Source: Spartobacteria bacterium (lineage in GTDB: Bacteria; Verrucomicrobiota; Verrucomicrobiia; Chthoniobacterales; UBA10450). From it: 64,000 nucleotides of DNA. How positions within the stretch are numbered: position 1 is the stretch's first letter; each line of letters begins with the position of its first letter. Shown here piece after piece: positions 1 to 64,000 of the stretch. Under the pieces are notes generated by a model, which saw only the letters and a list, made by a program, of their open reading frames with translations, had not been told where the DNA came from and did not search any database. A program made the translations under genes and the position numbers. The DNA lies in contig PMTM01000003.1 in assembly GCA_003167365.1 (NCBI GenBank), positions 159,645 to 223,644 of the forward strand, written 5' to 3'.

Positions 1-216
1 GATTGTTACGTCATGGAAATTCACAAACCGGTTATGGCGGAAGTGATTAGCCAATCGCCGGATTGCCTGCAACGGCTGAGTGAGATTCTGGCGCGACGCA
101 AAATGGAAACTGAAGACGCGCTCAAAGGCACAGAAAGCCCCGACGATCATGCGGCGAAGGAAAAAGAATATCGCGCTACGTTTCTGAAACGGTTGCAGAC
201 ATTCTTCTCGCTCTGA
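1..216 (+). CDS. C-terminal end of a probable MscS-type channel or cyclic-nucleotide-binding protein (partial)
   Basis: The frame is open from base 1, so only the last 71 residues or so of a longer protein are present; an ATG at 13 is probably internal. The visible part contains EIHKPVMAEVI followed by a charged helix (SEILARRKMETEDAL) and ends KRLQTFFSL. From memory this resembles the tail of mechanosensitive-channel proteins with a C-terminal Crp-like cyclic-nucleotide-binding domain, where the domain is followed by 'LxxLLAxRKMxTE'. That assignment is by recall only. The gene is followed by a 206-bp gap holding a dispersed repeat and is convergent with the ABC-F gene. Confidence 0.5.
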   Translation, partial: DCYVMEIHKPVMAEVISQSPDCLQRLSEILARRKMETEDALKGTESPDDHAAKEKEYRATFLKRLQTFFSL

Positions 217-235
217 CGCCGCCAAAGAATTTTTT

Positions 236-282
236 AACCACGGATTACCCGCCACGGCGGGCAGGCAGCGGATATCACGGAT
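236..282. repeat. 47-bp dispersed repeat, copy 1
   Basis: This begins AACCACGGATTACCCGCC and ends with TCACGGAT. It matches 9729-9775 in the same orientation with only three mismatches. Its core at 248-267 is the reverse complement of TGCCTGCCCGCCGTGGCGGG, which also occurs inside a gene at 18163-18182. The rest of the 217-422 gap holds further decayed 'taatccgtggtt' type sequence and no gene. Confidence 0.85.
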
Positions 283-422
283 AAGAAGCGGAACTGTTTC
301 CTGAACGCGAATAAGAGAATCTGGAAGCCAGGAATCCAGGAAAAACCCAGCAGAGTTCATGGTTTCCAGATTGGCAGTCCTTCTGTGTTTCTGACCCGTG
401 TAATCCGTGGTTAAGTTTTACG

Positions 423-2387
423 CTAAGAATTAGCGGAGACTTTCGCTCCCAAACTCTCCCACTCTTTCGTGAGCCGTTCCATGTCGGCGGTCACCGCCGA
501 GAGTTCACGATTGAGGCTTGTCGCCGCGCCCCCCGCTTCGTAGGTTTCTGGCTTCTCCAATTCTTCTGTCAGCTCTTTCCGCCGTCCCTCGAGCTTTAGA
601 ATTTGCATTTCCAAATCGCGAACCCGCTTCTCGTGCTCTCGCTTGGTCTTGGCCAGCGATTTGCGCTCCTCCGCTTCCGCGCGCCGTTGCTCTCGTGTTT
701 CACGCATTCCGGGAAGTTTGTAGCCAGGATCGCCGATCCCGGCCCCGGCCTCGCCGAGGCCGGCTACAGTCGGTTGCAAATTGTGAAGCTTGCCGCTGCT
801 CGTTAAGGCGGCGCGCGCAGAAGTCGCCCGAGTCTTATCGAGGTAATAATCGTAGTCACCGGCGTACGGCGTCAGCGTCCCCGCGCTGATGTGCAGCACC
901 GTTTTTGCGACCGCGCGAATAAAATAAACGTCGTGGCTGATGAAAATCAGCGTCCCGTTGTATTGCGCGAGCGCGCCAATCAGCGCATCGATGCTTCCGA
1001 CATCGAGATGCGTGGTCGGTTCGTCCATCAACAAAAGATTGGGCGGATCGAGCAGTAGTTTTACCAGCGCGAGACGCGTCTTTTCGCCGCCGCTCAACAC
1101 CGTGGTCGTTTTGAAAACGTCGTCGCCGCGAAACAGAAACGAACCGAGCACGGTGCGCGCGGTTTGTTCCGAAACCGGGTTCGGCATGTCGCGCGCCGTC
1201 TCCAGCACCGTGGCTTTCGGATCGAGCATCTCGACGCGAAACTGCGAAAAATATCCGACCTTGGTGTTATGTCCGAGCTCGCGCGTCCCGCGCTGAATGG
1301 CGAGCGAGCCGGCCAAAAGTTTGAGTAGCGTTGATTTTCCAGCGCCGTTCGGTCCGACTAGCACCGTCCGCTGACCGCGCTCGGCTTCGAAATTCAATCC
1401 GCGATAAACCACCAGATCGCCATAGGCATGATCGACGTCCTTCAACGTGATTACGCGCAAACCGCTTCGCGCCGGCTGCGGAAAATGGAAGCGCACCGTT
1501 TTCTCGCGCAAGAGCGGCGCCTCAATTTTTTCCATCCGATCGATCTGCTTCAATTTACTCTGCGCTTGTGAAGCTTTGCTCGCCTTGGCCCGAAAGCGAT
1601 CGGCGAACAACTGGAGTGAAGCGATCTCTTTCTGCTGGTTCTTGTACGCGGCCAGCTGTTGTACTTCGCGCGCTGCTTTTTGTTCGATGTAGCTGTCCCA
1701 ATTTCCGCGATAACGATGAAGCCGCCGGTGCGCGATCTCGACGATGGAACCGACCAATTGATTCAGAAACTCGCGGTCGTGCGAGATCATGAGAATCGCG
1801 CCGGGATATTCTCTCAGATACTGTTCGAACCAGACGAGCGACTCGAGATCGAGATGATTGGTCGGTTCGTCGAGCAGGAGCAAGTCCGGCTCTTGCACGA
1901 GCAATTGCGCGAGATGCGCGCGCATCACCCATCCCCCGCTCATCGTCTTCGCCGGTCTTTCGAAATCCGATTCGCGAAAGGCCAGACCGGCCAGGATGCG
2001 TTTTGCCTTCGGCTCGATTTGCCAGCCGCCATGTTCGTCAAAAGCGTGCAGCGCTTCGTGATGTTGCGCCGAATCTTCCGGCGTCGTTTTCAAAATCCGC
2101 TGCGCCTTGGTCAGTTCCGGTGAAACCGCGCAGGCCATCTCCAAAACGGTTTCTTCGCCGGCCGGCGCGTTCTCTTGCGGAAGAAACCCGATCGTCGCGT
2201 GTTTCTCCACCGAAACCCGACCTTCATCCGGCGAATCCTCGCCGAGAATGAGCGAGAACAACGTCGTTTTCCCCGCGCCGTTCGGCCCGACCAATCCGAC
2301 GCGATCGCCACGATTGACCTGGAGCGAAGCGTCTTCAAAAAGAATCCGTCCGGTAAAACTCTTGGTGACTTGGGAAATCGTAAGCAT
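423..2387 (-). CDS. ABC-F family ATPase (Uup/YheS/EttA type)
   Basis: A 654-residue protein with two ABC nucleotide-binding domains and no membrane segments, the layout of ABC-F proteins, which act at the ribosome rather than in transport. Domain 1 has Walker A GPNGAGKT near residue 34, signature MSGG, and Walker B LLLLDEPTNHLD. Domain 2 has GPNGAGKS near residue 340, LSGGEKTRLAL, and LLLMDEPTTHLD. A charged linker joins them, and a lysine/glutamate-rich coiled coil forms the last 90 residues, as in Uup-like members. I chose the ATG at 2387 (MLTISQVTKSF) because ABC-F proteins start right at the first strand; an upstream in-frame start at 2438 would add a poor leader. About residues 540-557 are encoded by a palindromic repeat (see 718-770). 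The exact subfamily is not decided. Confidence 0.93.
   Translation of the reverse strand: MLTISQVTKSFTGRILFEDASLQVNRGDRVGLVGPNGAGKTTLFSLILGEDSPDEGRVSVEKHATIGFLPQENAPAGEETVLEMACAVSPELTKAQRILKTTPEDSAQHHEALHAFDEHGGWQIEPKAKRILAGLAFRESDFERPAKTMSGGWVMRAHLAQLLVQEPDLLLLDEPTNHLDLESLVWFEQYLREYPGAILMISHDREFLNQLVGSIVEIAHRRLHRYRGNWDSYIEQKAAREVQQLAAYKNQQKEIASLQLFADRFRAKASKASQAQSKLKQIDRMEKIEAPLLREKTVRFHFPQPARSGLRVITLKDVDHAYGDLVVYRGLNFEAERGQRTVLVGPNGAGKSTLLKLLAGSLAIQRGTRELGHNTKVGYFSQFRVEMLDPKATVLETARDMPNPVSEQTARTVLGSFLFRGDDVFKTTTVLSGGEKTRLALVKLLLDPPNLLLMDEPTTHLDVGSIDALIGALAQYNGTLIFISHDVYFIRAVAKTVLHISAGTLTPYAGDYDYYLDKTRATSARAALTSSGKLHNLQPTVAGLGEAGAGIGDPGYKLPGMRETREQRRAEAEERKSLAKTKREHEKRVRDLEMQILKLEGRRKELTEELEKPETYEAGGAATSLNRELSAVTADMERLTKEWESLGAKVSANS
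718..770. repeat. TGTAGCC...GGCTACA palindromic repeat inside the ABC-F gene
   Basis: The element opens with TTGTAGCCAGGATCGCCGAT and closes with GCCGAGGCCGGCTACAG. It holds nested palindromes (GGATCGCCGATCC and CCGGCCTCGCCGAGGCCGG) and complementary ends (TGTAGCC/GGCTACA). It is read in frame as a Gly/Ala-rich stretch (VAGLGEAGAGIGDPGY) between the second ATPase domain and the coiled coil. It resembles the TGTAGC-headed palindromes at 2507-2530 and in rho. Confidence 0.7.
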
Positions 2388-2506
2388 GGAAAGGCGGGCG
2401 GCCAATCTCGCGAAAAGCGCTCTGCCCGCAAGCTTCACCGAGTTCAGCTAAGTGAGAATCTTCTGTAAGAGGCTGAACCGCGGATTTCGCAGATGTCGCG
2501 GATTGC

Positions 2507-2530
2507 TGTAGCAGCGGTCTATGACCGCCG
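2507..2530. repeat. TGTAGC-headed small palindrome (intergenic)
   Basis: TGTAGCA is followed by a perfect 6-bp stem, GCGGTC-TAT-GACCGC (2514-2528). It lies upstream of the small secreted-protein gene and is part of an open frame that extends that gene upstream, which is one reason to prefer the downstream start at 2586. The sequence just before it (ACCGCGGATTTCGC...) is a decayed relative of the ACCACGGATT repeats. Confidence 0.6.
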
Positions 2531-2585
2531 ATCCGAAGATTGCGTCGAATTGCACGCATTAGTTTTCTCCCTGAAAGTGAAGACG

Positions 2586-3026
2586 ATGCTAGCGCGGCGC
2601 GTTGGATTTGTGGTTGCCTTATTCATGGCGGGGATCGGATCGGCTCGATCGGACGGGAAGGAGCCGCGGGTGATTGTCGATCTACGTGCTCACCGCGCCG
2701 AGATTCGCACCGTTTTGCTCCGGCACACGCCATTGGGCTCAAGCGTGGCGAGCGTTCTGGAGTTTGTCTCGAAGCAATTGGAGCGCAGCGGAGACGCGGC
2801 CATTGCGGTGGAGAACCAGCCGGCGATGGGCCCTGCGGCAGAAGAATCGCGACAGCGCGGAGTAAAGAGGATCCGCGTTTATCTCGGTCAATATTATGAT
2901 CACCCGGAAGTGGTCTTCCTTGCCGCACCTTTGATGATGCAGAAAGAAGTGAGCGCGCAGTGGTCGTTCGATCAGCACGATCACTTACTCGAGATTTTCG
3001 TGGACAAGACGAACGAGCTTTACTAA
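2586..3026 (+). CDS. small exported protein of unknown function
   Basis: I do not recognise this 146-residue protein. From the ATG at 2586 it starts with a basic residue pair and a hydrophobic stretch (MLARRVGFVVALFMAGIGSA), a convincing signal peptide, so it is probably periplasmic or secreted. An in-frame ATG at 2493 would bury this behind 31 residues encoded by repeat DNA, so I reject it. The mature part alternates charged and hydrophobic segments (VSKQLERSGDAAIAVEN, KRIRVYLGQYYDHPEVVFLA) and ends DKTNELY. It converges with the ClC gene; the two stop codons overlap within CTAA at 3023-3026. Confidence 0.65.
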   Translation: MLARRVGFVVALFMAGIGSARSDGKEPRVIVDLRAHRAEIRTVLLRHTPLGSSVASVLEFVSKQLERSGDAAIAVENQPAMGPAAEESRQRGVKRIRVYLGQYYDHPEVVFLAAPLMMQKEVSAQWSFDQHDHLLEIFVDKTNELY

Positions 3027-4825
3027 CCGTCCACGGAGCGAACCGTCGCCGGCGATCTGGTGCTGCCGGCGAGCGCAAGGATCACGTCGGTCTTGGAGAT
3101 GCTGCCAATGAGGCGGCGTTCACGGGAATTGGTCACGACTGGAAGACGCTCGCCATCGTGGTGGACGAAGCGTTCCATTGCTTCGGCCAGCGAGGCCTCG
3201 GGCCGCACGACTGGGAAAGGATCGCGTACGATGTCGCGGGCGATAACCAGTCCGGCCAATTCCGGCGTGTTTAGATAGTTCTTAATGTCGTGTAAAGAAA
3301 CGGCGCCGACGAAGCGCTCGCCTTCCGTGACATAAAGATAGTTCACGCGCGTGGCGATAAACTTTTCCCCGATCTCAGCGAAACGCGCCGTGGGCTGAAC
3401 GGTGAGTGGGTTGCTTTTCATGAGATCGCGGACGTGAAGCTCGGCCAGCTGTTGGCGATAATCGCCGGCGCCTTTGCGTCGGAGCGCCTCGGCGTAGATC
3501 GAGCGCTTCTCGATGCTGACCGACGTGTAATAGGCAACAACGCAGGCGAGCATTAAGGGCAGAATGATTTGGTAATCGAGCGTCAGCTCGAAGATCATGA
3601 TAATCGCCATGATCGGGGCGTGGGTGATAGCGGCCAGGAATGCGCCCATGCCGACGAGGGCGAACGCGCTCGGGTTGACGAGGAGATGACCGGGCAAACG
3701 TTGCGCGGCGTCACCGAAAAGAAAGCCGAGGCTCGCGCCAACGAAAAGCGTGGGAGTAAAGACACCGCCGACCGCGCCCGAACCGAAGGTGGCGCTGGTG
3801 GCCAGAACTTTGAAAATGAGAATAACGGCGAGCGTCTGCCAAAACCATTGCCCGCGCAGGATCGCATTTACCGCGCTGTATCCGTTACCACAGACTTCCG
3901 GATGCAGGACCGCGAGCGCGCCCACGATCAAACCGCCGACGAACATCTTTACATAAACCGGCGCAGCGATCCGGGCAGCCAGTTTTTCGCTCGCGCGCAG
4001 AAGACGAATGAACCACGGCGCGATCATGCCGACGCAAAGACCGAGTAGCAGGTACGGAATGATCTCCCAATTCCCGCCCAGCTGAAATGATGGGATGTCG
4101 TAGAGCGGACTCGCGCCGAGAAAAGCGCGGACCGTCAAAGTGGCGATGACCGACGAGAAAACGAGCGGCCCAAAAATTTCCATCGCGACGGAACCGAGCA
4201 CGATTTCGGCGACAAAGAGCGCGCCGGCGATCGGTGCGTTGTAGGCGGAAGCGATTCCGGCAGCCGCGCCGCAGCCGACGAGCAAACGCAGGCGCGGGAT
4301 GGACCACTTTTGCAAACGCCCGGCGAGAGACGCTACCAATGAAGAGAGCTGAACGAGCGGGCCCTCGCGTCCGATCGACCCCCCGGAAGCAATCGTGAAC
4401 AAGGCCGAAAGACATTTCACCAGACTGAGCCGAGCTGAAATCTTCCCGTCGCCGAGAACGACCGCTTCCATGTAATCCGTGGACGCGACTTGACCGCGCC
4501 AGCGCATGCCGAAGTAGAGAATCGCTCCGGCGATCAAGCCGCCAAGACCGGGAATGACGAAGCGGAGTAACGGAGGGAGATGTGTGAAACTTTCTGCCAG
4601 ACCGGGTGCCGAACTTCCGGTGAGCACTTTGTGAACGGCGCTCGTGGCGACGCGGAATGCGATCGAGCAAAGCGCGCCGCAGAAACCAACGATGCCCGCC
4701 CAAAGAAGAGTGATTTGGAGATCACTCGGGTGTGCCCGTTCCTCAAACCACACCCAGAACTTCAACCGGCGGAGCGACGGGAGCCGCGAGTCACGTGATT
4801 CAGAAGTGGCGCCGCTCTTTTGCAC
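3023..4825 (-). CDS. ClC-family chloride channel/transporter with C-terminal CBS pair
   Basis: A 600-residue inner-membrane protein, a typical length for a bacterial ClC core plus CBS domains. The diagnostic motifs are present: GSIGREGP near residue 150, where the glutamate corresponds to the gating/proton glutamate of ClC exchangers, and GGVFTPTLFVGA near 350. About ten hydrophobic segments span residues 40-440. Two CBS domains fill about 460-590 (for example VRDLMKSNPLTVQPTARF and ARDIVRDPFPVVRPEASLAEAMERF). The intact gating glutamate favours a Cl-/H+ antiporter over a passive channel, but that is inference. It is monocistronic and its upstream region is flanked by IS-related sequence from 4851. 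Confidence 0.95.
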   Translation of the reverse strand: MQKSGATSESRDSRLPSLRRLKFWVWFEERAHPSDLQITLLWAGIVGFCGALCSIAFRVATSAVHKVLTGSSAPGLAESFTHLPPLLRFVIPGLGGLIAGAILYFGMRWRGQVASTDYMEAVVLGDGKISARLSLVKCLSALFTIASGGSIGREGPLVQLSSLVASLAGRLQKWSIPRLRLLVGCGAAAGIASAYNAPIAGALFVAEIVLGSVAMEIFGPLVFSSVIATLTVRAFLGASPLYDIPSFQLGGNWEIIPYLLLGLCVGMIAPWFIRLLRASEKLAARIAAPVYVKMFVGGLIVGALAVLHPEVCGNGYSAVNAILRGQWFWQTLAVILIFKVLATSATFGSGAVGGVFTPTLFVGASLGFLFGDAAQRLPGHLLVNPSAFALVGMGAFLAAITHAPIMAIIMIFELTLDYQIILPLMLACVVAYYTSVSIEKRSIYAEALRRKGAGDYRQQLAELHVRDLMKSNPLTVQPTARFAEIGEKFIATRVNYLYVTEGERFVGAVSLHDIKNYLNTPELAGLVIARDIVRDPFPVVRPEASLAEAMERFVHHDGERLPVVTNSRERRLIGSISKTDVILALAGSTRSPATVRSVDG

Positions 4826-4850
4826 TCTTACGAACTGCGTGCGCCACGGC

Positions 4851-4872
4851 CGGCGTCAAGAGTATTATTACC
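4851..4872. repeat. solo IS-end relic
   Basis: This 22-bp stretch (starting CGGCGTCAAGAGTATTATTA) matches the right terminal repeat of the neighbouring IS at 6901-6922 at 19 of 22 positions and in the same orientation. It is followed by GCTG, as is the real right end. It lies 67 bp outside the left end of the intact element, so it looks like a leftover end from an older insertion of the same family. Confidence 0.7.
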
Positions 4873-4931
4873 GCTGAAGGCGATGGAGTGGTAGTGACTC
4901 AGTTTGAAATGGTGTTGGCAGACAGCCGTTA

Positions 4932-4939
4932 GCTGCATC
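4932..4939. repeat. 8-bp target-site duplication, left copy (GCTGCATC)
   Basis: GCTGCATC lies immediately outside the left terminal repeat and is repeated exactly at 6923-6930 outside the right one. An 8-bp duplication is the size usual for IS1595-family insertion. Confidence 0.95.
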
Positions 4940-4961
4940 GGTATTAATATACTTGACGCAG
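4940..4961. repeat. IS left terminal inverted repeat
   Basis: It begins GGTATTAATATACTTGACGC. Its reverse complement matches the right end at 6901-6922 with a single mismatch (the T/A within GGTATTAA versus GGTAATAA). Confidence 0.95.
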
Positions 4962-5003
4962 TGGAAACGCTGCCTATTTTCCGGCTGTGACAGAGGCGGC
5001 AAA

Positions 5004-5156
5004 TTATTCTGCCGCTGTCTCAGTCTTGTCCGATTCGCGCGTTTCTTTCCATTCCTTAGCTCGCTTGTCGATCTCTTCTTTCGAAACAGAGATCACGCGC
5101 TTAGCAAGATTTCGGAATTTCCGAAACGCTTTCTTTGCTTCTTCTTCGTCACTCAT
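5004..5156 (-). CDS. 50-residue charged protein, IS passenger
   Basis: A short gene inside the IS: ATG at 5156, stop at 5004. It starts MSDEEEAKKAFRKFRNLAKR, continues VISVSKEEIDKRAKEW, and ends in a Lys/Glu-rich tail TETAAE. It is predicted to be almost entirely helical and strongly charged, with no signal peptide or membrane segment. Its start overlaps the stop of the preceding 217-residue gene as ATGA, so the two are probably translationally coupled. I recall similar short proteins next to IS1595-type transposases but cannot assign a function. A role in transposition control or in membrane-partner binding would be a guess. Confidence 0.7.
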   Translation of the reverse strand: MSDEEEAKKAFRKFRNLAKRVISVSKEEIDKRAKEWKETRESDKTETAAE

Positions 5157-5806
5157 TGGTTTGGTGCAACTTCAATAGAGGTAGAATCTGGCCCAGGTGA
5201 TCGTGGGCCGTCACCGATACGCGCGGGCGCGTCGATATCAATTGCCTTAAATGCGCGCTGTAGGGCGTCAGTAGAAGACTGCGGAACATGTGACGCCTTA
5301 TCTAACACAATCGTAACACCCTGCGGGGGTCTGCCGCCAATAGGATTGAATGAACTCATATCTGGGCCTGTAGAATATCCGATGCTTTGCAGAGCAGCGC
5401 GAATTTGTTCTGCAAAATCATGGGTTCCCTCGTCTCCGTTTACCACAGCAACATCTATCTTTCCTTTTGGCGCATTTTTTAGTTCTCCTAAAAACTTTGC
5501 ACGTTTGTCTGGCGTTAGATCCCGACGCTCAGGGCCAAGATTTACATCGCCTTCGGCAATAATGTTTTGTCCGCCACTTTGGTTGGTGGTGGTGATGATA
5601 TTTGCCCGTTCCTCCTTCATAGACGGCTCTTGCTTTGATTTGGCCTCTTTGTCGGACACATACGCATGAGTCTGATACATAATCCAAAAACAAACCGCGA
5701 GGGCCGGGAGATAAAGGATTCTTGGATTAGACCCGAAATGGTTGAGAACGCCTCCGAGCGAGAAAACCGTAAAGGCGCTGATATTAGCGGGAGTCAAAAC
5801 CTTCAT
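5153..5806 (-). CDS. membrane protein of unknown function, IS passenger
   Basis: A 217-residue protein lying 83 bp downstream of the transposase gene. Two hydrophobic segments near the N-terminus (about residues 8-22 and 30-46, the second ILYLPALAVCFWIMYQTHAY) suggest a membrane anchor. A polar linker with NIITTTNQSGGQNIIAEGDV follows, then a soluble domain from about residue 95. This domain (KGKIDVAVVNGDEGTHDFAEQI...QSIGYST...GVTIVLDKAS) alternates strand and helix. From memory it resembles a widespread uncharacterised C-terminal domain of bacterial membrane proteins. There is no catalytic motif I can name. The protein has nothing to do with known transposition steps, so it is best called cargo. 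Confidence 0.75.
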   Translation of the reverse strand: MKVLTPANISAFTVFSLGGVLNHFGSNPRILYLPALAVCFWIMYQTHAYVSDKEAKSKQEPSMKEERANIITTTNQSGGQNIIAEGDVNLGPERRDLTPDKRAKFLGELKNAPKGKIDVAVVNGDEGTHDFAEQIRAALQSIGYSTGPDMSSFNPIGGRPPQGVTIVLDKASHVPQSSTDALQRAFKAIDIDAPARIGDGPRSPGPDSTSIEVAPNQ

Positions 5807-5889
5807 TCCGAGATTCTCGCCGCTTTGTTTTGGCTATCCATTGGGGTGGGGATTGGATTTGCGCTGGCTCTTTCGTTTGTAACATGAAT

Positions 5890-6891
5890 TTACGTCGTCT
5901 GCCACGTCTCTGTCGGGTGAATGCCATCACCGCCCTCCGCAGCAATGAGCTTCGCATATCGCAATCCTTTTCCGACTACGCCGGTCACGGCCTTAATGAA
6001 TCGACCTTGGTCTGTGTCTTTGCGCTCGTTGAATCGGAACGCTTGTTCATCGCAATATCTAAACAAATGAAACGGTTCGACGTTTACATAAGTGCCTTTG
6101 ATCGCGCGTTTGAACAGCGACCAAAAGTTTTCGAGTCCGTTAGTGTGAACGTGGCCGATTGCATAGGCTTCCAAGTGGTCAACGATTTGATGAACGTAAG
6201 TGTCATCAAGACCGATGTAAGAGCGCCACGCATCGGTCATTACCTCCGAACCTTTCTCTACTATCTCGCGCACCATAGATTGCAGTTCCGTTTTGCGAGT
6301 GGTCTTCAACACTTTCAATTTCACGCGCGAAGGTTTGCCCTCAGTCGTGCGCTCAAGCACTCCTTGAATAGGAGTTTTTGCGAAAGCAGCATTGCCCTTC
6401 GCTGTGCGTCGATCTTTGTGCATGTAACGCGCCTTTGCGCCGATGTAGGTTTCGTCTGCTTCAACGCGCCCTTTGAACTTCACAAAGGAACCGTCTTGCA
6501 TCGCCAAGCGAATGCGTTGCAGCATGAACCATCCAGTTTTCTGAGTAACGCCAAGCGAGCGGTGCAATTCGTAGGAACTGATTCCATTCTTTGCGTTCGA
6601 CAAAAGCCAGATCGCGCAAAGCCACTTGTCCAAACCAATCGGACTATCCTCAAAGATCGTTCCGATTTTGACCGAGAATTGACGCTTACAGTCTTTGCAC
6701 TCCCATATCCGGCGGGTCGAGATAAAGGAGACTTTCTTATGATGACAGCGCGGGCAACGAACGACGCCGTCCGGCCAGCGTATGCCCTTCATAAAGTGCA
6801 GCGCCACGTCCGGGTCAGCGAAGTATTTCACGACCTCAATCAGCGTCTTTGGGAAACCTTTAATATCCTTGTCCATGCCCCAAATTAGCAT
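5890..6891 (-). CDS. IS1595-family (ISXO2-like) transposase
   Basis: A 333-residue DDE-type transposase. An N-terminal zinc ribbon (CPRCHHKK...CKDCKRQFS, about residues 50-80) precedes a helical region (IWLLSNAKNGISSYELHRSLG). The ISXO2-like catalytic domain follows: VEADETYIG gives the first acidic residue, MTDAWRSY the second, and NGLENFWSLFKRAIKGTY the conserved C-terminal N/E..K block. I chose the ATG at 6891 because an AGGAAG ribosome-binding site sits 5 bases upstream, at the inner edge of the right terminal repeat. A TTG at 6909 and an ATG at 6876 are alternatives. No frameshift or internal stop is seen, so it should be functional. Confidence 0.95.
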   Translation of the reverse strand: MLIWGMDKDIKGFPKTLIEVVKYFADPDVALHFMKGIRWPDGVVRCPRCHHKKVSFISTRRIWECKDCKRQFSVKIGTIFEDSPIGLDKWLCAIWLLSNAKNGISSYELHRSLGVTQKTGWFMLQRIRLAMQDGSFVKFKGRVEADETYIGAKARYMHKDRRTAKGNAAFAKTPIQGVLERTTEGKPSRVKLKVLKTTRKTELQSMVREIVEKGSEVMTDAWRSYIGLDDTYVHQIVDHLEAYAIGHVHTNGLENFWSLFKRAIKGTYVNVEPFHLFRYCDEQAFRFNERKDTDQGRFIKAVTGVVGKGLRYAKLIAAEGGDGIHPTETWQTT

Positions 6892-6900
6892 GAAATCTTC

Positions 6901-6922
6901 CTGCGTCAAGTATATTATTACC
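6901..6922. repeat. IS right terminal inverted repeat
   Basis: It begins CTGCGTCAAGTATATTATTA and ends CC. It pairs with 4940-4961 and overlaps the 5' leader of the transposase gene. Confidence 0.95.
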
Positions 6923-6930
6923 GCTGCATC
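6923..6930. repeat. 8-bp target-site duplication, right copy (GCTGCATC)
   Basis: Exact match to 4932-4939, directly outside the right terminal repeat. Confidence 0.95.
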
Positions 6931-7044
6931 GAATGGGTTAGACCTTGCCGATCCGAAGTATCAATCGAGAAAATCCTGTTAAACCTATCTTGTCTTTCCG
7001 TTTTGAAATCGGCAATCGCAAATCTACAATCTGCAATACCAGTG

Positions 7045-7116
7045 GTCCCCGTAGTTCAACGGATAGAACAAGGGTTTCCTAAACCTTAAATGTGAGTTCG
7101 ATTCTCGCCGGGGACG
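7045..7116 (+). tRNA. tRNA-Arg (anticodon CCT)
   Basis: A full cloverleaf can be drawn: acceptor GTCCCCG/CGGGGAC, D-stem GTTC/GAAC, anticodon stem AGGGT/ACCTT with loop TTCCTAA (anticodon CCT, reads AGG), T-stem GTGAG/CTCGC with loop TTCGATT, discriminator G. The 3' CCA is not encoded. The last 16 bases are repeated at 7246-7261. The gene stands alone 114 bp beyond the IS. Confidence 0.95.
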
Positions 7117-7245
7117 GTTTGTGTGATCACCTGCGCATAAGACTCATTCTGGACGCCATCCAGACGATCACTTCGATTGATTCGCTCGCCGCGGCGAGCT
7201 CACCCCGTTGGGCTTCGTCCATGTCGCCCGACTCCCGTCGGCTCC

Positions 7246-7261
7246 ATTCTCGCCGGGGACG
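7246..7261. repeat. duplicate of the tRNA-Arg 3' end
   Basis: ATTCTCGCCGGGGACG here is identical to 7101-7116 at the 3' end of tRNA-Arg. Such direct repeats of a tRNA 3' end are the usual footprint of tyrosine-integrase integration, but no integrase gene lies between or near the copies. The rest of 7117-7421 holds no gene I can support; a palindrome-rich stretch (CGCTCGCCGCGGCGAGC) lies at about 7183-7199. Confidence 0.6.
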
Positions 7262-7421
7262 CGTTTGGATCAACGCATGAGAAAAACTGTTCCCGCCTGG
7301 ATTTTTTTGGCTACACTTTCTTTGGGCAATGCCAAAAGGGTGTTAGTTGCTCTGGAGTGGGAGAACAACCTGGCCTCGAATGAAACACTTCAGTTCGCGG
7401 GCATTAAATATCTTGATCGCT

Positions 7422-9026
7422 ATGAAGGAGCGATCTGTTTTGGAGCCACGCCTGCTCAGATTAGCTAAAGCAACGTTGCTTATAGCAATCCTGCTCACAC
7501 CTTCGATCTGGATGTTGAAGGTGATCCCGCCTCTCTGGAAAGACGTTGATGCTTACAACCAGGTTACCCAGCCGGGAGTGAGGACGATCCTGCATTATGC
7601 CCCGCTTTACTGTTTCGTTGCACGAATTCCATTTTACGTGGGACAAGCCATAGAAAGTTTTCGGGGCGCTACTACATTTCCGCGCGGGAGTTTTTTCATC
7701 CATCCGGTCTTGAGCGATTCGGGTGTCTTTGTCTTGTTGCTTTCGCAGCATCTGGCGCTCTGCGCCGCCGCATTTCACTTGATCTGCACATCGAGCAGAT
7801 TGTTCTTGGCGCGTATCGTCCTGGCCACCGCTTGGGCGATAAATCCGCTTTTCTATACTTTTGCTCAGTGCGTAGGCACTGAAACACTTAGTATGATTCT
7901 CATGCTCCTGCTCTCGGCCGCGGGGCTGAGAATGATTCGAAATTCCCGAAAAGTTCCTCGCAAAGATTGGTTCCTGCTCGGCACTCTTTTGTGGCTTTGC
8001 ATCCTGACGCGACACATCAACGCCATGTTGGCTATCTTGCTGCCGCTCGCCTTTTTTCTCCTAAGCGCGCACCGATTAGTAATGATCCCAGTTACTTGCT
8101 CGCGCTTACACCGTCGATGGCGATGCTTGCAAGTGAAACGGGACTTGAGAAATACGGCACTGACTCTTGCTGTCGGTATCAGCTGCGTCGTGCTCGCACA
8201 CGCTACGTTACGTACTTTGTCTTACGCGGTTCACATCCCTTACCATTCTAGTGTCGGCTTTACCTTTTTATGGCGATTGAAATTTCTCGCAACATTACCC
8301 GCCGAAACACGAAATCAATTTCTTGACAAAGTCGCTAAAAACACACCGTCGCCCGAAGTTAGAAAGCTGATTTCGGTGCTGCGCGAAAGTCCTCCGGAAG
8401 ATCAACCTTGGGATGTGCTTGCCTTTATGCACAAAGCGCAAGTTGCGCTCTTCACGCCGGAAACGGAGGCACAAGAAGAAAGGTTTAATCTTGTGCTCAA
8501 CCACACGGCTCGTGCATTTCTTTATCCGCCGGACGAAATATTCCTGCGCGCGGTCGGGACCGATTTTGTAAAATCTCAGAAAACGAGAATTCCGGACGTT
8601 GTGAACCATCTTTTCGGAAGCACAACGTTTTATTTTTCACATCCCGAAACCATGGCGGACTGCGCATCGCTGTCCACATTTCGCGAAAAAAGCGCGACCG
8701 ACATTCTGGCCGTTTTTAAAAAGCATTCGTACTTTCGCCATGCAAAGCGTTTTGACTACACTGGTTTCTTGATTTTCTGGTTCGCAAATCTTTCGTTGCT
8801 CGCTGTTCTGGCGAAGATTCGGAAGGAGGATATTGCCGCCGTGTTTTCCTATGCCACGGCATTAACCTTGGTCGGCTTGCTCATGATGCTAGCAAACTGT
8901 GTTCTAACTGAATTGCAGCCGCGTTTTACTCTCCCAATGTGGGAGCTCACGATTGTTTCGGCTTCTGTTTTGTTTGGCCGAACCGTGGATTGCTTAAGCA
9001 AGACAATTGCAGATTTCAGATTTTAG
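7422..9026 (+). CDS. polytopic membrane protein, possible GT-C-type glycosyltransferase
   Basis: About 534 residues with at least eight hydrophobic segments. One lies at the N-terminus (LLIAILLTPSIWMLKVI), several cluster in the first 260 residues (VFVLLLSQHLALCAAAFHLI, LGTLLWLCILTRHINAMLAI), and a pair lies near the C-terminus (FLIFWFANLSLLAVLA and a later LTLVGLLMMLANCVL). A soluble loop of about 150 residues lies between. The acidic WKDVDAYNQV after the first segment and ETLSM/LTRH later are reminiscent of GT-C glycosyltransferases of the ArnT/PMT type, but no decisive motif is present. The start is uncertain: 7347 (TTG), 7380 and 7422 are all possible and none has a good ribosome-binding site. 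The last codons (IADFRF) are supplied by a dispersed repeat. Confidence 0.7.
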   Translation: MKERSVLEPRLLRLAKATLLIAILLTPSIWMLKVIPPLWKDVDAYNQVTQPGVRTILHYAPLYCFVARIPFYVGQAIESFRGATTFPRGSFFIHPVLSDSGVFVLLLSQHLALCAAAFHLICTSSRLFLARIVLATAWAINPLFYTFAQCVGTETLSMILMLLLSAAGLRMIRNSRKVPRKDWFLLGTLLWLCILTRHINAMLAILLPLAFFLLSAHRLVMIPVTCSRLHRRWRCLQVKRDLRNTALTLAVGISCVVLAHATLRTLSYAVHIPYHSSVGFTFLWRLKFLATLPAETRNQFLDKVAKNTPSPEVRKLISVLRESPPEDQPWDVLAFMHKAQVALFTPETEAQEERFNLVLNHTARAFLYPPDEIFLRAVGTDFVKSQKTRIPDVVNHLFGSTTFYFSHPETMADCASLSTFREKSATDILAVFKKHSYFRHAKRFDYTGFLIFWFANLSLLAVLAKIRKEDIAAVFSYATALTLVGLLMMLANCVLTELQPRFTLPMWELTIVSASVLFGRTVDCLSKTIADFRF

Positions 9027-9035
9027 ATTTCAGAT
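9011..9035. repeat. AGATTTCAGATT-type dispersed repeat
   Basis: AGATTTCAGATTTTAGATTT plus CAGAT. It resembles 16290-16314 (GATTTCAGATGTGAGATTTC...), and a looser relative lies just before tRNA-Arg at about 7006-7037. It supplies the stop codon of the membrane-protein gene ending at 9026. Confidence 0.6.
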
Positions 9036-9068
9036 GGTGGATTTGCTAATCCTATTTGAACGTGCGCG

Positions 9069-9734
9069 CTACAATTTCACGAGCCAGTCGCGGGCAATTT
9101 CGATCTCGCCGTTGGTTAAGCCGTGGCTGGCGTCGAGAAAACGGATGGTAACGTCCGCTCGCGCGCGACGGAAAAGTTCGACCAGGCGCTGCGTCTCCGA
9201 TGGCGGAATAATTGGATCCTGATTGCCGGCGCCGATCCAAACGCGCGCCGATGAAAGATCGGGCAAGTTTTCTGGCACCAGCGGCACCATCGCTCGGAAC
9301 AGAATGGCGGCGCGGAAGGTACCGGGCCGGAGCAACAACATGCTCGCGGCAATGTTCGCGCCGTTTGAGTAACCGACGGCGATAAGCTTATCAGCCGCGA
9401 ACTGGTACTGTTCCGCCGACGCCGCGACGAAGTCCGCCAGTTCGTGCGTGCGTTTTTTTAAATCTTCCAGGTCGAATACACCCTCGGCCAATCGGCGAAA
9501 GAATCGCGGCATTCCATTCTCAAGGATTTTGCCGCGCGGGCTGAGTAACGCGGCCGTCGGATCGAGCACGCGTCCGAGCGGGAGAAGATCGTGTTCGTTT
9601 CCGCCGGTGCCATGCAACAAGAGCAGTGTCCGGTCGGAAGTGCCCGGAACGAATTCGTGAATAAAATCGAGCGGTCCGTCCACGACTGCAATCGTGCCAT
9701 GAACATGACTGGGAAGCCAGACAAGGCGAACCAC
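9069..9734 (-). CDS. alpha/beta hydrolase, phospholipase/carboxylesterase family
   Basis: A 221-residue cytoplasmic serine hydrolase, the usual length for this family. The oxyanion-hole strand LLLLHGTGGNEHDL lies near residue 40, the nucleophile elbow GYSNGA near 122, the acid GNQDPIIPP near 174 and the histidine DASHGL near 207, so the Ser-Asp-His triad is complete. Members hydrolyse small esters or lysophospholipids; the substrate here cannot be read from sequence. The only plausible start is a GTG at 9734, which lies inside dispersed repeat copy 2. The repeat may therefore have replaced the original start region, and the first 10 residues look non-native. The gene is monocistronic and convergent with the membrane-protein gene. 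Confidence 0.88.
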   Translation of the reverse strand: MVRLVWLPSHVHGTIAVVDGPLDFIHEFVPGTSDRTLLLLHGTGGNEHDLLPLGRVLDPTAALLSPRGKILENGMPRFFRRLAEGVFDLEDLKKRTHELADFVAASAEQYQFAADKLIAVGYSNGANIAASMLLLRPGTFRAAILFRAMVPLVPENLPDLSSARVWIGAGNQDPIIPPSETQRLVELFRRARADVTIRFLDASHGLTNGEIEIARDWLVKL

Positions 9735-9775
9735 GGATTACCCGCCACGGCGGGCAGGCAACGAATGTCACGGAT
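9729..9775. repeat. 47-bp dispersed repeat, copy 2
   Basis: Same orientation as 236-282 with three mismatches (GCAGGCAACGAATGTCACGG here, GCAGGCAGCGGATATCACGG there). It overlaps the start of the esterase gene. The remaining gap up to 9906 holds a further decayed AATCCGCG-type repeat. Confidence 0.85.
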
Positions 9776-9906
9776 TATCGGAACTATCTTCAGCGCAACT
9801 ACAGTAATCTAATATCCGCGTTATCTGCGTGATTCGCGGGTTCTTGTCCTGTAATTAAGCGTTTCCGCGTCTTGCTCTTACCCGGGCAGTATGGCAAAAC
9901 GCAGTC

Positions 9907-11706
9907 TTGATTCCGAAGAACTTCTTTGGGGAGCTGAAGCGACGCAACGTTTACAAGGTTGCCATCGCCTACGCGGTCGTGGGCTGGTTGCTGGTTCAAG
10001 TTGCGACGCAGGTCTTTCCCTTCTTCGAAATTCCAAACTGGGCGATCAGGCTGGTGGTCCTGCTGATCGTGATCGGGTTTCCGATCGCACTGATAATTGC
10101 CTGGGCCTTTGAACTAACGCCGGAAGGTTTGAAGCGCACCGAAGTAGCGGATGCCGCACCCATTCAGCGCTCGCCGCATCGGACCTGGATTTATGTGGTG
10201 ATAATCGCCGGCGCGATCGCCATTGGGTTATTTTCCATTCAACGGTTCGGCGGCCGGAATAACGTTGCGAAACAGAATGCCATTGCGGAAGTGCCGGCGA
10301 AATCAATCGCGGTGTTGCCGTTCGATAATCTCAGTGAAGAAAAGGGAAACGCCTATTTCGCCGAGGGAATTCAGGACGAAATTCTCACGCGTCTGGCCAA
10401 GGTAGCCGACTTGAAAGTCATCTCCCGCACTTCCACTCAACATTTCAAGAGCTCGCCGGATAATCTCCCGCAAATCGCCAAGCAGCTAGGAGTGATGAAC
10501 ATTCTCGAAGGCAGCGTCCAGAAATCCAACGATCAGGTGCGGGTCAATGTGCAGCTCATCAATGCCCTGACCGACGCGCATCTCTGGGCCGACATTTACG
10601 ATCGAAAACTGACGGACATCTTTGCGGTGGAGAGCGACATCGCGAAAACCATCGCCGACACGTTGCAAGCAAAGCTCACCGGCTCGGAATTGACGGCCAT
10701 CGCGAAAGCTCCCACGGCGAACAACGAAGCGTATGTGCTTTACCTGAAGGGAAGATTTTTTTGGAACAAACGGACCGGCACAGACCTGCGCAAAGCCATC
10801 GAGTATTTCAACCAGGCCATCACCACGGATCCCAAGTATGCCCTCGCGTATGTGGGTCTGGCCGATTCCTATCTGCTGCTTTCAAACTACGGTGCGGCTG
10901 CTCCGAAAGATTCGATTCCACAAGCCAAAGACGCCGTGAAGAGGGCCCTGGAGCTCGATGCCAACTCGGGCGAAGCCCATGCGTCCGCTGGCATACTTTC
11001 CGACAACGACTTTCAGTTTGAGCACGGAATAACGGAATTCGAGCGGGCCATTCAATTGAGTCCTAATTATGCCACGGCCCATCACTGGTTCGGGGACGGG
11101 CCGCTGATGGCACTGGGCCGGTTTGACCGCGGCCTCGCCGAAGGGAGACGGGCGGTCGAACTCGATCCTCTCTCCCTGATTAATAACGCCGATCTTGGCT
11201 GGATTTACATTAATGCCCGGCGCTACGACGAGGCGATTGCTCAGCTTCGGAAAACCATCGAAATCGATCCCCGCTTTTATCTGGCGCGTTACTATCTGGG
11301 CGAGGCGCTGCAATTAAACGGACAACTAACTGAAGCCATCGCCGAGTATCGAAGCGCCGTCGAATTAAATGATGATCCGCTAGCGCTCGCTTTCTTGGGG
11401 CAGGCTTACGCGCGAGCCGGGCAAAGGGAAGAGGCGCAGAAAATTCGCGCGCGCCTGACGGAAGCGGCGAAATCGCGTTACGTCTCGCAATACAGTTTCG
11501 TATTAGTCCTGATCGGCCTCGGTGACAAGGAGGGCGCAATCGATGCGCTCGAGCGTGCGTATCACAACGGTGAAGGCGCCGACATTTGCATTATCAGAGT
11601 GGACCCCTTCATGGACGACCTACGTGGACACCCTCGATTCGACGCGCTGGCCGAGAAGATACTCCCGGCACGCGAGTTCAACGCGCCGGCCACCCATCCG
11701 AAATGA
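9907..11706 (+). CDS. membrane-anchored TolB-like/TPR protein, paralogue 1
   Basis: A 599-residue protein. It opens with the module NFFGELKRRNVYKVAIAY followed by two membrane segments (about residues 20-60), then FELTPEGLKR and a third segment near 95-112. Residues 128-260 form a TolB-N/FlgO-like domain (SIAVLPFDNLSEEKGNAYFA, QIAKQLGV, NILEGSVQ, DAHLWADIYDR). Residues 270-570 carry about seven TPR units (YLKGRFFWNKRT, AIEYFNQAITTDPKYALAYV, RAIQLSPNYATAHHW, and others). The family is common beside or fused to cyclases and kinases and is probably a protein-interaction or signalling module at the inner membrane; no enzyme activity is visible. TTG at 9907 is taken as start because the family begins exactly here. 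It is the first gene of a tandem array linked by ATGA overlaps. Confidence 0.85.
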   Translation: MIPKNFFGELKRRNVYKVAIAYAVVGWLLVQVATQVFPFFEIPNWAIRLVVLLIVIGFPIALIIAWAFELTPEGLKRTEVADAAPIQRSPHRTWIYVVIIAGAIAIGLFSIQRFGGRNNVAKQNAIAEVPAKSIAVLPFDNLSEEKGNAYFAEGIQDEILTRLAKVADLKVISRTSTQHFKSSPDNLPQIAKQLGVMNILEGSVQKSNDQVRVNVQLINALTDAHLWADIYDRKLTDIFAVESDIAKTIADTLQAKLTGSELTAIAKAPTANNEAYVLYLKGRFFWNKRTGTDLRKAIEYFNQAITTDPKYALAYVGLADSYLLLSNYGAAAPKDSIPQAKDAVKRALELDANSGEAHASAGILSDNDFQFEHGITEFERAIQLSPNYATAHHWFGDGPLMALGRFDRGLAEGRRAVELDPLSLINNADLGWIYINARRYDEAIAQLRKTIEIDPRFYLARYYLGEALQLNGQLTEAIAEYRSAVELNDDPLALAFLGQAYARAGQREEAQKIRARLTEAAKSRYVSQYSFVLVLIGLGDKEGAIDALERAYHNGEGADICIIRVDPFMDDLRGHPRFDALAEKILPAREFNAPATHPK

Positions 11707-13511
11707 GCGAGCGCAATTTCTTCAGCGAATTGAAGCGGCGCAATGTCGTGCGTATGGCGGGATTGTATCTGATTGGTGCCTGGTTGCTCGTGCAGGTGGC
11801 AGGAACGGTACTGCCGATGTTCGGTGCGCCGGATTGGCTGCCGCGCAGCATCGTTATTTTGCTCGCGATCGGCTTCATTCCCGCACTGATCTTCAGCTGG
11901 GTTTTTGAATTGACCCCGGAAGGCCTGAAGCGCGATGAGGATGTGCGGCCTGAGCAATCGATCGCCCCGCAAACTGCGCGGCGGATGAATCACATGATCA
12001 TCGCCGTGCTCGTCCTCGCGCTCGGATATTTTGCGATCGACAAGTTCGTGCTCGCGCCTCGCCGGGCCGTGATGCCTAACGACACGTCATCCGCCATCGG
12101 CGCCAAGTCGATCGCGGTGTTGCCATTCGAAAATCTGAGCGACGACAAAGCCAACGCTTATTTCGCGGAAGGCGTGCAGGACGAGATTCTGACACGATTG
12201 GCGAAGGTGGCGGACCTTAAAGTGATCTCGCGTACCTCGACCCAACACTTTAAGAGCTCTCCCGATAATCTTCCGCAAATCGCGAAGCAGCTCGGAGTAA
12301 TCAACATCCTTGAAGGAAGCGTGCAAAAGTCCAACGACCAGGTGCGCGTAAATGTGCAGCTCATCAATGCCCTGACCGACGCGCATCTTTGGGCCGACAT
12401 TTACGATCGAAAACTAACGGACCTCTTCGCGGTGGAGAGCGACATCGCGAAAACCATCGCGGACACGTTGCAAGCAAAGCTCACCGGTTCGGAGAAAATC
12501 TCAATCGCGAAAACTCCAACGGCGAATCCGGAAGCCTATGAGCTTTATCTCAAAGGCAGATTTTTTTGGAACAAACGCACGGCGGCCCACCTGCGGAAAT
12601 CGACTGAATATTTCGATCAGGCGATTGAGAAAGATCCGAATTACGCGTTGGCCTATGCGGCTCTGGCTCAGGCGTGGTTATTACTCCCCGCCTATAATGG
12701 CGGCGCGCCGAAAGATTGTTTCCCCCAAGCCGAGTCTGCCGCGAAGAAAGCTCTCGCGCTGGATGACAATTCGGCCGACGCCCACGCTGCTCTCGCCGCG
12801 GTCAAGGGGCTTTACCATTTCGACCTGGCGGGGTCTATCGCGGAATACGAACGCGCACTTCAATTAAATCCGAACGATGCAACGACCCATCACTGGCTAG
12901 CCAACGAGGCGCTCGCGGCCACGGGCCAGACCGAACGCGAGATTTCGGAAATGAAACGAGCATTGGAACTCGATCCTCTCTCTCTCATCATCAACACCAA
13001 TGTCGGGGTGGCATACTTTCATGCCCGCCGCTTCAATGAGGCCATCGCGCAGTTACGCAAGACAGTCGAGATGGATCCTGGATTTTATTTTGTTCACTAC
13101 AATCTAGGGCAGGCGCTGGAGCTAAAGGGATCCATCCCCGAAGCCATTGCCGAGTATCAAAAGGCAATTGCCTTGAACGATGATCCCTATCCGCTGGGAT
13201 TGCTCGGCCATCTCTACGGCACGCTTGGCCGAAAAGATGAAGCTCAGCAAATTCTCGAGCGACTGCGTGGCGCCAGAAAGCAACGTTATGTCCAGGCTTA
13301 CTGCCTGGCCGCCGTGTATCTGGGATTGGGCGATCACAACGAAGCACTCAACTGGCTGGACGAAAGTTACCGCGAGCGCGATGGCTTCAGTCTTCAATCC
13401 ATCCGCATAGATCCGGTGCTCGTCCCGCTCCACGGCGATCCGCGCTTCGAAGCGCTGGCCGAGAAGATTGTTCCGGCCGCAAACTTTGGAAGAGGAGCAA
13501 TGCCAAAATGA
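11703..13511 (+). CDS. membrane-anchored TolB-like/TPR protein, paralogue 2
   Basis: 602 residues with the same layout as the upstream gene. NFFSELKRRNVVRMAGLYL and two membrane segments come first, then FELTPEGLKRDED, a third segment near 98-117, a TolB-like domain (about 133-265) and TPR units to the end. The ATG at 11703 overlaps the previous stop (ATGA); an upstream in-frame ATG at 11586 would lie inside the previous gene. In the TolB-like part the DNA is almost identical to paralogue 1 over long stretches (for example 12355-12415 against 10550-10610), while the N-terminal and TPR parts diverge. This suggests gene conversion. Probable role as for paralogue 1. Confidence 0.87.
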   Translation: MSERNFFSELKRRNVVRMAGLYLIGAWLLVQVAGTVLPMFGAPDWLPRSIVILLAIGFIPALIFSWVFELTPEGLKRDEDVRPEQSIAPQTARRMNHMIIAVLVLALGYFAIDKFVLAPRRAVMPNDTSSAIGAKSIAVLPFENLSDDKANAYFAEGVQDEILTRLAKVADLKVISRTSTQHFKSSPDNLPQIAKQLGVINILEGSVQKSNDQVRVNVQLINALTDAHLWADIYDRKLTDLFAVESDIAKTIADTLQAKLTGSEKISIAKTPTANPEAYELYLKGRFFWNKRTAAHLRKSTEYFDQAIEKDPNYALAYAALAQAWLLLPAYNGGAPKDCFPQAESAAKKALALDDNSADAHAALAAVKGLYHFDLAGSIAEYERALQLNPNDATTHHWLANEALAATGQTEREISEMKRALELDPLSLIINTNVGVAYFHARRFNEAIAQLRKTVEMDPGFYFVHYNLGQALELKGSIPEAIAEYQKAIALNDDPYPLGLLGHLYGTLGRKDEAQQILERLRGARKQRYVQAYCLAAVYLGLGDHNEALNWLDESYRERDGFSLQSIRIDPVLVPLHGDPRFEALAEKIVPAANFGRGAMPK

Positions 13512-13588
13512 ACCTGCGTAATTTCTTCGCCGAGCTGAAGCGGCGCAACGTTTACAAGGTCGCGGTCGGGGGAAAGCAAATATCCTGA
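13508..13588 (+). pseudogene. severed 5' end of a further TolB/TPR paralogue
   Basis: ATG at 13508 overlaps the preceding stop as ATGA, exactly as between paralogues 1 and 2. It reads MNLRNFFAELKRRNVYKVAV, then GGKQIS and a stop after 26 codons. The first 20 residues are the family's characteristic N-terminal module; the membrane, TolB and TPR parts are missing. The homology ends abruptly at about 13567 and is followed by unrelated sequence up to the cyclase fusion gene at 13656. Confidence 0.8.
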
Positions 13589-13655
13589 TCAAAATCCAGA
13601 ATTTTTGACTGATTCAACTCGTTAGAGCCCGAGTTCCCAGATAGAACGAAATCTT

Positions 13656-15797
13656 ATGCCGTCCGAGCGTTCCGCCGACGTGAAATTCGAGATCGGCCAT
13701 GTCTTGTTCATCGACATTGTCGGTTACTCGAAATTGCTCATCAACGAGCAAAGCGAGCAGATTCAAAAGTTAAAGGAAATTGTCCGCGGGACAGAGCAAG
13801 TCCGCCTGGCCGAGGCCGAAGGCAAGTTACTGCGCTTACCGACCGGCGATGGTGGCGCGCTCGTCTTTCGCAATAGTCCGGAAGCGCCGGTCCTTTGCGC
13901 GTTGGAAATTAGCGAAGAGCTCAAAAAATATCCCGAACTTCGCGTCCGAATGGGAATTCACAGCGGACCAGTTAATGAAATCACTGATCTAAACGAACAA
14001 GCGAACATTGCCGGCGCCGGGATCAACACTGCGCAACGCGTGATGGATTGTGGCGACGCCGGACACATTCTGGTTTCGCAACGGGTGGCTGACGACCTCT
14101 CGCAATATCGGCAATGGTCGCAGCGTCTGCATGATCTGGGCGAATGCGAAGTGAAGCATGGTGTCCGCCTCCACCTCGTGAACCTCTATCTCGGGGAAGT
14201 CGGCAATCCCGCATTGCCGGAAAGATTCCGGCAGGCAAAGGAGACGCAAACAGAACGGGCGACTCCTGCATCCGATTCGACGTCGGCTCGACGATCCCGT
14301 GGACTGGTCTCCGTGCTCCTCATCCTCGCCGCAGCGGGAGCCGGATTTTATTTCGTTTCACATCGGCCGCCCGCGAAAGCGCCGCCTTCTTCCTATGTGC
14401 CAGTAGCCCCGGCTATTCCACAAAAATCCATCGCGGTGCTTCCGTTTGAAAACCTGAGCGAAGAAAAAGCCAACGCTTACTTTGCCGAAGGAATTCAGGA
14501 TGAAATCCTGGCACGCTTATCGAAGATCGCCGATCTGAAGGTGATCTCGCGCACGTCCACCCAGCGCTACAAGAGCACACCGGAAAATCTGCCGGAGATC
14601 GCGAAGCAGCTTGGCGTCGCGAATATCCTGGAAGGCAGCGTGCAGAGGAGCGGCGATGCCGTGCGCGTTACGGTGCAGCTGATTCGCGCGCTGACCGATT
14701 CGCACCTTTGGGCGGAGACCTACGATCGCAAGTTGATCGACACATTCGGCGTCGAGAGTGAGGTTGCGCAAAAGATTGCGTCGTCCCTAAAAGCGAAACT
14801 AACTGGCTCCGAACAGCGTGCGATCGCGGCTCAGCCTACCGCCAATCCCGAGGCCTATCAGCTTTACCTCAAAGGCCGATTTTTCTGGAACAAACGTACT
14901 GGCGAAGATCTTAAGACGGCTCTTGATTACTTTCAGAAAGCCGTGGCGGCGGATCCGAACTACGCCAACGCATATGCCGGAGAAGCGGATGCCTGCCTCT
15001 TGATCCCTCTCTTCTCGGCCGGCACACCAAAGGAGTATTTTCCGAAAGCAAAAGCCGCAGCCCAACACGCCATCGAGCTCGATGAAACTTCGGCCGAAGG
15101 CCACGCCGCGCTCGGTCAGTTACTTTCCTTCGACCTGGATTTCACCGGGTCGGAAAAGGAGTTTCAGCGCGCGATTGAATTGAATCCTAACTATGCCACC
15201 GCCCATCACTGGTATGGCAATACCTTGCTCGCGAACGTGGGCCGGTTTGATGAAGCCGTCGCAGAAGGAAAACGCGCCGTCGAGCTGGATCCGCTCTCAC
15301 TTATCATTAACGCAGATCTCGGAAGCACATTGATGTGGGGCCGCCGCTTCGATGAAGCGATCGCGCAACAGCGACGGACGCTCGCGCTCGACGGAAATTT
15401 CTACTACGCACACTGGAATCTTGGTGAAGCGCTTTATTACAAGGGTGACGTAGCCGGCGCCATTGCCGAATACGAAAAAGCACGCTCACTGGAAGAGGAT
15501 CCGGAAACACTGGGACTGCTGGGGCAGGCCTATGCCAAGACGGGAAGGAAAGAGGAGGCATTGAAGATCCTGGCCGAGTTGAACGAGGTCGCACGCCGCG
15601 ATTATGTCCGCCCGGAGCTCTTCGCGATCATCTATATCGGGCTAGGCGACAAATCAAAAGCGATCCAGTACCTGGAAGATGAGTATCAAAGGCACGATGG
15701 CTTTGATTTCGTTGGAATAAGAGTGGATCCGCGGCTCGATCCGCTGCGCGACGATCCGCGCTTCAAGCAACTCCTCGCCAAGGTAGTCCCTATGTAA
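13656..15797 (+). CDS. class III nucleotidyl cyclase domain fused to TolB-like and TPR domains
   Basis: A 713-residue protein. Residues about 8-175 form a class III adenylate/guanylate cyclase homology domain. HVLFIDIVGYSKLL carries the first metal-binding Asp, LPTGDGGALVF the second, RVRMGIHSGPV follows, and GAGINTAQRVMDCG holds the Asn and Arg of the transition-state motif, so activity is plausible. One membrane segment follows (VLLILAAAGAGFYFV, about 213-230), then a TolB-like domain (about 258-390, SIAVLPFENLSEEKANAYFA) and TPR units to about 700. The TolB/TPR half is homologous to the two upstream genes. The cyclase replaces their N-terminal double-membrane module. The predicted topology is cyclase in the cytoplasm with TolB/TPR across the membrane. 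Substrate (ATP or GTP) cannot be told from sequence alone. Confidence 0.88.
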   Translation: MPSERSADVKFEIGHVLFIDIVGYSKLLINEQSEQIQKLKEIVRGTEQVRLAEAEGKLLRLPTGDGGALVFRNSPEAPVLCALEISEELKKYPELRVRMGIHSGPVNEITDLNEQANIAGAGINTAQRVMDCGDAGHILVSQRVADDLSQYRQWSQRLHDLGECEVKHGVRLHLVNLYLGEVGNPALPERFRQAKETQTERATPASDSTSARRSRGLVSVLLILAAAGAGFYFVSHRPPAKAPPSSYVPVAPAIPQKSIAVLPFENLSEEKANAYFAEGIQDEILARLSKIADLKVISRTSTQRYKSTPENLPEIAKQLGVANILEGSVQRSGDAVRVTVQLIRALTDSHLWAETYDRKLIDTFGVESEVAQKIASSLKAKLTGSEQRAIAAQPTANPEAYQLYLKGRFFWNKRTGEDLKTALDYFQKAVAADPNYANAYAGEADACLLIPLFSAGTPKEYFPKAKAAAQHAIELDETSAEGHAALGQLLSFDLDFTGSEKEFQRAIELNPNYATAHHWYGNTLLANVGRFDEAVAEGKRAVELDPLSLIINADLGSTLMWGRRFDEAIAQQRRTLALDGNFYYAHWNLGEALYYKGDVAGAIAEYEKARSLEEDPETLGLLGQAYAKTGRKEEALKILAELNEVARRDYVRPELFAIIYIGLGDKSKAIQYLEDEYQRHDGFDFVGIRVDPRLDPLRDDPRFKQLLAKVVPM

Positions 15798-15841
15798 TGA
15801 ACATGCGCAATTTCTTCGCCGAGCTGAAGCGGCGCAACGTG
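15797..15841 (+). pseudogene. second severed 5' end of a TolB/TPR paralogue
   Basis: Immediately after the cyclase-fusion gene (TAATG overlap at 15795-15799), an ATG opens MNMRNFFAELKRRNV and then homology stops. From about 15799 to 15840 the DNA is nearly identical to the fragment at 13508 (AATTTCTTCGCCGAGCTGAA and onward). It is followed within 5 bp by the stop codon of the oppositely oriented response-regulator gene, which marks a recombination junction. Confidence 0.8.
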
Positions 15842-15845
15842 GCGG

Positions 15846-16241
15846 CTATGAGCCGATCTGGCCGAGGACGGTGCGGAGCTCGTGGAAATCCACCGGCTTG
15901 GTCAGATGAAAATCGAACCCGGCTTTTTTGCTACGCTCGATGTCTTCCTCCGTGTCGAATCCGGTTAGGGCCACACCTTTGACGGGCCATTTTTTCTTGG
16001 CTTGAGAAATCACGTCGTAGCCGCTGCCGTCGGGCAGGCCAATGTCGCATAAAACGACATCGAAGTTCTTTGACTCGACAATCTCCAGCGCGCTGCGGGC
16101 GGAATCGGCCATCGAGATTTCATGACCGAAGTGAGTGAGGAGGCGGGACAAAACTCGCAGCGTTTCGTCGTGATCTTCGACCACAAGAATACGCAAGCTC
16201 CTGGCTGCCTTGTGCGGAGTCTTCCCTTGATCGTCGCCCAT
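15846..16241 (-). CDS. single-domain response regulator (CheY-like receiver)
   Basis: 131 residues forming one receiver domain and no output domain. The acidic pocket is ILVVEDHDE (Glu22/Asp23), the phospho-acceptor is Asp66 in VVLCDIGLPDGSGYD, the switch Thr is in VALTGFD, and the invariant Lys is in HLTKPVDF. All catalytic positions are intact. No histidine kinase is adjacent; it may be an orphan receiver or receive phosphate from a distant hybrid kinase. A short charged leader (about 14 residues) precedes the domain. Its 3' end abuts the severed TolB/TPR fragment. Confidence 0.95.
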   Translation of the reverse strand: MGDDQGKTPHKAARSLRILVVEDHDETLRVLSRLLTHFGHEISMADSARSALEIVESKNFDVVLCDIGLPDGSGYDVISQAKKKWPVKGVALTGFDTEEDIERSKKAGFDFHLTKPVDFHELRTVLGQIGS

Positions 16242-16289
16242 TTGTTTCCCACGAGAACGTGTACCGGGATTCCTGAGCCGTCTATCGGC

Positions 16290-16314
16290 GATTTCAGATG
16301 TGAGATTTCAGATT
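16290..16314. repeat. AGATTTCAGATT-type dispersed repeat, second copy
   Basis: GATTTCAGATGTGAGATTTC plus AGATT, related to 9011-9035. It lies in the gap upstream of the response regulator. The rest of the 16242-16470 gap holds the terminator at 16407 and no gene. Confidence 0.6.
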
Positions 16315-16406
16315 GATGCGGAGAAGACCGCAGCGAATTGCCAATCCAGATTTTCGTCCGAGCAGAATTCTAACTTAGACGTGTTGACGCATCTCTATAA
16401 AAGCAA

Positions 16407-16433
16407 CGCGGACGTTCATGCTGAACGTCCGCG
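16407..16433 (-). terminator. intrinsic terminator of the outer-membrane barrel gene
   Basis: A perfect 11-bp stem (CGCGGACGTTC / GAACGTCCGCG) with a 5-base loop. Read on the minus strand it is followed by GTTGCTTTTA. It lies 37 bp past the stop codon of the gene at 16471-17283. Confidence 0.8.
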
Positions 16434-16470
16434 CGCTTGATTCGTTTCTCAGCCAAGGCTGAGGATGGAT

Positions 16471-17283
16471 TTAGAATCCGTAAATGATCGCAAAGCTTGC
16501 GTTGTGCTCCTTTAAGCTGAGATCGTGACGGCCAAGATAATCCGTGTCCGGGTCGCCGACGCTATTAAAACCGACAGAGCCGAGATCGACGTATTGGTAT
16601 TGCGCTCTCACGCTCCAGTGATCGGCGACTGCGTATTGCAGACCACCGCCTATCATCCAACCGACCTTCGTGTCGTTCTTGCTGCCACCTTCACTGAAAT
16701 CAAGATCGCTTTCGACAATTTCCTGATTGAAATGGACATCGCTCACAGCAAGTCCGCCGGTGATATAAGGCAGCCATTTGCAGAAAGCGTAACCGATACG
16801 CGGCCCGGCTGTTATCAGATAATTCGTTCGGAACGACGTGTGAAGGTCGCTGAAGGTGCTGATCGAGCCCGCCGGGGAAAAAGGCCCGGTGTCATTGCTC
16901 TCATCCAACCAGGTGTAACCAATGGCGGCCTCGACACCGAACACCCAGTTATTCTTGAGTTGGTAGTTGTAGCCGATCAAACCGCCAGCTTCAAATCCGC
17001 TCGTGTTCAAATCTTTCGAGCCAAGTGGCTCCAGCACATTTCTGTCGAAAGGATCCCTGTCAATGTCGTTTCCATCCCAACCGCCGAATAGATCCAGATT
17101 GGGATCGGCGCTGGCGAATTGATATGCGCCGAAGCCACCGATATAGAAACCGGTCCAGTTCGGACACGGCGGAGGCATCGGCGCCACCTGTTTCATTTCT
17201 TTTCCGGAATATGGCTCGGGGCCGGCGTAGGCCAGAGCGCAGAAGGTAGACAAAATCGTTAGGGTCAAGGCCAGCTTTTTCAT
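16471..17283 (-). CDS. outer-membrane beta-barrel protein (Omp25/31-like porin family)
   Basis: 270 residues with a clear signal peptide (MKKLALTLTILSTFCALAYA, cleavage after AYA). A short Pro-rich linker follows, then PNWTGFYIGGFGAYQFA, the hallmark opening of small eight-stranded Omp25/OmpW-type barrels. Amphipathic strands follow (NWVFGVEAAIGYTWLD, WSVRAQYQYVDLGSVG) and the protein ends FAIIYGF with the terminal aromatic residue needed for BAM-dependent insertion. A proline/cysteine patch (MPPPCPNW) lies just after the linker. The gene is monocistronic with its own terminator. Function beyond being an outer-membrane structural or porin-like protein cannot be inferred. Confidence 0.92.
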   Translation of the reverse strand: MKKLALTLTILSTFCALAYAGPEPYSGKEMKQVAPMPPPCPNWTGFYIGGFGAYQFASADPNLDLFGGWDGNDIDRDPFDRNVLEPLGSKDLNTSGFEAGGLIGYNYQLKNNWVFGVEAAIGYTWLDESNDTGPFSPAGSISTFSDLHTSFRTNYLITAGPRIGYAFCKWLPYITGGLAVSDVHFNQEIVESDLDFSEGGSKNDTKVGWMIGGGLQYAVADHWSVRAQYQYVDLGSVGFNSVGDPDTDYLGRHDLSLKEHNASFAIIYGF

Positions 17284-17478
17284 AATCAGGTGCGTTTTTA
17301 CATCGGTCGAGGCATGCGGTCAACCACCAATGTAGCCGGGAAGAAAGATAATGGAGCAGTCAGCTCGTGAATTTCGATAATTTCAAGAATCGGTATGACT
17401 CGAACTTCGCGACCCGCTGAACATCAAGCGAATACCGGCAGCTTAACTTTCGAGATCGTCATCAGGCGCTGGTCGCAT

Positions 17479-18486
17479 TTAGATCTTTTCTCGCCCGTGC
17501 GGCTTGGTCAGGTCGAGTGCGGGACCGAGCGGGACGATGCGCGTGGGATTAATTTGCGGGTGCGTCATATAATAATGACGCTTGATATGATCGAAGTTGA
17601 CGGTGCTGGCGACGCCGGGCTGTTGATACAAATCCATCAGGTAGCCTTGCAGGTTCGGGTAATCGATGATGCGCCGGATGTTGCATTTGAAATGGCCGTA
17701 ATAAACGACGTCGAACCGAACGAGCGTGCAGAAGAGCCGCCAATCTGCTTCGACGATTCGTTTGTCGAAAAGGTAGCGGCTTTTCGATAAGCGCTGCTCG
17801 AGTTGATCGAGCGCTTCGAATAGTTTCCCGCAAGAAATTTCGTAGGGCCGCTGGCGCGTGGCGAAGCCGGCTTGGTAAACGCCGTTGTTGACGTTGTCGT
17901 AAATGAAATCGGCGAGTTTCGCGTGTTCGCCTTCGATGTCCCTTGGGAAAAAATCGACATCCTTATTCTGCGCGATCGTGTTGAACGCGTGGTTGAACAT
18001 GCGGCAGATGTCGTCCTCGCAATTGTTGACGATCTTTCGCGTTTCCTTATCCCAAAGCACCGGCACCGTCACGCGCCCGTCGAAGTTTGGATCGGTCGCT
18101 TGATAGGCTTCGCTGAGATATTGAAAACTGTTGACCGGATCGGTGGATGGAGGGACGACTGGTGCCTGCCCGCCGTGGCGGGTGTCGTCTTTTTTCTTGG
18201 ACGCGACGGAGCGCGTCCCTCCATCTGGATTACGAAACGCCCAACCTTTTTCGTCACGAACCGGATCGACAACCGTCATACCGATCGTGTCGTCGAGTCC
18301 TTTTAATTTTCGAAAAATCACGGTGCGACTCGCCCAAGGGCAAGCGAGCGAAACGTAAAGATGATAACGACCGGGGACGGCGGGATAGGATGTCGATCCA
18401 TCCTTTGAGATCCATTCACGGAATGCATCCTCCTGGCGTTGGAATTCGCCGGACGCGGATGTCTCTGCTGCGAACTGCGCCTGCAT
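17479..18486 (-). CDS. glutathionyl-hydroquinone reductase (YqjG/ECM4 family) with an inserted repeat
   Basis: 335 residues. The thioredoxin-fold N-terminal half carries the active site SLACPWASR (Cys49) typical of Xi-class GST-like reductases, which reduce glutathionyl-hydroquinones. The family's FDVVYYGHFKCN and YLMDLYQQPGV blocks and an all-helical C-terminal half follow (for example KHYYMTHPQINPTRIVPLGP, a strongly conserved ending). Residues about 88-113 (GTRSVASKKKDDTRHGGQAP and flanks) sit between WAFRN and DPVNSFQYLSEAY, which are normally close together. They are encoded by nested palindromic repeats at 18147-18224, so this is an in-frame insertion. Activity may be retained because the insertion is in a surface loop before the third strand (inference). 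Confidence 0.93.
   Translation of the reverse strand: MQAQFAAETSASGEFQRQEDAFREWISKDGSTSYPAVPGRYHLYVSLACPWASRTVIFRKLKGLDDTIGMTVVDPVRDEKGWAFRNPDGGTRSVASKKKDDTRHGGQAPVVPPSTDPVNSFQYLSEAYQATDPNFDGRVTVPVLWDKETRKIVNNCEDDICRMFNHAFNTIAQNKDVDFFPRDIEGEHAKLADFIYDNVNNGVYQAGFATRQRPYEISCGKLFEALDQLEQRLSKSRYLFDKRIVEADWRLFCTLVRFDVVYYGHFKCNIRRIIDYPNLQGYLMDLYQQPGVASTVNFDHIKRHYYMTHPQINPTRIVPLGPALDLTKPHGREKI
18147..18224. repeat. nested palindromic repeats inserted in the hydroquinone reductase gene
   Basis: Outer 11-bp perfect inverted arms ATGGAGGGACG (18147-18157) and CGTCCCTCCAT (18214-18224) enclose a second perfect palindrome CCCGCCGTGGCGGG (18169-18182). The inner element as TGCCTGCCCGCCGTGGCGGG is identical, in opposite orientation, to the core of the dispersed repeats at 248-267 and 9741-9760. 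The whole unit keeps the reading frame. Confidence 0.8.
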
Positions 18487-18649
18487 ATTTATTCTATGTA
18501 GCAGACACCAACCCGGAAGGCTCCGAAAGTTTTCGCCCCGCTATAGCGTTGGACTGGCCATAGCGAAGTTAATGAAGCTGGTAAGCCCTCGATGGAAGGC
18601 AAGGCCAGGATTTTGTTTTGTCGCGGACTACAGGAAGGCTGATTCGCTA

Positions 18650-21600
18650 CTACTGAATATTGAAAACTTCGACGAGAGCAACGCCGGTCGCGCCGTTCTT
18701 CCCTCGCACGATGGCGGTCCAGCCGCCGGGGGCGAGGGCCAGGAAGATGGCCGATTCGTTATCGTCGCTCGGCGTGTGAGCAGTCGCTTCGATTTCTTCT
18801 TGTTGAACCTCTTTCCAATTATCGTTGAAGGCAAAGAGCACGCCGTTGGCATCGTGCAATTCCAAGGTTGGATCCTGAAGCGGATTGATCACGCCCAGGC
18901 TCGCCAACGATGGACCAATCGCGCGCACCAGCACAGGCGAGCTGTTTCCGTTGCTTGGCCCGACAACCGTTCCGCCGATCAGGACATTGTCGCCCGTGCC
19001 GACGAAACCGCGCGTGCTGATGTTGGCTAATCTGGAGTTGGCCGCCTGATCCAGGTCGTAGACTTCGACGAGTCCAATGCCAGTGCCGCCGGTGTTGCCA
19101 GACAAAATCGCAGTGTAGGCTCCGGGAGCAAGCGTGGTAATGATGGCCGACTCCAAGTCGTTGCTGGGCGCGTGCCCGCTGTTTTGAATCTCAGTCTGCT
19201 GGGTGTCTTTCCAGTCGTTGTTGGTGGCAATCGTGTGAGAGGAGTCGTTCAATTGCAAAGTCGGATCGGCCAGAGGTGCTTGCACGCCATACGCGGTTAA
19301 CGACGGACCAATACCGCGAATAATTACTTTCTTCGGATCGGTCCCGGTAATAATGAAACCCGCGATGGCGACGTCTTCACCGGTCCCCACATCGGCGCGC
19401 GTAGAAATGTTCAATCCTTGCGACGGAGGAAGGACTGGACCGAAGCTCGAGAGGGTAACGTTCTGCGAGAGCGGTGCGTTATTAATAACGTGGTAATCGA
19501 CTTGGAAGGAACCGCCCCCATCCTCCGTATTCATCCGGCCACCACTTTTTACGTTGGTGAAGTTGCCGCCGAGCGCGGTTTGCGTCGTGAGAATCGTAAA
19601 GGTATCGGATGGCTGAGGCGTAAAACCGTTGACCAGGTTCAAGGTCAGCTTGCCGTTCAATGCCAATGTGCCTCCGTCAATCTTATTGAGCACATCGTAT
19701 TGCGTAGCTGCCGTAGTCCCGCCGATTTCGAAGGAAAGCTTCGACGGAAAATTGAGTTGGAGATTGCCGTTGACGTTGAGCTGCCCGGGCGAAAGTCCCG
19801 GCGCGATCGTGCCGTTGTTGGTCAGTGCTCCGCCGCCAACGATTCCAATCGTGCCGTTGCCTTTGATGGTGTGATTGCTCCCGTTACTAACGGTTTGTCC
19901 GCCATTAATTATCATTTGCCCGCCATTTGTTAGGACGATTGACCCCGTTCCACCAATGGCCGTGTTGTTTTGATCGAAGCGCAACAGGCCGGTGTTATCG
20001 TCCATCGTTACAGTGCCATTATTCGTCAAGCTGGAAGCATAACTGAGGGCAATGCCATCAGCGGGAATTTCAAATGCGCCGGAATTAGTGATATCTCCTT
20101 CGAGGACACTGGCGAGGCTGGAAACTACGCCGCCCGAAGTGCTATTAAAAGTGCCACCGATAACATAGCCGTAAGAACCACCGTTAAAAGCGCCGAGTTG
20201 CACTTTACTGCTGTTGCCAGTAGCGAGGAAGGTGCCGCCGCCCGTTTGATCAATCACGCCACTCACGAAGGTTAGGAGTCCGCCATTTGTAGCTTCGATG
20301 GTGGCGTTATTCTTGTGGCCCACCGCGCTGTCGCTAAAATAGAAATTAAGTCCGTAAGGGTCTCCGTTTACGTCCGAATTGATGACTCCGTTATTGATTA
20401 AGGTGCCGCCGTTAGAAAAGAAGGTGCCGCGTCCGTGAATGGTCTGGTTGGCGCCGATCGTTACCGTGTGTGAGGAAATACCGAAGGTTGCGGTGCCAAA
20501 AACGCTACCATCGAGCTTAACGCTGCCGTTGCCATCGAGCGTGCCGTCGGCATCCCATCGTATATTACCCGTGCTGTTGACCGGGTCGGTTGAGTTAATC
20601 CAAACCGTGCCATTGTTGGTCAAGCCAGTGCCGGTGATGGTGATTATATAACCGCCGGGAATCCGAAAGTCGCCATTGTTGGTCACGCTGTCCATGTTGC
20701 CATACTGGCCCAGAACGACGCCGCCATTGGCTGTGGTCACCGTTCCGCCAATAAGAAAGAAGACATTGCTCGGTCCGCCGAGGCCGAGAGTAATGCGGCT
20801 ATTCGCACCATCGGCGAGGAAGGTGCCGCCTCCAGTTTGATCAATGGTGCCACTGTTGAACGCTAATACTCCGCCATTGGTTGCCTCAATCGTGGCGTTG
20901 TTTTTGTCTCCCACACCACCGCTAAGATCGAGGTTAATCCCGTAGGGATCTCCATTTACGTCCGCATTGATGATGCCGTTATTGATCAGAGTGCCTCCGG
21001 CCGTAAAAAAGTCCCCGCGCCCGTGAATTGTCTGGGTGGCGGCGATGGTGACAGTGGATGATGAAATATTGAAGGCGGCGCGGTTATAAGTACTCCCATC
21101 GAGCTTAACGCTGCCATTGCCGCCGAGGTTGCCACTGGCGTCAAAGCGCAGATAAGCAGTGGCGTTGATCGGATCTGTCGAATTGATCAGCAGCGTGCCG
21201 TTGTTAGTCAGGCCGGTCCCGGTGATCGTCACGATGTCGTTTCCGGGAATGCGAAAGTCGCCATTGTTGGTGACGCTATCCATGTTTCCATAGACACCCT
21301 CGACGATACCACCGTTGGCCGTGGTCACCGTTCCACCGATAAGATAAAAGACATCGCTTGGTCCACCGATGCCGAGTGTGATGAGGCTGTTCGTGCCATC
21401 AGCGAGAAATTCTCCGCCGCCCGTTTGATCGATGATCCCAGTAACAAATCCGAATACGCCTCCATTTGTCGCCTCGATCGTAGCATTGTTCGTGTTAACG
21501 ATCCCATTACCCGAATAGAAGTTCATTCCGTAAGGATCGCCGTTTACGTCGGCATTGATCACGCCGTTATTGACCCAGGCGCCTCCATTGGTGGTGAGGT

Positions 21601-22213
21601 CGCCCCGCCCGTGGATCGTTTGTCCATTCGCAACCGTCACCGTTGTTGCGCCGGCGAGGACAGCAGAACGGCCGTATTGCGCGCCGTTTAGTTGAATATT
21701 TCCAGTGCCACTGATTGTCGCCGTCGCTGTCGTCTCAAAGAGAATATAAGCGTTGTTGTTTACCGGATCGTCCGAGTTCACCAAAATCGATCCATTGTTG
21801 ACGAGCGAACCATTCGAAATCCCGAGCAGGCATTGGCTGGCAATGTCTAACGTGGAGACGGCAGCTACGTTTAACGTCCGAATGTTGAGGTCGTAGTGAC
21901 CGGGACCAATCGTGCAGGTCGTCGGCAAGGCAATGATTACATCGTAATCCGGAGTATTGTTCGGGACGTACAGTCCGGTGTTCGGATCCTGGATTTTGCT
22001 GTTGTAATCTGGATAAGCGCCTGTGTCCCAGTTTCCTGGCACGCTCGGATCGTTGGGATTGCCAATGACGCCGATATGGGCATCGCGCTGCCAAATGCCG
22101 TCGCCAAAGCTATTCGTAAATGTTGCCGTGACTTCCTGGGCAGCCGCCCCACCTGCCAGCCTAACAAAAAGTAATGCAACCGCGGAGAATTTGAGGAGTT
22201 GATTGGTTTTCAT
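18650..22213 (-). CDS. large secreted repeat protein with tandem C-terminal verrucomicrobial-type domains
   Basis: 1,187 residues. The ATG at 22213 has an AAAGGGA ribosome-binding site 6-7 bases upstream; an ATG at 22234 lacks one. Residues 1-25 (MKTNQLLKFSAVALLFVRLA...) are a signal peptide. From about residue 100 to 830 there are three to four copies of a roughly 140-residue beta-rich repeat (units such as TIHGRGDFFTAGG, NNATIEATNGGVL, IDQTGGGTFLADG, NNGDFRIPG), predicted to form a beta-solenoid. The last 230 residues are two tandem units of about 110 residues with ISTRxxVGTGxxVxIxGxII, RxIGPSL, DPTLxLxD, NDNWKxxQQxEI and APGxYTAIxxG. I recall this C-terminal unit from many secreted proteins of Verrucomicrobiota. 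No autotransporter barrel or PEP-CTERM tail is present, so the export route is unknown. It is divergent from the sigma/kinase pair. Confidence 0.85.
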   Translation of the reverse strand: MKTNQLLKFSAVALLFVRLAGGAAAQEVTATFTNSFGDGIWQRDAHIGVIGNPNDPSVPGNWDTGAYPDYNSKIQDPNTGLYVPNNTPDYDVIIALPTTCTIGPGHYDLNIRTLNVAAVSTLDIASQCLLGISNGSLVNNGSILVNSDDPVNNNAYILFETTATATISGTGNIQLNGAQYGRSAVLAGATTVTVANGQTIHGRGDLTTNGGAWVNNGVINADVNGDPYGMNFYSGNGIVNTNNATIEATNGGVFGFVTGIIDQTGGGEFLADGTNSLITLGIGGPSDVFYLIGGTVTTANGGIVEGVYGNMDSVTNNGDFRIPGNDIVTITGTGLTNNGTLLINSTDPINATAYLRFDASGNLGGNGSVKLDGSTYNRAAFNISSSTVTIAATQTIHGRGDFFTAGGTLINNGIINADVNGDPYGINLDLSGGVGDKNNATIEATNGGVLAFNSGTIDQTGGGTFLADGANSRITLGLGGPSNVFFLIGGTVTTANGGVVLGQYGNMDSVTNNGDFRIPGGYIITITGTGLTNNGTVWINSTDPVNSTGNIRWDADGTLDGNGSVKLDGSVFGTATFGISSHTVTIGANQTIHGRGTFFSNGGTLINNGVINSDVNGDPYGLNFYFSDSAVGHKNNATIEATNGGLLTFVSGVIDQTGGGTFLATGNSSKVQLGAFNGGSYGYVIGGTFNSTSGGVVSSLASVLEGDITNSGAFEIPADGIALSYASSLTNNGTVTMDDNTGLLRFDQNNTAIGGTGSIVLTNGGQMIINGGQTVSNGSNHTIKGNGTIGIVGGGALTNNGTIAPGLSPGQLNVNGNLQLNFPSKLSFEIGGTTAATQYDVLNKIDGGTLALNGKLTLNLVNGFTPQPSDTFTILTTQTALGGNFTNVKSGGRMNTEDGGGSFQVDYHVINNAPLSQNVTLSSFGPVLPPSQGLNISTRADVGTGEDVAIAGFIITGTDPKKVIIRGIGPSLTAYGVQAPLADPTLQLNDSSHTIATNNDWKDTQQTEIQNSGHAPSNDLESAIITTLAPGAYTAILSGNTGGTGIGLVEVYDLDQAANSRLANISTRGFVGTGDNVLIGGTVVGPSNGNSSPVLVRAIGPSLASLGVINPLQDPTLELHDANGVLFAFNDNWKEVQQEEIEATAHTPSDDNESAIFLALAPGGWTAIVRGKNGATGVALVEVFNIQ

Positions 22214-22336
22214 ATTTGTCCCTTTGATCAGCAATGCGGAAAACCGGCCCTAAAAACGGACATTTGGGCGAAAAATATTTTCGCTCTGCTGGGCCGAAAG
22301 CGGTAAGATCGACCAGCACCAATGGAAAGCTGATCT

Positions 22337-22912
22337 GTGAGCACGACTTCGCCCCAAGATGTCACGCAAATTCTGCTCAACTGGCAGGAAGGCGATACCG
22401 ATGCGCCAGCCAAGTTGATGCCGATTGTTTATGAGGAGTTGCGCCGGCTGGCGCGCAATTATCTCCAGCGTGAACGAGCCGATCATACCCTGCAGGCCAC
22501 TGCGTTGGTCCACGAAGCCTACCTCCGGATGGTGGATGAGAAATCGGTGAGCTGGAAAGACCGCGCACACTTTTACGGAATCGCCGCGCGCTTGATGCGG
22601 CGTATTTTAGTGGATCATGCCCGGGCGCATAATGCAGCGAAACGCGGCGGTCTTGATCAAAAACTAACCCTCGATGAAGCGCAGGAGCTGCCCATGAAAG
22701 AAACGGTGGAGTTAGTCGCGCTGGACGGCGCCCTGGAAAATTTTGCTCAAACTTATCCGCGAAAAAGTGAGGTGGTCGAATTGAAATTTTTCGGCGGACT
22801 CGGCGCGAAAGAGATCTCCGAGGTGCTCCAAGTCTCGGAAAAAACCGTGTTGCGCGACTGGAATTTTGCCAAGCTCTGGCTCTGCCGGGAATTGAGCGAA
22901 AATGCAGCCTGA
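22337..22912 (+). CDS. ECF-type RNA polymerase sigma factor
   Basis: 191 residues from a GTG at 22337. Region 2 contains YEELRRLARNYLQRERADHTLQ and ALVHEAYLRMVD, then WKDRAHFYGIAARLMRRILVDHARAHNAAKRGG, and region 4 ends with LKFFGGLGAKEISEVLQVSEKTVLRDWNFAKLWL. This is the pattern of the Acidobacteria/Planctomycetes/Verrucomicrobia ECF group that is encoded beside Ser/Thr kinases. Its 3' end overlaps the kinase start by 11 bp. No anti-sigma gene is adjacent, so control by the kinase is the simplest reading (inference). The divergent gene at 18650-22213 shares the 123-bp intergenic region and could be a target. Confidence 0.95.
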   Translation: MSTTSPQDVTQILLNWQEGDTDAPAKLMPIVYEELRRLARNYLQRERADHTLQATALVHEAYLRMVDEKSVSWKDRAHFYGIAARLMRRILVDHARAHNAAKRGGLDQKLTLDEAQELPMKETVELVALDGALENFAQTYPRKSEVVELKFFGGLGAKEISEVLQVSEKTVLRDWNFAKLWLCRELSENAA

Positions 22913-25373
22913 AAAAAATGAGCGCGTCGCAGAGATTGTCGAGCACGCGCTGGAATTGGAACCTGATCAGCGGGCCACTCTAATTGCCGATCTTTGTGCA
23001 GGCGATGCCGAGCTGCGCGCCGAAGTTGAGTCGCTGCTCGGATTTCAGGAAAAAGCGCACGATTTTATTGAAGCGCCAGCGTACGAGCTGGCCGCGGAAA
23101 CAATCGCCGATCTGGACGGTGAATTAAGAGCCGGGCACGTTCTGGGCGATTACAAAATCGTTTCACTTATCGGCGCAGGCGGAATGGGTGAAGTTTATCT
23201 GGCGGAAGATATTTCGTTAGGCCGGAAGGTCGCAATCAAACTCGTTCGGCACGGATTTGGCCACGCACATCTGGTTCGGCATTTTCGCCGCGAAGAACAA
23301 ATCCTGGCCGCGCTAAATCATCCCAACATCGCGCGGCTTTACGACGCCGCGAGCACACCGGATGGCGCGCCTTACTTCGTCATGGAATATGTCGAGGGCG
23401 AGCCGCTCGATCAATATTGCAAGGCGCACGCGTTAACCATAGCCGAACGCTTGCAGCTTTTTCGAAAAGTTTGCGCAGCGGTGGCTTACGCGCATCAGCA
23501 TCTGGTCATTCATCGCGATCTTAAGCCGGCCAACATCCGTGTCACCGCAGAAGGCGAGCCGAAGCTGCTTGATTTTGGAATCGCGAAACTGCTCGAGGCG
23601 GATGAGATCGAACAAACGATTACGCTGCAAACGGCCATGACCCCGGAGTACGCCAGTCCCGAGCAAGTGCGCGGCAAAAACATGACCACAGCCAGCGATG
23701 TTTACAGTCTGGGCGTTGTTCTTTATGAGCTGCTGACCGGTTGTCGCCCGTATCAAATCAAGAGCCGGCGTCCCGACGAAATTGCGCGCGCCATCACTGA
23801 GCAGGAACCGACGCGTCCAAGCACGGCCATCACCAAAAGCGGCGTAAGTTTGAACTCCGAAATCCTAAACTCTAAATTATTACGCGGTGACCTCGACAAC
23901 ATCGTGCTAATGGCGCTGCGTAAGGAGCCAGAACGCCGCTATTCATCAGTCGCACAATTTTCCGAAGACATCCGGCGTCATCTCGAGGGCCGGCCGGTCA
24001 TCGCCCGACGCGACACCGTCGGTTACCGGACCACGAAATTCGTTAAGCGAAATCGCGTCGCCGTTTCCGCGGCCGCATTAATTTTGGTGGCGATCGTCGC
24101 CGGATTGATCGTTGCGCTAGGAGAAGCGGAAAACGCCCGGCGCCAACGCGACACCGCACAGCGCGAGCGCTTGAAAGCGCAACGCATCAACGAATTCTTG
24201 CAGGACATGCTTGGTGCCGCCGCCCCGGAAGCCAAAGGGGTTGATGTTAGAGTCGTTGATGTCTTGAGCGAAGCATCGCGCCGCGCGAAAACGGAAGTAG
24301 CGACTCAGCCGGATGTGATGGCCGACGTGTTGATGACGCTCGGACGGACTTACATCTCGTTAGGTCTGTTCGAGCCAGCGGTGGAAAATTTGCGCGCAGC
24401 GGTCGATGCGAGTTTGAAAGCAAACGGCGAATTGCACCCAACGACGGCAACGAGCATGGGCTGGCTCGGATTGGCCTTATCCTATATCGGCAAATATCAG
24501 GAAGGTGAAAAGATTTCCCGCCAAGCAGTCGAGCTGCAACGCAAATTGCATCCCGAAGGAAACGCGGATCTCGCAGTCGCATTGTACAGCTTGGGAATGA
24601 ATTTGCGTTCGAGTGACGACCCAAAATCAGCCGAGCGCCCTTTAGAAGAAGCGGTCGATCTTATCGGAAAGCATCTCGGCAAAAATAACGGTTATTATTT
24701 GGCCACACTAACCGGACTCGCGATGGCGCGGGAAAAATTGGGAAATATCGATGGTGCCGAGTCGCTTTATCGTCGCGCGATTGAAGTCGGTGGCGGGGTT
24801 GAACATCGGTATCGCATTTATCTAGCGCAGGCCTCCGGTTATCTCGGAATGTTGCTGACTAACAAGCAATCCTATGCCGATGCGGAAAACGCATTGCGTG
24901 AAAGCGAACGCATCTATCGCGACGTTCTCGGCAACTCCAATTCCAGCGTCCCGACCATCCAAGCAAGCTTAGGAAGGCTCTATTCTCTTGAAGGCGACTA
25001 TGCTCGTTCCGAAATTGAATACCGAAAAGCTCTCGAGCTCATGCCCAAATACTTCCCGCCTGAACATTTCATCAGGCTGGGCGCGACCGGTGGGCTGGGC
25101 GTGACCTTGACCCGGCTGGGTAAAGCTGCCGAAGGCGAGCATTACTTGCGCGAAACGCTCGAGCTGCGGGAAAAAAGCTTACCTAAAGGAAATTATCTGA
25201 TTCCATTTACCGAAAGCGCGCTCGGCGAATGTTTGATGGTGCAGAAACGATATGGCGAAGCCGAACCGCTTTTGGTCTCCGGCTACAACAAATTGAAAGC
25301 GAAATTCGGCGAGCAAGATTCACGCGTGATTGAAGCGCGCCAGCGGCTGGACAAGCTCCATCAACTGAAATGA
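22902..25373 (+). CDS. membrane Ser/Thr protein kinase with TPR sensor domain
   Basis: 823 residues. A helical N-terminal segment (about 1-80) leads to a PknB-type kinase domain (about 85-350): GAGGMGEVYLAED (glycine loop), VAIKLV (ATP lysine), HRDLKPANI (catalytic loop) and DFGIAKLL (metal-binding loop), all intact. One membrane segment lies at about 388-406 (VAVSAAALILVAIVAGLIVAL). The outer part (about 430-823) is a series of TPR units (VDVLSEASRRAKTE, FEPAVENLRAAVDASLKANG, AESLYRRAIEV, ARSEIEYRKALEL). It overlaps the upstream sigma gene, so both are co-translated. The layout indicates a transmembrane sensor kinase signalling to the sigma factor; the signal is unknown. It converges with the RND permease gene with one base between the stops. 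Confidence 0.96.
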   Translation: MQPEKNERVAEIVEHALELEPDQRATLIADLCAGDAELRAEVESLLGFQEKAHDFIEAPAYELAAETIADLDGELRAGHVLGDYKIVSLIGAGGMGEVYLAEDISLGRKVAIKLVRHGFGHAHLVRHFRREEQILAALNHPNIARLYDAASTPDGAPYFVMEYVEGEPLDQYCKAHALTIAERLQLFRKVCAAVAYAHQHLVIHRDLKPANIRVTAEGEPKLLDFGIAKLLEADEIEQTITLQTAMTPEYASPEQVRGKNMTTASDVYSLGVVLYELLTGCRPYQIKSRRPDEIARAITEQEPTRPSTAITKSGVSLNSEILNSKLLRGDLDNIVLMALRKEPERRYSSVAQFSEDIRRHLEGRPVIARRDTVGYRTTKFVKRNRVAVSAAALILVAIVAGLIVALGEAENARRQRDTAQRERLKAQRINEFLQDMLGAAAPEAKGVDVRVVDVLSEASRRAKTEVATQPDVMADVLMTLGRTYISLGLFEPAVENLRAAVDASLKANGELHPTTATSMGWLGLALSYIGKYQEGEKISRQAVELQRKLHPEGNADLAVALYSLGMNLRSSDDPKSAERPLEEAVDLIGKHLGKNNGYYLATLTGLAMAREKLGNIDGAESLYRRAIEVGGGVEHRYRIYLAQASGYLGMLLTNKQSYADAENALRESERIYRDVLGNSNSSVPTIQASLGRLYSLEGDYARSEIEYRKALELMPKYFPPEHFIRLGATGGLGVTLTRLGKAAEGEHYLRETLELREKSLPKGNYLIPFTESALGECLMVQKRYGEAEPLLVSGYNKLKAKFGEQDSRVIEARQRLDKLHQLK

Positions 25374-25374
25374 C

Positions 25375-28300
25375 TTAATGCGTGCCGGCGGCCGCGGGTT
25401 CTAACTCACCGTCGCCCGCCGTAGCGGGTTGAGGTGCTTGGTCTTCGTGATGCGTGTGTCCGCTGCGCAAGAAGGGGACCTTGTCGAGCACGTGTTCCTG
25501 GAACCATTCGAGCCAGAGATAAATCACCGGGGTAACGAAGAGCGTGATCAGCTGCGAAAAAATCAAACCGCCAACAATAACCAGTCCAAGCGGCCGCCGT
25601 GTAGCAGCGTCTTGACCAAAACCGAGTGCCAATGGGATGGCGCCCATCAATGCAGCCAGCGTTGTCATCATGATCGGGCGAAATCGTTCGACACTCGCTT
25701 CATGAATTGCCGAACGCAGGTCCCAACCTTCATCGATTCGTTGCAAAGCGAAATCGACCACCATGATCCCATTCTTTTTGACGATGCCGAGCAACAGAAA
25801 GAGTCCGATCACGCTGTAGAGCGACAAGGTCGATCCAAAAATCCAAAGTGTGGCCAGACCTCCGACGACCGCGGGCACGATTGCCGGAAACAAAACCGTG
25901 ATGGGATGGACGTAGCTTTCGTAAAGAATTCCCAGAATCACATACATGACGAAGATCGCGCCGACCAAAAGCAACGGAAGCGCTTGAAACAGTTGCCGGA
26001 AGACAAGCGCTTCGCCCTGGAACGTTGATTGCACACTCGGTAACTGCTGATGCACTTGCGCGAACGAATCTTGAATGAACTTCGTCGCATCGCCGATCGC
26101 CTCGCCCGGCAATAAATTAAAATTGATGGTGACGCTGGTGAATTGATCGAAATGGTTCACCGCTTGCGGCCCGACGATCTGCGTTGTCGATGTTACCGCG
26201 CGCAACGGCACCAGATCGGACGCAGTTCCCGTCGTGGTGGTAATTGCGCCGCCGCTCGTTCCGCCGGACTGAGCAATTGTATTTCCCGTGTTGCCGCGCA
26301 CGTACAGATTATTGAGATCCCCCGGCGTCGCGCGCTCGTTATCCTTTACTTCGAGGATGACCTGATATTGATCGTCCGGCTCCTTGATTAAATAGACGTA
26401 GTTTTGTGAGTAAGCGTTTTTTAATATACTTTGAATCGCGGAGGTTGAAACGCCGTAGGTCGCTGCGCGCTCGCGGTCGATGTTGACGGTGAGGTTCGGC
26501 GTGCTGTTGTAGTAGTCGGAACGCACCGATGCGAATCCCTTGAACCCGCGCAACTTTGCCATCATCTGGTCGGCCGCCTTGTAGACATCCTCCGGAACGA
26601 TCCCACTTAGAGTGTAGGCGTACTGGCCTTGGGTCTGATTGGTCGCACCGACATTGATTTGCAAAACCGGACTCGGAGAGATAACCGCGGTCAGTCCGGG
26701 AATGGTGCTGATCGATTTTTGCAGTCGCAGCAGACACTGCTCGATCGGATCGCGCTCCTCGCGCGGCTTGAAAATGCAAAAGACAATTCCCTGCGACAAT
26801 GCGGTACGCGATCCGGTCCCAACGTTCGTGAAAAATTGCGCAATGCTCGGCTCCGCCTGGACTTTCTCGTTCACCTGTTTTTGAAACGCGCGCATCTGGT
26901 CGGGCGAGGCACCCTCCTGGGCAATGAAAACACCGCGAGCAAAACCGCTGTCTCCAACCGGTAGCAGGGTAAAAGGCAAGTGGGTGAAGAAAAAGACGAG
27001 GCCGATAATACAGCCGAGCAAAATCGGAATTGTCAGCCACGCCCGGTCCAAGAATTTGTCCAAGGCCCGGCTGTATGTGGCTATCACGCGCTGGATGAAA
27101 TCGCCCGTCCATTTTTCCATTCGGGCGCGTTTGTGTCCGGCCTTGCGTTCACCCAGAATACGCGCGCACATCAAGGGCGTGAGCGTCAGTGAGACAAGAC
27201 CGGACGCGAGAATTGCGACGATGATGGTAATCGAAAATTCCTGAAAAATCCGGCCGAGCAATCCCGGCAGGAAAACCAGCGGAATAAATACCGCGGCCAG
27301 TGAAAGCGTCATCGACAGAATGGTGAACGAAATTTCCCCGGCGGTGTTGTAAGTCGCTTTCAGAATCGATTCGCCGTGCTCGGCACGGCGGATCACGTTT
27401 TCCAAAAAGACGATCGCGTCATCGACCAAAAATCCGATGGCCAGCGTTAGCGCCATCAAAGTGAGGTTATTGATCGAGAACCCGAGCAGGTATATCACCG
27501 CGAAAGTGAGCAGCAACGACAGCGGCAGGGCGACAGCCGGAATCAGTGTGTCCGTCGCGCGTCCGAGAAATACGTAAATCACCATGACGACGAGGACGAA
27601 CGCGATGACAAGTGTCAGGCGGACGTCATGGACGGAATTAACAATGGTCTGCGAACGATCGAACACCGGGAGGAAGGAAATCGATCCCGGCAGACTCGCG
27701 CGCAGCTCGGGAAAAAGAGCTTTCACTGAATTCGCAACTTCGACCGCATTCGCGCCCGCCTGCCGCGAAACCGCGAGGACAACGGTGGATCCGGCCGCCT
27801 TGAATCCGCGCACCCAGAAGAAGCGCGAAGTGCGCTCGTCCTGCACACTTTGTTTTACTTCGGCAATGTCGCGCAAATAGACCGGTGAACGATCGCTGTT
27901 CCGAGCGACGATCAAATTGCGATAACCTTCCGCCTGGTCGATCTGCCCGTTCGGCTGAAGGACAAACGTGCGATGCGGGCCGTCGAATTGTCCCGCGCCC
28001 GAGTAAACCGTTCCCGCTTGAATCGCACTAGCGAGATCATCCATGGTCAATCCGCGGGCAGCGAGTGCGGCCGGATCGGCTTTGATTCGGATTGCGCCTT
28101 GAACGCCGTAGATGTTAACTTGCGAAACGCCTGGCAAGATCGACATCCGCTGCGCCACTACGGTAGAGGCGTACTTATATAGATCGCCGTCGGTCAGGGT
28201 GTCCGACATGAATCCGACCAGATAAACTGCCTGATCGTTCGGGTTCGTTTTGCTGAACGTCGGCGGGCTCGGCAAATCGACCGGCAATTTGCCAGTCGCG

Positions 28301-28767
28301 CGCTGGATTGCGGCCTGCACATCGGTGGCCGCGTCAGTGATGCTCTTGCTCAGAACAAATTGAAGAGTCAGTGACGTGTTGCCCTGCGTACTTTGGCTGG
28401 TGATGATGTCGAGCCCGGGGATCTGGAGAAATTGTTTCTCGAGTGGCGTAGCGATGTTGTTGGCCATCGCCACCGGATCCGCGCCCGGATACGCACAGGT
28501 CACTTGAATGATCGGATAATCGACTGCTGGAAGATCGTTGACTGCCAGTTTGTTGTAGGTCGCAATTCCGGCGACAATGACTGACAGCGTTAACAACATC
28601 GTCATCACCGGCCGGCGAATAAATGGACCGGAAAGCCCAGTGCCTTTGACCGGAACTAACTTTGCCGATTGCGGCGTTCCGCCGTCGGATTTCGATCCTA
28701 GGCGATTATTATCTCGCGATTCGCGTTCGCCATTACCCGAGTCGTCGTGTTCGTCCCCGTAATCCAT
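25375..28767 (-). CDS. RND-family multidrug efflux permease (AcrB/MdtBC-like)
   Basis: 1,130 residues, normal for HAE1-type RND pumps. The first membrane helix follows FIRRPVMTMLLTLSVIVAG. The porter domain (GADPVAMANNIATPLEKQF, SQSTQGNTSLTLQF) leads to helix 4 with GFLVDDAIVFLENVIRR, whose paired acidic residues relay protons. The second half has the matching LLLGIVKKNGIMVVDFA and a GAIPLALGFG motif. The ATG at 28767 starts a roughly 45-residue polar leader; an in-frame TTG at 28773 is less likely. The C-terminal tail after helix 12 is extended (His/Asp-rich, then PQPATAGDGE). Its last part is encoded by a CCCGCCGTAGCGGG palindrome (25415-25428), a relative of the dispersed repeats. It is third in the marR-adaptor-permease operon; no outer-membrane TolC-like gene is present locally. 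Confidence 0.97.
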   Translation of the reverse strand: MDYGDEHDDSGNGERESRDNNRLGSKSDGGTPQSAKLVPVKGTGLSGPFIRRPVMTMLLTLSVIVAGIATYNKLAVNDLPAVDYPIIQVTCAYPGADPVAMANNIATPLEKQFLQIPGLDIITSQSTQGNTSLTLQFVLSKSITDAATDVQAAIQRATGKLPVDLPSPPTFSKTNPNDQAVYLVGFMSDTLTDGDLYKYASTVVAQRMSILPGVSQVNIYGVQGAIRIKADPAALAARGLTMDDLASAIQAGTVYSGAGQFDGPHRTFVLQPNGQIDQAEGYRNLIVARNSDRSPVYLRDIAEVKQSVQDERTSRFFWVRGFKAAGSTVVLAVSRQAGANAVEVANSVKALFPELRASLPGSISFLPVFDRSQTIVNSVHDVRLTLVIAFVLVVMVIYVFLGRATDTLIPAVALPLSLLLTFAVIYLLGFSINNLTLMALTLAIGFLVDDAIVFLENVIRRAEHGESILKATYNTAGEISFTILSMTLSLAAVFIPLVFLPGLLGRIFQEFSITIIVAILASGLVSLTLTPLMCARILGERKAGHKRARMEKWTGDFIQRVIATYSRALDKFLDRAWLTIPILLGCIIGLVFFFTHLPFTLLPVGDSGFARGVFIAQEGASPDQMRAFQKQVNEKVQAEPSIAQFFTNVGTGSRTALSQGIVFCIFKPREERDPIEQCLLRLQKSISTIPGLTAVISPSPVLQINVGATNQTQGQYAYTLSGIVPEDVYKAADQMMAKLRGFKGFASVRSDYYNSTPNLTVNIDRERAATYGVSTSAIQSILKNAYSQNYVYLIKEPDDQYQVILEVKDNERATPGDLNNLYVRGNTGNTIAQSGGTSGGAITTTTGTASDLVPLRAVTSTTQIVGPQAVNHFDQFTSVTINFNLLPGEAIGDATKFIQDSFAQVHQQLPSVQSTFQGEALVFRQLFQALPLLLVGAIFVMYVILGILYESYVHPITVLFPAIVPAVVGGLATLWIFGSTLSLYSVIGLFLLLGIVKKNGIMVVDFALQRIDEGWDLRSAIHEASVERFRPIMMTTLAALMGAIPLALGFGQDAATRRPLGLVIVGGLIFSQLITLFVTPVIYLWLEWFQEHVLDKVPFLRSGHTHHEDQAPQPATAGDGELEPAAAGTH

Positions 28768-28773
28768 GGACAA

Positions 28774-29907
28774 TTACATTGTGCTCTTTGGGGCGCCGTC
28801 CTGATTAGCGGGCGAATTCGGTGCGTAAGGCTTCGGATCAACCTTTGTTCCAGGAGCCAGCGCGAGTTGGCCGGTCACGACAACAGTTTCATCCGGCTCA
28901 ACTCCACTTTCGATTACCGTGAGATCACCGTCCTGCCGTTGCCCCGGTTTCACTGGACGAAGATCAACCGTGTTGTCCGGTTTCAACACAAAAACGAATG
29001 GACCACTTTGGCTAATCTGAACCGCTTGCGCCGGAACCAGCCGCGCGTCCTTGACCGTATCGAGAATGAAACGGACGCGCACGAATTCCGACGGCCAGAG
29101 CGCGCGGTCCGGATTCGGCGTGACCGCACGCGCCTTCACCGTGCCCGAGCCGGGCTGAACGGCATTATCAATGAAATACAAATCCCCCAATCGCGGAGCG
29201 ATTTTGCCATCGGGATCACGCGTCTCCACCTTCACATTAGGTCCGCCGAGATATTTCCTAACGAACGCGAGATCAGTCTCCGCAACCGTGAAGTCAGTAT
29301 AGATTGGATCGAGGCCCTGGATGGTGACCAGTGAAGGACTCGCCGGCCCGACCAAATTACCAACATCAACATTGCGCAGTCCGACCCGTCCGTTGATTGG
29401 CGACTTGATGAAACAATAATCGAAATTCACCTGCGCCGCCTCAGCCGCCGCTTCAGATTTGTGCGCGTTTGCCAGCGCGGTGTCGAGATCCTGCGCCGCC
29501 ACAACGTTGCGGGCGCGGAGGTCCTGCTGCCGCTTCCATGTGATCTCATCCAATACCATCTGCGCTTTCGCCTGATCAAGAGCCGCTTGAAATGGTCGCG
29601 GATCAATCGTGAATAACAGGTCGCCTTTCTTCACGTCCGAGCCGTCTTGAAAATCGCGGGAGGTAATTACGCCATTAACCTGCGCCTGGACTTGGACGGT
29701 TTCGTAAGCGGCACAGGTGCCGATTTCATCCAGGTAAACCGGCACGCCTTTTGTCGTCACTTTCGCGACCAAGACTGGCCGAGCCGGCGGCGGGGCCGCG
29801 CCCGAAGTTTTTTTTCCGGCGAGGACACGCCAAAAAAGGAAGATCGCCAGGACGATAAAAAGAATATACGCCCAGCGCGGGATGGTTCGGACAGATTTCG
29901 TTTCCAT
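28774..29907 (-). CDS. RND efflux periplasmic adaptor (HlyD/AcrA family)
   Basis: 377 residues. An uncleaved N-terminal membrane anchor (AYILFIVLAIFLFWRVLAG, about 13-31) leads to a lipoyl-like hairpin (GTCAAYETVQVQAQVNGVI, then FCIKSPINGRVGLRNVDVG in the return strand). An alpha-helical hairpin follows (QAALDQAKAQMVLDEITWKR, AQDLDTALANAHKSEAAAEA), and then the beta-barrel and membrane-proximal domains (LGDLYFIDNAVQPGSGTVKA, VPAQAVQISQSGPFVFVL). This is the canonical MFP order. It links the permease to an outer-membrane channel. Its stop lies 6 bp before the permease ATG and its start 5 bp after the marR stop, so all three are one transcript. Confidence 0.96.
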   Translation of the reverse strand: METKSVRTIPRWAYILFIVLAIFLFWRVLAGKKTSGAAPPPARPVLVAKVTTKGVPVYLDEIGTCAAYETVQVQAQVNGVITSRDFQDGSDVKKGDLLFTIDPRPFQAALDQAKAQMVLDEITWKRQQDLRARNVVAAQDLDTALANAHKSEAAAEAAQVNFDYCFIKSPINGRVGLRNVDVGNLVGPASPSLVTIQGLDPIYTDFTVAETDLAFVRKYLGGPNVKVETRDPDGKIAPRLGDLYFIDNAVQPGSGTVKARAVTPNPDRALWPSEFVRVRFILDTVKDARLVPAQAVQISQSGPFVFVLKPDNTVDLRPVKPGQRQDGDLTVIESGVEPDETVVVTGQLALAPGTKVDPKPYAPNSPANQDGAPKSTM

Positions 29908-29912
29908 TTCTT

Positions 29913-30446
29913 TTACAACACGCGCCGCGATGTCCTCACTTTTAGGAGCGCATGTCCGTTCCCACTGTGACCATTCCGTTCCAGACGAATGGTCTTTCGC
30001 CGGGATATCTTATCCTCTGTTTCAGCTCGATCGCGAATCACCGTCAATACGCGCATGCAAATTTTCAATTCCGGCAGCGAAATGCCGGCGAGCAACTCGA
30101 CGCGAAGTTTTTCCGCCGCCCCGCTGATGCGCGCGATGATCCGATGGGCTCGCTTTCCCAGGTGGACAGTTTTACAACGACGATCGTGCGACGCGGTTTT
30201 GCGCGCGACCCAGCCATCTTTTTCCAAGCGATGAAGTAACGTAACCAGCGTCGGTTCTTCAATACCGAGCCGCGACGCGATTTCGGCCTGGGTCAACGGA
30301 TCAGACGCGAGGGACAAATGAAGGAGGGTGCGCCATTTCGCTTGAGTAAAACCCATCGGTTTGAGCCGCGCATCCAGCTTCAGTCGCCAGGCCCGAGCCG
30401 TCCCATGGAGAAGCGGGCCAATTGCCTCGGAGTCAAGTTTCGACAT
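29913..30446 (-). CDS. MarR-family transcriptional regulator
   Basis: 177 residues. The winged helix-turn-helix is clear: GFTQAKWRTLLHLSL, then PLTQAEIASRLGIEEPTLVTLLHRLEKDGWVARK and the wing SHDRRCKTVHL. Dimerisation helices lie at both ends. A basic C-terminal tail (RRKTIRLERNGHSGNGHALL...) of about 35 residues exceeds the usual MarR length. First gene of the efflux operon, it very probably represses its own operon through the palindrome 7 bases upstream (30453-30470) and is relieved by a ligand. No ribosome-binding site is visible before the ATG, so the transcript leader may be very short. Confidence 0.95.
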   Translation of the reverse strand: MSKLDSEAIGPLLHGTARAWRLKLDARLKPMGFTQAKWRTLLHLSLASDPLTQAEIASRLGIEEPTLVTLLHRLEKDGWVARKTASHDRRCKTVHLGKRAHRIIARISGAAEKLRVELLAGISLPELKICMRVLTVIRDRAETEDKISRRKTIRLERNGHSGNGHALLKVRTSRRVL

Positions 30447-30452
30447 AACTGA

Positions 30453-30470
30453 TAGTTAGCGTGCTAACTA
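30453..30470. promoter_or_regulatory. MarR-type operator of the efflux operon
   Basis: TAGTTAGCGTGCTAACTA is a perfect 8-bp inverted repeat with a 2-bp spacer, the size and symmetry of MarR/SlyA operators. It ends 7 bases before the marR start and covers the expected -10/transcription-start area of the promoter whose -35 is at 30487-30492. Confidence 0.85.
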
Positions 30471-30486
30471 ATTCGGTTCGGAGGAT

Positions 30487-30492
30487 TGTCAA
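30487..30492 (-). promoter_or_regulatory. -35 element of the marR operon promoter
   Basis: A consensus TTGACA on the minus strand. A spacer of 16-17 bases places the -10 (TAGTTA, weak) inside the palindromic operator, which fits repression by occlusion. Confidence 0.6.
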
Positions 30493-30524
30493 GGTTCTCG
30501 GCCATCTCCATAGCGAAGGCCGAG

Positions 30525-31958
30525 CTACTCCCTGGAGGTCACTTCAAACAAGATGGTCTTCCAATTGCGGTAGTCCTCAAATTCTTGCAGTGGCTTCGCG
30601 TGCAGCGGCACCCAATGTTCGTTCGACTCCGCTTCCGTTTTCCGTTCCGGGCGCACGAGAAAATAGCGCGCCTCCCTTGGCAGATCTTCCACCGCGCTCA
30701 CATAGACCAGCGGTCCGCGCACATAAAAAAGAAATGGCTGAAAATCGGGATCAACCGCATACAGCCGTTGCGAAACCGGAACGAGCGCGTCAATTTGCGC
30801 GGCGATCGCTTTTACCTTCTGATGTTTCCGCAGATGCGGAACGATAGCGAACGCGTAGATCGAGACACACACGCAGGCAAGAATCACAACTGTCGTGACG
30901 GCACGCTGTCGATCTTGCGGCAAGAACTTCTTGCCGCCGAGCCATCGCGGCCATTCCAAATTTTCCGCCGTTAGAGTTGCCGCGAGCAACCAGGACGCCG
31001 GCGCAACCAACGGCATAGTGTACCGCGGAAGCCAGCCCGGAATGAGATTGACAATCACCAATGGGATTCCGATTCCCAAAATTAAACCGCGCGCAATAAT
31101 GGTTTTCCGGTCAGAAGAAAATCTCGCGCCCCTCACTAACGGCAAGAGCAAAAGCCAGGGCAAAAAATAGCCGAGACTGCGAGGAATATTCCGTATCCAG
31201 CCGCGAAATTTGAAATCCACCAGAGCCAGCCACAATTGTCCCTGCCAAGCGCGGGCGACACGACTGCCGCCGGCCATCTGGGCGTAAGGAATCGCCCACG
31301 CGGCGAAGATCGAGAGCATAATGATGAGTCCGAGCGCATGCGGAAGATTCCAAATTTTTCGCAACGCGCCTGCTTGCCAGAGCACCGCGATGACGACGGC
31401 GTAAAAGAAAACGAGATGGGTCGGTCCTTTCGCCAACAAACCGAGCCCGAGAAAAATCCATGGAATAGTCCAGGTCAGCCACGGCGATCGTTTTTGTTCC
31501 CACCAACTCAGCCAACAAACAAACGCGAGAGCGAAGAGCGAAACATAAAGTCCTTCTATTTCGATCAAGCGTCCCTTTTCAAAGATTCCGAAGTTGGTCA
31601 TCCAGATGAGCGCCGCTGTTGTCGACCCGCGCGCGCCTAAGCTGGCGCGCGCGATAGTTACAAACGCGATCGCTACCGCCAGAACGCAAATGGTTGAAGG
31701 CATTCGCGCCGCCCATTCATTGCGCGTTCCGAAAATTTTGAAGGACGCGGCAACGAGCCAATTCACGAGCGGCGGTTTACTGAAATAGCGTTCACTTCCA
31801 ACCTGCGGAACAATGTAGTTGCCGGTTTCGAGCATCGTGATTGCTGGCAAAATCCGCCGGCCTTCTTCGCCTTTGATTTCTAATGAGCCAAGGGCCGGGA
31901 GATAAATTACCGCCCACACCAAGAGAACAACTAACAAGCTCTGCCCTCGTGAAATCAT
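30525..31958 (-). CDS. glycosyltransferase family 39 (ArnT/PMT-like)
   Basis: 477 residues from the ATG at 31958; an upstream in-frame TTG at 31997 would add an unlikely leader. It is polytopic, with a dozen or so membrane helices. The first loop carries the GT-C signature region: LEIKGEEGRRILPAITMLET (acidic catalytic residue and Arg) followed by VGSERYFSKPPLVNWL, as in ArnT (Y-x-KPPL). The C-terminal 100 residues are a soluble periplasmic domain. Such enzymes move a sugar from a polyprenyl-phosphate carrier onto lipid A, protein or glycans; the acceptor cannot be inferred. The stop codon lies in a CCATAGCGAAGGCCGAGCTA repeat-like sequence. It is divergent from the nusA operon. Confidence 0.92.
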   Translation of the reverse strand: MISRGQSLLVVLLVWAVIYLPALGSLEIKGEEGRRILPAITMLETGNYIVPQVGSERYFSKPPLVNWLVAASFKIFGTRNEWAARMPSTICVLAVAIAFVTIARASLGARGSTTAALIWMTNFGIFEKGRLIEIEGLYVSLFALAFVCWLSWWEQKRSPWLTWTIPWIFLGLGLLAKGPTHLVFFYAVVIAVLWQAGALRKIWNLPHALGLIIMLSIFAAWAIPYAQMAGGSRVARAWQGQLWLALVDFKFRGWIRNIPRSLGYFLPWLLLLPLVRGARFSSDRKTIIARGLILGIGIPLVIVNLIPGWLPRYTMPLVAPASWLLAATLTAENLEWPRWLGGKKFLPQDRQRAVTTVVILACVCVSIYAFAIVPHLRKHQKVKAIAAQIDALVPVSQRLYAVDPDFQPFLFYVRGPLVYVSAVEDLPREARYFLVRPERKTEAESNEHWVPLHAKPLQEFEDYRNWKTILFEVTSRE

Positions 31959-32015
31959 TCGTGGCTCGACGTTGGACGCTGCACCCCGGACGTTCAAACA
32001 GAATCAAACGGTGGC

Positions 32016-32044
32016 TTGACGGTAATGCCTCGCAAAGTTAGGTT
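32016..32044 (+). promoter_or_regulatory. candidate sigma-70 promoter of the nusA operon
   Basis: TTGACG at 32016-32021, a 17-base spacer and TAGGTT at 32039-32044. The -35 is good, the -10 weak. It lies in the 160-bp gap divergent from the glycosyltransferase gene and just upstream of the terminator-like hairpin. Confidence 0.4.
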
Positions 32045-32067
32045 GAGCGCCTAGTCCGCGCTGGAGG

Positions 32068-32095
32068 GAGTGGGAACAGATGTCCCACTCTTTTT
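32068..32095 (+). terminator. terminator-like hairpin in the nusA leader (possible attenuator)
   Basis: A perfect 8-bp stem GAGTGGGA / TCCCACTC with a 7-base loop is followed directly by TTTTT. It has U-run polarity only on the plus strand. Because the neighbouring upstream gene runs the other way, the hairpin sits in the 5' leader of nusA rather than at a gene end. It ends 24 bp before the chosen nusA start. Confidence 0.6.
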
Positions 32096-32118
32096 AGTCT
32101 GCGGGCTAGATGTTTTTT

Positions 32119-33384
32119 ATGAATGCTGAATTTATCGCCATGCTCGATTACCTGGAGAAGGAGCGCGGAATAAAACGCGAGATCCTGCTCGAGGCGGTCT
32201 CGAGCGCGCTGCTCTCGGCCTCGAAAAAAAGCGTCGGCGCCGCGCGCGATCTGCGCATCGACATCGATCCGAAGACCGGCGATATCCGCGCGCTGGCAAA
32301 TCTTGTCGTGGTTGAAGACGTCGCGAATCCGCAGGACGAGATCGCGCTGTCCAAGGCGCGCAGAATTAAAGCGGACGCGAAAGTCGGCGACACGATTGAA
32401 ATGGAAGTCACGCCGAAAAACTTCGGGCGCATCGCCGCGCAGACTGCCAAGCAAGCGATGATGCAACGCATTCGCCAGGTCGAGAAGGAAATGATCTACG
32501 AGGAGTTCAAGGATCGCGCCGGCGAAATCGTCAGCGGCACGGTGCGGCGCTTCGATCGCTCGGATGTGATTCTCGATCTTGGCAAATTCGAAGCGATCAT
32601 GCCGCAGCGCGAACGCGTCGTGGTGGAAGATTACAATGTCGGCGATCGGCTTCGCGCTTACGTGGTGGCGGTCGAAAACGGAATCCGCGGGCCGGAGATC
32701 ATCGTCTCGCGCAGCCATCCGAATTTTGTGCGGCGTCTTTTTGAATTGGAAGTAAGCGAGATCGCCGATGGCACAGTCGAGATTCGCGGGATTGCGCGGG
32801 AAGCCGGGTATCGAACAAAGATCGCGGTCACGAGCGCGAACGAAAAAGTCGACCCGGTCGGTGCGTGCGTCGGCATGCGCGGGTCGCGCGTGAAAAATAT
32901 CGTCCGCGAATTGAACAACGAAAAGGTCGACATCATCCGGTGGAGCTCCGATCCGAAAGAATACGTTTTGGAAGCGCTCAAGCCGGCCAAGGTTAAGAAC
33001 TTGGTTTTCGATACAGAGAAAAAAAGCGTCAAGATTTCCGTGGACGAAGACCAGCTTTCGCTCGCGATCGGCAAGAAAGGACAGAACGCGCGTCTGACTT
33101 CACGACTGACCGGCTGGGAAATTAACATCGACAAGGACACTTCGGCCACGACCGCGGTCGAACAAAAAGTCGCGCAAGCTGCGCAAACTCTTTCGGCGGC
33201 GCTGCCGATTACAGAAGAGCAAGCGCTCACGCTGGTGAAATCGGGCTTTACGAATTTGGAAGGCTTGGGCGATGCTGACGTTCAGGATTTTGTGGACATT
33301 CTTGCGGTGGACGAAGCGAAGGCGCGTGAAATTCACGAGGCCGTACATCGAGAAGACAACGCACAGAAAGATGGCTCTGCTTAA
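32119..33384 (+). CDS. nusA: transcription termination/antitermination factor NusA
   Basis: 421 residues. The N-terminal RNA-polymerase-binding domain starts MNAEFIAMLDYLEKERGI. An S1 domain follows at about residues 130-200 (GEIVSGTVRRFDRSDVILDL, VGDRLRAYVVAVE). Two KH domains cover about 205-345 (VGACVGMRGSRVKNIVREL and LAIGKKGQNARLTSRLTGW with the GxxG loops). A short acidic helical repeat ends the protein (LEGLGDADVQDFVDILAVDE). NusA binds elongating polymerase and modulates pausing, termination and rRNA antitermination. The ATG at 32119 gives the family-typical start; one at 32110 is possible. The rimP gene that usually precedes nusA is absent here. The first gene of a six-gene core operon, it may be autoregulated through the leader hairpin. 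Confidence 0.97.
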   Translation: MNAEFIAMLDYLEKERGIKREILLEAVSSALLSASKKSVGAARDLRIDIDPKTGDIRALANLVVVEDVANPQDEIALSKARRIKADAKVGDTIEMEVTPKNFGRIAAQTAKQAMMQRIRQVEKEMIYEEFKDRAGEIVSGTVRRFDRSDVILDLGKFEAIMPQRERVVVEDYNVGDRLRAYVVAVENGIRGPEIIVSRSHPNFVRRLFELEVSEIADGTVEIRGIAREAGYRTKIAVTSANEKVDPVGACVGMRGSRVKNIVRELNNEKVDIIRWSSDPKEYVLEALKPAKVKNLVFDTEKKSVKISVDEDQLSLAIGKKGQNARLTSRLTGWEINIDKDTSATTAVEQKVAQAAQTLSAALPITEEQALTLVKSGFTNLEGLGDADVQDFVDILAVDEAKAREIHEAVHREDNAQKDGSA

Positions 33385-33420
33385 ATGCTCGAGCCATGAA
33401 GAGAATTTTTGACAACAGCA

Positions 33421-35673
33421 ATGGCAACAAAGACAAAGAGCAAGACAGCGACAAAAAAACCGGCCGCGCACAAGGCGGTCAAGGCCGCTGCTTCCCACAA
33501 GTCTGCGACCAAGGCGAAAGTTGAGAAGGCGAAAGTAGATTCGCACGCCAAAACTGCGCCTGCGCACCGCACCGCACCGGCGAAGAAAACTCCCGCGTAT
33601 CACGCGCCGGTAGCAAAAACCGAGAAACCTTCTCCGGCGCCGCGGCGCCAAGTTGAGAGCGTTTCGTTGATCGACGAAAAAAAGCCGCAGAGGAAGACGG
33701 TGGACGGAGAAGTAACAAAGAAGAGCACTGTCCTGCCGCCAATCTCACGTATTCGCGCATCGCTCGAAATGCCGCCCGCGCCTCCAAAGCCCGAACCGCC
33801 GCCGGCCAAAATCGAACCGGTACCCGCTATTGCTCCGTCTGCTGTCGATAGTGCAGCCGCAACAGTCCCCGCGCCGGAACTTGAAGCGGAACCGCAAAAT
33901 GTCATTCACATCAAGCCACCGATCATCGTCAAGGATCTGGCAACACAGCTTGGCGTAAAAAATTTCCAACTCATTAAAGAGCTGATGACGGAGTTCAACG
34001 TCTTCGTGAACCAGAACCAGACGATTGAGCCCGACATCGCGACGAAGATTGCGGAGAAACATGGATTTATTCTCGAAAAAGAGCGCCGTGAAAAAGGCGG
34101 AGGCGTTCACAAAGTCGAGCAAGTCGTCGTCGCGCCGCCGCCGCCGGTAATCGAGAAAGAAGAGGAGCTCACACTGCGCGCTCCTATCATCACCTTCATG
34201 GGCCATGTCGATCACGGTAAGACGTCCTTGCTCGATGCGATCCGGAAGACCCGCGTCGCGGCCGGCGAAGCTGGCGGAATTACGCAGCACATCGGCGCGT
34301 ATCAGGTCGATTACAAAGGATCGAAAATCACGTTCATCGACACACCTGGCCACGCGGCCTTTACCGCCATGCGCGCGCGCGGCGCGAACGTGACGGACAT
34401 CGTCTTGCTGGTGGTCGCGGCGGACGACGGATTGATGCCGCAAACACTCGAGGCGATCAATCACGCAAAAGCGGCGCCGCACGTGAAGATCATGGTTGCG
34501 ATTAACAAGATCGATCTCCCTGGCGCCAACATCGACAGGGTAAAGAAGCAACTGCAGGAGAAAGGCCTTCAGGCGGAAGATTGGGGAGGCGAAACGATTG
34601 TCGCACCGGTTTCCGCGACGAAAGGCACCGGCATCGATCACTTGCTCGAGATGATGGCGCTGCAGGCGGAAGTGATGGAATTGAAATCATCGCCGACCGC
34701 GACGCCGCGCGGCACCGTGATTGAAGCGCAAGTCGAAGCGGGCCGCGGCCCGACGGCGACGGTGATTGTGCAAATGGGCACGCTCAAGGTCGGTGATGTA
34801 TTCATCTGCGGCAGTTACAGCGGCAAAGTGAAATCGCTCCTCAACGACCAGGGCGAACCAATTAAGGAAGCTGGTCCATCGACCCCGGCGAAGGTGCTCG
34901 GCTTTACCGGTCTTCCAAACGCGGGCGATGAATTTCTGGTGATGAAAGCGGAGCGCGATGCGAAAACTTTGAGCGAAGAACGATTGGACGCGAAGCGCAC
35001 CGGCAAACTCAACGTGCCGCAACGCGCCACGCTCGAAAGTTTGCTCGAAGCAGCCGATGGCAAGAAGCTTTTGCGCATTGTGCTGAAATGCGATGCCCAA
35101 GGCTCGGTGGAAGCGATCGTCGGCGCGCTCAATCAGATCCAAAGCGACAAGATCGATCTGGAAATCGTTCACTCCGCCGTCGGACCCGTTTCCGAGTCCG
35201 ACATGCTGCTGGCCAGCGCGTCAAATGCTGTGGTGGTGGGCTTCAACGTTAAAGTCGAGACCGTGGCGGTCACGGCCGCGAAACGCGAAGGCGTCCAGGT
35301 CAAATTGTATTCGATCATCTACGAATTGATCGACCAGCTTAAGGAAGCGATGGCCGGCCTGCTCGATCCTGAGCATCGCGAGACGGTCATCGGCCACGCC
35401 GAAGTGAAGCAAGTCTTTAAGCTAAGCAGAGGGATCGTGGCCGGATGCTTGGTTACGGATGGACGCATTGCGCGCACGGCCCGCGCCCGTGTTCTTCGCC
35501 GGCGGCAGCCGGTTTACGACGGCGGTCTTTCCACGCTACGCCGGTTCCAAGACGACGTGAAAGAAGTTCGCTCCGGTCTGGAATGCGGCATCAAGCTCGG
35601 CGATTTCAGCGAATATCAAGTGGGCGACATCATCGAGTGCTATCAACTCGAGCAGGTCGCGCAAAAACTTTGA
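33421..35673 (+). CDS. infB: translation initiation factor IF-2
   Basis: 750 residues. The first 165 are a Lys/Ala/Pro-rich flexible region; an IF2-N module follows at about 175-230 ([21 protein letters not shown]). The G domain begins near residue 260 with GHVDHGKTS, then DTPGHAAFT and NKIDLPGAN, all intact. Domains II to IV end [19 protein letters not shown]-2 delivers initiator tRNA to the 30S subunit and promotes subunit joining. Start: ATG at 33421 ([10 protein letters not shown]), preferred over an in-frame TTG at 33409. It lies 36 bp downstream of nusA, the standard arrangement. Confidence 0.98.
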
Positions 35674-35675
35674 CC

Positions 35676-35754
35676 GAAGTTGAGATGTTGAACAGTTGAG
35701 AAACCCGCTGCTTCACTTCTCAACCACTCAACCTCTGAACTCCTCAACTCTTCC
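35676..35754. repeat. imperfect GTTGA-type inverted repeats between infB and rbfA
   Basis: The gap holds GTTGAGATGTTGAACAGTTG on one side and TTCTCAACCACTCAACCTCT / GAACTCCTCAACTC on the other. Both sides are low-complexity GTTGAG/CTCAAC tracts that can fold back on each other. It ends directly at the rbfA start. It could be a processing or pausing element or only a dispersed repeat. Confidence 0.5.
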
Positions 35755-35755
35755 A

Positions 35756-36103
35756 ATGAAGCACCGAAAATTGCGCGTGAACGAACTTCTCAGGCGCGAA
35801 CTCAGCGCCATCATCACGCGCGAGATCACGTTTGAAGGCGTGCTGGTTACGATCAATCAAGTGGACGTGACTCCGGACCTGAAGAATGCGCACGTTTACG
35901 TAAGCGTCCTGGGTTCGGCCGGTCGCAGCGTGATCACTCAACTCGAGGCTCAGCGGGTGGTGTTGCAAACGGAACTCGCGCGACATGTCGTTTTGAAATA
36001 TACGCCGCATCTCATTTTTCATCTCGACGATTCAATCGAACGCGGCACGCGCATTATCGAGATTCTCCAGGAAATCGAGACGCCCGGCAGCAAGAAAGAG
36101 TGA
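35756..36103 (+). CDS. rbfA: ribosome-binding factor A
   Basis: 115 residues, the normal length. It starts MKHRKLRVNELLRREL, continues with SAIITREITFEGVLVTINQVDVTPDLKNAHVYVSV (the KH-like core) and ends LDDSIERGTRIIEILQEIE, all typical for RbfA, which matures the 30S subunit and the 16S 5' end. The ATG at 35756 is chosen because the upstream in-frame ATG at 35696 lies within the repeat sequence. It overlaps nrnA as GTGA at 36100-36103. Confidence 0.97.
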   Translation: MKHRKLRVNELLRRELSAIITREITFEGVLVTINQVDVTPDLKNAHVYVSVLGSAGRSVITQLEAQRVVLQTELARHVVLKYTPHLIFHLDDSIERGTRIIEILQEIETPGSKKE

Positions 36104-37080
36104 GCGCTGCTATTTTCTCGGAAATCGGACAAGCGCTGCGCGACCATCAACGGTTCGCGGTCTTGAGTCACGTGCGGCCCGATGGTGATGCACTCGGCAG
36201 CGAGCTCGCGCTTGCGCTTTCGCTCGAGAAACTTGGCAAGACCGTCCGCGTCTGGAACGAAGATGGAATGTTGGAAAAGTACAACTTTCTTCCGCGCGCC
36301 GAATTATTAACCAAACCACCAGCCGAAAAAGAAGATGTCGATGTTGCCATCGCACTCGATACCGCCGTGCAAAGCCGCCTCGGCAATACGGTCGACGCAA
36401 TCGGTTCGGCGAAACTTTGGATCAATATCGATCATCATCCGAGCAATCCGGGTTACGGCGATCTCGTCTATATCGATCCCGTCTCGCCGGCTACCGGACA
36501 GATTCTCTTCGATCTTATCACCGACCAAAAATTGCCGCTTACCCAGGAAATCGCCGAGAACCTTTACGTCGCAATTTCCACCGACACCGGGTCGTTCCAG
36601 TATCCGAACACGACCGCGCGCACCTTCGAGATCGCGGCCCAGCTTATTCGCGCCGGCGTTGATGTCGGGCGCGTGAGCCAACAACTTTATGAAAATTATC
36701 CGCGTCGCCGGATTGAATTGCTGCGCGAGTTGCTCGGAACCATGCGCTTCGAAGGAAAGGGGCGCGTCGTCAGTTTCAGTTTGAGCCTGAAGATGGCAAA
36801 GGATCTCGAGGTTCTTCCGGAAGACAACGAAGGTCTGATCGATCATCTCCGCTCAATTCGCGGTGTGATCGTGGCGGTGTTTTTTGAAGAACTGGCCGAG
36901 GGCAAGGTGCGCGTAAGCATGCGCTCGAAAACGGAAAAAGCGGATGTGTGCGCCATTTGCACAAAGTTCGGGGGCGGTGGACACAAGCTCGCGGCCGGAG
37001 CACGCGTTCGCGGAACACTCGCTGAAGTCGAACGGAAAGTCCTGGAGGCAATTTGTGATGTCGTCGACTGTAACTCCTGA
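36100..37080 (+). CDS. nrnA: DHH-family phosphoesterase, NrnA-type oligoribonuclease/pAp phosphatase
   Basis: 326 residues from a GTG at 36100. The DHH domain has VLSHVRPDGDALGSELA, VAIALDT and NIDHHPSNPGYGD, which are the metal-binding DxD and DHH motifs. The DHHA1 domain ends with FGGGGHKLAAGARV. In Bacillus and related organisms NrnA degrades nano-RNAs and dephosphorylates pAp. Its place between rbfA and truB is a common arrangement in bacteria lacking Orn. It overlaps rbfA by 4 bp and truB by 23 bp, so it is translationally coupled to both. Confidence 0.93.
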   Translation: MSAAIFSEIGQALRDHQRFAVLSHVRPDGDALGSELALALSLEKLGKTVRVWNEDGMLEKYNFLPRAELLTKPPAEKEDVDVAIALDTAVQSRLGNTVDAIGSAKLWINIDHHPSNPGYGDLVYIDPVSPATGQILFDLITDQKLPLTQEIAENLYVAISTDTGSFQYPNTTARTFEIAAQLIRAGVDVGRVSQQLYENYPRRRIELLRELLGTMRFEGKGRVVSFSLSLKMAKDLEVLPEDNEGLIDHLRSIRGVIVAVFFEELAEGKVRVSMRSKTEKADVCAICTKFGGGGHKLAAGARVRGTLAEVERKVLEAICDVVDCNS

Positions 37081-37780
37081 CGGCGTCCTGCTCGTCGACA
37101 AAGCCGAGGGCATGACCTCGCACGACGTTGTCGCGGTGCTTCGACGCAAACTCGACATCAAGAAAGTCGGCCATTGCGGAACTCTCGACCCGATCGCCAC
37201 TGGTCTGTTGCTGCTCACGATCGGACGCGGAACCAAGATCCAGGATTTGCTGATGAGCGAGGACAAGGAATACGCGGGAACGCTTTCGCTCGGTGTGACA
37301 ACCAGCACGCAAGATCGAGAAGGTGCAGTTGTCGATCAACGGCCGGTTCCTCAGCTAAATGAAAGTGAAATTCGCGCGGCCTTTGAAAAATTTCGCGGCG
37401 ACTTCTATCAAATGCCGCCGATGGTCTCGGCGATCAAACACGGCGGCGTTCCGCTCTATAAACTGGCGCGCCAGGGAAAAGTGGTCGAGCGCGAGCCGCG
37501 CCTCGTCCACGTCTATCGTTACACCATCGATCGAATCGCGCTGCCGGAAATCGGTTTCAGCGTTATGTGCAGCAAAGGTTTTTATGTGCGCACTTATGCT
37601 CATGACATCGGCGAAGCGCTTGGTTGCGGGGCCCATTTGAAATCGCTGCGCCGCACCAAATCCGGACGATTCGATGTTGCGAACGCCATTTCCGTCGATG
37701 AAATCAAAAACGGCGAACGCGACAAGATCCTCGGCGCAATCCTGAGCCTGCCCGAAGTTTCCCGGATGCGCGGCGCTTAG
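37058..37780 (+). CDS. truB: tRNA pseudouridine(55) synthase
   Basis: 240 residues; the core TruB domain is complete but the C-terminal PUA-like part is short. VLLVDKAEGMTSHDVVAVLR opens the domain, GHCGTLDPIATGLLLL carries the catalytic Asp, and FYQMPPMVSAIKHGGVPLYKLARQG and SKGFYVRTYAHDIGEALGC follow. It makes the T-loop pseudouridine of tRNAs. I set the start at ATG 37058, which has GGAGG about 9 bases upstream; an open frame reaching back to 36944 lies wholly inside nrnA. Confidence 0.96.
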   Translation: MSSTVTPDGVLLVDKAEGMTSHDVVAVLRRKLDIKKVGHCGTLDPIATGLLLLTIGRGTKIQDLLMSEDKEYAGTLSLGVTTSTQDREGAVVDQRPVPQLNESEIRAAFEKFRGDFYQMPPMVSAIKHGGVPLYKLARQGKVVEREPRLVHVYRYTIDRIALPEIGFSVMCSKGFYVRTYAHDIGEALGCGAHLKSLRRTKSGRFDVANAISVDEIKNGERDKILGAILSLPEVSRMRGA

Positions 37781-37793
37781 CTCAAGACCGACA

Positions 37794-38723
37794 ATGGAAG
37801 TCTTGCGATCGATCTCCGAACTCGATCAATTGCGCGGCCCGCTGTTCCTCGCCATCGGTGTATTCGACGGCGTGCATCTTGGACATCAAGCGGTCATTTC
37901 CACTTCAACGCGCCACGCCCATTCGGCGGACGGAACGCCAGTGATCGTGACCTTCGACCCGCACCCGGCGAAAGTCTTGAGACCAAGCGACGCACCGCAC
38001 TTGCTCACGGCAACGCACCACAAGATCGCGCTCATCCGTTCCCTCGGAGCTGGTCATCTACTGGTGATCAAGTTCGACAAAAACTTCGCCGCAACTTCGC
38101 CGGAGAATTTTGCCGAGCAGCTCGTCCGAAATTCAAAACCACTGCGCGAGATTTGTGTCGGCCACGAATGGTCGTTCGGCAAAAATCGCGCTGGCAATCT
38201 CGATCTTTTAAAGAAACTCGGCGCGCGTTTCGATTTTGACGTGGTGGGAATTCCACCGGTGAAAACGAACGGCGCAGTCGTAAGCAGCACGGCAATTCGC
38301 CAAGCAGTTGAGGCCGGTAATCTAACGAAAGCCGCAGAGATGCTGGGACGCGAGTACACCATCCTGGGAACGGTGACCGGCGGCGAAAAACTGGGAAAGA
38401 AAATTGGATTTCCGACCGCGAATTTGAGCGCGCACAGTGAGCAATTCCCTCCAAACGGCGTTTACTTCGCCGAGGCATGGCTCGAGGGAGTGCTCCTTCA
38501 CGGTGTGGTAAATCTTGGATATCGCCCCACCGTCAGCAGCGGAGAGCCCGAACGCATTCTCGAGATTCATCTGCTCGATTTCGATCGCGACATTTATGGC
38601 GAAGACCTGGAAATCCGCTTTGTCCGATATCTTCGACCGGAAAAAAAATTCGAAAGCGTGGATGCGCTGGTTCGGCAGATAGATGTCGATGTGCGACAGG
38701 CGCGCGGACTTTGCGCGGCGTAA
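37794..38723 (+). CDS. ribF: bifunctional riboflavin kinase / FAD synthetase
   Basis: 309 residues. The N-terminal FAD synthetase half has the nucleotidyltransferase motif AIGVFDGVHLGHQAVI, with VTFDPHPAKVL, VGHEWSFGKNRAGN and VSSTAIRQAVEAGN. The C-terminal flavokinase half begins LGREYTILGTVTGGEKLGKKIGFPTANL and holds NGVYFAEAWLEG, VNLGYRPTV and LEIHLLDFDRDIYGEDLEIRF. Together these convert riboflavin to FMN and FAD. Lying 13 bp after truB, it is last of the operon; its stop directly abuts the stop of the convergent operon at 38724. Confidence 0.97.
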   Translation: MEVLRSISELDQLRGPLFLAIGVFDGVHLGHQAVISTSTRHAHSADGTPVIVTFDPHPAKVLRPSDAPHLLTATHHKIALIRSLGAGHLLVIKFDKNFAATSPENFAEQLVRNSKPLREICVGHEWSFGKNRAGNLDLLKKLGARFDFDVVGIPPVKTNGAVVSSTAIRQAVEAGNLTKAAEMLGREYTILGTVTGGEKLGKKIGFPTANLSAHSEQFPPNGVYFAEAWLEGVLLHGVVNLGYRPTVSSGEPERILEIHLLDFDRDIYGEDLEIRFVRYLRPEKKFESVDALVRQIDVDVRQARGLCAA

Positions 38724-38939
38724 TTAGCTAACCGGGCGGCGTTTCGATCGCGATGCTTTGCCTCCGAGCGAACGCGAAAACGTGACCGGCGCTTTTTCAA
38801 TTTGGCCCGCGGACAAAGCTTGGCGCTGAATAGCCGAAATTTCGTGGTCGATCTTCTGGATTTGCGCGAGTAAGGCGTCTTTGCGCTCGGAAAGCTTGAC
38901 CAGTTTTCGAAGGGTCGCGCTGGGAATGTTCGTGGGCAT
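38724..38939 (-). CDS. small coiled-coil protein of unknown function
   Basis: 71 residues from the ATG at 38939 (MPTNIPSATLRKLVKLSERK). It is predicted to be one long helix with heptad spacing (DALLAQIQKIDHEISAIQRQAL) and a basic tail (SLGGKASRSKRRPV). I recall short proteins of this kind in Verrucomicrobiota but no function. It is last in a four-gene operon with the sigma factor, 22 bp after the anti-sigma candidate. The open frame reaches back to 39017, but that part lies in the preceding gene. Confidence 0.65.
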   Translation of the reverse strand: MPTNIPSATLRKLVKLSERKDALLAQIQKIDHEISAIQRQALSAGQIEKAPVTFSRSLGGKASRSKRRPVS

Positions 38940-38961
38940 CCCCTGACTCTGCGCGACCGGA

Positions 38962-39321
38962 TTAGGATTGCAACCGCCTAAGATTTCGCACCTCTGGCGT
39001 CTTACGAATCGCGACAATCACAGCGCATGCACCGACAACAAGTCCGCTGCCAAACGCAAAGACGAACAGAAGCCAAATCGGGAAGTTCGACAACCGCACG
39101 ATGCCTTCATTCACAAAGCGACCGCCACCCGAAAGTGTGTAGGCAATCGCGCTGCCCAAAGCGGTAATTCCGACAAGAATTATCCCACGCATCGAACGGC
39201 GCTGGCGCTGGACGGCCGGCAGCCTAGACACAACCCTGGCGGCGAAGCCGTTGTCGTCAATGTAGGGCGCGGCCTCGAGCAATTGTCGATCAAGCACGTC
39301 TTCCTCAGTCATCTCGTTCAT
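38962..39321 (-). CDS. membrane protein, presumed anti-sigma factor of the adjacent ECF sigma
   Basis: 119 residues. A short acidic cytoplasmic segment (MTEEDVLDRQLLEAAPYIDDNGFAARVVSRLP) precedes two membrane helices (IILVGITALGSAIAYTL, then FPIWLLFVFAFGSGLVVGACAVIVAI). It starts 4 bp after the sigma gene stops, the position typical of an anti-sigma factor. There is no zinc-binding HxxxCxxC motif, so it is not a ZAS-type anti-sigma; the assignment rests on context and topology. It may resemble DUF5056-like proteins found in the same position elsewhere (recall only). Confidence 0.7.
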   Translation of the reverse strand: MNEMTEEDVLDRQLLEAAPYIDDNGFAARVVSRLPAVQRQRRSMRGIILVGITALGSAIAYTLSGGGRFVNEGIVRLSNFPIWLLFVFAFGSGLVVGACAVIVAIRKTPEVRNLRRLQS

Positions 39322-39325
39322 GTTA

Positions 39326-39862
39326 TCAGTTCGGTCCCCAAGCCGCCAGCGTTCGTTTCAATTTCTCTCGTCCGCGCAGGACGTTCGTTTTCACGGTGCC
39401 GAGCGGAATGTCGAGAACGCGCGCGGCTTCGTCATGCGATAAGCCATTTTGACAGCATAACAGCACGGCCGAGCGCTCGTGCAATGGAAGTAAACTCAAC
39501 GCGTGCATGAGATCGTGCCGCAGCGCAGGATCGACCGTCCGCGTGTCCTGTTCGGCTTGTAATTGCTCTTCATCGATGCCGACGAGTTCTTTTCGTTTCC
39601 GAGCGTTTTCGCGAAAAGCGTTGTAGGCGATTCGATAAAGCCAGGTGGAGAAACGCGCCTCGCCACGGAAACTGCGAATGTTTTTGTAAGCGCGAAGGAA
39701 AGTTTCCTGCGCGAGATCGTCGGCCAGAGCGACATCGGTTCGCGTAAGCTGGCGAAGCACACCTCGCACGCTTGATTGATGATTCCGAACCAGTTCGGCG
39801 AAAGCATGGTGATCATCATCGAGTAAAACTCTTGCGACAAGGTCCGCATCAGTTAGCGCCAC
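39326..39862 (-). CDS. RpoE-like ECF RNA polymerase sigma factor
   Basis: 178 residues. Region 2 is visible as HHAFAELVRNHQSSVRGVLR, then DLAQETFLRAYKNIRSFRGEARFSTWLYRIAYNAFRENAR. Region 4 is LSLLPLHERSAVLLCCQNGLSHDEAARVLDIPLGTVKTNVLRGREKLK. This is a classical RpoE-type factor, different from the kinase-linked factor at 22337. It lies 9 bp after a DUF6249-like membrane-protein gene and 4 bp before the anti-sigma candidate, which suggests a membrane-signal-responsive unit. Confidence 0.96.
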   Translation of the reverse strand: MALTDADLVARVLLDDDHHAFAELVRNHQSSVRGVLRQLTRTDVALADDLAQETFLRAYKNIRSFRGEARFSTWLYRIAYNAFRENARKRKELVGIDEEQLQAEQDTRTVDPALRHDLMHALSLLPLHERSAVLLCCQNGLSHDEAARVLDIPLGTVKTNVLRGREKLKRTLAAWGPN

Positions 39863-39871
39863 GTCCGCAGG

Positions 39872-40504
39872 TTATGGCAACGGCGGAGGATTGTCTTTCT
39901 TTCCTTCCAATTTCCAAACGAGCAAATAGCCGAGGCCAATCACGAATGGAATAGCACCCAGACTCCAGACACCACCTTCCCAATCGTTGACCGCGCCGAA
40001 AAACAGCATGAGACCGATGCCGACCATGACAAGGACGACGCCGCGACGCATGTCCGATCGTTGACGTACCGCCGGCGGTGGCGGCGCGAGCAAAGCCGCC
40101 GGCACTTCCTGGCCCTTCTCCACCATCATCCGGATGGTTTTGTGCATCATTCTGTTTCTGGAGAAGCCGAAATACATAATCAATCCCACGATCAAAACGG
40201 GCGCTCCGAAGACCGACATCATCACGACAGCAACAATCGGCACGACCATCTCGGGAACCTCTTCAGGGGAATGAGAGGATATGCCGGAGTGGTCGGTGTC
40301 TTCGTCACTGTCTCCAATGGTGAAGTGGAAACCCTTCTTGTGTTTCTTATCCATTTTTTGCTCCCATTCGCTTTCGGCGGTGGGGCTTGGCGAAACGGAG
40401 GCGACTGGACTTGAGGAAGCTTGAGACGCGATGGCCGGGCTTTGGCCCCAAACGGTGCAGGCCAGCACGATGGAACAAAGGCTGGTGATAAACAGTGTCT
40501 TCAT
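39872..40504 (-). CDS. exported membrane protein, DUF6249-like
   Basis: 210 residues from the ATG at 40504. A signal peptide (MKTLFITSLCSIVLACTVWG) is followed by a Ser/Pro/Ala-rich and then charged region. A membrane helix with IVAVVMMSVFGAPVLIVGLI comes next, then NRMMHKTIRMMVEKGQEVPA, which I recall as the core of DUF6249, and two more helices (GVVLVMVGIGLMLFFGAV, then GAIPFVIGLGYLLVW). Proteins of this type often sit beside an ECF sigma factor. It is first in the four-gene operon 40504 to 38724 and is a candidate sensor or target of the sigma unit. An in-frame ATG at 40513 is a possible alternative start. Confidence 0.8.
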   Translation of the reverse strand: MKTLFITSLCSIVLACTVWGQSPAIASQASSSPVASVSPSPTAESEWEQKMDKKHKKGFHFTIGDSDEDTDHSGISSHSPEEVPEMVVPIVAVVMMSVFGAPVLIVGLIMYFGFSRNRMMHKTIRMMVEKGQEVPAALLAPPPPAVRQRSDMRRGVVLVMVGIGLMLFFGAVNDWEGGVWSLGAIPFVIGLGYLLVWKLEGKKDNPPPLP

Positions 40505-40627
40505 AGGTATCATTTGTAAGTGAGATGCGCTTTGCACGCGCTTTGGATTCAAAATTCTGACATATCTCGTGGCAATTAAAGGTTGCGTCTACGAGGGGGT
40601 TCGCCATTATTTCTACCCGCTCGGGAT

Positions 40628-40702
<75 letters not shown>

Positions 40703-40710
40703 TATTTACG

Positions 40711-41622
40711 ATGACCAAGCTGATCACGCGAATCGCGCCGGATGTCGGTTGGTTGCCGATAAGTTTTGCCAACATTTATTTCATCGGGCGGCCGGGTGGC
40801 AAATGGATACTGGTGGATGCCGGTTTGCCAGGTCGCGCGAACGAAATCGTGGAAGCGGCCGAAGCTCGCTTCGGCGCAGGCTCTCGGCCGGACGGAATTA
40901 TCCTCACCCACGGCCATGCCGATCACGTTGGTTCCGCGCTGGCTTTGGCGGAAAAGTGGGACGTGTTTGTTTACGCGCATCGGTTGGAAATGCCGTATCT
41001 CACGGGCAAATCTCCTTATCCGCCAGCCGACCCAACCGTTGGCGGGGCGATCGCTTTTCTTTCCCGTTTCTTCCCGACCCACTCCCACAATTTGGGCGAG
41101 CATCTGCATCCACTTCAACCCGGGAAAGTTCCCGGCATGACGGGCTGGAGATGGATCGCTACGCCGGGACATTCTCCAGGTCACATCTCGTTGTTCCGGT
41201 CTTCCGATCGCGTGCTGCTGGCGGGCGATGCGTTTGCGACCATGAATATGGATTCGTGGAGCGGTCTGCTTACCGGCAGGCAAACACTGGCGCGCGCAGC
41301 TTCGCCGTTCAATATAGATTGGCAGGCGACGCATTCATCGGTCCAAGAGTTAGCCAGCCTGCGACCGAATGTTGTGGGGTGCGGACATGGCATTCCGATG
41401 CGCGACGCGGACTTGCCTGAGCGAGTAGAAGCGTTCGCGGAAAAATTCCGTGCGCCTAGGCACGGACGTTATGTTCGGCGTCCTGCCAGGACGGACAAGA
41501 ATGGAATCGTCGATCTTCCACCAGCGCCATTCGATCCGGTGCCGTTGGCAACGGCCGCTTCGCTGGTCTTAGTTGGTATCGCTCTGGGCGCCGGTTATCT
41601 CGACAACGAGAAGCGGCGCTGA
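40711..41622 (+). CDS. metallo-beta-lactamase-fold hydrolase with C-terminal membrane segment
   Basis: 303 residues from the ATG at 40711; an open frame reaching into the tRNA is ignored. Metal ligands are complete: ILTHGHADHVGS (HxHxDH), TPGHSPGHIS, LLAGDAF and GCGHGIPM, the glyoxalase II-type set. The opening strands read SFANIYFIGRPGGKWILVDAGLPG. Residues about 280-297 (ATAASLVLVGIALGAGYL) form a C-terminal membrane helix, so the enzyme may be tail-anchored. The substrate is unknown. With only 8 bp to tRNA-Gly it is probably co-transcribed with it. Confidence 0.92.
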   Translation: MTKLITRIAPDVGWLPISFANIYFIGRPGGKWILVDAGLPGRANEIVEAAEARFGAGSRPDGIILTHGHADHVGSALALAEKWDVFVYAHRLEMPYLTGKSPYPPADPTVGGAIAFLSRFFPTHSHNLGEHLHPLQPGKVPGMTGWRWIATPGHSPGHISLFRSSDRVLLAGDAFATMNMDSWSGLLTGRQTLARAASPFNIDWQATHSSVQELASLRPNVVGCGHGIPMRDADLPERVEAFAEKFRAPRHGRYVRRPARTDKNGIVDLPPAPFDPVPLATAASLVLVGIALGAGYLDNEKRR

Positions 41623-41657
41623 ACTGCAGACACGGCAGAAAAATCCCGAGCTCTTTA

Positions 41658-42434
41658 TCAAAAGTTCGGTGGCGATCCAGTTCTGATCGGCGGTGGCGTC
41701 GGCCTGACCGCGCCGGCTTGGTCGAGCGTGTCGATGTTGGTTGGATCGGTAAAACCACCGGGCGGCGGCGATGTCTTTTGATCTTCTATATCGATTAAGA
41801 TGAGATCCAGCTCGGGGAGTTTCCCAGAAAAACCGCTGACCAATTTTCCTTGCAGCAACTTGGAAAGATCGACATTCAAAATGTCCGGACATCTTGTCGG
41901 ATGCAGCGGCCACACGACCATTTGTCCCGTGTGCAGTTCGCATGGCTCGGTCGGAATTCCTGCGAACGAAATTTTTCCCTTACCATGAAGGACAATAAAT
42001 TTATTCCACCCCTTGGCGTGGTGCTCGAACATGGCGGTAAAACCGGTAACCGCCGCAGTGGCGGCGCCGACCTTCACTTTGGTTGTGCCCGATTCCTTGG
42101 GCACAGATATTAACATTGCGCCGCTGGCGAGATCAAAATCCTTTCCGCCTTCCCTGAAGCTAAAAATGCTGTTCGCACCGAGCCGGGTCAGGGTTTGATC
42201 GGTAAAGGTAAGTTCTGTCCGCGAATCAATGCCGGTCCGGACTGCCGTTCCCGTGCTCACAGAATCATTTACCGACGCCGGACGCGGTGATGCGCCTGAA
42301 GGAAGTAAATGCACGTCCTTAATAATTTGGGTCACACGTGCTTCCTTTTTTTGCACGGCAAACGCGAAGTGCGTGATCGTGGCGAAAATGACCAGAGAGG
42401 CCAGAACTGCAAAGAGGTGAAACAATTTTTTCAT
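41658..42434 (-). CDS. FecR-domain secreted protein (small, operon gene 5)
   Basis: 258 residues. A signal peptide (about 1-26) is followed by a FecR-like domain (about 33-200): VNDSVSTGTAVRTGIDSRTE, LTFTDQTLTRLGANSIFSF, GAMLISVPKESGTTKVKVGA, AVTGFTAMFEHH, GKGKISFAG and HTGQMVVWPL. A conserved end follows (FTDPTNIDTLDQAGAV) with a Pro-rich tail. Unlike classical FecR there is no N-terminal cytoplasmic anti-sigma domain and no sigma gene nearby, so it is not a FecI/FecR regulator. It is 29 bp downstream of the giant protein gene. Role unknown; see the five-gene operon. Confidence 0.88.
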   Translation of the reverse strand: MKKLFHLFAVLASLVIFATITHFAFAVQKKEARVTQIIKDVHLLPSGASPRPASVNDSVSTGTAVRTGIDSRTELTFTDQTLTRLGANSIFSFREGGKDFDLASGAMLISVPKESGTTKVKVGAATAAVTGFTAMFEHHAKGWNKFIVLHGKGKISFAGIPTEPCELHTGQMVVWPLHPTRCPDILNVDLSKLLQGKLVSGFSGKLPELDLILIDIEDQKTSPPPGGFTDPTNIDTLDQAGAVRPTPPPIRTGSPPNF

Positions 42435-42463
42435 AATCGAGTGAGATTGATGTCGATCTTGTC

Positions 42464-45400
42464 CTAAGGGCCGCCCGGCGGACCGAGCGGCGGGGCGGCA
42501 GAGAGTGGCTGCGGATTATTTGCGCCCAGTCCGCCAAATGTGCCAGTGGTTGAATTATTACCGCCAAAGCCGCTGTAATTCGCATTTTTGGCGAAAACAT
42601 CGGCGATGTGTCCGGTGATGTTGACCGTGACAATGTTATTAATGGTAACTGAATTTGCCGCGATGATGTTCGCAGTGCCGCCATTGAGCGTGCAGCTGGC
42701 GATGAAATTGATCTGGCCGTTGCTGCCGGGAGCGTAGAGTTTCAAAACGGTGTTGGCGTTGATCAAACCGCCGCCGATGCTCAGTGAGCCGTTATCGCCC
42801 AGCGCAGCAATCTTGATGATATCAGCCCTCATGTTTGAATTGTTGATGTTAATCGATCCGTTGTCTCCCATGTGGCGGACGTCGATGGCGCCGCCGTCGG
42901 CCTCGATTATTCCGACATTGCTGCCACTGATGTTGATTTGGCTGTTGTTGCCAGTCGGAGCGCTGGCCAAGATGGTGATGGTTCCTCCGGGACCGGGAGC
43001 GACGCTGTCGAGGAGCGATAACAACTGGGCGGTGTTAGTGATAGTAATCGCGACGCCAGTGGTGGCGCCGCTGCTCAGGTTGATATTCCCACCGGTGGTG
43101 CTGGAGCGACGATTAGAGGCACCAACTGGATCACTCGACGAAACTTGAATGGTTGAATTCTGAATCGTTAGCTGGTCTCCTGAATTCAGGGAAACGGTCC
43201 CACCAGCTCCGCTCGGTTCAGCGGTCGGGTCAATGATACCGGTCGTGGCACTGATCGTCGTTCCATTGAGACTGATATTACCAACGGTGTTGACCGTGAA
43301 ATTTCCTCCGCCGCCGGCTGGATTTCCAAGACCACTCGAGTCCTCGCCGTTGAAGTTGGCGCCGTTAATTCCTGCAGCGGAAAACGTCTGACTCTCCGCG
43401 TTGATCGTGAGCAATCCTCCATTGCTGGCGGTGCCGAAGTGAATCCCACTAAAATCAATCCCCTTGGGCGATTGGATGGTCATTACATCGAAGATGTGCT
43501 GCAACGCGGCCCCGCTGGGCCCTACGAATGGTGTGATGCCACCGCTACCAGCGATCAAGGTCGTGTTCGACGGGGGAACGGAATTGGGATTTATGTTCTG
43601 CACCTCGATGTGGCCCGCCGTGATGTTTCCGCCAGCCGTAACGCTCGGCGAAAGCAACGTGTTCGTGACACTGATAATGTTTCCAGCGAAGATCGAATCA
43701 AAACCGGTCAAGTCGCCGGCGGAGGTGATATCGCCACTGGCAAAAATCGAATTGGCCACCAAATCGCCACTAGAATGGACGCTGCCGCCTGTGGAATCAA
43801 CGATGTCACCGCCAACGATTGAATTAACGACGATGTCGCCGGTAGACGTGAACTCCATCGAGTTGCTGGCTTGAAGAAAGGTCGTTTCCGGGGCCTGTAT
43901 GCCACCGGCACCAATTGCGAACTGAATCGGAGCCAGATCCTTGAATGCGATCGTGGTCCCACCCGCGTCAGCGGTAAAGCTTACTGCATTAGCCATGACC
44001 GTGAGCGAGTCAGCATTTGAGAAGACGCTTTGATCGTTCCGAATGTCGAGATTTGCGGTCGCGCCGGCTTGCAGAAACACGTTGGTCGTCGCGCCCACGC
44101 CGACAGCAAAATCAGCGGTAGTGAAATTGACGTTATTACCGGCGGTGATGGAGATGTTTTGCGCTACGACGTGTCCGGTGCCGGCAAGAAAGTCCACGCC
44201 GGCATCCGAACGGAAGGTGGTTACATTTTCTGCAGCATTGATTTGAACCGATCCTTCCGCATTCAGTTGGACGCTGGTGACTCCGGTGATTGGAGAAGCA
44301 AGAGTCAGGTTCGAAGTCGCGCCCCGCGCGTAAAAAATAAGAAATGGAATATTCGAGAAGCTGATACCAGCGGTGAGATTGATCGAGCCGTTCTGGGTGA
44401 AGAGTGCGAGCGTATCGAGACCGGTGAAAGTGAGCGTGCCACCCGGCGGAGCCGAAGTAAGATCGCCAATACTGATGAGCGCAAGTTTTGTCGCTCCGCC
44501 TGGCGGAATCGTGATAGTTGCGTTCCCCGTTAATTGCAGGTTTGTGAACTTGAATACCGCCAGGGGCAGGTTGATCGACTGTACAAATTGTTCGCTAAAA
44601 CCGCTGTTTGCATCAAACGCAGAGGACGATCCAAACATGTAATCGCCCGGAGCTCCATCAAGTGCCCCTCCTCGATAGAATTTCCCTACACTGGTAATGC
44701 CATTGGTCGTGATCGTTGGCGCCGTGACAAAGTGTGTCGTGTTATTGATAATGTAGGGGTCCGGCGAAGTAATCGTGTTGAGTGGACCGACTTCAATTGG
44801 TTGAAAACCGACGCCCAGATTGCGAACCGCATTCGTTTTTTGATCGATGGTGTCGAGCGACGTCGGGTCGACGAGCGTGACAAGTGTTCCCCGTCCAACA
44901 ATAACCAGATTTGTGTCTATGAGATCGCCATCGACCTTCTGGTCATGTTGGTGCTTAATTTCGTCCGCGATCAACGGTGTGCTTCCGAGCGGCGGAAAAT
45001 CAGTAATGAGCACACAGGTTTTCATCAGCCGGTCAAGATCGACATCCACCGGATCGGGCAACCGCTTGGCATCCGGTTTCACGACGAGCATCTGGCCGGG
45101 TTTAATCAGCACCGATTCACCCAACCGGCCTTTCATATACAGGCGCGCGGTGCCTTCAAGACTGATAAACTTGATGTAAGCTTTCGGATGATATTCCAGT
45201 AGAACGGTCGTGCCGGTGATCGCGGCCGTGACCGCGGCAGTACGAACGGTCGCGCCGCCAGCGTCTTTCGGCACGCGCAAAAGCATGGCGCCGCCGCCGA
45301 GATCGAGCCGGCGTGTTCCTTCGTTGAAACTGAACAGCGTATTGGCCCCAAGCCGTGCCAGCGTCTGATCGCTAAACGTGAGCTCGGTCCGAGAGTCTTC

Positions 45401-45625
45401 GCCCGTCCGCACGGCCGTACCATCACGGACGTTGTCGTTAATAACAGCGGCTCTGGATGCGGCCTGCCCTGGGAGCAGATTTACGTCTTTCACAATCTGC
45501 GTGATCTGCGCCTCTTTTAGCTGGGCCGCAGTTGCTGATTGAGCTGAAACAAGCGCAAGCAAAACGAGAAACACAACCGAGAATGTTAGTTTCGGTTGTG
45601 AAATGTCGCGAAGCGCCGTTCGCAT
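42464..45625 (-). CDS. giant FecR-domain surface protein A (operon gene 4)
   Basis: 1,053 residues from the ATG at 45625, after which VFLVLLALVSAQSATAA gives a good signal peptide; upstream frame to 45745 lies in the barrel gene. Residues about 35-200 are a FecR-like domain (GTAVRTGEDSRTELTFSDQT, RLGANTLFSF, MLLRVPKDAGGATVRTA, TGTTVLLEYH, LIKPGQMLVVK). A shared linker follows (DLIDTNLVIVGRGTLVTLVDP). From about 300 to 980 a filamentous-haemagglutinin-like beta-helix is expected, with many short strands (NITAGHIEVQNINPN, GGNFTVNTVGNISLNGTTIS). The last 75 residues contain NYSGFGGNNSTTGTFGG, matching the end of protein B. No barrel and no PEP-CTERM are present. It starts 5 bp after the barrel gene stops. 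Confidence 0.85.
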   Translation of the reverse strand: MRTALRDISQPKLTFSVVFLVLLALVSAQSATAAQLKEAQITQIVKDVNLLPGQAASRAAVINDNVRDGTAVRTGEDSRTELTFSDQTLARLGANTLFSFNEGTRRLDLGGGAMLLRVPKDAGGATVRTAAVTAAITGTTVLLEYHPKAYIKFISLEGTARLYMKGRLGESVLIKPGQMLVVKPDAKRLPDPVDVDLDRLMKTCVLITDFPPLGSTPLIADEIKHQHDQKVDGDLIDTNLVIVGRGTLVTLVDPTSLDTIDQKTNAVRNLGVGFQPIEVGPLNTITSPDPYIINNTTHFVTAPTITTNGITSVGKFYRGGALDGAPGDYMFGSSSAFDANSGFSEQFVQSINLPLAVFKFTNLQLTGNATITIPPGGATKLALISIGDLTSAPPGGTLTFTGLDTLALFTQNGSINLTAGISFSNIPFLIFYARGATSNLTLASPITGVTSVQLNAEGSVQINAAENVTTFRSDAGVDFLAGTGHVVAQNISITAGNNVNFTTADFAVGVGATTNVFLQAGATANLDIRNDQSVFSNADSLTVMANAVSFTADAGGTTIAFKDLAPIQFAIGAGGIQAPETTFLQASNSMEFTSTGDIVVNSIVGGDIVDSTGGSVHSSGDLVANSIFASGDITSAGDLTGFDSIFAGNIISVTNTLLSPSVTAGGNITAGHIEVQNINPNSVPPSNTTLIAGSGGITPFVGPSGAALQHIFDVMTIQSPKGIDFSGIHFGTASNGGLLTINAESQTFSAAGINGANFNGEDSSGLGNPAGGGGNFTVNTVGNISLNGTTISATTGIIDPTAEPSGAGGTVSLNSGDQLTIQNSTIQVSSSDPVGASNRRSSTTGGNINLSSGATTGVAITITNTAQLLSLLDSVAPGPGGTITILASAPTGNNSQINISGSNVGIIEADGGAIDVRHMGDNGSININNSNMRADIIKIAALGDNGSLSIGGGLINANTVLKLYAPGSNGQINFIASCTLNGGTANIIAANSVTINNIVTVNITGHIADVFAKNANYSGFGGNNSTTGTFGGLGANNPQPLSAAPPLGPPGGP

Positions 45626-45630
45626 ATTGG

Positions 45631-46635
45631 CTAGAACTTGACCGCTAATGACACCGCGCCGCCCACGTTGGCGACGTCGTAATCGAAAACGCTGTGGTTG
45701 GACTGAGTTTTGGCGAAACTGCTGATCACGCTCGCCGTACACCATTTCGTCAGGCGATAAGATGCGGTCAGGGCCAGAATTTCGCTAACGTCGACTCGAT
45801 CGCCCTCTACATAATCATGCACCATCACCCGGCCAACGGCGTCAATGGATAATGCACGCGTGAAATTTACGCCGTATCCGAGATAAGCGTCGTATTCGTG
45901 CCGTCTCGGGCCATCGGGTTCTCCCGCTAAACTAACACTTACGTCCGTCCCCAACGCGACGCGCTGCGCCCGTCCGATCTGGAATGGAAGCTCGGCATTG
46001 AAGTTCAAAGAGTGATTCTCAAACAATGCATCAAACGAATCCTTGGTGGTGAGCCGGTTGTAATCGTAGAACACATGCAGAATCAGATTATGAAACTGTG
46101 GGAGCAAATATGTCACGCCGGCTTCGAGATCAAAGGCACCGAAATCAAAACTACCGTATTTGTTGTAGTAAAAAAGTTGGTCCTGAACCGACAGGTGGCC
46201 GTAAAATGTCTTCGTAATCTGGGGATCGTAAGAGAGGCCAACAACCGGCGCCGCGATGACGTCCCCGCGTTCACCGCTGTTCACCAGCGCGACGTTCGAT
46301 GTATAATAGATTGGTGTGGCGAACGAAATTGTGAATGGTTGATATTCGTCCTGGCGCTTAAGGATTTCCTGAACCCCAAGGTCCGGGTCGTTTGGACTGG
46401 CCGCGGCGTGGCCGTCATCGACTCCGTTAACCGATACCTGCGGACCGGTCGGAAATTGATTCTGATTGCCTAACAACTGCGCTCGATCGACATCTTGACT
46501 AGTTTGTGCAACACCGGACGTGGCGAAACAAGCGAACGCGATCGTGCCGCAAAGTGCGCCGAGAAGGCGAGAACGATCAGAGAGAGAGAGAGAGATCATG
46601 GAAGCGGATTTCTTTGTTGGAGTCAGGAAATTCAT
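45631..46635 (-). CDS. outer-membrane beta-barrel protein of the FecR operon (operon gene 3)
   Basis: 334 residues. A signal peptide ends near SGVAQ after LLGALCGTIAFACFAT. The mature protein alternates amphipathic strands and turns (FTISFATPIYYTSNVALVNS, YGHLSVQDQLFYYNKYGSFD, LTASYRLTKWCTASVISSFA) and ends VSLAVKF with a terminal Phe. It fits a barrel of 12-14 strands. No POTRA domain or FhaC-type motif is seen, so it is not a standard two-partner secretion pore. An (AG)8 tract lies just after the second possible start (46599). Slippage there would switch translation if initiation is at 46599 or 46635. It lies 22 bp after giant protein B and 5 bp before giant protein A. Confidence 0.85.
   Translation of the reverse strand: MNFLTPTKKSASMISLSLSDRSRLLGALCGTIAFACFATSGVAQTSQDVDRAQLLGNQNQFPTGPQVSVNGVDDGHAAASPNDPDLGVQEILKRQDEYQPFTISFATPIYYTSNVALVNSGERGDVIAAPVVGLSYDPQITKTFYGHLSVQDQLFYYNKYGSFDFGAFDLEAGVTYLLPQFHNLILHVFYDYNRLTTKDSFDALFENHSLNFNAELPFQIGRAQRVALGTDVSVSLAGEPDGPRRHEYDAYLGYGVNFTRALSIDAVGRVMVHDYVEGDRVDVSEILALTASYRLTKWCTASVISSFAKTQSNHSVFDYDVANVGGAVSLAVKF
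46579..46594. repeat. (AG)8 dinucleotide tract in the 5' coding region of the barrel gene
   Basis: Eight uninterrupted AG units (CT on the coding strand) encode the SLSLS segment ahead of the hydrophobic part of the signal peptide. Adding or removing one unit would shift the frame after about 20 codons. Confidence 0.9.
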
Positions 46636-46657
46636 GGGTCGTCAAGCAATTAATCAA

Positions 46658-49600
46658 TTAAAAGGGCGGCGGCGTCCCACTTGGGACAGTAGTTGCACCA
46701 CTCCCGCTGAATATGCCGGTGGTCGAATTGTTTCCGCCGGAGCCGGTATAATTCGGGTGGCTCGTGTAAACAGTGGCAGCCGGCCCACCGACTGTCACAA
46801 CGACACTATTAAAGATGGTAACGCTATTGCCCGCGATAATCTTGGTCGAGGCGCCGCTGAGCGTCACGTCGGCGATGAAATTCACCGAACCGTTGCTGCC
46901 GGTCGCATAAAGTTTCAACATGGTATCGGCGTTGATTGTGCCACCGCCTATATTAAGAGTGCCGTTGTCGCCGAAAGCGCCGACTTTTACCACATCAGCC
47001 CGAATGTTTGCGTTATTGATGTTGATCGTCCCGCTATCGCCATTGTGTTCGATGTCCACTGTCCCTCCACTACCGTCGGCCTCTATTAGTCCGTTACTGT
47101 TGTCGATATTGATGCTGCTGCTGTTGCCACTATTATTCGACGCGCTCGCCAAAATTGTAATCTTGCCCCCGGGCCCAGGAGCGGCGGCGCTAAGCAAGGA
47201 GAGCAATTGCGCGCTGCTGCCAACATTGATGGCGACTCCAGACGTCTTGCCGCTGGTGAGTTTAATATTTCCGCCGCTCGCGCTTTGCCGGAACGGCGCA
47301 ATCGTGCTGGCCGGTTCAGCCGAGGAAACTTCGATGCGATTGTTCACTGTAACCGTATCGCCCGACGAATTAAGATCGACCGTCCCTCCGAATCCCGCTG
47401 GGGTCGCATAGGGAACAGGTTGGAAGTATCCGCTGGTGGCTTCGATATCGGAATTAACCACGATTGTTCCGGTTGTGTTGACTGTCAGATTTCCGCCGTC
47501 GCCAGGCAGGGTTGGCGTAGTGCCGTTAGAAAATCCATTCTGGTCCGCGCCGTTAAAATTCACCGGTCCAATGCCGGTGCTTGGATCAAAGGAAAGGGAA
47601 TTCGCATTGATCGTGAGCAATCCGCCGGACGACAGGCCTGCGATACCGTCGAATTGATTGCCGCTGAAATCGATTCCATTGGGCGAAACAATGGAATCGA
47701 CGGTGTAGATGTGCGGGGCCGCTGCGCCCTGCGGGAACCCCGGGGCGGTACTGAAGATCGAAGGATTTATTCCATTGGCAACGCGCAGCACGCCGGTCGG
47801 TGATGTAATATACTGCACACTGGTGTTGCCTGCGGTGATATCTCCGCCAGCCATGAGCGACGTCGCGGAAATGGATTGTCCCGCTGTGATTGTCGTGCCA
47901 GCTGTGATCGCACCGCCTATAATACCGCCCCCCACATTGAGAGATGTGCCAGCGGTGATATCGCCCTCCCAAAGATTGCCGGTGATAGAGATCGCTCCCG
48001 CCGCATTCACGTTTCCGCGGGCGAAGCCGTCAGTGAACGTGATCGAGTTCGCGGTAATATCTCCTCCGGACATCAGGTTGAGTCCCGCGCCGGAGTAATT
48101 GACGTCGGTGAATTGCGCGTTAATTCCGCCGGCGCCGGCTGTGAAAGTGGTATCGCCGGAGAGCGGGAGGGTGAGCGTCGCAGGAACGTCGGAGTTTCCC
48201 CCGGTGAAGTTAATCGCGTTGCCCGCCGTCGCGTTCAGCGCGAAAGAATACGCGAAACTCGTATTCGCAGCATTAATCGTAATATCATGCGCGACGTTCC
48301 AGGTGCCGCCAAAAATATTGATCGCGGTGGCATTGTTAGGCCCGATGGTAAGATCGCCACTGCCATTGATATTGAACGTGGCTGCTTGCACAGTGCCGCC
48401 ATCGATCGTGATCGTGGGAGTCGAACCACCGGGATCATCTTGATCGAGAGTAACGGTCCCGAAATCAGCCCGCACCAGGCCGTTCAACACGATGTCCGCT
48501 CCCAGGGTGGACAGCGTAATCGAGCCAGGCGTGCCATTGGCATTGAGGGCATTAAAATTCAGAAAAGAGAGCAACTGTCCGCCACTGGAAATGGTGATTC
48601 CTGTGCCGGTAGACAGATTGCTTTGCAAATCAATGTTCCCCCCGCTTGCGCTTGCGCGTCCGGCGGTGCCGTTCTGATCCAACCTTTGATCGTCATTGGA
48701 AACCTGGACGGTGCCGTCCACCGTAATGGCGCCGCCAATGGAGGTAATGTTCACCGTCCCGCCGTTGCCGGCGTACTGCGAGGTATCGTCGGAAACTATT
48801 CCCGTGCTCGCCGAAATTCCAATGCCATTCGCACCATTGTTAACCACCACATCGCCCGCCGACACGATGTCGATCTTCCCGCCATTGCCGCCGCCGAACG
48901 GACCGCTGGCGTTGTAGGCTCCGCCGTTGGCCGAAATCGAATCCAGATTTTGCCCATCGCCAATCGTTAGGCCCGCAGCCGTAATCGTTAGGGTAATATT
49001 TCCGCCGTTACCCGGATTTGAGTCAGCGAAATTCGGATTCGCATCGCCACCGTCGGAAGAAAGAACCGCATATGCGGGCCCGGTACTCGAAATCGCGCCT
49101 ACCGTCATCGTGAAGTCGTTGTAGGTGATGCCATCATCACCGGTGAATCCTCCGTTGTTGGGCGTTATGTGCGGAACATTGTCCAAGGTCAGCGTTCCAC
49201 CCGCGATGAGATGATTAACGATCACTCCGATGCCAGAGAGAGAACCGCTGGCATTATTGATAAAAATATCCGTCCCGGCCTGAAGCGTCCCGGTGATCAC
49301 TCCGGGCGTTCTAATAAATCCGCCAGCCGATACGATCACTGGATCTCCCGGCGTAAAGATTCCCCCTTCCGCATCAATGTTTCCGCCCGCCGTGATATTG
49401 CCGAACGTTCCAGGCGGATTTTGACCGAGCTGCAACGCTGCCGCGGTGGTAATGTTGCCTTGGGTAGCAATGATGGAACCGCCAAACGCTTCGATTCCAT
49501 CATCCACATCGATCGATCCAGTATCGGCTAGAATGCTCCCTGCCTGCAATCCTCCGCCGATCGTGATGCTGTCGCCAACATGTATCGTTCCGGTAAAAAC

Positions 49601-51424
49601 ATTTCCTGTCGCCAGAAACGAACCGGCCGCCGTGATGGCTCCCTGAAGAATCGGATTTCCGCTCTTTTCGAGCGGAGTGGTCGCGGAATGAACACTGATG
49701 TCGCCCAAGGAGTCGAGCGTCAGGTTCTGGCCAAAGAAGTCGATGTTCGGCGCGTTGATGCCTCCCGCTCCGGCAATGAACGTCACGCTGCTTGAGCTCG
49801 AGAAATCAAAGGTCGTGGGTGTCGGGCTGGTCAGATTAATTGTCGCGCCTTGGGCGTTGAGCGTGTCCCATCCGAATATGCCGCCGCCGTTGATAGCAAT
49901 GTTTAGCGTGTTGGCCGCGTTGAAAACGATCGAGTCGCCTCCACCCGAAGGATTGGGAAACTTGCTCGAGTCGATATTGATATTGGCCAGTGACTCAATG
50001 TCGATATTCGTCGCTGTGACCAAACCGGATCCGGCTAGAAAATCGCCGCCGGAAACCGCACGAAAGTCCGTCGTGCTCTCGTCGCCGTTGACCTGAATTG
50101 TGCCCTCGGCGTACAATCTTATCTCATTCACGTTGGAGATCGGCGAAGCAAGGGTAAGCGCGGAGCCAGTACCCCGGGCATAAAAATAAAGCTTCGATAG
50201 GCCGCTAAATGCGATCTCGGGACCGAGATTAATTGACCCGGCTTGCGTTCCGATAAAAACGTTTTGCATGCCGGCGAAGGTCAACGTCCCGCCCGGCGCA
50301 CCCGAGGTAATATCGCCAACACTAACGAGACCAAGGTTTGTCGCGCCGCCGTCGATTGCTGAGACGGTTGGGTTCCCAACCAACTGCAGACTTGAGAATT
50401 TGAAGACCGCGTAAGGTCCATCCTGGCCTGGGCCTACCCCGAAGACGGATGCATCAAACGGTCGCGTCGAACCATAAATAAATTGGGGCACCGTCCCGTC
50501 CTGTGCTTGTCCCCGATAAATTTTCCCGTAATCCGTCACACCATTCGTGGTAATTGCAGGATCAGTCTGAATCAGCGTTCCTGAATTGATCACGTAAGGA
50601 TTTGGTGAGCTAATTGTCGATGGAGCACCAAATTCGCTTGGCGTTCCAGTGGGCGACCCAGACGGGGAAGGACTCGGCGAGGAGGCAGCAGTCTTTTGGT
50701 CGACCACGTCGGTGGAATCCTTCGGCGGCGGGGTGGAACTCCCGCTTACAAATTCCGCTTCCTGTTCCCGAATCACGGCCAAGATCAACGGCAAGTTCGC
50801 GAGATCAGCAAAAGGCAGGATCAGCTCTGAGGTCTCGAGAACCAGTTTTACATTGAACGGTGTCGGGCCAATCATGTGGCCATCCGGCGTGAATGTGACC
50901 ATTTCTCCACCGTGGAGAGTCATTGCTTCCTCCGGGTGACCCGCCGGATAAAACGTCCCGGTCCCTTCCAAGACCATGAATTTTATCGGTGGACCCGTTC
51001 CAAAAATGGCTGTCCCACCAGTAATGGCAGCCGTGACCGCCGCCGTCTTAACTTTGACGGAGGATCCATTTGGCGGCACTTGCATTAAGATCGAGCCTTG
51101 CCCTAAATCGAAAGCCCGCGCTCCGACGTTGAAACTGAATATGCTGTTCGCGCCCAGGCGCGTCAGCGTCTGATCGGTAAATGTGAGTTCCGTTCTCGAA
51201 TCCTGACCGGTTCGCACTGCTGTTCCTTCGCGGACATCATCATTAATAGCGGCCGATCGTGGCGTCGCGTTGGACGAGACCAGTTTTACATCATGTATAA
51301 CTTGCGTAACGCGCGCGGAATTCAGTGCGGCACCCGCTGGTTGCGCTTGCAGCAATAAGAACGAAAAGAGCAAACACGTTGCCACAAATTCGCCACTCGC
51401 TGATTTCCTAGAATATTTATTCAT
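46658..51424 (-). CDS. giant FecR-domain surface protein B (operon gene 2)
   Basis: 1,588 residues. A signal peptide (about 1-32, including CLLFSFLLLQAQPAGA) is followed by a FecR-like domain at about 36-210 (REGTAVRTGQDSRTELTFTD, RLGANSIFSF, SILMQVPPNGSSVKVKTAA, TLHGGEMVTF). A Ser/Pro-rich linker with STVVDQK-like sequence comes next, then FGAPSTISSPNPYVINSGTL, also present in protein A (TSPDPYIINNTTHFV). From about 330 to 1,510 a long beta-helix is predicted, with many GGNITLTI / NITSIGGAIT units rich in Gly, Asn, Thr and Ser. The end carries NADTMLKLYATGSNGSVNF and NYTGSGGNNSTTGIF, homologous to protein A. It probably acts as a surface adhesin or matrix protein; the secretion route is unknown. 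It starts 6 bp after gene 1. Confidence 0.85.
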   Translation of the reverse strand: MNKYSRKSASGEFVATCLLFSFLLLQAQPAGAALNSARVTQVIHDVKLVSSNATPRSAAINDDVREGTAVRTGQDSRTELTFTDQTLTRLGANSIFSFNVGARAFDLGQGSILMQVPPNGSSVKVKTAAVTAAITGGTAIFGTGPPIKFMVLEGTGTFYPAGHPEEAMTLHGGEMVTFTPDGHMIGPTPFNVKLVLETSELILPFADLANLPLILAVIREQEAEFVSGSSTPPPKDSTDVVDQKTAASSPSPSPSGSPTGTPSEFGAPSTISSPNPYVINSGTLIQTDPAITTNGVTDYGKIYRGQAQDGTVPQFIYGSTRPFDASVFGVGPGQDGPYAVFKFSSLQLVGNPTVSAIDGGATNLGLVSVGDITSGAPGGTLTFAGMQNVFIGTQAGSINLGPEIAFSGLSKLYFYARGTGSALTLASPISNVNEIRLYAEGTIQVNGDESTTDFRAVSGGDFLAGSGLVTATNIDIESLANINIDSSKFPNPSGGGDSIVFNAANTLNIAINGGGIFGWDTLNAQGATINLTSPTPTTFDFSSSSSVTFIAGAGGINAPNIDFFGQNLTLDSLGDISVHSATTPLEKSGNPILQGAITAAGSFLATGNVFTGTIHVGDSITIGGGLQAGSILADTGSIDVDDGIEAFGGSIIATQGNITTAAALQLGQNPPGTFGNITAGGNIDAEGGIFTPGDPVIVSAGGFIRTPGVITGTLQAGTDIFINNASGSLSGIGVIVNHLIAGGTLTLDNVPHITPNNGGFTGDDGITYNDFTMTVGAISSTGPAYAVLSSDGGDANPNFADSNPGNGGNITLTITAAGLTIGDGQNLDSISANGGAYNASGPFGGGNGGKIDIVSAGDVVVNNGANGIGISASTGIVSDDTSQYAGNGGTVNITSIGGAITVDGTVQVSNDDQRLDQNGTAGRASASGGNIDLQSNLSTGTGITISSGGQLLSFLNFNALNANGTPGSITLSTLGADIVLNGLVRADFGTVTLDQDDPGGSTPTITIDGGTVQAATFNINGSGDLTIGPNNATAINIFGGTWNVAHDITINAANTSFAYSFALNATAGNAINFTGGNSDVPATLTLPLSGDTTFTAGAGGINAQFTDVNYSGAGLNLMSGGDITANSITFTDGFARGNVNAAGAISITGNLWEGDITAGTSLNVGGGIIGGAITAGTTITAGQSISATSLMAGGDITAGNTSVQYITSPTGVLRVANGINPSIFSTAPGFPQGAAAPHIYTVDSIVSPNGIDFSGNQFDGIAGLSSGGLLTINANSLSFDPSTGIGPVNFNGADQNGFSNGTTPTLPGDGGNLTVNTTGTIVVNSDIEATSGYFQPVPYATPAGFGGTVDLNSSGDTVTVNNRIEVSSAEPASTIAPFRQSASGGNIKLTSGKTSGVAINVGSSAQLLSLLSAAAPGPGGKITILASASNNSGNSSSINIDNSNGLIEADGSGGTVDIEHNGDSGTININNANIRADVVKVGAFGDNGTLNIGGGTINADTMLKLYATGSNGSVNFIADVTLSGASTKIIAGNSVTIFNSVVVTVGGPAATVYTSHPNYTGSGGNNSTTGIFSGSGATTVPSGTPPPF

Positions 51425-51430
51425 ATCACT

Positions 51431-52276
51431 TCACTTCGCCTTCTCGCCGGAATTAAGCGCCGCAGTTGCAGGCGGAACCGAACCCGGTATGGCTGATGGC
51501 CCCGCCTTTTCTTGATCGATCGCCGCAACTTGCGCTGGATCGACAAGTGAGACCACCGTTCCACCCCCAAAAATTACCAGATTCGTGTCGATCAAATTCT
51601 TTTTGGATTTCTCACGCTGCTGCTTGTGACTCTCGCTCGCCATCAAACCTTCGCTGCCGAGCGGCGAAAAGTCCGTGATGAAGCGGGACGTCTTCAAGAA
51701 GCGTCCAATATCAAAATCGACCGGATCGCTCAATGCCGCTTTTGGCTGGCCGAACACCATTTGGCCGGCCTTCACCAAAATCGAGTCGCCGAGATGTCCG
51801 GGCCGATACAATCGCGCTGTCCCGTCCAAAACGAGAAACTTGTAATAGGTAGCGTGATATTCCAGAACGACCGTTGTGCCTGTTACCGCGACCGCAATTG
51901 CTCCGGCAGAAATTCGAGCGCCGTTCGCGCTCTTTGGAACCCGAAGGAGTAAGGCTCCATCTTCCAGGTTCAAATTTCGAGTTCCATCTCGGAAATCAAA
52001 CACGGCGTTGGCTCCGAGTCGCGTAACGGTCTTGTCGCTGAATGTCAGTTCCACTCGCGAGTCTGCTCCTGTGCGCACCTTGGTTCCCTCCGAAACGCTA
52101 TCATTCACCGCCGCGATTCGTGCGGCCGCGTTCGTTCCAACCAATTGCACATCTTGAATCACCCGTGTAACGCGCGCTTCAATCTTCTGCCAGGCCGACA
52201 CGCTTGGCGGACCGCCAACCGCGAAGACAACCAGATTAATCGAGACGACGAGACTGCAAACGTTGCGAGAATTCAT
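51431..52276 (-). CDS. FecR-domain secreted protein (small, operon gene 1)
   Basis: 281 residues with a signal peptide (LVVSINLVVFAVGGPPSVSA). The FecR-like domain spans about 33-210: VNDSVSEGTKVRTGADSRVE, RLGANAVFDF, ALLLRVPKSANGARISAG, VTGTTVVLEYHATYYKFLVL, LVKAGQMVFGQPK. The tail KNLIDTNLVIFGGGTVVSLVDP matches the linker of giant protein A, so this is a free-standing version of that protein's N-terminal half. It begins the operon 92 bp after rnd. Whether it has its own promoter or is read from rho-rnd is open; the gap holds a GAGGCCCAGGCCCTC palindrome without a T-run. Confidence 0.88.
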   Translation of the reverse strand: MNSRNVCSLVVSINLVVFAVGGPPSVSAWQKIEARVTRVIQDVQLVGTNAAARIAAVNDSVSEGTKVRTGADSRVELTFSDKTVTRLGANAVFDFRDGTRNLNLEDGALLLRVPKSANGARISAGAIAVAVTGTTVVLEYHATYYKFLVLDGTARLYRPGHLGDSILVKAGQMVFGQPKAALSDPVDFDIGRFLKTSRFITDFSPLGSEGLMASESHKQQREKSKKNLIDTNLVIFGGGTVVSLVDPAQVAAIDQEKAGPSAIPGSVPPATAALNSGEKAK

Positions 52277-52368
52277 AGGGGCGGCCCGATATAGTACCGC
52301 GCCAATCCTTTCTGAGGCCCAGGCCCTCTCTGGTCAAGCTCTTACGCAGTAAGCGCTAAAATTTCGGC

Positions 52369-53424
52369 TCACGCCGGAATGCCAAGCAGCTTGCGCTGCC
52401 AGGGTACGAGCAACGCTTCGGCGCTTTCTTCGTTGGCAGCCACCGCTTCCAACGCGGCTCGTGGCGCAACGACGGTCGGCTCCAATTCCAATTGAATTGC
52501 CCCTCGATCGCGGCGCCGTCTCAATTCCTCCGTCCGCTGTCTCATTTCGAAGGTCGGACGCGTGCCCAGGCGAGGTCGCCGAACGGGCCAGGCTTCTTCC
52601 GGCAATTGGAGCGCGTGCTCGGCAGCTTCCTGAAATGCGCGGCGGCGGCGCGGCGAAAAGTGCGCGTAATCGGGCCTCGCGCCTTCTGCGAAACCTTCCG
52701 CTGCGGCAAGCAGTTCGCTGTTTTGCAAAATATGGAACGGCGGGCGATCGACCGCTTCTGCTTCTTTCTCGCGCCATTGCCACAACGCGCGCAGCACCGT
52801 CGCGGACCGACCGCGCAGCGTGCCCGCGCCGGATATTCGCCACGCTTCATCGGCGTCGCGCACTCGCTCGACCGCGGCTTGCTCCAGCGCGCGCTGACAC
52901 GATTGCCGAAACCAATCCAGCCGATCGCGTTCGTGCAATTCCTTTTCCAACCGTTCGGCCAGAGGCAGCAAATAATGCGTGTCGTTAATCGCGTATTCCA
53001 CCATCTTCGGTGAAAGCGGTCGCCTCGCCCAATTCGCTTTCTGCGAACCCTTGGTGAGCTTCACTCCAAAAAAACGCTCGACCAGCGCGGCCAAACTGAA
53101 CTCGCGGATCCCGAGCAAGCGCGCGGCGATGACCGTATCGAAAATTGTGTGCGCGGTGAAATTCAAACTGCGGCGCAGCAAACGCAGATCGAAATCGGAG
53201 CCTTGCAAAACAATCTCCTTCTTCTCCAGAAGCGCGCGCAACGGCGCCAGATCGACCTCGGCCAGCGGATCGACCAAAAAATCCCGGCCCGGAACGCTGA
53301 TCTGAAGCAGACAAAGTTTTTCCCGATAACAATGCAAGCTGTCCGCTTCCGTATCGATCGCCACGCGATCAACCGAATCGATGTGCGGAAGCAGCTCTTC
53401 CAGTTGCGAAGAGTTCGTGATCAC
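52369..53424 (-). CDS. rnd: ribonuclease D
   Basis: 351 residues from a GTG at 53424, which overlaps the rho stop as GTGA. The DEDD exonuclease fold is complete: VAIDTEADSLHCY (Asp-Glu), LQGSDFDLRLL (Asp) and YAINDTHYLLPLAERL (Tyr-Asp). An HRDC-like helical domain lies at about 205-280 (AGTLRGRSATVLRALWQWRE), and a second helical region ends in an acidic tail. RNase D trims tRNA and other stable-RNA 3' ends. An open frame back to 53550 is rejected because it lies within rho. It forms an operon with rho and possibly with the FecR operon downstream. Confidence 0.95.
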   Translation of the reverse strand: MITNSSQLEELLPHIDSVDRVAIDTEADSLHCYREKLCLLQISVPGRDFLVDPLAEVDLAPLRALLEKKEIVLQGSDFDLRLLRRSLNFTAHTIFDTVIAARLLGIREFSLAALVERFFGVKLTKGSQKANWARRPLSPKMVEYAINDTHYLLPLAERLEKELHERDRLDWFRQSCQRALEQAAVERVRDADEAWRISGAGTLRGRSATVLRALWQWREKEAEAVDRPPFHILQNSELLAAAEGFAEGARPDYAHFSPRRRRAFQEAAEHALQLPEEAWPVRRPRLGTRPTFEMRQRTEELRRRRDRGAIQLELEPTVVAPRAALEAVAANEESAEALLVPWQRKLLGIPA

Positions 53425-54974
53425 CGCAGCCCGCTTAAGAGTAGCTCGGCGTTGGTCTTGGTCGCTTCGAGATTTTCGATCAACTTTTCCATTGCCTCGA
53501 TTGGCGGAAGTGCCGCCATTGTTTTCCGCAAAACCTGGACGCGTTCCCATTCGTCCGGATGATAAAGCAACTCCTCGCGCCGCGTCGCCGATTGCAAGCA
53601 GTGGATCGCAGGGTACAGCCTTTTCTCCACCAGCGCGCGGTCGAGATGCAGCTCCATGTTTCCCGTGCCCTTAAATTCCTCGAAAATCAGTTGGTCCATC
53701 CGGCTGCCGGTATCGATCAACGCCGTCGCCAAAATGGTCAGGCTCCCGCCTTCCTCGACATTGCGCGCCGATCCGAAAAACTTCTTCGGCTTCATCAGCG
53801 CTTTCGATTCCACGCCGCCGGACATGGTGCGACCTTTGCCCGGCACGAGACTGTTATATCCGCGCGAAAGACGGGTGATGCTGTCGAGCAAGATTACTAC
53901 GTCCTTCTTTAATTCCACCAATCGCTTCGCGCGTTCGAGTACCAGTTCCGCAACTTGCACATGGCGCTGAACGTTCTCGTCGAAATTCGAACTGTAAATC
54001 TGGCAATCGATCTCGCGATGCAGATCGGTGACCTCTTCGGGGCGCTCGTCCACCAGCAGCATAATGAGAACGATCTCCGGATGATTCACCCGGATCGCTT
54101 TGGCAATTTCCTTAAGCAAAATCGTCTTGCCCACGCGCGGCGGCGCCACGATCAACCCGCGCTGCCCGCGCCCGAGCGGCGCCAGAAGATCGACCGCGCG
54201 TGCGCTGATCGAATTGGTCGTCGTGTTTTCCAGCAGGATCCGACCTTGCGGAAATTGCGGAGTCAATTTTTCGAAATCCGGCGGCTCGCTCCATTGATCG
54301 GGCGCTTGCCCCTCAATCGACGTGACCTCGTCGAGCATTAGCAATTTTTCCCGATCGCGCGGCAGACGAAGTTTTCCGGCCAGTTCCTGACCCGGCCGTA
54401 GATGAAAGCGTTGAATGATCTCCCGCGAAACACAAACATCCTCGGGCACAGGCAAAAAATTCAACTTTGGCGAGCGCAATAATCCGAAAGAGTCGCCGGC
54501 TTGATCGAGAAAACCTTGCGCCGTCACTGTTCCACCGCGACTCAAAGCGTGGCGAACAAACTCCGCGATCTGATGATGACGCGAACGCGACGGATTGAAA
54601 TGCATTCCGAGTTCCTTCGCGACCGATTCCAGTTCTTCGGTCGAAGCACTTTGCAGTTGATTTAGATCGATCGGTTCAGGCGGTAGCCTCGAAGCGACTT
54701 CCGCTGGAGGCGGTGTAGTGGCGGCTGTCTCAGCCGCATCTGCTGTAGCCATGTCGCCGCTCTGCTCCGCTTCTCCCGTAGCGGCAGACGTGTCGCCTGT
54801 ATCCGGTGTAGCGACGGCTGTCTCACTCGCGAAAGCTTTCGGAGTCTCAGCCGCATCAGGAATAACCGCAGAAGTATCACCGGCGTTTCCCTCTTCGCGA
54901 ACGACCGGCGTCTCGCCTCCTTTTCCTTCGTCCGCTTGCGCCACCGGCTCTTGCGTTTTCGTCTCCTCGTCCAT
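53421..54974 (-). CDS. rho: transcription termination factor Rho with a long N-terminal extension
   Basis: 517 residues from the ATG at 54974; an in-frame GTG lies at 54980. Residues 110 onward are canonical Rho. The Rho-N helical domain is LNQLQSASTEELESVAKELG, the cold-shock RNA-binding domain includes GLLRSPKLNFLPVPEDVCVS, Walker A is VAPPRVGKT, Walker B is IVLIMLLVDERPEEV, and the Q/R loops include DSITRLSRGYNSL and PKKFFGSARNVEEGGSLTIL. The first 105 residues are low-complexity, rich in Ala, Thr, Glu and Asp. They are partly encoded by copies of a TGTAGC...GCGGCTGTCTCAGCCGC repeat (54714-54850). Such extensions occur in Rho of several phyla and can tune RNA binding or phase separation; a repeat-built origin here is an inference. 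Confidence 0.97.
   Translation of the reverse strand: MDEETKTQEPVAQADEGKGGETPVVREEGNAGDTSAVIPDAAETPKAFASETAVATPDTGDTSAATGEAEQSGDMATADAAETAATTPPPAEVASRLPPEPIDLNQLQSASTEELESVAKELGMHFNPSRSRHHQIAEFVRHALSRGGTVTAQGFLDQAGDSFGLLRSPKLNFLPVPEDVCVSREIIQRFHLRPGQELAGKLRLPRDREKLLMLDEVTSIEGQAPDQWSEPPDFEKLTPQFPQGRILLENTTTNSISARAVDLLAPLGRGQRGLIVAPPRVGKTILLKEIAKAIRVNHPEIVLIMLLVDERPEEVTDLHREIDCQIYSSNFDENVQRHVQVAELVLERAKRLVELKKDVVILLDSITRLSRGYNSLVPGKGRTMSGGVESKALMKPKKFFGSARNVEEGGSLTILATALIDTGSRMDQLIFEEFKGTGNMELHLDRALVEKRLYPAIHCLQSATRREELLYHPDEWERVQVLRKTMAALPPIEAMEKLIENLEATKTNAELLLSGLR
54714..54850. repeat. cluster of TGTAGC/GCGGCTGTCTCAGCCGC repeats in the rho 5' region
   Basis: A perfect palindrome GCGGCTGTCTCAGCCGC lies at 54721-54737, preceded by TGTAGTG and followed by CTGTAGCC. 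Related pieces follow: CCCGTAGCGGCAGACGTGTC near 54775, GTGTAGCGACGGCTGTCTCA near 54807 and GTCTCAGCCGCATCAGG near 54843. The same head and hairpin type occur at 2507-2530 and 718-770. All copies are read in frame as Ala/Thr/Asp/Glu-rich protein. Confidence 0.65.
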
Positions 54975-55289
54975 GATCACGCGCGAACAGACCCCAGCCG
55001 TCCTGTCATAATGGATTTTACCGTCGCTCTCATGCGAGATGGATTATCTGCGAAAAAATTCGGGAGAATTAGTTGGTGCTCCGTGCCGGCGAATCCGCTA
55101 ATGGAGAAATTTGCTCGAGCGCCGTTTCCGGCTGCGTCGTCAGACAGTATGGACGCCAACCGCCGCTAATTCAAGCCTTCAATGCAGCGGGTGCGTCCTA
55201 ATTTGAGGGTTGGTCGCGACGATAACCGAACTCCAGGATTGCAGGCGACATGCCTGCCCTCGCTTAACGTCTAGATTGGATAAGAGCTT
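54975..55289. other. 315-bp gap between rho and autotransporter 1
   Basis: No gene can be supported here. The side next to rho is its leader. Near the autotransporter end lies a hairpin GCAGGC-GACAT-GCCTGC (55241-55257) without a T-run on either strand. It may be a Rho-dependent or decayed terminator of the autotransporter gene or another dispersed repeat. Confidence 0.6.
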
Positions 55290-58200
55290 CTAAAAGCCGA
55301 TGCGAAATCCGCCGCTGACGGCGTTGTTGTCATAGTTGTTACGACCGAGCACGCCGTCGTAGTAAACGTAAGTCGAGAGGCGGTTGTTCCACTGCATGCT
55401 CATGCCCGTGCCGACGAGCGCGGCGTCGCGGCCGATGTCGGGTCCGCGGACGCGAAAGACAGTACCCGCGCCAGAGGCGAGCTGCGAATCAACCTGGTAA
55501 GCCTGATCGCAGTATTCGTGTTGGTAGGCCGCGCGTAATTCCGGCCGGAAGATGAAGTGGCCGGCTTTGATATCGTACGAAGCGTGTAGTCCGGTCGTGG
55601 CCCGGAACGAGTTCTCGTCCTGGTCCTGAATTATCAAAGGCGCGAGCGAACCGGTTTCAGTGAACTGGTCGATACTGACATTGGTGTACTGCACGCTTGA
55701 CCAGGTCCCGATGTTGAAGCAACCAAAGGTCCAATCGGAGCCATAAGAGATCATGGCGTTGAACTCACTGCCGTCAGTGCTGCCGCGGACGGGTTCATCC
55801 TGAAGACCCGTCCGGCGCGTGTCGTAACTGTTGAAGCCGCCGCCGACTGCGCCATCGACATAAAATTTGCTGCCGAAAAGTCCTTTACCAAAAACCGTGG
55901 CGTAAGCGCCGACCTTCCCGCCATCGACATCCACTCGTCCGTCATCGACTAGATCGGCGGTGCTCCTGGAATAACCGGCATCGATGCCGATGGCGAAGTT
56001 GTTACACAACCGATAATCGGCGCCAACGGTAACGTCACCCGTAGTGATGTCGTAACCGGGGGCATTGGAATCGTCGTTGCCCACGTTAACGAAATCGCCC
56101 GTGCCGGTGACGAACACGCCCCAGCGATTGTCGGGCGCGGGGGTATAGACATCGCGCGTGCTCTTGTCGGGCAGCGAACCTTTGCCGTCGGAGTCCTTGG
56201 TATAATCTTTCCCGCTCACTTGCGGCACGAAGCCATCGGCACAAAAACCGTTGGAGCCGGCGCGGATGTCGTCCATGCGCCGCTGCAAGTTGTCGTTTTG
56301 CACGACCGCCTGGGAGAATCCGATCTCATATATAGATGCGAGTTCTTCCGGTGCGATCAAATCGTAGTCGTGCGGCAGACTGCCTAGCGGTTCCAATACG
56401 AGGAAATTAATCAGAGGCGCCGCGGCCGGGTCGCTGGCCGCGTTATCAAGGTTGTGAGCGACGGATTTTTGATTCGGGGTCAGGCCGCCGATGTTAAATG
56501 AGCCCAAAAGGAACTCTACCATCACATCATTTGGATCGTAGATGACATGAGGTTGAAGCAGGCCCGGGAAATCGTTGTTCACGAGACTAAACGTATTAAT
56601 CCGTCCGCCGCCCGCAGTGATGATTGTCACCATGTCGCCGGGCAACGGCATGAAATTGTTGATCCGGTGGAGAGACAGAATAGTAAACCCGGGTGTGCCT
56701 GCGTTGAGATTGGCTGTGCCCGTCACCGCCATTAAATCGCTGTTCACTCCGGAGTTCGTTCCACCGATCTGCAGGCTGAGTGTGCCCGTTGCCTGGACAT
56801 AATTGCCGCCGACATCGAATGTTCGCGGGCCGTTGGCGGTTTGTAATGTAGCGCCGCCGTTGAGGATAAAGACGCTTCCGGTTCCCAGTGCGTGGAGACT
56901 GCCGGCCGCAAGCACGCCACCTTCAATGTTCGTGTCACCCGTGTAACTATTATTGCCGCTAAGGGTCAGCATGCCCGTGCCGGTCTTGGTGAGCGAGCCG
57001 CCCGTGCCGCCCCCGATTCCACCATCCTGGATCACGCCCGAGAAGATCGTGCTCGCGTTGTTACTGCCCACGGTCAGTTGGTTGGCTCCTAAGAAAACGT
57101 TTCCGCTGCCTTCGAGCGAACCAATGGTCACGCCCCCAGTAGTTTGAAAGCTGATATCCATCTCGCCATTGCCGAAAACCTCGATGCGTGATGTGCCGCC
57201 ATCGGAATTAGACTCAAAGAAAATTCCGCCTCCGCCTCCTCCGGCCGTGCCGCCATTGGCGATCAGCGTCGCACTACCCGCGATCGAAGTGTCGTCGAAA
57301 AACGTTGTGCCGCCGAATGCGCCGCTGACCGTAGCGCCGTTATTGGTGATGGTGGCACTGCCCGCAGTCGAGGTATCGTCGAAAATGGTATCGCCGCCGC
57401 CTGCGCCGCTGACCGTAGCGCCTTTGTTGGTGATGGTGGCACTGCCCGCGGTTGAGGTGTTGATGAATAGCGTTGATCCGGGGTCTGCGCTGCTGACCGT
57501 GCCGGCGTTATTGGTGATATTGGCACTGCCAGCGGTCGAACTACTGCCGAAATCCGTTTCGCCGCCGAATTCGCCGCTGACCGTAGCACTGTTATTGGTG
57601 ATGGTGGCACTGCCCGCGGTCGAGGTGTCGGAGAATGCCGTGTAGCCGCCGAACGCGCCGCTGACCGTGCCACCGTTGTTGATGATGATGGCACTGCCAG
57701 CGGTCGAGGTGTCCTTAAATAACGTGTTACCGCCTAATATGAGCACATCCGTGCCGCCATTGTTGGTAATGGTGGCACTATCCGCAGTCGAACTGTTGAA
57801 GAAAGTGGTAGAACCCGCCGATACGTCGCTGGACGCGCCGTCGTTGGTAATGGTGGCGCTGCCCGCGGTCGAGGTTCCGCTGAAATCCGTTTCGCCGCCG
57901 TGTGCGCCGCTGACCGTGGCGGCGTTGTTGTTGATGGTGGCACTACCCGCCGTCGAGCTATTGAGGAAATCCGTTTCGCCGGCTGTCGCGTTACTGTCCG
58001 TGGCGCCGTTATTGTTAATGGTGGCACTGCTCGCACTGGAGGTGCTGAAGAATTCCGTGTCGCCGCCGTCTGCGCCGTTGAACGTGCCGCCATTGTTGTC
58101 AATGGTGGAGCTGCCCGCGTTGGAGGTGCCGAGGAACACTGTGCCACCGCCCTGGGCGCCGTTGGCCGTGCCGCCGGTGTTGTTGATGGCGGCGCTGCCG

Positions 58201-59456
58201 GCGGTCGAGCTATCGTAGAATTCTGTTACGCCGCCATCTGCGTTGGCCGAGGCGCCATCGTTGTTGATGGTGGCGCTGCCCGCGGTCGAAGAGTCGTGGA
58301 AATTCGTCAAGCCGACGCCTGCGTTGCTGGCCGCGGCCGCGTTGTTGTTGATGGTGGCACTGCCCGCGGTCGAAGTATCAGAGAATGACGTTAAGCCGCC
58401 ACCTGCGCCGTTGACCGTGCCACCGCTGTCGTTAATGGTGGCACTACCCGCGGTCGAGGTGTTATTGAAATCCGTTTCGCCGCCGAGGGCGCCGCTGACC
58501 GTGCCACCGTTATTGGTAATGGTGGCACTGCCCGCGGTCGAGGTGTTGTTGAAATTCGTTTGGCCGCCGAATGCGCCGCTGACCGTGGCGCCGTTATTGT
58601 TGATGGTGGCGCTGCCCGCGGTCGAGGTGTCGGAGAATGTCGTGTAGCCGCGCCCTGTATCGCCGCCGGTGTAATCGCCGCTGCCGTTGGTGATGGTGGC
58701 ACTGCTCGCGGTCGAGGTGTTGTTGAAATATGTTTCACCGCCGTGTCCATTGACGTCCGCGGCGTTGTAGTTGCTGATGGTGGCACTGCCCGCGCTCGAG
58801 GTATCGTTAAAGGTGGTGGAACCCGCCGCTGCGTCATTGGACGTGGAGCCGTAGTTAGTGATGGCGGCGCTCCCCGCCATCGAACTGTCGTAGAATCTAG
58901 TTGCGCCTCCGAATGCGCCGCCGGCCGTGGCGCCGTTGTTGTTGATGGTGGCGCTGCCCGCGGTCGAGGTATCGAGGAATTGCAAAAGGCCACCGTTGGC
59001 GTTACTGACCGCGCCACCGTTGTTAGTGTAAACCGTGTTGCTGCCCGCGGTCGCGCTATTTTCAAATTCGATTGTTCCCGCGATTGAGACACCACTGGCT
59101 ATAGTAACAAAGTTCTGCGTTGTTCCTGAATTGTTGGTGACGCCAACGCCGCTAATCGTCAAGGTAAAGGTAGGAGAAGCGGAGATGGTGTAGGCGCTGG
59201 CCGTCGCATTAAAGGTAATGCCGTTGACTTCGGTGTTAGCGGAGAGAGAGACAGCTGCGTTATTCGTTAGGTCAAAAGTCGCCGTGTCACTCGGGCCGTT
59301 AGGCACTGTGGCCGGTGTCCAGTTCCCCGCTGTATTCCAATCGCCGCTGCCAGGACTCGCGTCCCACGTCGCGCTGCCGGCAAAAAGCGAGCCGGTGAAA
59401 AATGTGAACGCGGCGGCGAGAAATGCGGCGGCTATTTTCTGCGAAGAAAAATTCAT
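55290..59456 (-). CDS. giant autotransporter 1 (type Va secretion)
   Basis: 1,388 residues. The ATG at 59456 has AAGGGAG 8 bases upstream. A signal peptide (about 1-26, ending TGSLFAG) precedes SATWDASPGSGDWNTAGNW, a usual opening of these proteins. The passenger holds about 22 imperfect copies of a 25-27-residue unit built on TSTAGSATITNNGATVSGAF, predicted to be a beta-solenoid. A PATR-type autotransporter-associated repeat lies at about 830-865 (TKTGTGMLTLSGNNSYTGDT). A linker (LTPNQKSVAHNLD, near 990) leads to the autotransporter barrel at about 1,109-1,388, which ends GGFRIGF. Four cysteines lie in the linker and barrel, unusual for this fold. The barrel is nearly identical to that of autotransporter 2. 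It probably works as a surface adhesin or matrix protein. Confidence 0.93.
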   Translation of the reverse strand: MNFSSQKIAAAFLAAAFTFFTGSLFAGSATWDASPGSGDWNTAGNWTPATVPNGPSDTATFDLTNNAAVSLSANTEVNGITFNATASAYTISASPTFTLTISGVGVTNNSGTTQNFVTIASGVSIAGTIEFENSATAGSNTVYTNNGGAVSNANGGLLQFLDTSTAGSATINNNGATAGGAFGGATRFYDSSMAGSAAITNYGSTSNDAAAGSTTFNDTSSAGSATISNYNAADVNGHGGETYFNNTSTASSATITNGSGDYTGGDTGRGYTTFSDTSTAGSATINNNGATVSGAFGGQTNFNNTSTAGSATITNNGGTVSGALGGETDFNNTSTAGSATINDSGGTVNGAGGGLTSFSDTSTAGSATINNNAAAASNAGVGLTNFHDSSTAGSATINNDGASANADGGVTEFYDSSTAGSAAINNTGGTANGAQGGGTVFLGTSNAGSSTIDNNGGTFNGADGGDTEFFSTSSASSATINNNGATDSNATAGETDFLNSSTAGSATINNNAATVSGAHGGETDFSGTSTAGSATITNDGASSDVSAGSTTFFNSSTADSATITNNGGTDVLILGGNTLFKDTSTAGSAIIINNGGTVSGAFGGYTAFSDTSTAGSATITNNSATVSGEFGGETDFGSSSTAGSANITNNAGTVSSADPGSTLFINTSTAGSATITNKGATVSGAGGGDTIFDDTSTAGSATITNNGATVSGAFGGTTFFDDTSIAGSATLIANGGTAGGGGGGIFFESNSDGGTSRIEVFGNGEMDISFQTTGGVTIGSLEGSGNVFLGANQLTVGSNNASTIFSGVIQDGGIGGGTGGSLTKTGTGMLTLSGNNSYTGDTNIEGGVLAAGSLHALGTGSVFILNGGATLQTANGPRTFDVGGNYVQATGTLSLQIGGTNSGVNSDLMAVTGTANLNAGTPGFTILSLHRINNFMPLPGDMVTIITAGGGRINTFSLVNNDFPGLLQPHVIYDPNDVMVEFLLGSFNIGGLTPNQKSVAHNLDNAASDPAAAPLINFLVLEPLGSLPHDYDLIAPEELASIYEIGFSQAVVQNDNLQRRMDDIRAGSNGFCADGFVPQVSGKDYTKDSDGKGSLPDKSTRDVYTPAPDNRWGVFVTGTGDFVNVGNDDSNAPGYDITTGDVTVGADYRLCNNFAIGIDAGYSRSTADLVDDGRVDVDGGKVGAYATVFGKGLFGSKFYVDGAVGGGFNSYDTRRTGLQDEPVRGSTDGSEFNAMISYGSDWTFGCFNIGTWSSVQYTNVSIDQFTETGSLAPLIIQDQDENSFRATTGLHASYDIKAGHFIFRPELRAAYQHEYCDQAYQVDSQLASGAGTVFRVRGPDIGRDAALVGTGMSMQWNNRLSTYVYYDGVLGRNNYDNNAVSGGFRIGF

Positions 59457-59630
59457 GCTTGCGCTCCCTTTGGTTTGCTTCCTTTAAACTGAAGCGTTGT
59501 TACTTTGTAATATCCAGCCTGTCGAGTTGAATCTGGCAAAGCCAGATCCTCTTTTCCAAGACACGACGCTCTTTTTCTTTGCTGAACTCAGTCGCGCGCG
59601 CAAGGTGACGCGCCGGACGACCGCTCAAGA

Positions 59631-62600
59631 TTAGAAGCCGATACGGAATCCGCCGCTGACAGCGTTGTTGTCGTAATTGTTACGACCGAGGACGCCGTCG
59701 TAATAAACGTAAGTCGAGAGGCGGTTGTTCCACTGCATGCTCATGCCCGTGCCGACAAGCGCGGCGTCCCGACCGATGTTGGGTCCGCGGACGCGAAAGA
59801 CAGTACCCGCGCCAGAGGCGAGCTGTGAATCAATCTGGTAAGCGCTATCGCAGTACTCATGTTGGTAGCCCGCGCGCACTTCCGGCCGGAAGATGAAGTG
59901 ACCCGCTTTGATGTCGTAGGAAGCGTGAACACCGGTCGTTGTCCGGAATGAGTTCTCGTCCTGGTCCTCAATGATCAACGGCGCCAGCGAACCGGTTTCA
60001 GTGAACTGGTCGATGCTGACATTAGTGAATTGCACACTCGACCAAGTCCCGATGTTGAAGCAGCCGAAGGTCCAATCCGAGCCGTAGGAGATCATGGCGT
60101 TGAACTCACTGCCGTCAGTGCTGCCGCGTACGGGTTCATCCTGAAGACCCGTCCGGCGCGTGTCGTAACTGTTGAAGCCGCCGCCGACGGCGCCATCGAC
60201 ATAAAATTTGCTGCCGAAAAGTCCTTTACCAAACATCGTGGCGTAAGCTCCGACCTTCCCGCCATCGACATCCACTCGTCCGTCATCGACCAGGTCAGCG
60301 GTGCTGCGGGAATAACCGGCATCGATGCCGATGGCGAAGTTGTTACACAACCGGTAATCGGCGCCAACGGTGACGTCACCCGTAGTGATGTCGTAACCGG
60401 GGGCATTGGAATCGTCGTTGCCCACGTTAACGAAATCGCCCGTGCCGGTGACGAACACGCCCCAGCGATTGTCGGGGGCCGGCGTATAGACGTCGCGCGT
60501 GCTCTTGTCGGGGAGCGAACCTTTGCCGTCGGAGTCTTTACTGTAATCTTTCCCGCTCACTTGCGGCACGAAACCATCGGCACAAAAGCCGTTGGAGCCG
60601 GCGCGGATATCATCCATGCGCCGCTGCAAGTTATCGTTCTGCACGACGGCCTGCGAGAACCCAATCTCATATATAGAAGCAAGTTCTTCCGGCGCGATCA
60701 GATCGTAATCGTGCGGCAGACTGCCCAGCGGTTCCGTTTCCAAAAAGACGATCAAGCTGGCTGCGGCTGGGTCGTTGGCCGCACTATCAAGATTATGCGC
60801 AACGGATTTTTGATTCGGCGTCAGGCCGCCGACGTTAAATGAGCCCAACTGAAAGAGAATGTAGACATCGTTCGCCTCGTCATACTGCGGCACCGGCCGA
60901 AGCACTCCACTAAAAGTGCCCGTGACCGCGCTAAATGTTCCGCTGTGTCCGCCCGCATCGTTAATGATGGTCACGCGATCGCCGTTCATGGGCGTGAAGT
61001 TATTGAGCCGCAAGACTTGGAGAGTGCCATCCAGCGTGGCGCTGCCGCCAACAGAGAGGAGGTCGTGTTGCCCGGCGGCCAGAGCCGCGACCTCAATCCG
61101 TAAAGTGCCGACGTTATTTTGCGAATAATTGCCGTTGATGGTCAAAGTTCCCGGCGAATCACCGGGACTGACGATACCGCCACTAATGACATTGCCACCG
61201 ATCGTGCCCACACCGCCGAGCAGTCCATTCGGGTTGACGGTGGTGGAGCTGCTGGCAATCGAGCCATCCACGATCAAGGAACCAGCGTTGATGAAAGTAT
61301 CGCCTCCGTAAGTGTTCGTATTAGTCAAAACGATTGCCCCAGCGCCAATCTTCGACACTCCACCAGTGCCGCTGTAAACGCCGCTTAAAGTGGAAGTGAA
61401 TCCGTTGGAATCCAAAATGACGCCGCCAGTTTGAAGCGACCCGTTATTAGTCAACGTGGTGTCGGCAATTGTTTTGAGCTTGCCGCCGTCGTACTCAATC
61501 CCGAGCGGGTTGTTGACCGTTATCAGGGGATTTACGCCGATTTCCAACGTCCCCGTGGACAAGACAACCAGTCTGTTCGAATTGACAATCCCTCCATTGA
61601 GAACGCGCAGCACGCCAGTGCCATGTGGTCCAGTGCCGTCACCGCCGACGAAAAAGTTTCCGCCAAGCTGCAAGGTGGAGGCCCCGCCCGCGCCATTAAC
61701 GACGGCCAAACCAGTTGATCCATCCTCTTGAGCAATAAAGGCGTCGAAGCCGGTGAAGGTGCCACCAGTAAGGATGTTCAGGGTACCGTTCGAACCGGCA
61801 AGCACACCAATCGAGACACGATCTGATCCGGTCATATTGACAATGCCCCCATTCTGAATGGTCAGCGTGCCAGTGCCGGCCCGAGCAACGTCAAGCTCGT
61901 TAGCCAATCTCCAAGTTGAGCCCGCTCCATCCACTGTCACTGTCCCAGTGGAGGTCGCTTGCTCAGCGATTCTGGCAAAGGATCCGTTAACCGTAACGGT
62001 GCCGCCATTGGTGATGTTGAGCGTGCCGGTGCCAGACTCGCCGACAGCAAGACTGCCGCTATTGGTCCAAGTCGATAACGTGCCAGCTACCGACACCGTG
62101 CCAGTAGAACCAGATTGATTGCCGATTGTGCCATCGGTGTTTGAGACTAATGCTCCGTGAGTAATGTTGAGCGTACCGGTGCCGGACTCACCTACTGTTA
62201 AAGTGCCGCTGTTGGTCCACCCGGAGACAAAGATACCAGACTGGCCATCCACGGTCACTGTTCCCGTAGATCCAGTGGCGTTCCCAATAATGCCGTTCAC
62301 GTCTGAGACGCCAGCGCCATTAGTGACATTGAGCGTACCTGTACCCGAATCTCCAACCGTAAGATTACCGCTATTGGTCCACTGGGAAGGAGAAATCGTA
62401 GCGGTGCCGTCCACGGTCACTGTTCCCGTAGAACCAGACTCAGAGCCGATTATACCGTCGGTATTCGAGACTGCGCCACCATTCGTAATGTGAAGTGTGC
62501 CATCGCCGCCGTCGCCAATAGTGAGCGTGCCGCTGTTGGTCCAGGTCGAATTGGTTCCATCGACATTTACGATTCCGACCCCTCGGTCGGGGCTCACATG

Positions 62601-64000
62601 AACGCCAACGTAACCATCCGTATCCGAGACCGCGCCGCCATTCGTGATGTTAAGTGTACCCGTGCCTTTGCCGCCTACGTCAAGCTCGCCGCTGATCTTC
62701 CACGTCGATGTTGGCCCGTCCACAGTGACCATGGCGGTAGACTCGCCGCTGTAAGCGATGTCGCCGAAGTCGCTCGTAACCGCGCCGCCGTTTGTGATGC
62801 CAAGCGTGCCGTAGCCGAGGTAGAGCTGGCCGCTGACGGTCAAGGTTGAGCCGGTACCATCAACCGTCACCGTGCTGGCAGGGCCATTGCCAATGTATAG
62901 GTCAGCACTCGAAACCGCGCCGCCATTGGTGATGTTCAACGTGCCGGTGCCACTTTCGCCGACGGTCAGATCACCGCTGTTAGTCCACGTGGAAAGATCG
63001 CCGTCGACTGTCACCCGGCCGTTCGAGCCCGCGGAAAATCCGATTTCGCCGTCGGTGTCCGAAACCTTTGCGCCATCCTGAAAGTCAAGCGTTCCAATGC
63101 CGCCGTATCCGACGTAGAGCGCACCGGAATTGGTCCACGACGCTACGATACTGGCGATGGTGACCGCGCCGTTCGATCCCGCGTTGTATCCAATGTAACC
63201 AATCGTGTTCGAGACCACGCCGCCGTCGGTGATGTTCAGCGTGCCATTGCCGCTCAGACCCACTGTTAAGGTAGCGCTGTTTGTCCAGGTCGAGCCGACG
63301 CCGTCTACGCTTACCATCCCGGTCGAGCCTGCGGCGTTTCCAATCGTGCCATCCGTGTTCGAGACCGCGCCGCCGTTGGTAATGCCCAACGTGGCGTTAC
63401 CGGTATTTCCGACGTAGAGATAACCGTTGTTTGTCCAAATCGAGCCTGTACCATCGACTGTAACGGTGCCGCTGGCGCCAGCGCTGGTGCCGGTGCTAAT
63501 GATGCCATTGAGGTTTGAGACCTTGCCGCCGTTTGTGATGTGCACTGTGCCGCTGCCCTCCCCACCAACGAAAAGATTGTTACTATTCGTCCAGGTCGAA
63601 CCCAGGCCATCGACTGTCACCGTTCCAGTGGAACCGGCCGCGTTGGCAATGCTTGCAATGGAACCGACCGAAACTACGGCGCCATCGGTGATGTTGAGCG
63701 TGCCGGTGCCGGCGTTCGCCACGGTCAGGTCGCCACTCATTGTCCATTCAGACGAAAAAATAATGAAGCCACCGTCCACGGTTACTGTCCCATGGGATCC
63801 AGCCGCATTGCCAATAATTCCGTTGACGCTGCCAATCGACCCCGCGAGGGAGATTTGCATCGTTCCAGTTCCAGCATCGCCCACCGTGATATCTCCGCTG
63901 GCCGTAAGCGAACCGATAATAAGCGGTACAGATAGATTGCCGGAGTCACCGGCGTTGAGACCAAGAAAGACATTGTTGGCGGTGTCGCTCGAATTGATTG
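59631..64000 (-). CDS. giant autotransporter 2 with T5SS/PEP-CTERM-associated repeats (partial, 5' end outside window)
   Basis: At least 1,455 residues. The frame stays open to the window edge (INSSDTANNVFLGLNAGDSG is its first visible part), so the signal peptide lies beyond base 64000. The passenger holds about 16 copies of a 45-50-residue unit, GTLNITNGGAVSNTDG, then IGNAAGSTGTVTVDGxGSTW and TNSGxLTVGxSG. This is the pattern of the T5SS/PEP-CTERM-associated repeat (TIGR04393, recalled). A PATR-like strand follows (SKIGAGAIVLTNTNTYGGDT), then the linker LTPNQKSVAHNLD and a barrel ending GGFRIGF. From LIAPEELAS to the end only about 11 of some 355 residues differ from autotransporter 1. The passenger is unrelated to that of autotransporter 1. 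Confidence 0.93.
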   Translation of the reverse strand, partial: INSSDTANNVFLGLNAGDSGNLSVPLIIGSLTASGDITVGDAGTGTMQISLAGSIGSVNGIIGNAAGSHGTVTVDGGFIIFSSEWTMSGDLTVANAGTGTLNITDGAVVSVGSIASIANAAGSTGTVTVDGLGSTWTNSNNLFVGGEGSGTVHITNGGKVSNLNGIISTGTSAGASGTVTVDGTGSIWTNNGYLYVGNTGNATLGITNGGAVSNTDGTIGNAAGSTGMVSVDGVGSTWTNSATLTVGLSGNGTLNITDGGVVSNTIGYIGYNAGSNGAVTIASIVASWTNSGALYVGYGGIGTLDFQDGAKVSDTDGEIGFSAGSNGRVTVDGDLSTWTNSGDLTVGESGTGTLNITNGGAVSSADLYIGNGPASTVTVDGTGSTLTVSGQLYLGYGTLGITNGGAVTSDFGDIAYSGESTAMVTVDGPTSTWKISGELDVGGKGTGTLNITNGGAVSDTDGYVGVHVSPDRGVGIVNVDGTNSTWTNSGTLTIGDGGDGTLHITNGGAVSNTDGIIGSESGSTGTVTVDGTATISPSQWTNSGNLTVGDSGTGTLNVTNGAGVSDVNGIIGNATGSTGTVTVDGQSGIFVSGWTNSGTLTVGESGTGTLNITHGALVSNTDGTIGNQSGSTGTVSVAGTLSTWTNSGSLAVGESGTGTLNITNGGTVTVNGSFARIAEQATSTGTVTVDGAGSTWRLANELDVARAGTGTLTIQNGGIVNMTGSDRVSIGVLAGSNGTLNILTGGTFTGFDAFIAQEDGSTGLAVVNGAGGASTLQLGGNFFVGGDGTGPHGTGVLRVLNGGIVNSNRLVVLSTGTLEIGVNPLITVNNPLGIEYDGGKLKTIADTTLTNNGSLQTGGVILDSNGFTSTLSGVYSGTGGVSKIGAGAIVLTNTNTYGGDTFINAGSLIVDGSIASSSTTVNPNGLLGGVGTIGGNVISGGIVSPGDSPGTLTINGNYSQNNVGTLRIEVAALAAGQHDLLSVGGSATLDGTLQVLRLNNFTPMNGDRVTIINDAGGHSGTFSAVTGTFSGVLRPVPQYDEANDVYILFQLGSFNVGGLTPNQKSVAHNLDSAANDPAAASLIVFLETEPLGSLPHDYDLIAPEELASIYEIGFSQAVVQNDNLQRRMDDIRAGSNGFCADGFVPQVSGKDYSKDSDGKGSLPDKSTRDVYTPAPDNRWGVFVTGTGDFVNVGNDDSNAPGYDITTGDVTVGADYRLCNNFAIGIDAGYSRSTADLVDDGRVDVDGGKVGAYATMFGKGLFGSKFYVDGAVGGGFNSYDTRRTGLQDEPVRGSTDGSEFNAMISYGSDWTFGCFNIGTWSSVQFTNVSIDQFTETGSLAPLIIEDQDENSFRTTTGVHASYDIKAGHFIFRPEVRAGYQHEYCDSAYQIDSQLASGAGTVFRVRGPNIGRDAALVGTGMSMQWNNRLSTYVYYDGVLGRNNYDNNAVSGGFRIGF

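Follow-up and report, generated by a model that had tools for sequence, protein, structure and literature searches.

A conserved barrel–FecR locus of Verrucomicrobiota is most likely a signal-sensing device and not a new secretion system

Why does a soil Verrucomicrobiota bacterium keep four FecR-domain proteins, two of them giant, in line with a predicted outer-membrane barrel? An earlier note on this DNA had answered with a surface-display system different from two-partner secretion, the FecR fold being reused as the N-terminal module of exported β-helix proteins. Analysing the window (the whole stretch of 64,000 nucleotides), we conclude that the locus is most likely a signal-sensing, perhaps surface-display, device and not a new secretion system, because the barrel–FecR pair often adjoins cAMP-making membrane enzymes in relatives. 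The locus and its flanks comprise:

53421–54980, minus strand: Rho gene (Pfam); upstream flank, outside the system
52369–53550, minus strand: RNase D-like gene (Pfam); upstream flank, outside the system
51431–52276, minus strand: small FecR protein 1, 281 aa; signal-like segment and FecR domain 66–154 (PF04773, E 8.3e-12)
46658–51424, minus strand: giant FecR B, 1588 aa; signal-like segment and FecR domain 70–154 (PF04773, E 2.6e-9)
45631–46635, minus strand: outer-membrane barrel, 334 aa; signal-like segment and predicted 12-strand barrel 101–334
42464–45625, minus strand: giant FecR A, 1053 aa; FecR module (PF04773, E 3.2e-10), linker and solenoid
41658–42434, minus strand: small FecR protein 2, 258 aa; signal-like segment and FecR domain 65–151 (PF04773, E 8.8e-10)
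40642–41622, plus strand: convergent metallo-beta-lactamase-fold gene (PF00753); downstream flank, outside the system
39326–39862, minus strand: ECF sigma factor gene (PF04542 and PF08281), 1.8 kb past the last locus gene

The five minus-strand genes, separated by gaps of 6, 22, 5 and 29 bp, were re-found as open reading frames at these coordinates, as had been described. The frame of giant FecR A is open from 45745; its start was set at ATG 45625, ahead of the signal-like segment. Rho and RNase D share one strand with the five locus genes, and the gaps are short (93 bp ahead of the first FecR gene), an arrangement that makes a single transcript plausible. Promoter- and terminator-like sites located by consensus scans are about as frequent in the stretch as in shuffles. 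Rho and/or RNase D adjoins the barrel in 11 relatives, marking them as conserved upstream neighbours in the family, and the metallo-beta-lactamase-fold gene sits in a matching position at L032, L033, L034, L036, L037, L050 and L181. A PHROGs search for phage origin gave no match, and PDB sequence searches with P0001, P0002 and P0003 found no relative.

In classical FecR anti-sigma regulators, a cytoplasmic anti-sigma N-domain and a single membrane helix precede the FecR domain, and the cognate FecI sigma and TonB receptor are adjacent. The locus proteins are built differently. All four pass the PF04773 gathering score (37.8–45.8 bits against a cut-off of 24; E 8e-12 to 3e-9), with the domain beginning about 65–72 residues in, straight after a hydrophobic signal-like segment (judged by eye) and, by Pfam, with no anti-sigma N-domain, as the earlier note had read them. 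The reuse of the FecR fold that it saw in this layout is not new: precedents are Leptospira LIC11834, a Burkholderia LysM-FecR protein and an NsrA-like protein, and signal-peptide–FecR proteins are an already known class. LIC11834 resembles the locus proteins in carrying a signal peptide and then FecR; unlike them, it is a putative surface lipoprotein for which a barrel partner is not described (PMC3444417). The suggested docking on peptidoglycan finds no support either, Pfam showing no peptidoglycan-binding domain. Fold comparison matches the FecR module of giant A to the PupR cell-surface signalling domain (Z 15.4, rmsd 2.3, 138 residues). Residues 35–124 of giant A are weakly similar to 5ix9, a domain that anchors an adhesin to the cell surface (Z 5.8), and small FecR protein 1 has a weak LapA-retention match below the cut-off (E 7e-4, 19.8 bits against 50).

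Barrel and FecR genes keep company well beyond this genome. A same-strand FecR gene lies no more than two genes from the barrel in 38 of 40 order-level loci; of the other two, one sits at a contig edge and one is degraded. FecR is likewise a same-strand neighbour in 28 of the 40 loci of a separately fetched class-level set; at L164 and L166, additional Pfam FecR proteins adjoin the barrel. The earlier note had named scattered homologues as grounds for refuting it; that outcome was not seen, FecR and the barrel family adjoining one another throughout the class. The pairing is strongly conserved, far above chance. The five-gene order is not kept exactly in relatives, and 26 of the 65 barrel–FecR loci hold small, complete FecR proteins only. 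Giant solenoids are therefore optional, and solenoid export cannot be the general job of the barrel.

What recurs beside the pair is a CHASE2 adenylate cyclase, found within five genes of the barrel in 15 of 40 order-level and 9 of 40 class-level loci (24/80, where chance was estimated to give about 0.4 in 80); at 56 of the 80 loci, some of them contig ends, there is none within that distance. CHASE2 is present in 36 of 36 barrel-positive genomes and the barrel is absent from 6 of 6 CHASE2-negative ones (hypergeometric p about 0.002, by hand and with no phylogenetic correction). Some genomes, many of them incomplete MAGs, have a CHASE2 cyclase and no detected barrel. At L058, L060, L061, L063 and L064, the cyclase, barrel and FecR genes occur together with a cNMP-binding histidine kinase. 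These neighbours in relatives suggest signalling, which the earlier reader did not consider. The host genome encodes a homologue of the kinase (36% identity) and a sole CHASE2 cyclase on a different contig; both are unlinked to the locus, so the cyclase connection rests on relatives. The host cyclase (L107) falls in one clade, with support 100/100, with the cyclases of G005 and G017, genomes with one CHASE2 match each, where the barrel orthologue follows the cyclase gene immediately and in the same orientation.

To our knowledge, NsrA is the main worked example of a poorly understood step, the delivery to CHASE2 receptors of signals from beyond the outer membrane. NsrA–CyaK of S. meliloti couples an outer-membrane receptor to a CHASE2 adenylate cyclase (PMC7529298, PMC13001267), and the response of the CyaK cyclase requires NsrA (PMC7529298). 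In S. meliloti, the NsrA-like protein combines FecR (E 8.7e-15), TPR and a barrel region, and a CHASE2 cyclase is encoded directly downstream. It shares with the system proposed here the signal peptide followed by FecR, an outer-membrane barrel (predicted here) and a CHASE2 cyclase as partner (putative here), and the adjacency of receptor and cyclase genes is also found in relatives of the host. NsrA is, however, one FecR–TPR–barrel polypeptide with a larger barrel region, whereas the locus encodes its 12-strand barrel apart from FecR, has four FecR genes, two of them with solenoids, and shows no linkage to the cyclase in the host genome. A profile of the locus barrel family does not recognise the NsrA barrel, and homology to NsrA is thus established for the FecR part only. 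In Campylobacterota, the genes of CHASE2 cyclases form a cluster with those of a FecR-domain outer-membrane protein, a phosphodiesterase and TPR (PMC9239204); the genetic linkage of such a protein to a CHASE2 cyclase is the common point, whereas phylum and components differ, and a separate barrel or solenoid giants are not described there (PMC9239204). The Burkholderia BiofilmReg operon likewise partners an exported FecR protein with a CHASE2 receptor, but there the FecR protein also contains LysM, its CHASE2 partner is a histidine kinase, and a barrel is not reported (PMC5192318).

The giants, described in the earlier note as β-helix proteins, do appear as predicted β-solenoids resembling substrates of two-partner secretion (TPS). 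AlphaFold2 models giant A (mean pLDDT 85.6) as a FecR module (35–230), a disordered linker of 37 residues (239–275) and a β-solenoid predicted with high confidence (283–1045). Its closest folds include the TPS exoproteins HMW1 (Z 19.3), EtpA (Z 18.5) and HxuA; residues 290–623 align with the EtpA secretion domain, with no Pfam PF05860 match. Giant B shares 41–48% identity with giant A across the FecR and solenoid parts, and has a Pro/Ser-rich linker after FecR and then a long Gly/Thr/Ser/Asn-rich solenoid. Both giants carry a conserved C-terminal motif (GxFxGxGA in giant B). The solenoid is Cys-poor and Gly/Thr/Ser/Asn-rich in composition, occurs within the host genome in the two giants only and ranges among loci from none to proteins of about 2200 aa. 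Tandem DNA repeats were sought in the giants and none were found, and hydropathy periodicity is weak; the solenoid assignment therefore rests on AlphaFold2.

The barrel gene is single-copy in the host genome. Its product is modelled with 12 strands, at pLDDT >90 over most of 101–334; an N-terminal part of about 65 residues is poorly predicted, the protein ends in Phe and the model lacks POTRA. Fold matches span NalP (Z 21.3), EspP (21.2), a COG4313 channel (Z 19.9) and FapF (18.4), and also CymA and KdgM. Pfam returned BBP2_2 below cut-off (E 0.015) and no match to PF03797 or ShlB.

We give an even chance to a split NsrA-like outer-membrane sensor that feeds a CHASE2 cyclase, with some of the FecR proteins bearing long TPS-like β-solenoids. 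The barrel and FecR proteins would form the outer-membrane and periplasmic half of a cell-surface pathway, and the CHASE2 adenylate cyclase its inner-membrane half. From its predicted fold the barrel would sit in the outer membrane, and the secreted FecR domains may dock on its periplasmic face, as FecR/PupR modules meet outer-membrane receptors. A surface event would then alter the complex and reach the cyclase through its periplasmic CHASE2 domain, as linkage in relatives suggests; by the same kind of evidence, cNMP-binding proteins, for example the cNMP-histidine kinase beside paralogous loci, may respond to the cAMP. In two of the four FecR proteins, a TPS-like solenoid on a flexible linker would probably extend the sensor, either outside via the barrel or in the periplasm. 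Signalling alone does not account for the giant solenoids of the locus, which take up most of its coding sequence.

Several readings have been offered, or suggest themselves, for those giants. The earlier note cast the barrel as their export or anchoring partner; with 26 of 65 loci free of giants this is no general role, and the part that stands is structural, since TPS-like giants beside a barrel modelled like autotransporter pores and FapF make display or anchoring possible. The barrel would be pore or anchor, FecR a periplasmic plug, the linker would run through the barrel and the solenoid would lie outside, much as in a split (inverse) autotransporter or in a retained adhesin like LapA. 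The fold neighbours of barrel and solenoid, the disordered linker, the Cys-poor composition, the conserved C-terminal motif and the 5ix9 and sub-threshold LapA resemblances favour such display, but loci with small FecR proteins only have nothing to display, the barrel fold is common to many unrelated pores and the genome has no LapG-type protease; we consider it possible but doubtful. The LapA-type retained adhesin was rejected on the sub-cut-off retention match and the absence of LapG (PF06035) from the genome, and the autotransporter design does not fit either. In autotransporters (type Va) a single polypeptide contains both passenger and PF03797 barrel, whereas here the genes are separate and the barrel, despite its similar fold, has no PF03797 match. 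A distinctly unlikely reading makes FecR and solenoids a structural or ligand-binding layer in the periplasm under an ordinary small-molecule channel, with neither export nor specific cyclase signalling. The likeness of the barrel to the COG4313 channel, CymA and KdgM, the variable solenoid length and the lack of a cyclase neighbour at most loci are consistent with it, but the recurrence of CHASE2 cyclase and cNMP kinase genes nearby and the NsrA precedent argue against it.

Two-partner secretion (type Vb) uses a TpsB barrel of 16 strands with POTRA and a TpsA protein with an N-terminal TPS domain (PF05860). For the barrel to act as TpsB, or for the one ShlB-family protein elsewhere in the genome (contig C11) to export the giants, is highly improbable: the solenoid does align with TPS secretion domains, but the barrel has 12 strands and lacks POTRA, giants and barrel match neither PF05860 nor ShlB, PF03865 is absent from the locus, a FecR module and linker, and not the solenoid, open the mature protein, and the C11 gene lies on a separate contig with no giant substrate adjoining. 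Hardly credible at all is FecI–FecR-type sigma regulation. The earlier note had seen no sigma gene nearby, yet the ECF sigma gene is there, and with the PupR-like fold alongside an outer-membrane barrel it recalls FecA–FecR–FecI and PupB–PupR. Against this, the FecR proteins have no membrane helix beyond the signal-like segment, about 77 kb lie between the locus and the closest TonB plug domain of the contig (here the earlier note was right), and the sigma gene is followed by a small membrane protein gene of its own. It was not found beside the locus in relatives, and so is probably incidental and probably outside the system.

Display and signalling might also be joined in one device, the solenoid outside, the linker through the autotransporter-like barrel and FecR as a periplasmic plug, so that a pull on the solenoid or binding to it would alter FecR and thereby switch a CHASE2 cyclase on the far side of the periplasm; we think this unlikely. 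If the split-sensor reading is true, FecR–barrel complexes would be a general outer-membrane input for cAMP signalling in many Verrucomicrobiota, with the optional giants an added means to tune or extend the sensor; the barrel–FecR pair beside CHASE2 cyclases supplies concrete genes and loci for testing. Scanning genome contigs with the single barrel gave no match; a six-sequence barrel alignment retrieved mostly Verrucomicrobia/Chthoniobacterales/Spartobacteria MAGs.

The locus comprises five minus-strand genes (41658–52276), encoding small FecR 1, giant FecR B (1588 aa), a barrel (334 aa), giant FecR A (1053 aa) and small FecR 2, with places, sizes and gaps all as the earlier note gave them. 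The FecR domain is confirmed in all four FecR proteins (PF04773, above the gathering score), each time preceded by a signal-like segment. Giants A and B are paralogues (41–48% identity) and the sole FecR-solenoid proteins of this 3.1 Mb genome, in which the window forms part of contig C9. The absence of a TonB receptor gene holds, with no TonB plug domain nearby; the claim that no sigma gene is near does not:

39326–39862, minus strand: ECF sigma factor
38962–39321, minus strand: small membrane protein following it, with a weak DUF5056 match, possibly its anti-sigma

The sigma gene is not kept beside the locus in relatives. A DUF6249 protein is encoded upstream of the pair.

The barrel family occurs in 36/58 relatives and, at class level, in 64/188 genomes, its named relatives being mostly Verrucomicrobia/Chthoniobacterales/Spartobacteria MAGs. 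A same-strand FecR protein lies no more than two genes from the barrel in 38/40 order-level loci, the exceptions being L042 (near a contig edge, with remnants of a solenoid) and L050 (a degraded locus). The same holds for 28/40 further loci at class level; another two, L164 and L166, encode Pfam FecR proteins undetected by the profile used for the count. By our own estimate, from roughly 5 to 20 FecR genes per few thousand genes, chance would give ~1%. What is conserved of the proposed operon is the FecR/barrel adjacency, not the five-gene order. Several relatives have Rho/RNase D on one side of the locus and a convergent metallo-β-lactamase-fold (MBL) gene on the other; the closest (L181, 70% barrel identity) reads giant, barrel, small FecR, MBL. 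The L181 contig is binned as Acidobacteriaceae, probably in error; its gene order agrees with a Verrucomicrobiota locus. The FecR proteins beside the barrel are about 250 to 2200 aa long, and 26/65 loci have small complete FecR proteins only. The conserved core is FecR plus barrel, with the solenoid optional. FecR-solenoid giants of the order (window, L031–L064) share a conserved C-terminal block ending [ST]xGxFxGxGA, which may serve as an end cap or as a signal for export or folding.

Gene content, conservation and the linkage in relatives are read directly from the genomes; the folds are predicted. The barrel model has 12 strands over residues 101–334 (pLDDT mostly >90; 36–79 poorly predicted), matching NalP (Z 21.3), EspP (21.2), AaaA (20.7), a COG4313 channel (19.9) and FapF (18.4). 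Giant A (mean pLDDT 85.6) is modelled as a FecR module (35–230), a linker (239–275, pLDDT <50) and a solenoid (283–1045) resembling HMW1 (Z 19.3), the EtpA secretion domain (18.5) and HxuA (17.4, rmsd 16). Its FecR module matches the PupR signalling domain (Z 15.4, rmsd 2.3), and residues 35–124 an adhesin anchoring domain (5ix9, Z 5.8). Such predicted likeness, in barrel, solenoid or FecR module, is no proof of common function. We can only infer where the solenoids lie, and their display at the surface through the barrel, as proposed earlier, is a less likely but real possibility; display may also be combined with signalling in one system, with a somewhat lower probability.

The core recurs in company with CHASE2 cyclases and, at some loci, with kinases that would read cAMP. 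Proteins combining a CHASE2 and a cyclase domain adjoin paralogous barrel–FecR loci, lying within five genes of the barrel in 15/40 order-level and 9/40 class-level loci. Five of these loci (L058, L060, L061, L063 and L064) have a cNMP-binding histidine kinase downstream of FecR, with an extra MBL-fold gene in L060 and L064; in L112 and L116 a FecR gene is divergent to the adjoining cyclase, with no barrel seen. All 36 barrel-positive genomes contain CHASE2, and all six CHASE2-negative genomes lack the barrel. In the window genome, barrel, cNMP-kinase homologue and CHASE2 cyclase each occur once, the cyclase (L107) on a separate contig. This cyclase belongs to a 13-member clade (100/100 support) with those of G005 and G017. 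Each of these two relatives has one CHASE2 match, a cyclase that directly precedes the barrel orthologue on its strand, at a distance of about 275 bp. The window genome also encodes a fifth FecR protein with a signal peptide (L106:9298–10368, contig C11), which has no barrel neighbour within the stretch read.

Since these cyclases and kinases recur beside the FecR–barrel core, we favour, at about an even chance, an outer-membrane sensor module that would feed a CHASE2 cyclase. Its components would touch, signals would run from sensor to cyclase, and the window locus would use the unlinked L107. In S. meliloti, signalling by the CHASE2 cyclase CyaK requires perception via outer-membrane NsrA (PMC7529298, PMC13001267). 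We located a candidate pair on an S. meliloti plasmid (L126): a 1209-aa protein in which FecR (85–179, E 8.7e-15) and TPR repeats come before a C-terminal barrel region, with the gene of a CHASE2 cyclase next downstream. We equate this protein with NsrA by its size, the position of its barrel and its neighbour, not by an accession. The profile of the window's barrel family does not recognise the barrel of this protein, which joins in one chain what the window splits into FecR and barrel. A FecR-domain outer-membrane protein also clusters with CHASE2 cyclases in Campylobacterota (PMC9239204), and in Burkholderia LysM-FecR shares an operon with a CHASE2 kinase (PMC5192318).

FecR after a signal peptide was already known (PMC3444417, PMC5192318 and the NsrA-like protein). 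Our literature search, which covered few subscription papers, found no description of the split pair of FecR and 12-strand barrel, of how widely it occurs among Verrucomicrobiota, of its association with cyclase plus cNMP-kinase, or of the FecR–linker–TPS-like-solenoid architecture.

Other genes of the window and genome are:

L204:7074–8768 (contig C11): outer-membrane transporter of the ShlB family, not flanked by any large exoprotein gene
13656–15797, plus strand: cytoplasmic-looking protein carrying numerous TPR repeats and a partial cyclase domain
22337–25373, plus strand: ECF sigma (PF07638), with a TPR-repeat Ser/Thr kinase immediately after it
55290–59456, minus strand: classical autotransporter (1388 aa; PF03797, E 1e-50; PATR) with a repetitive passenger, upstream of Rho

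A further open ORF (59631–63998) on the autotransporter's strand resembles it by eye.
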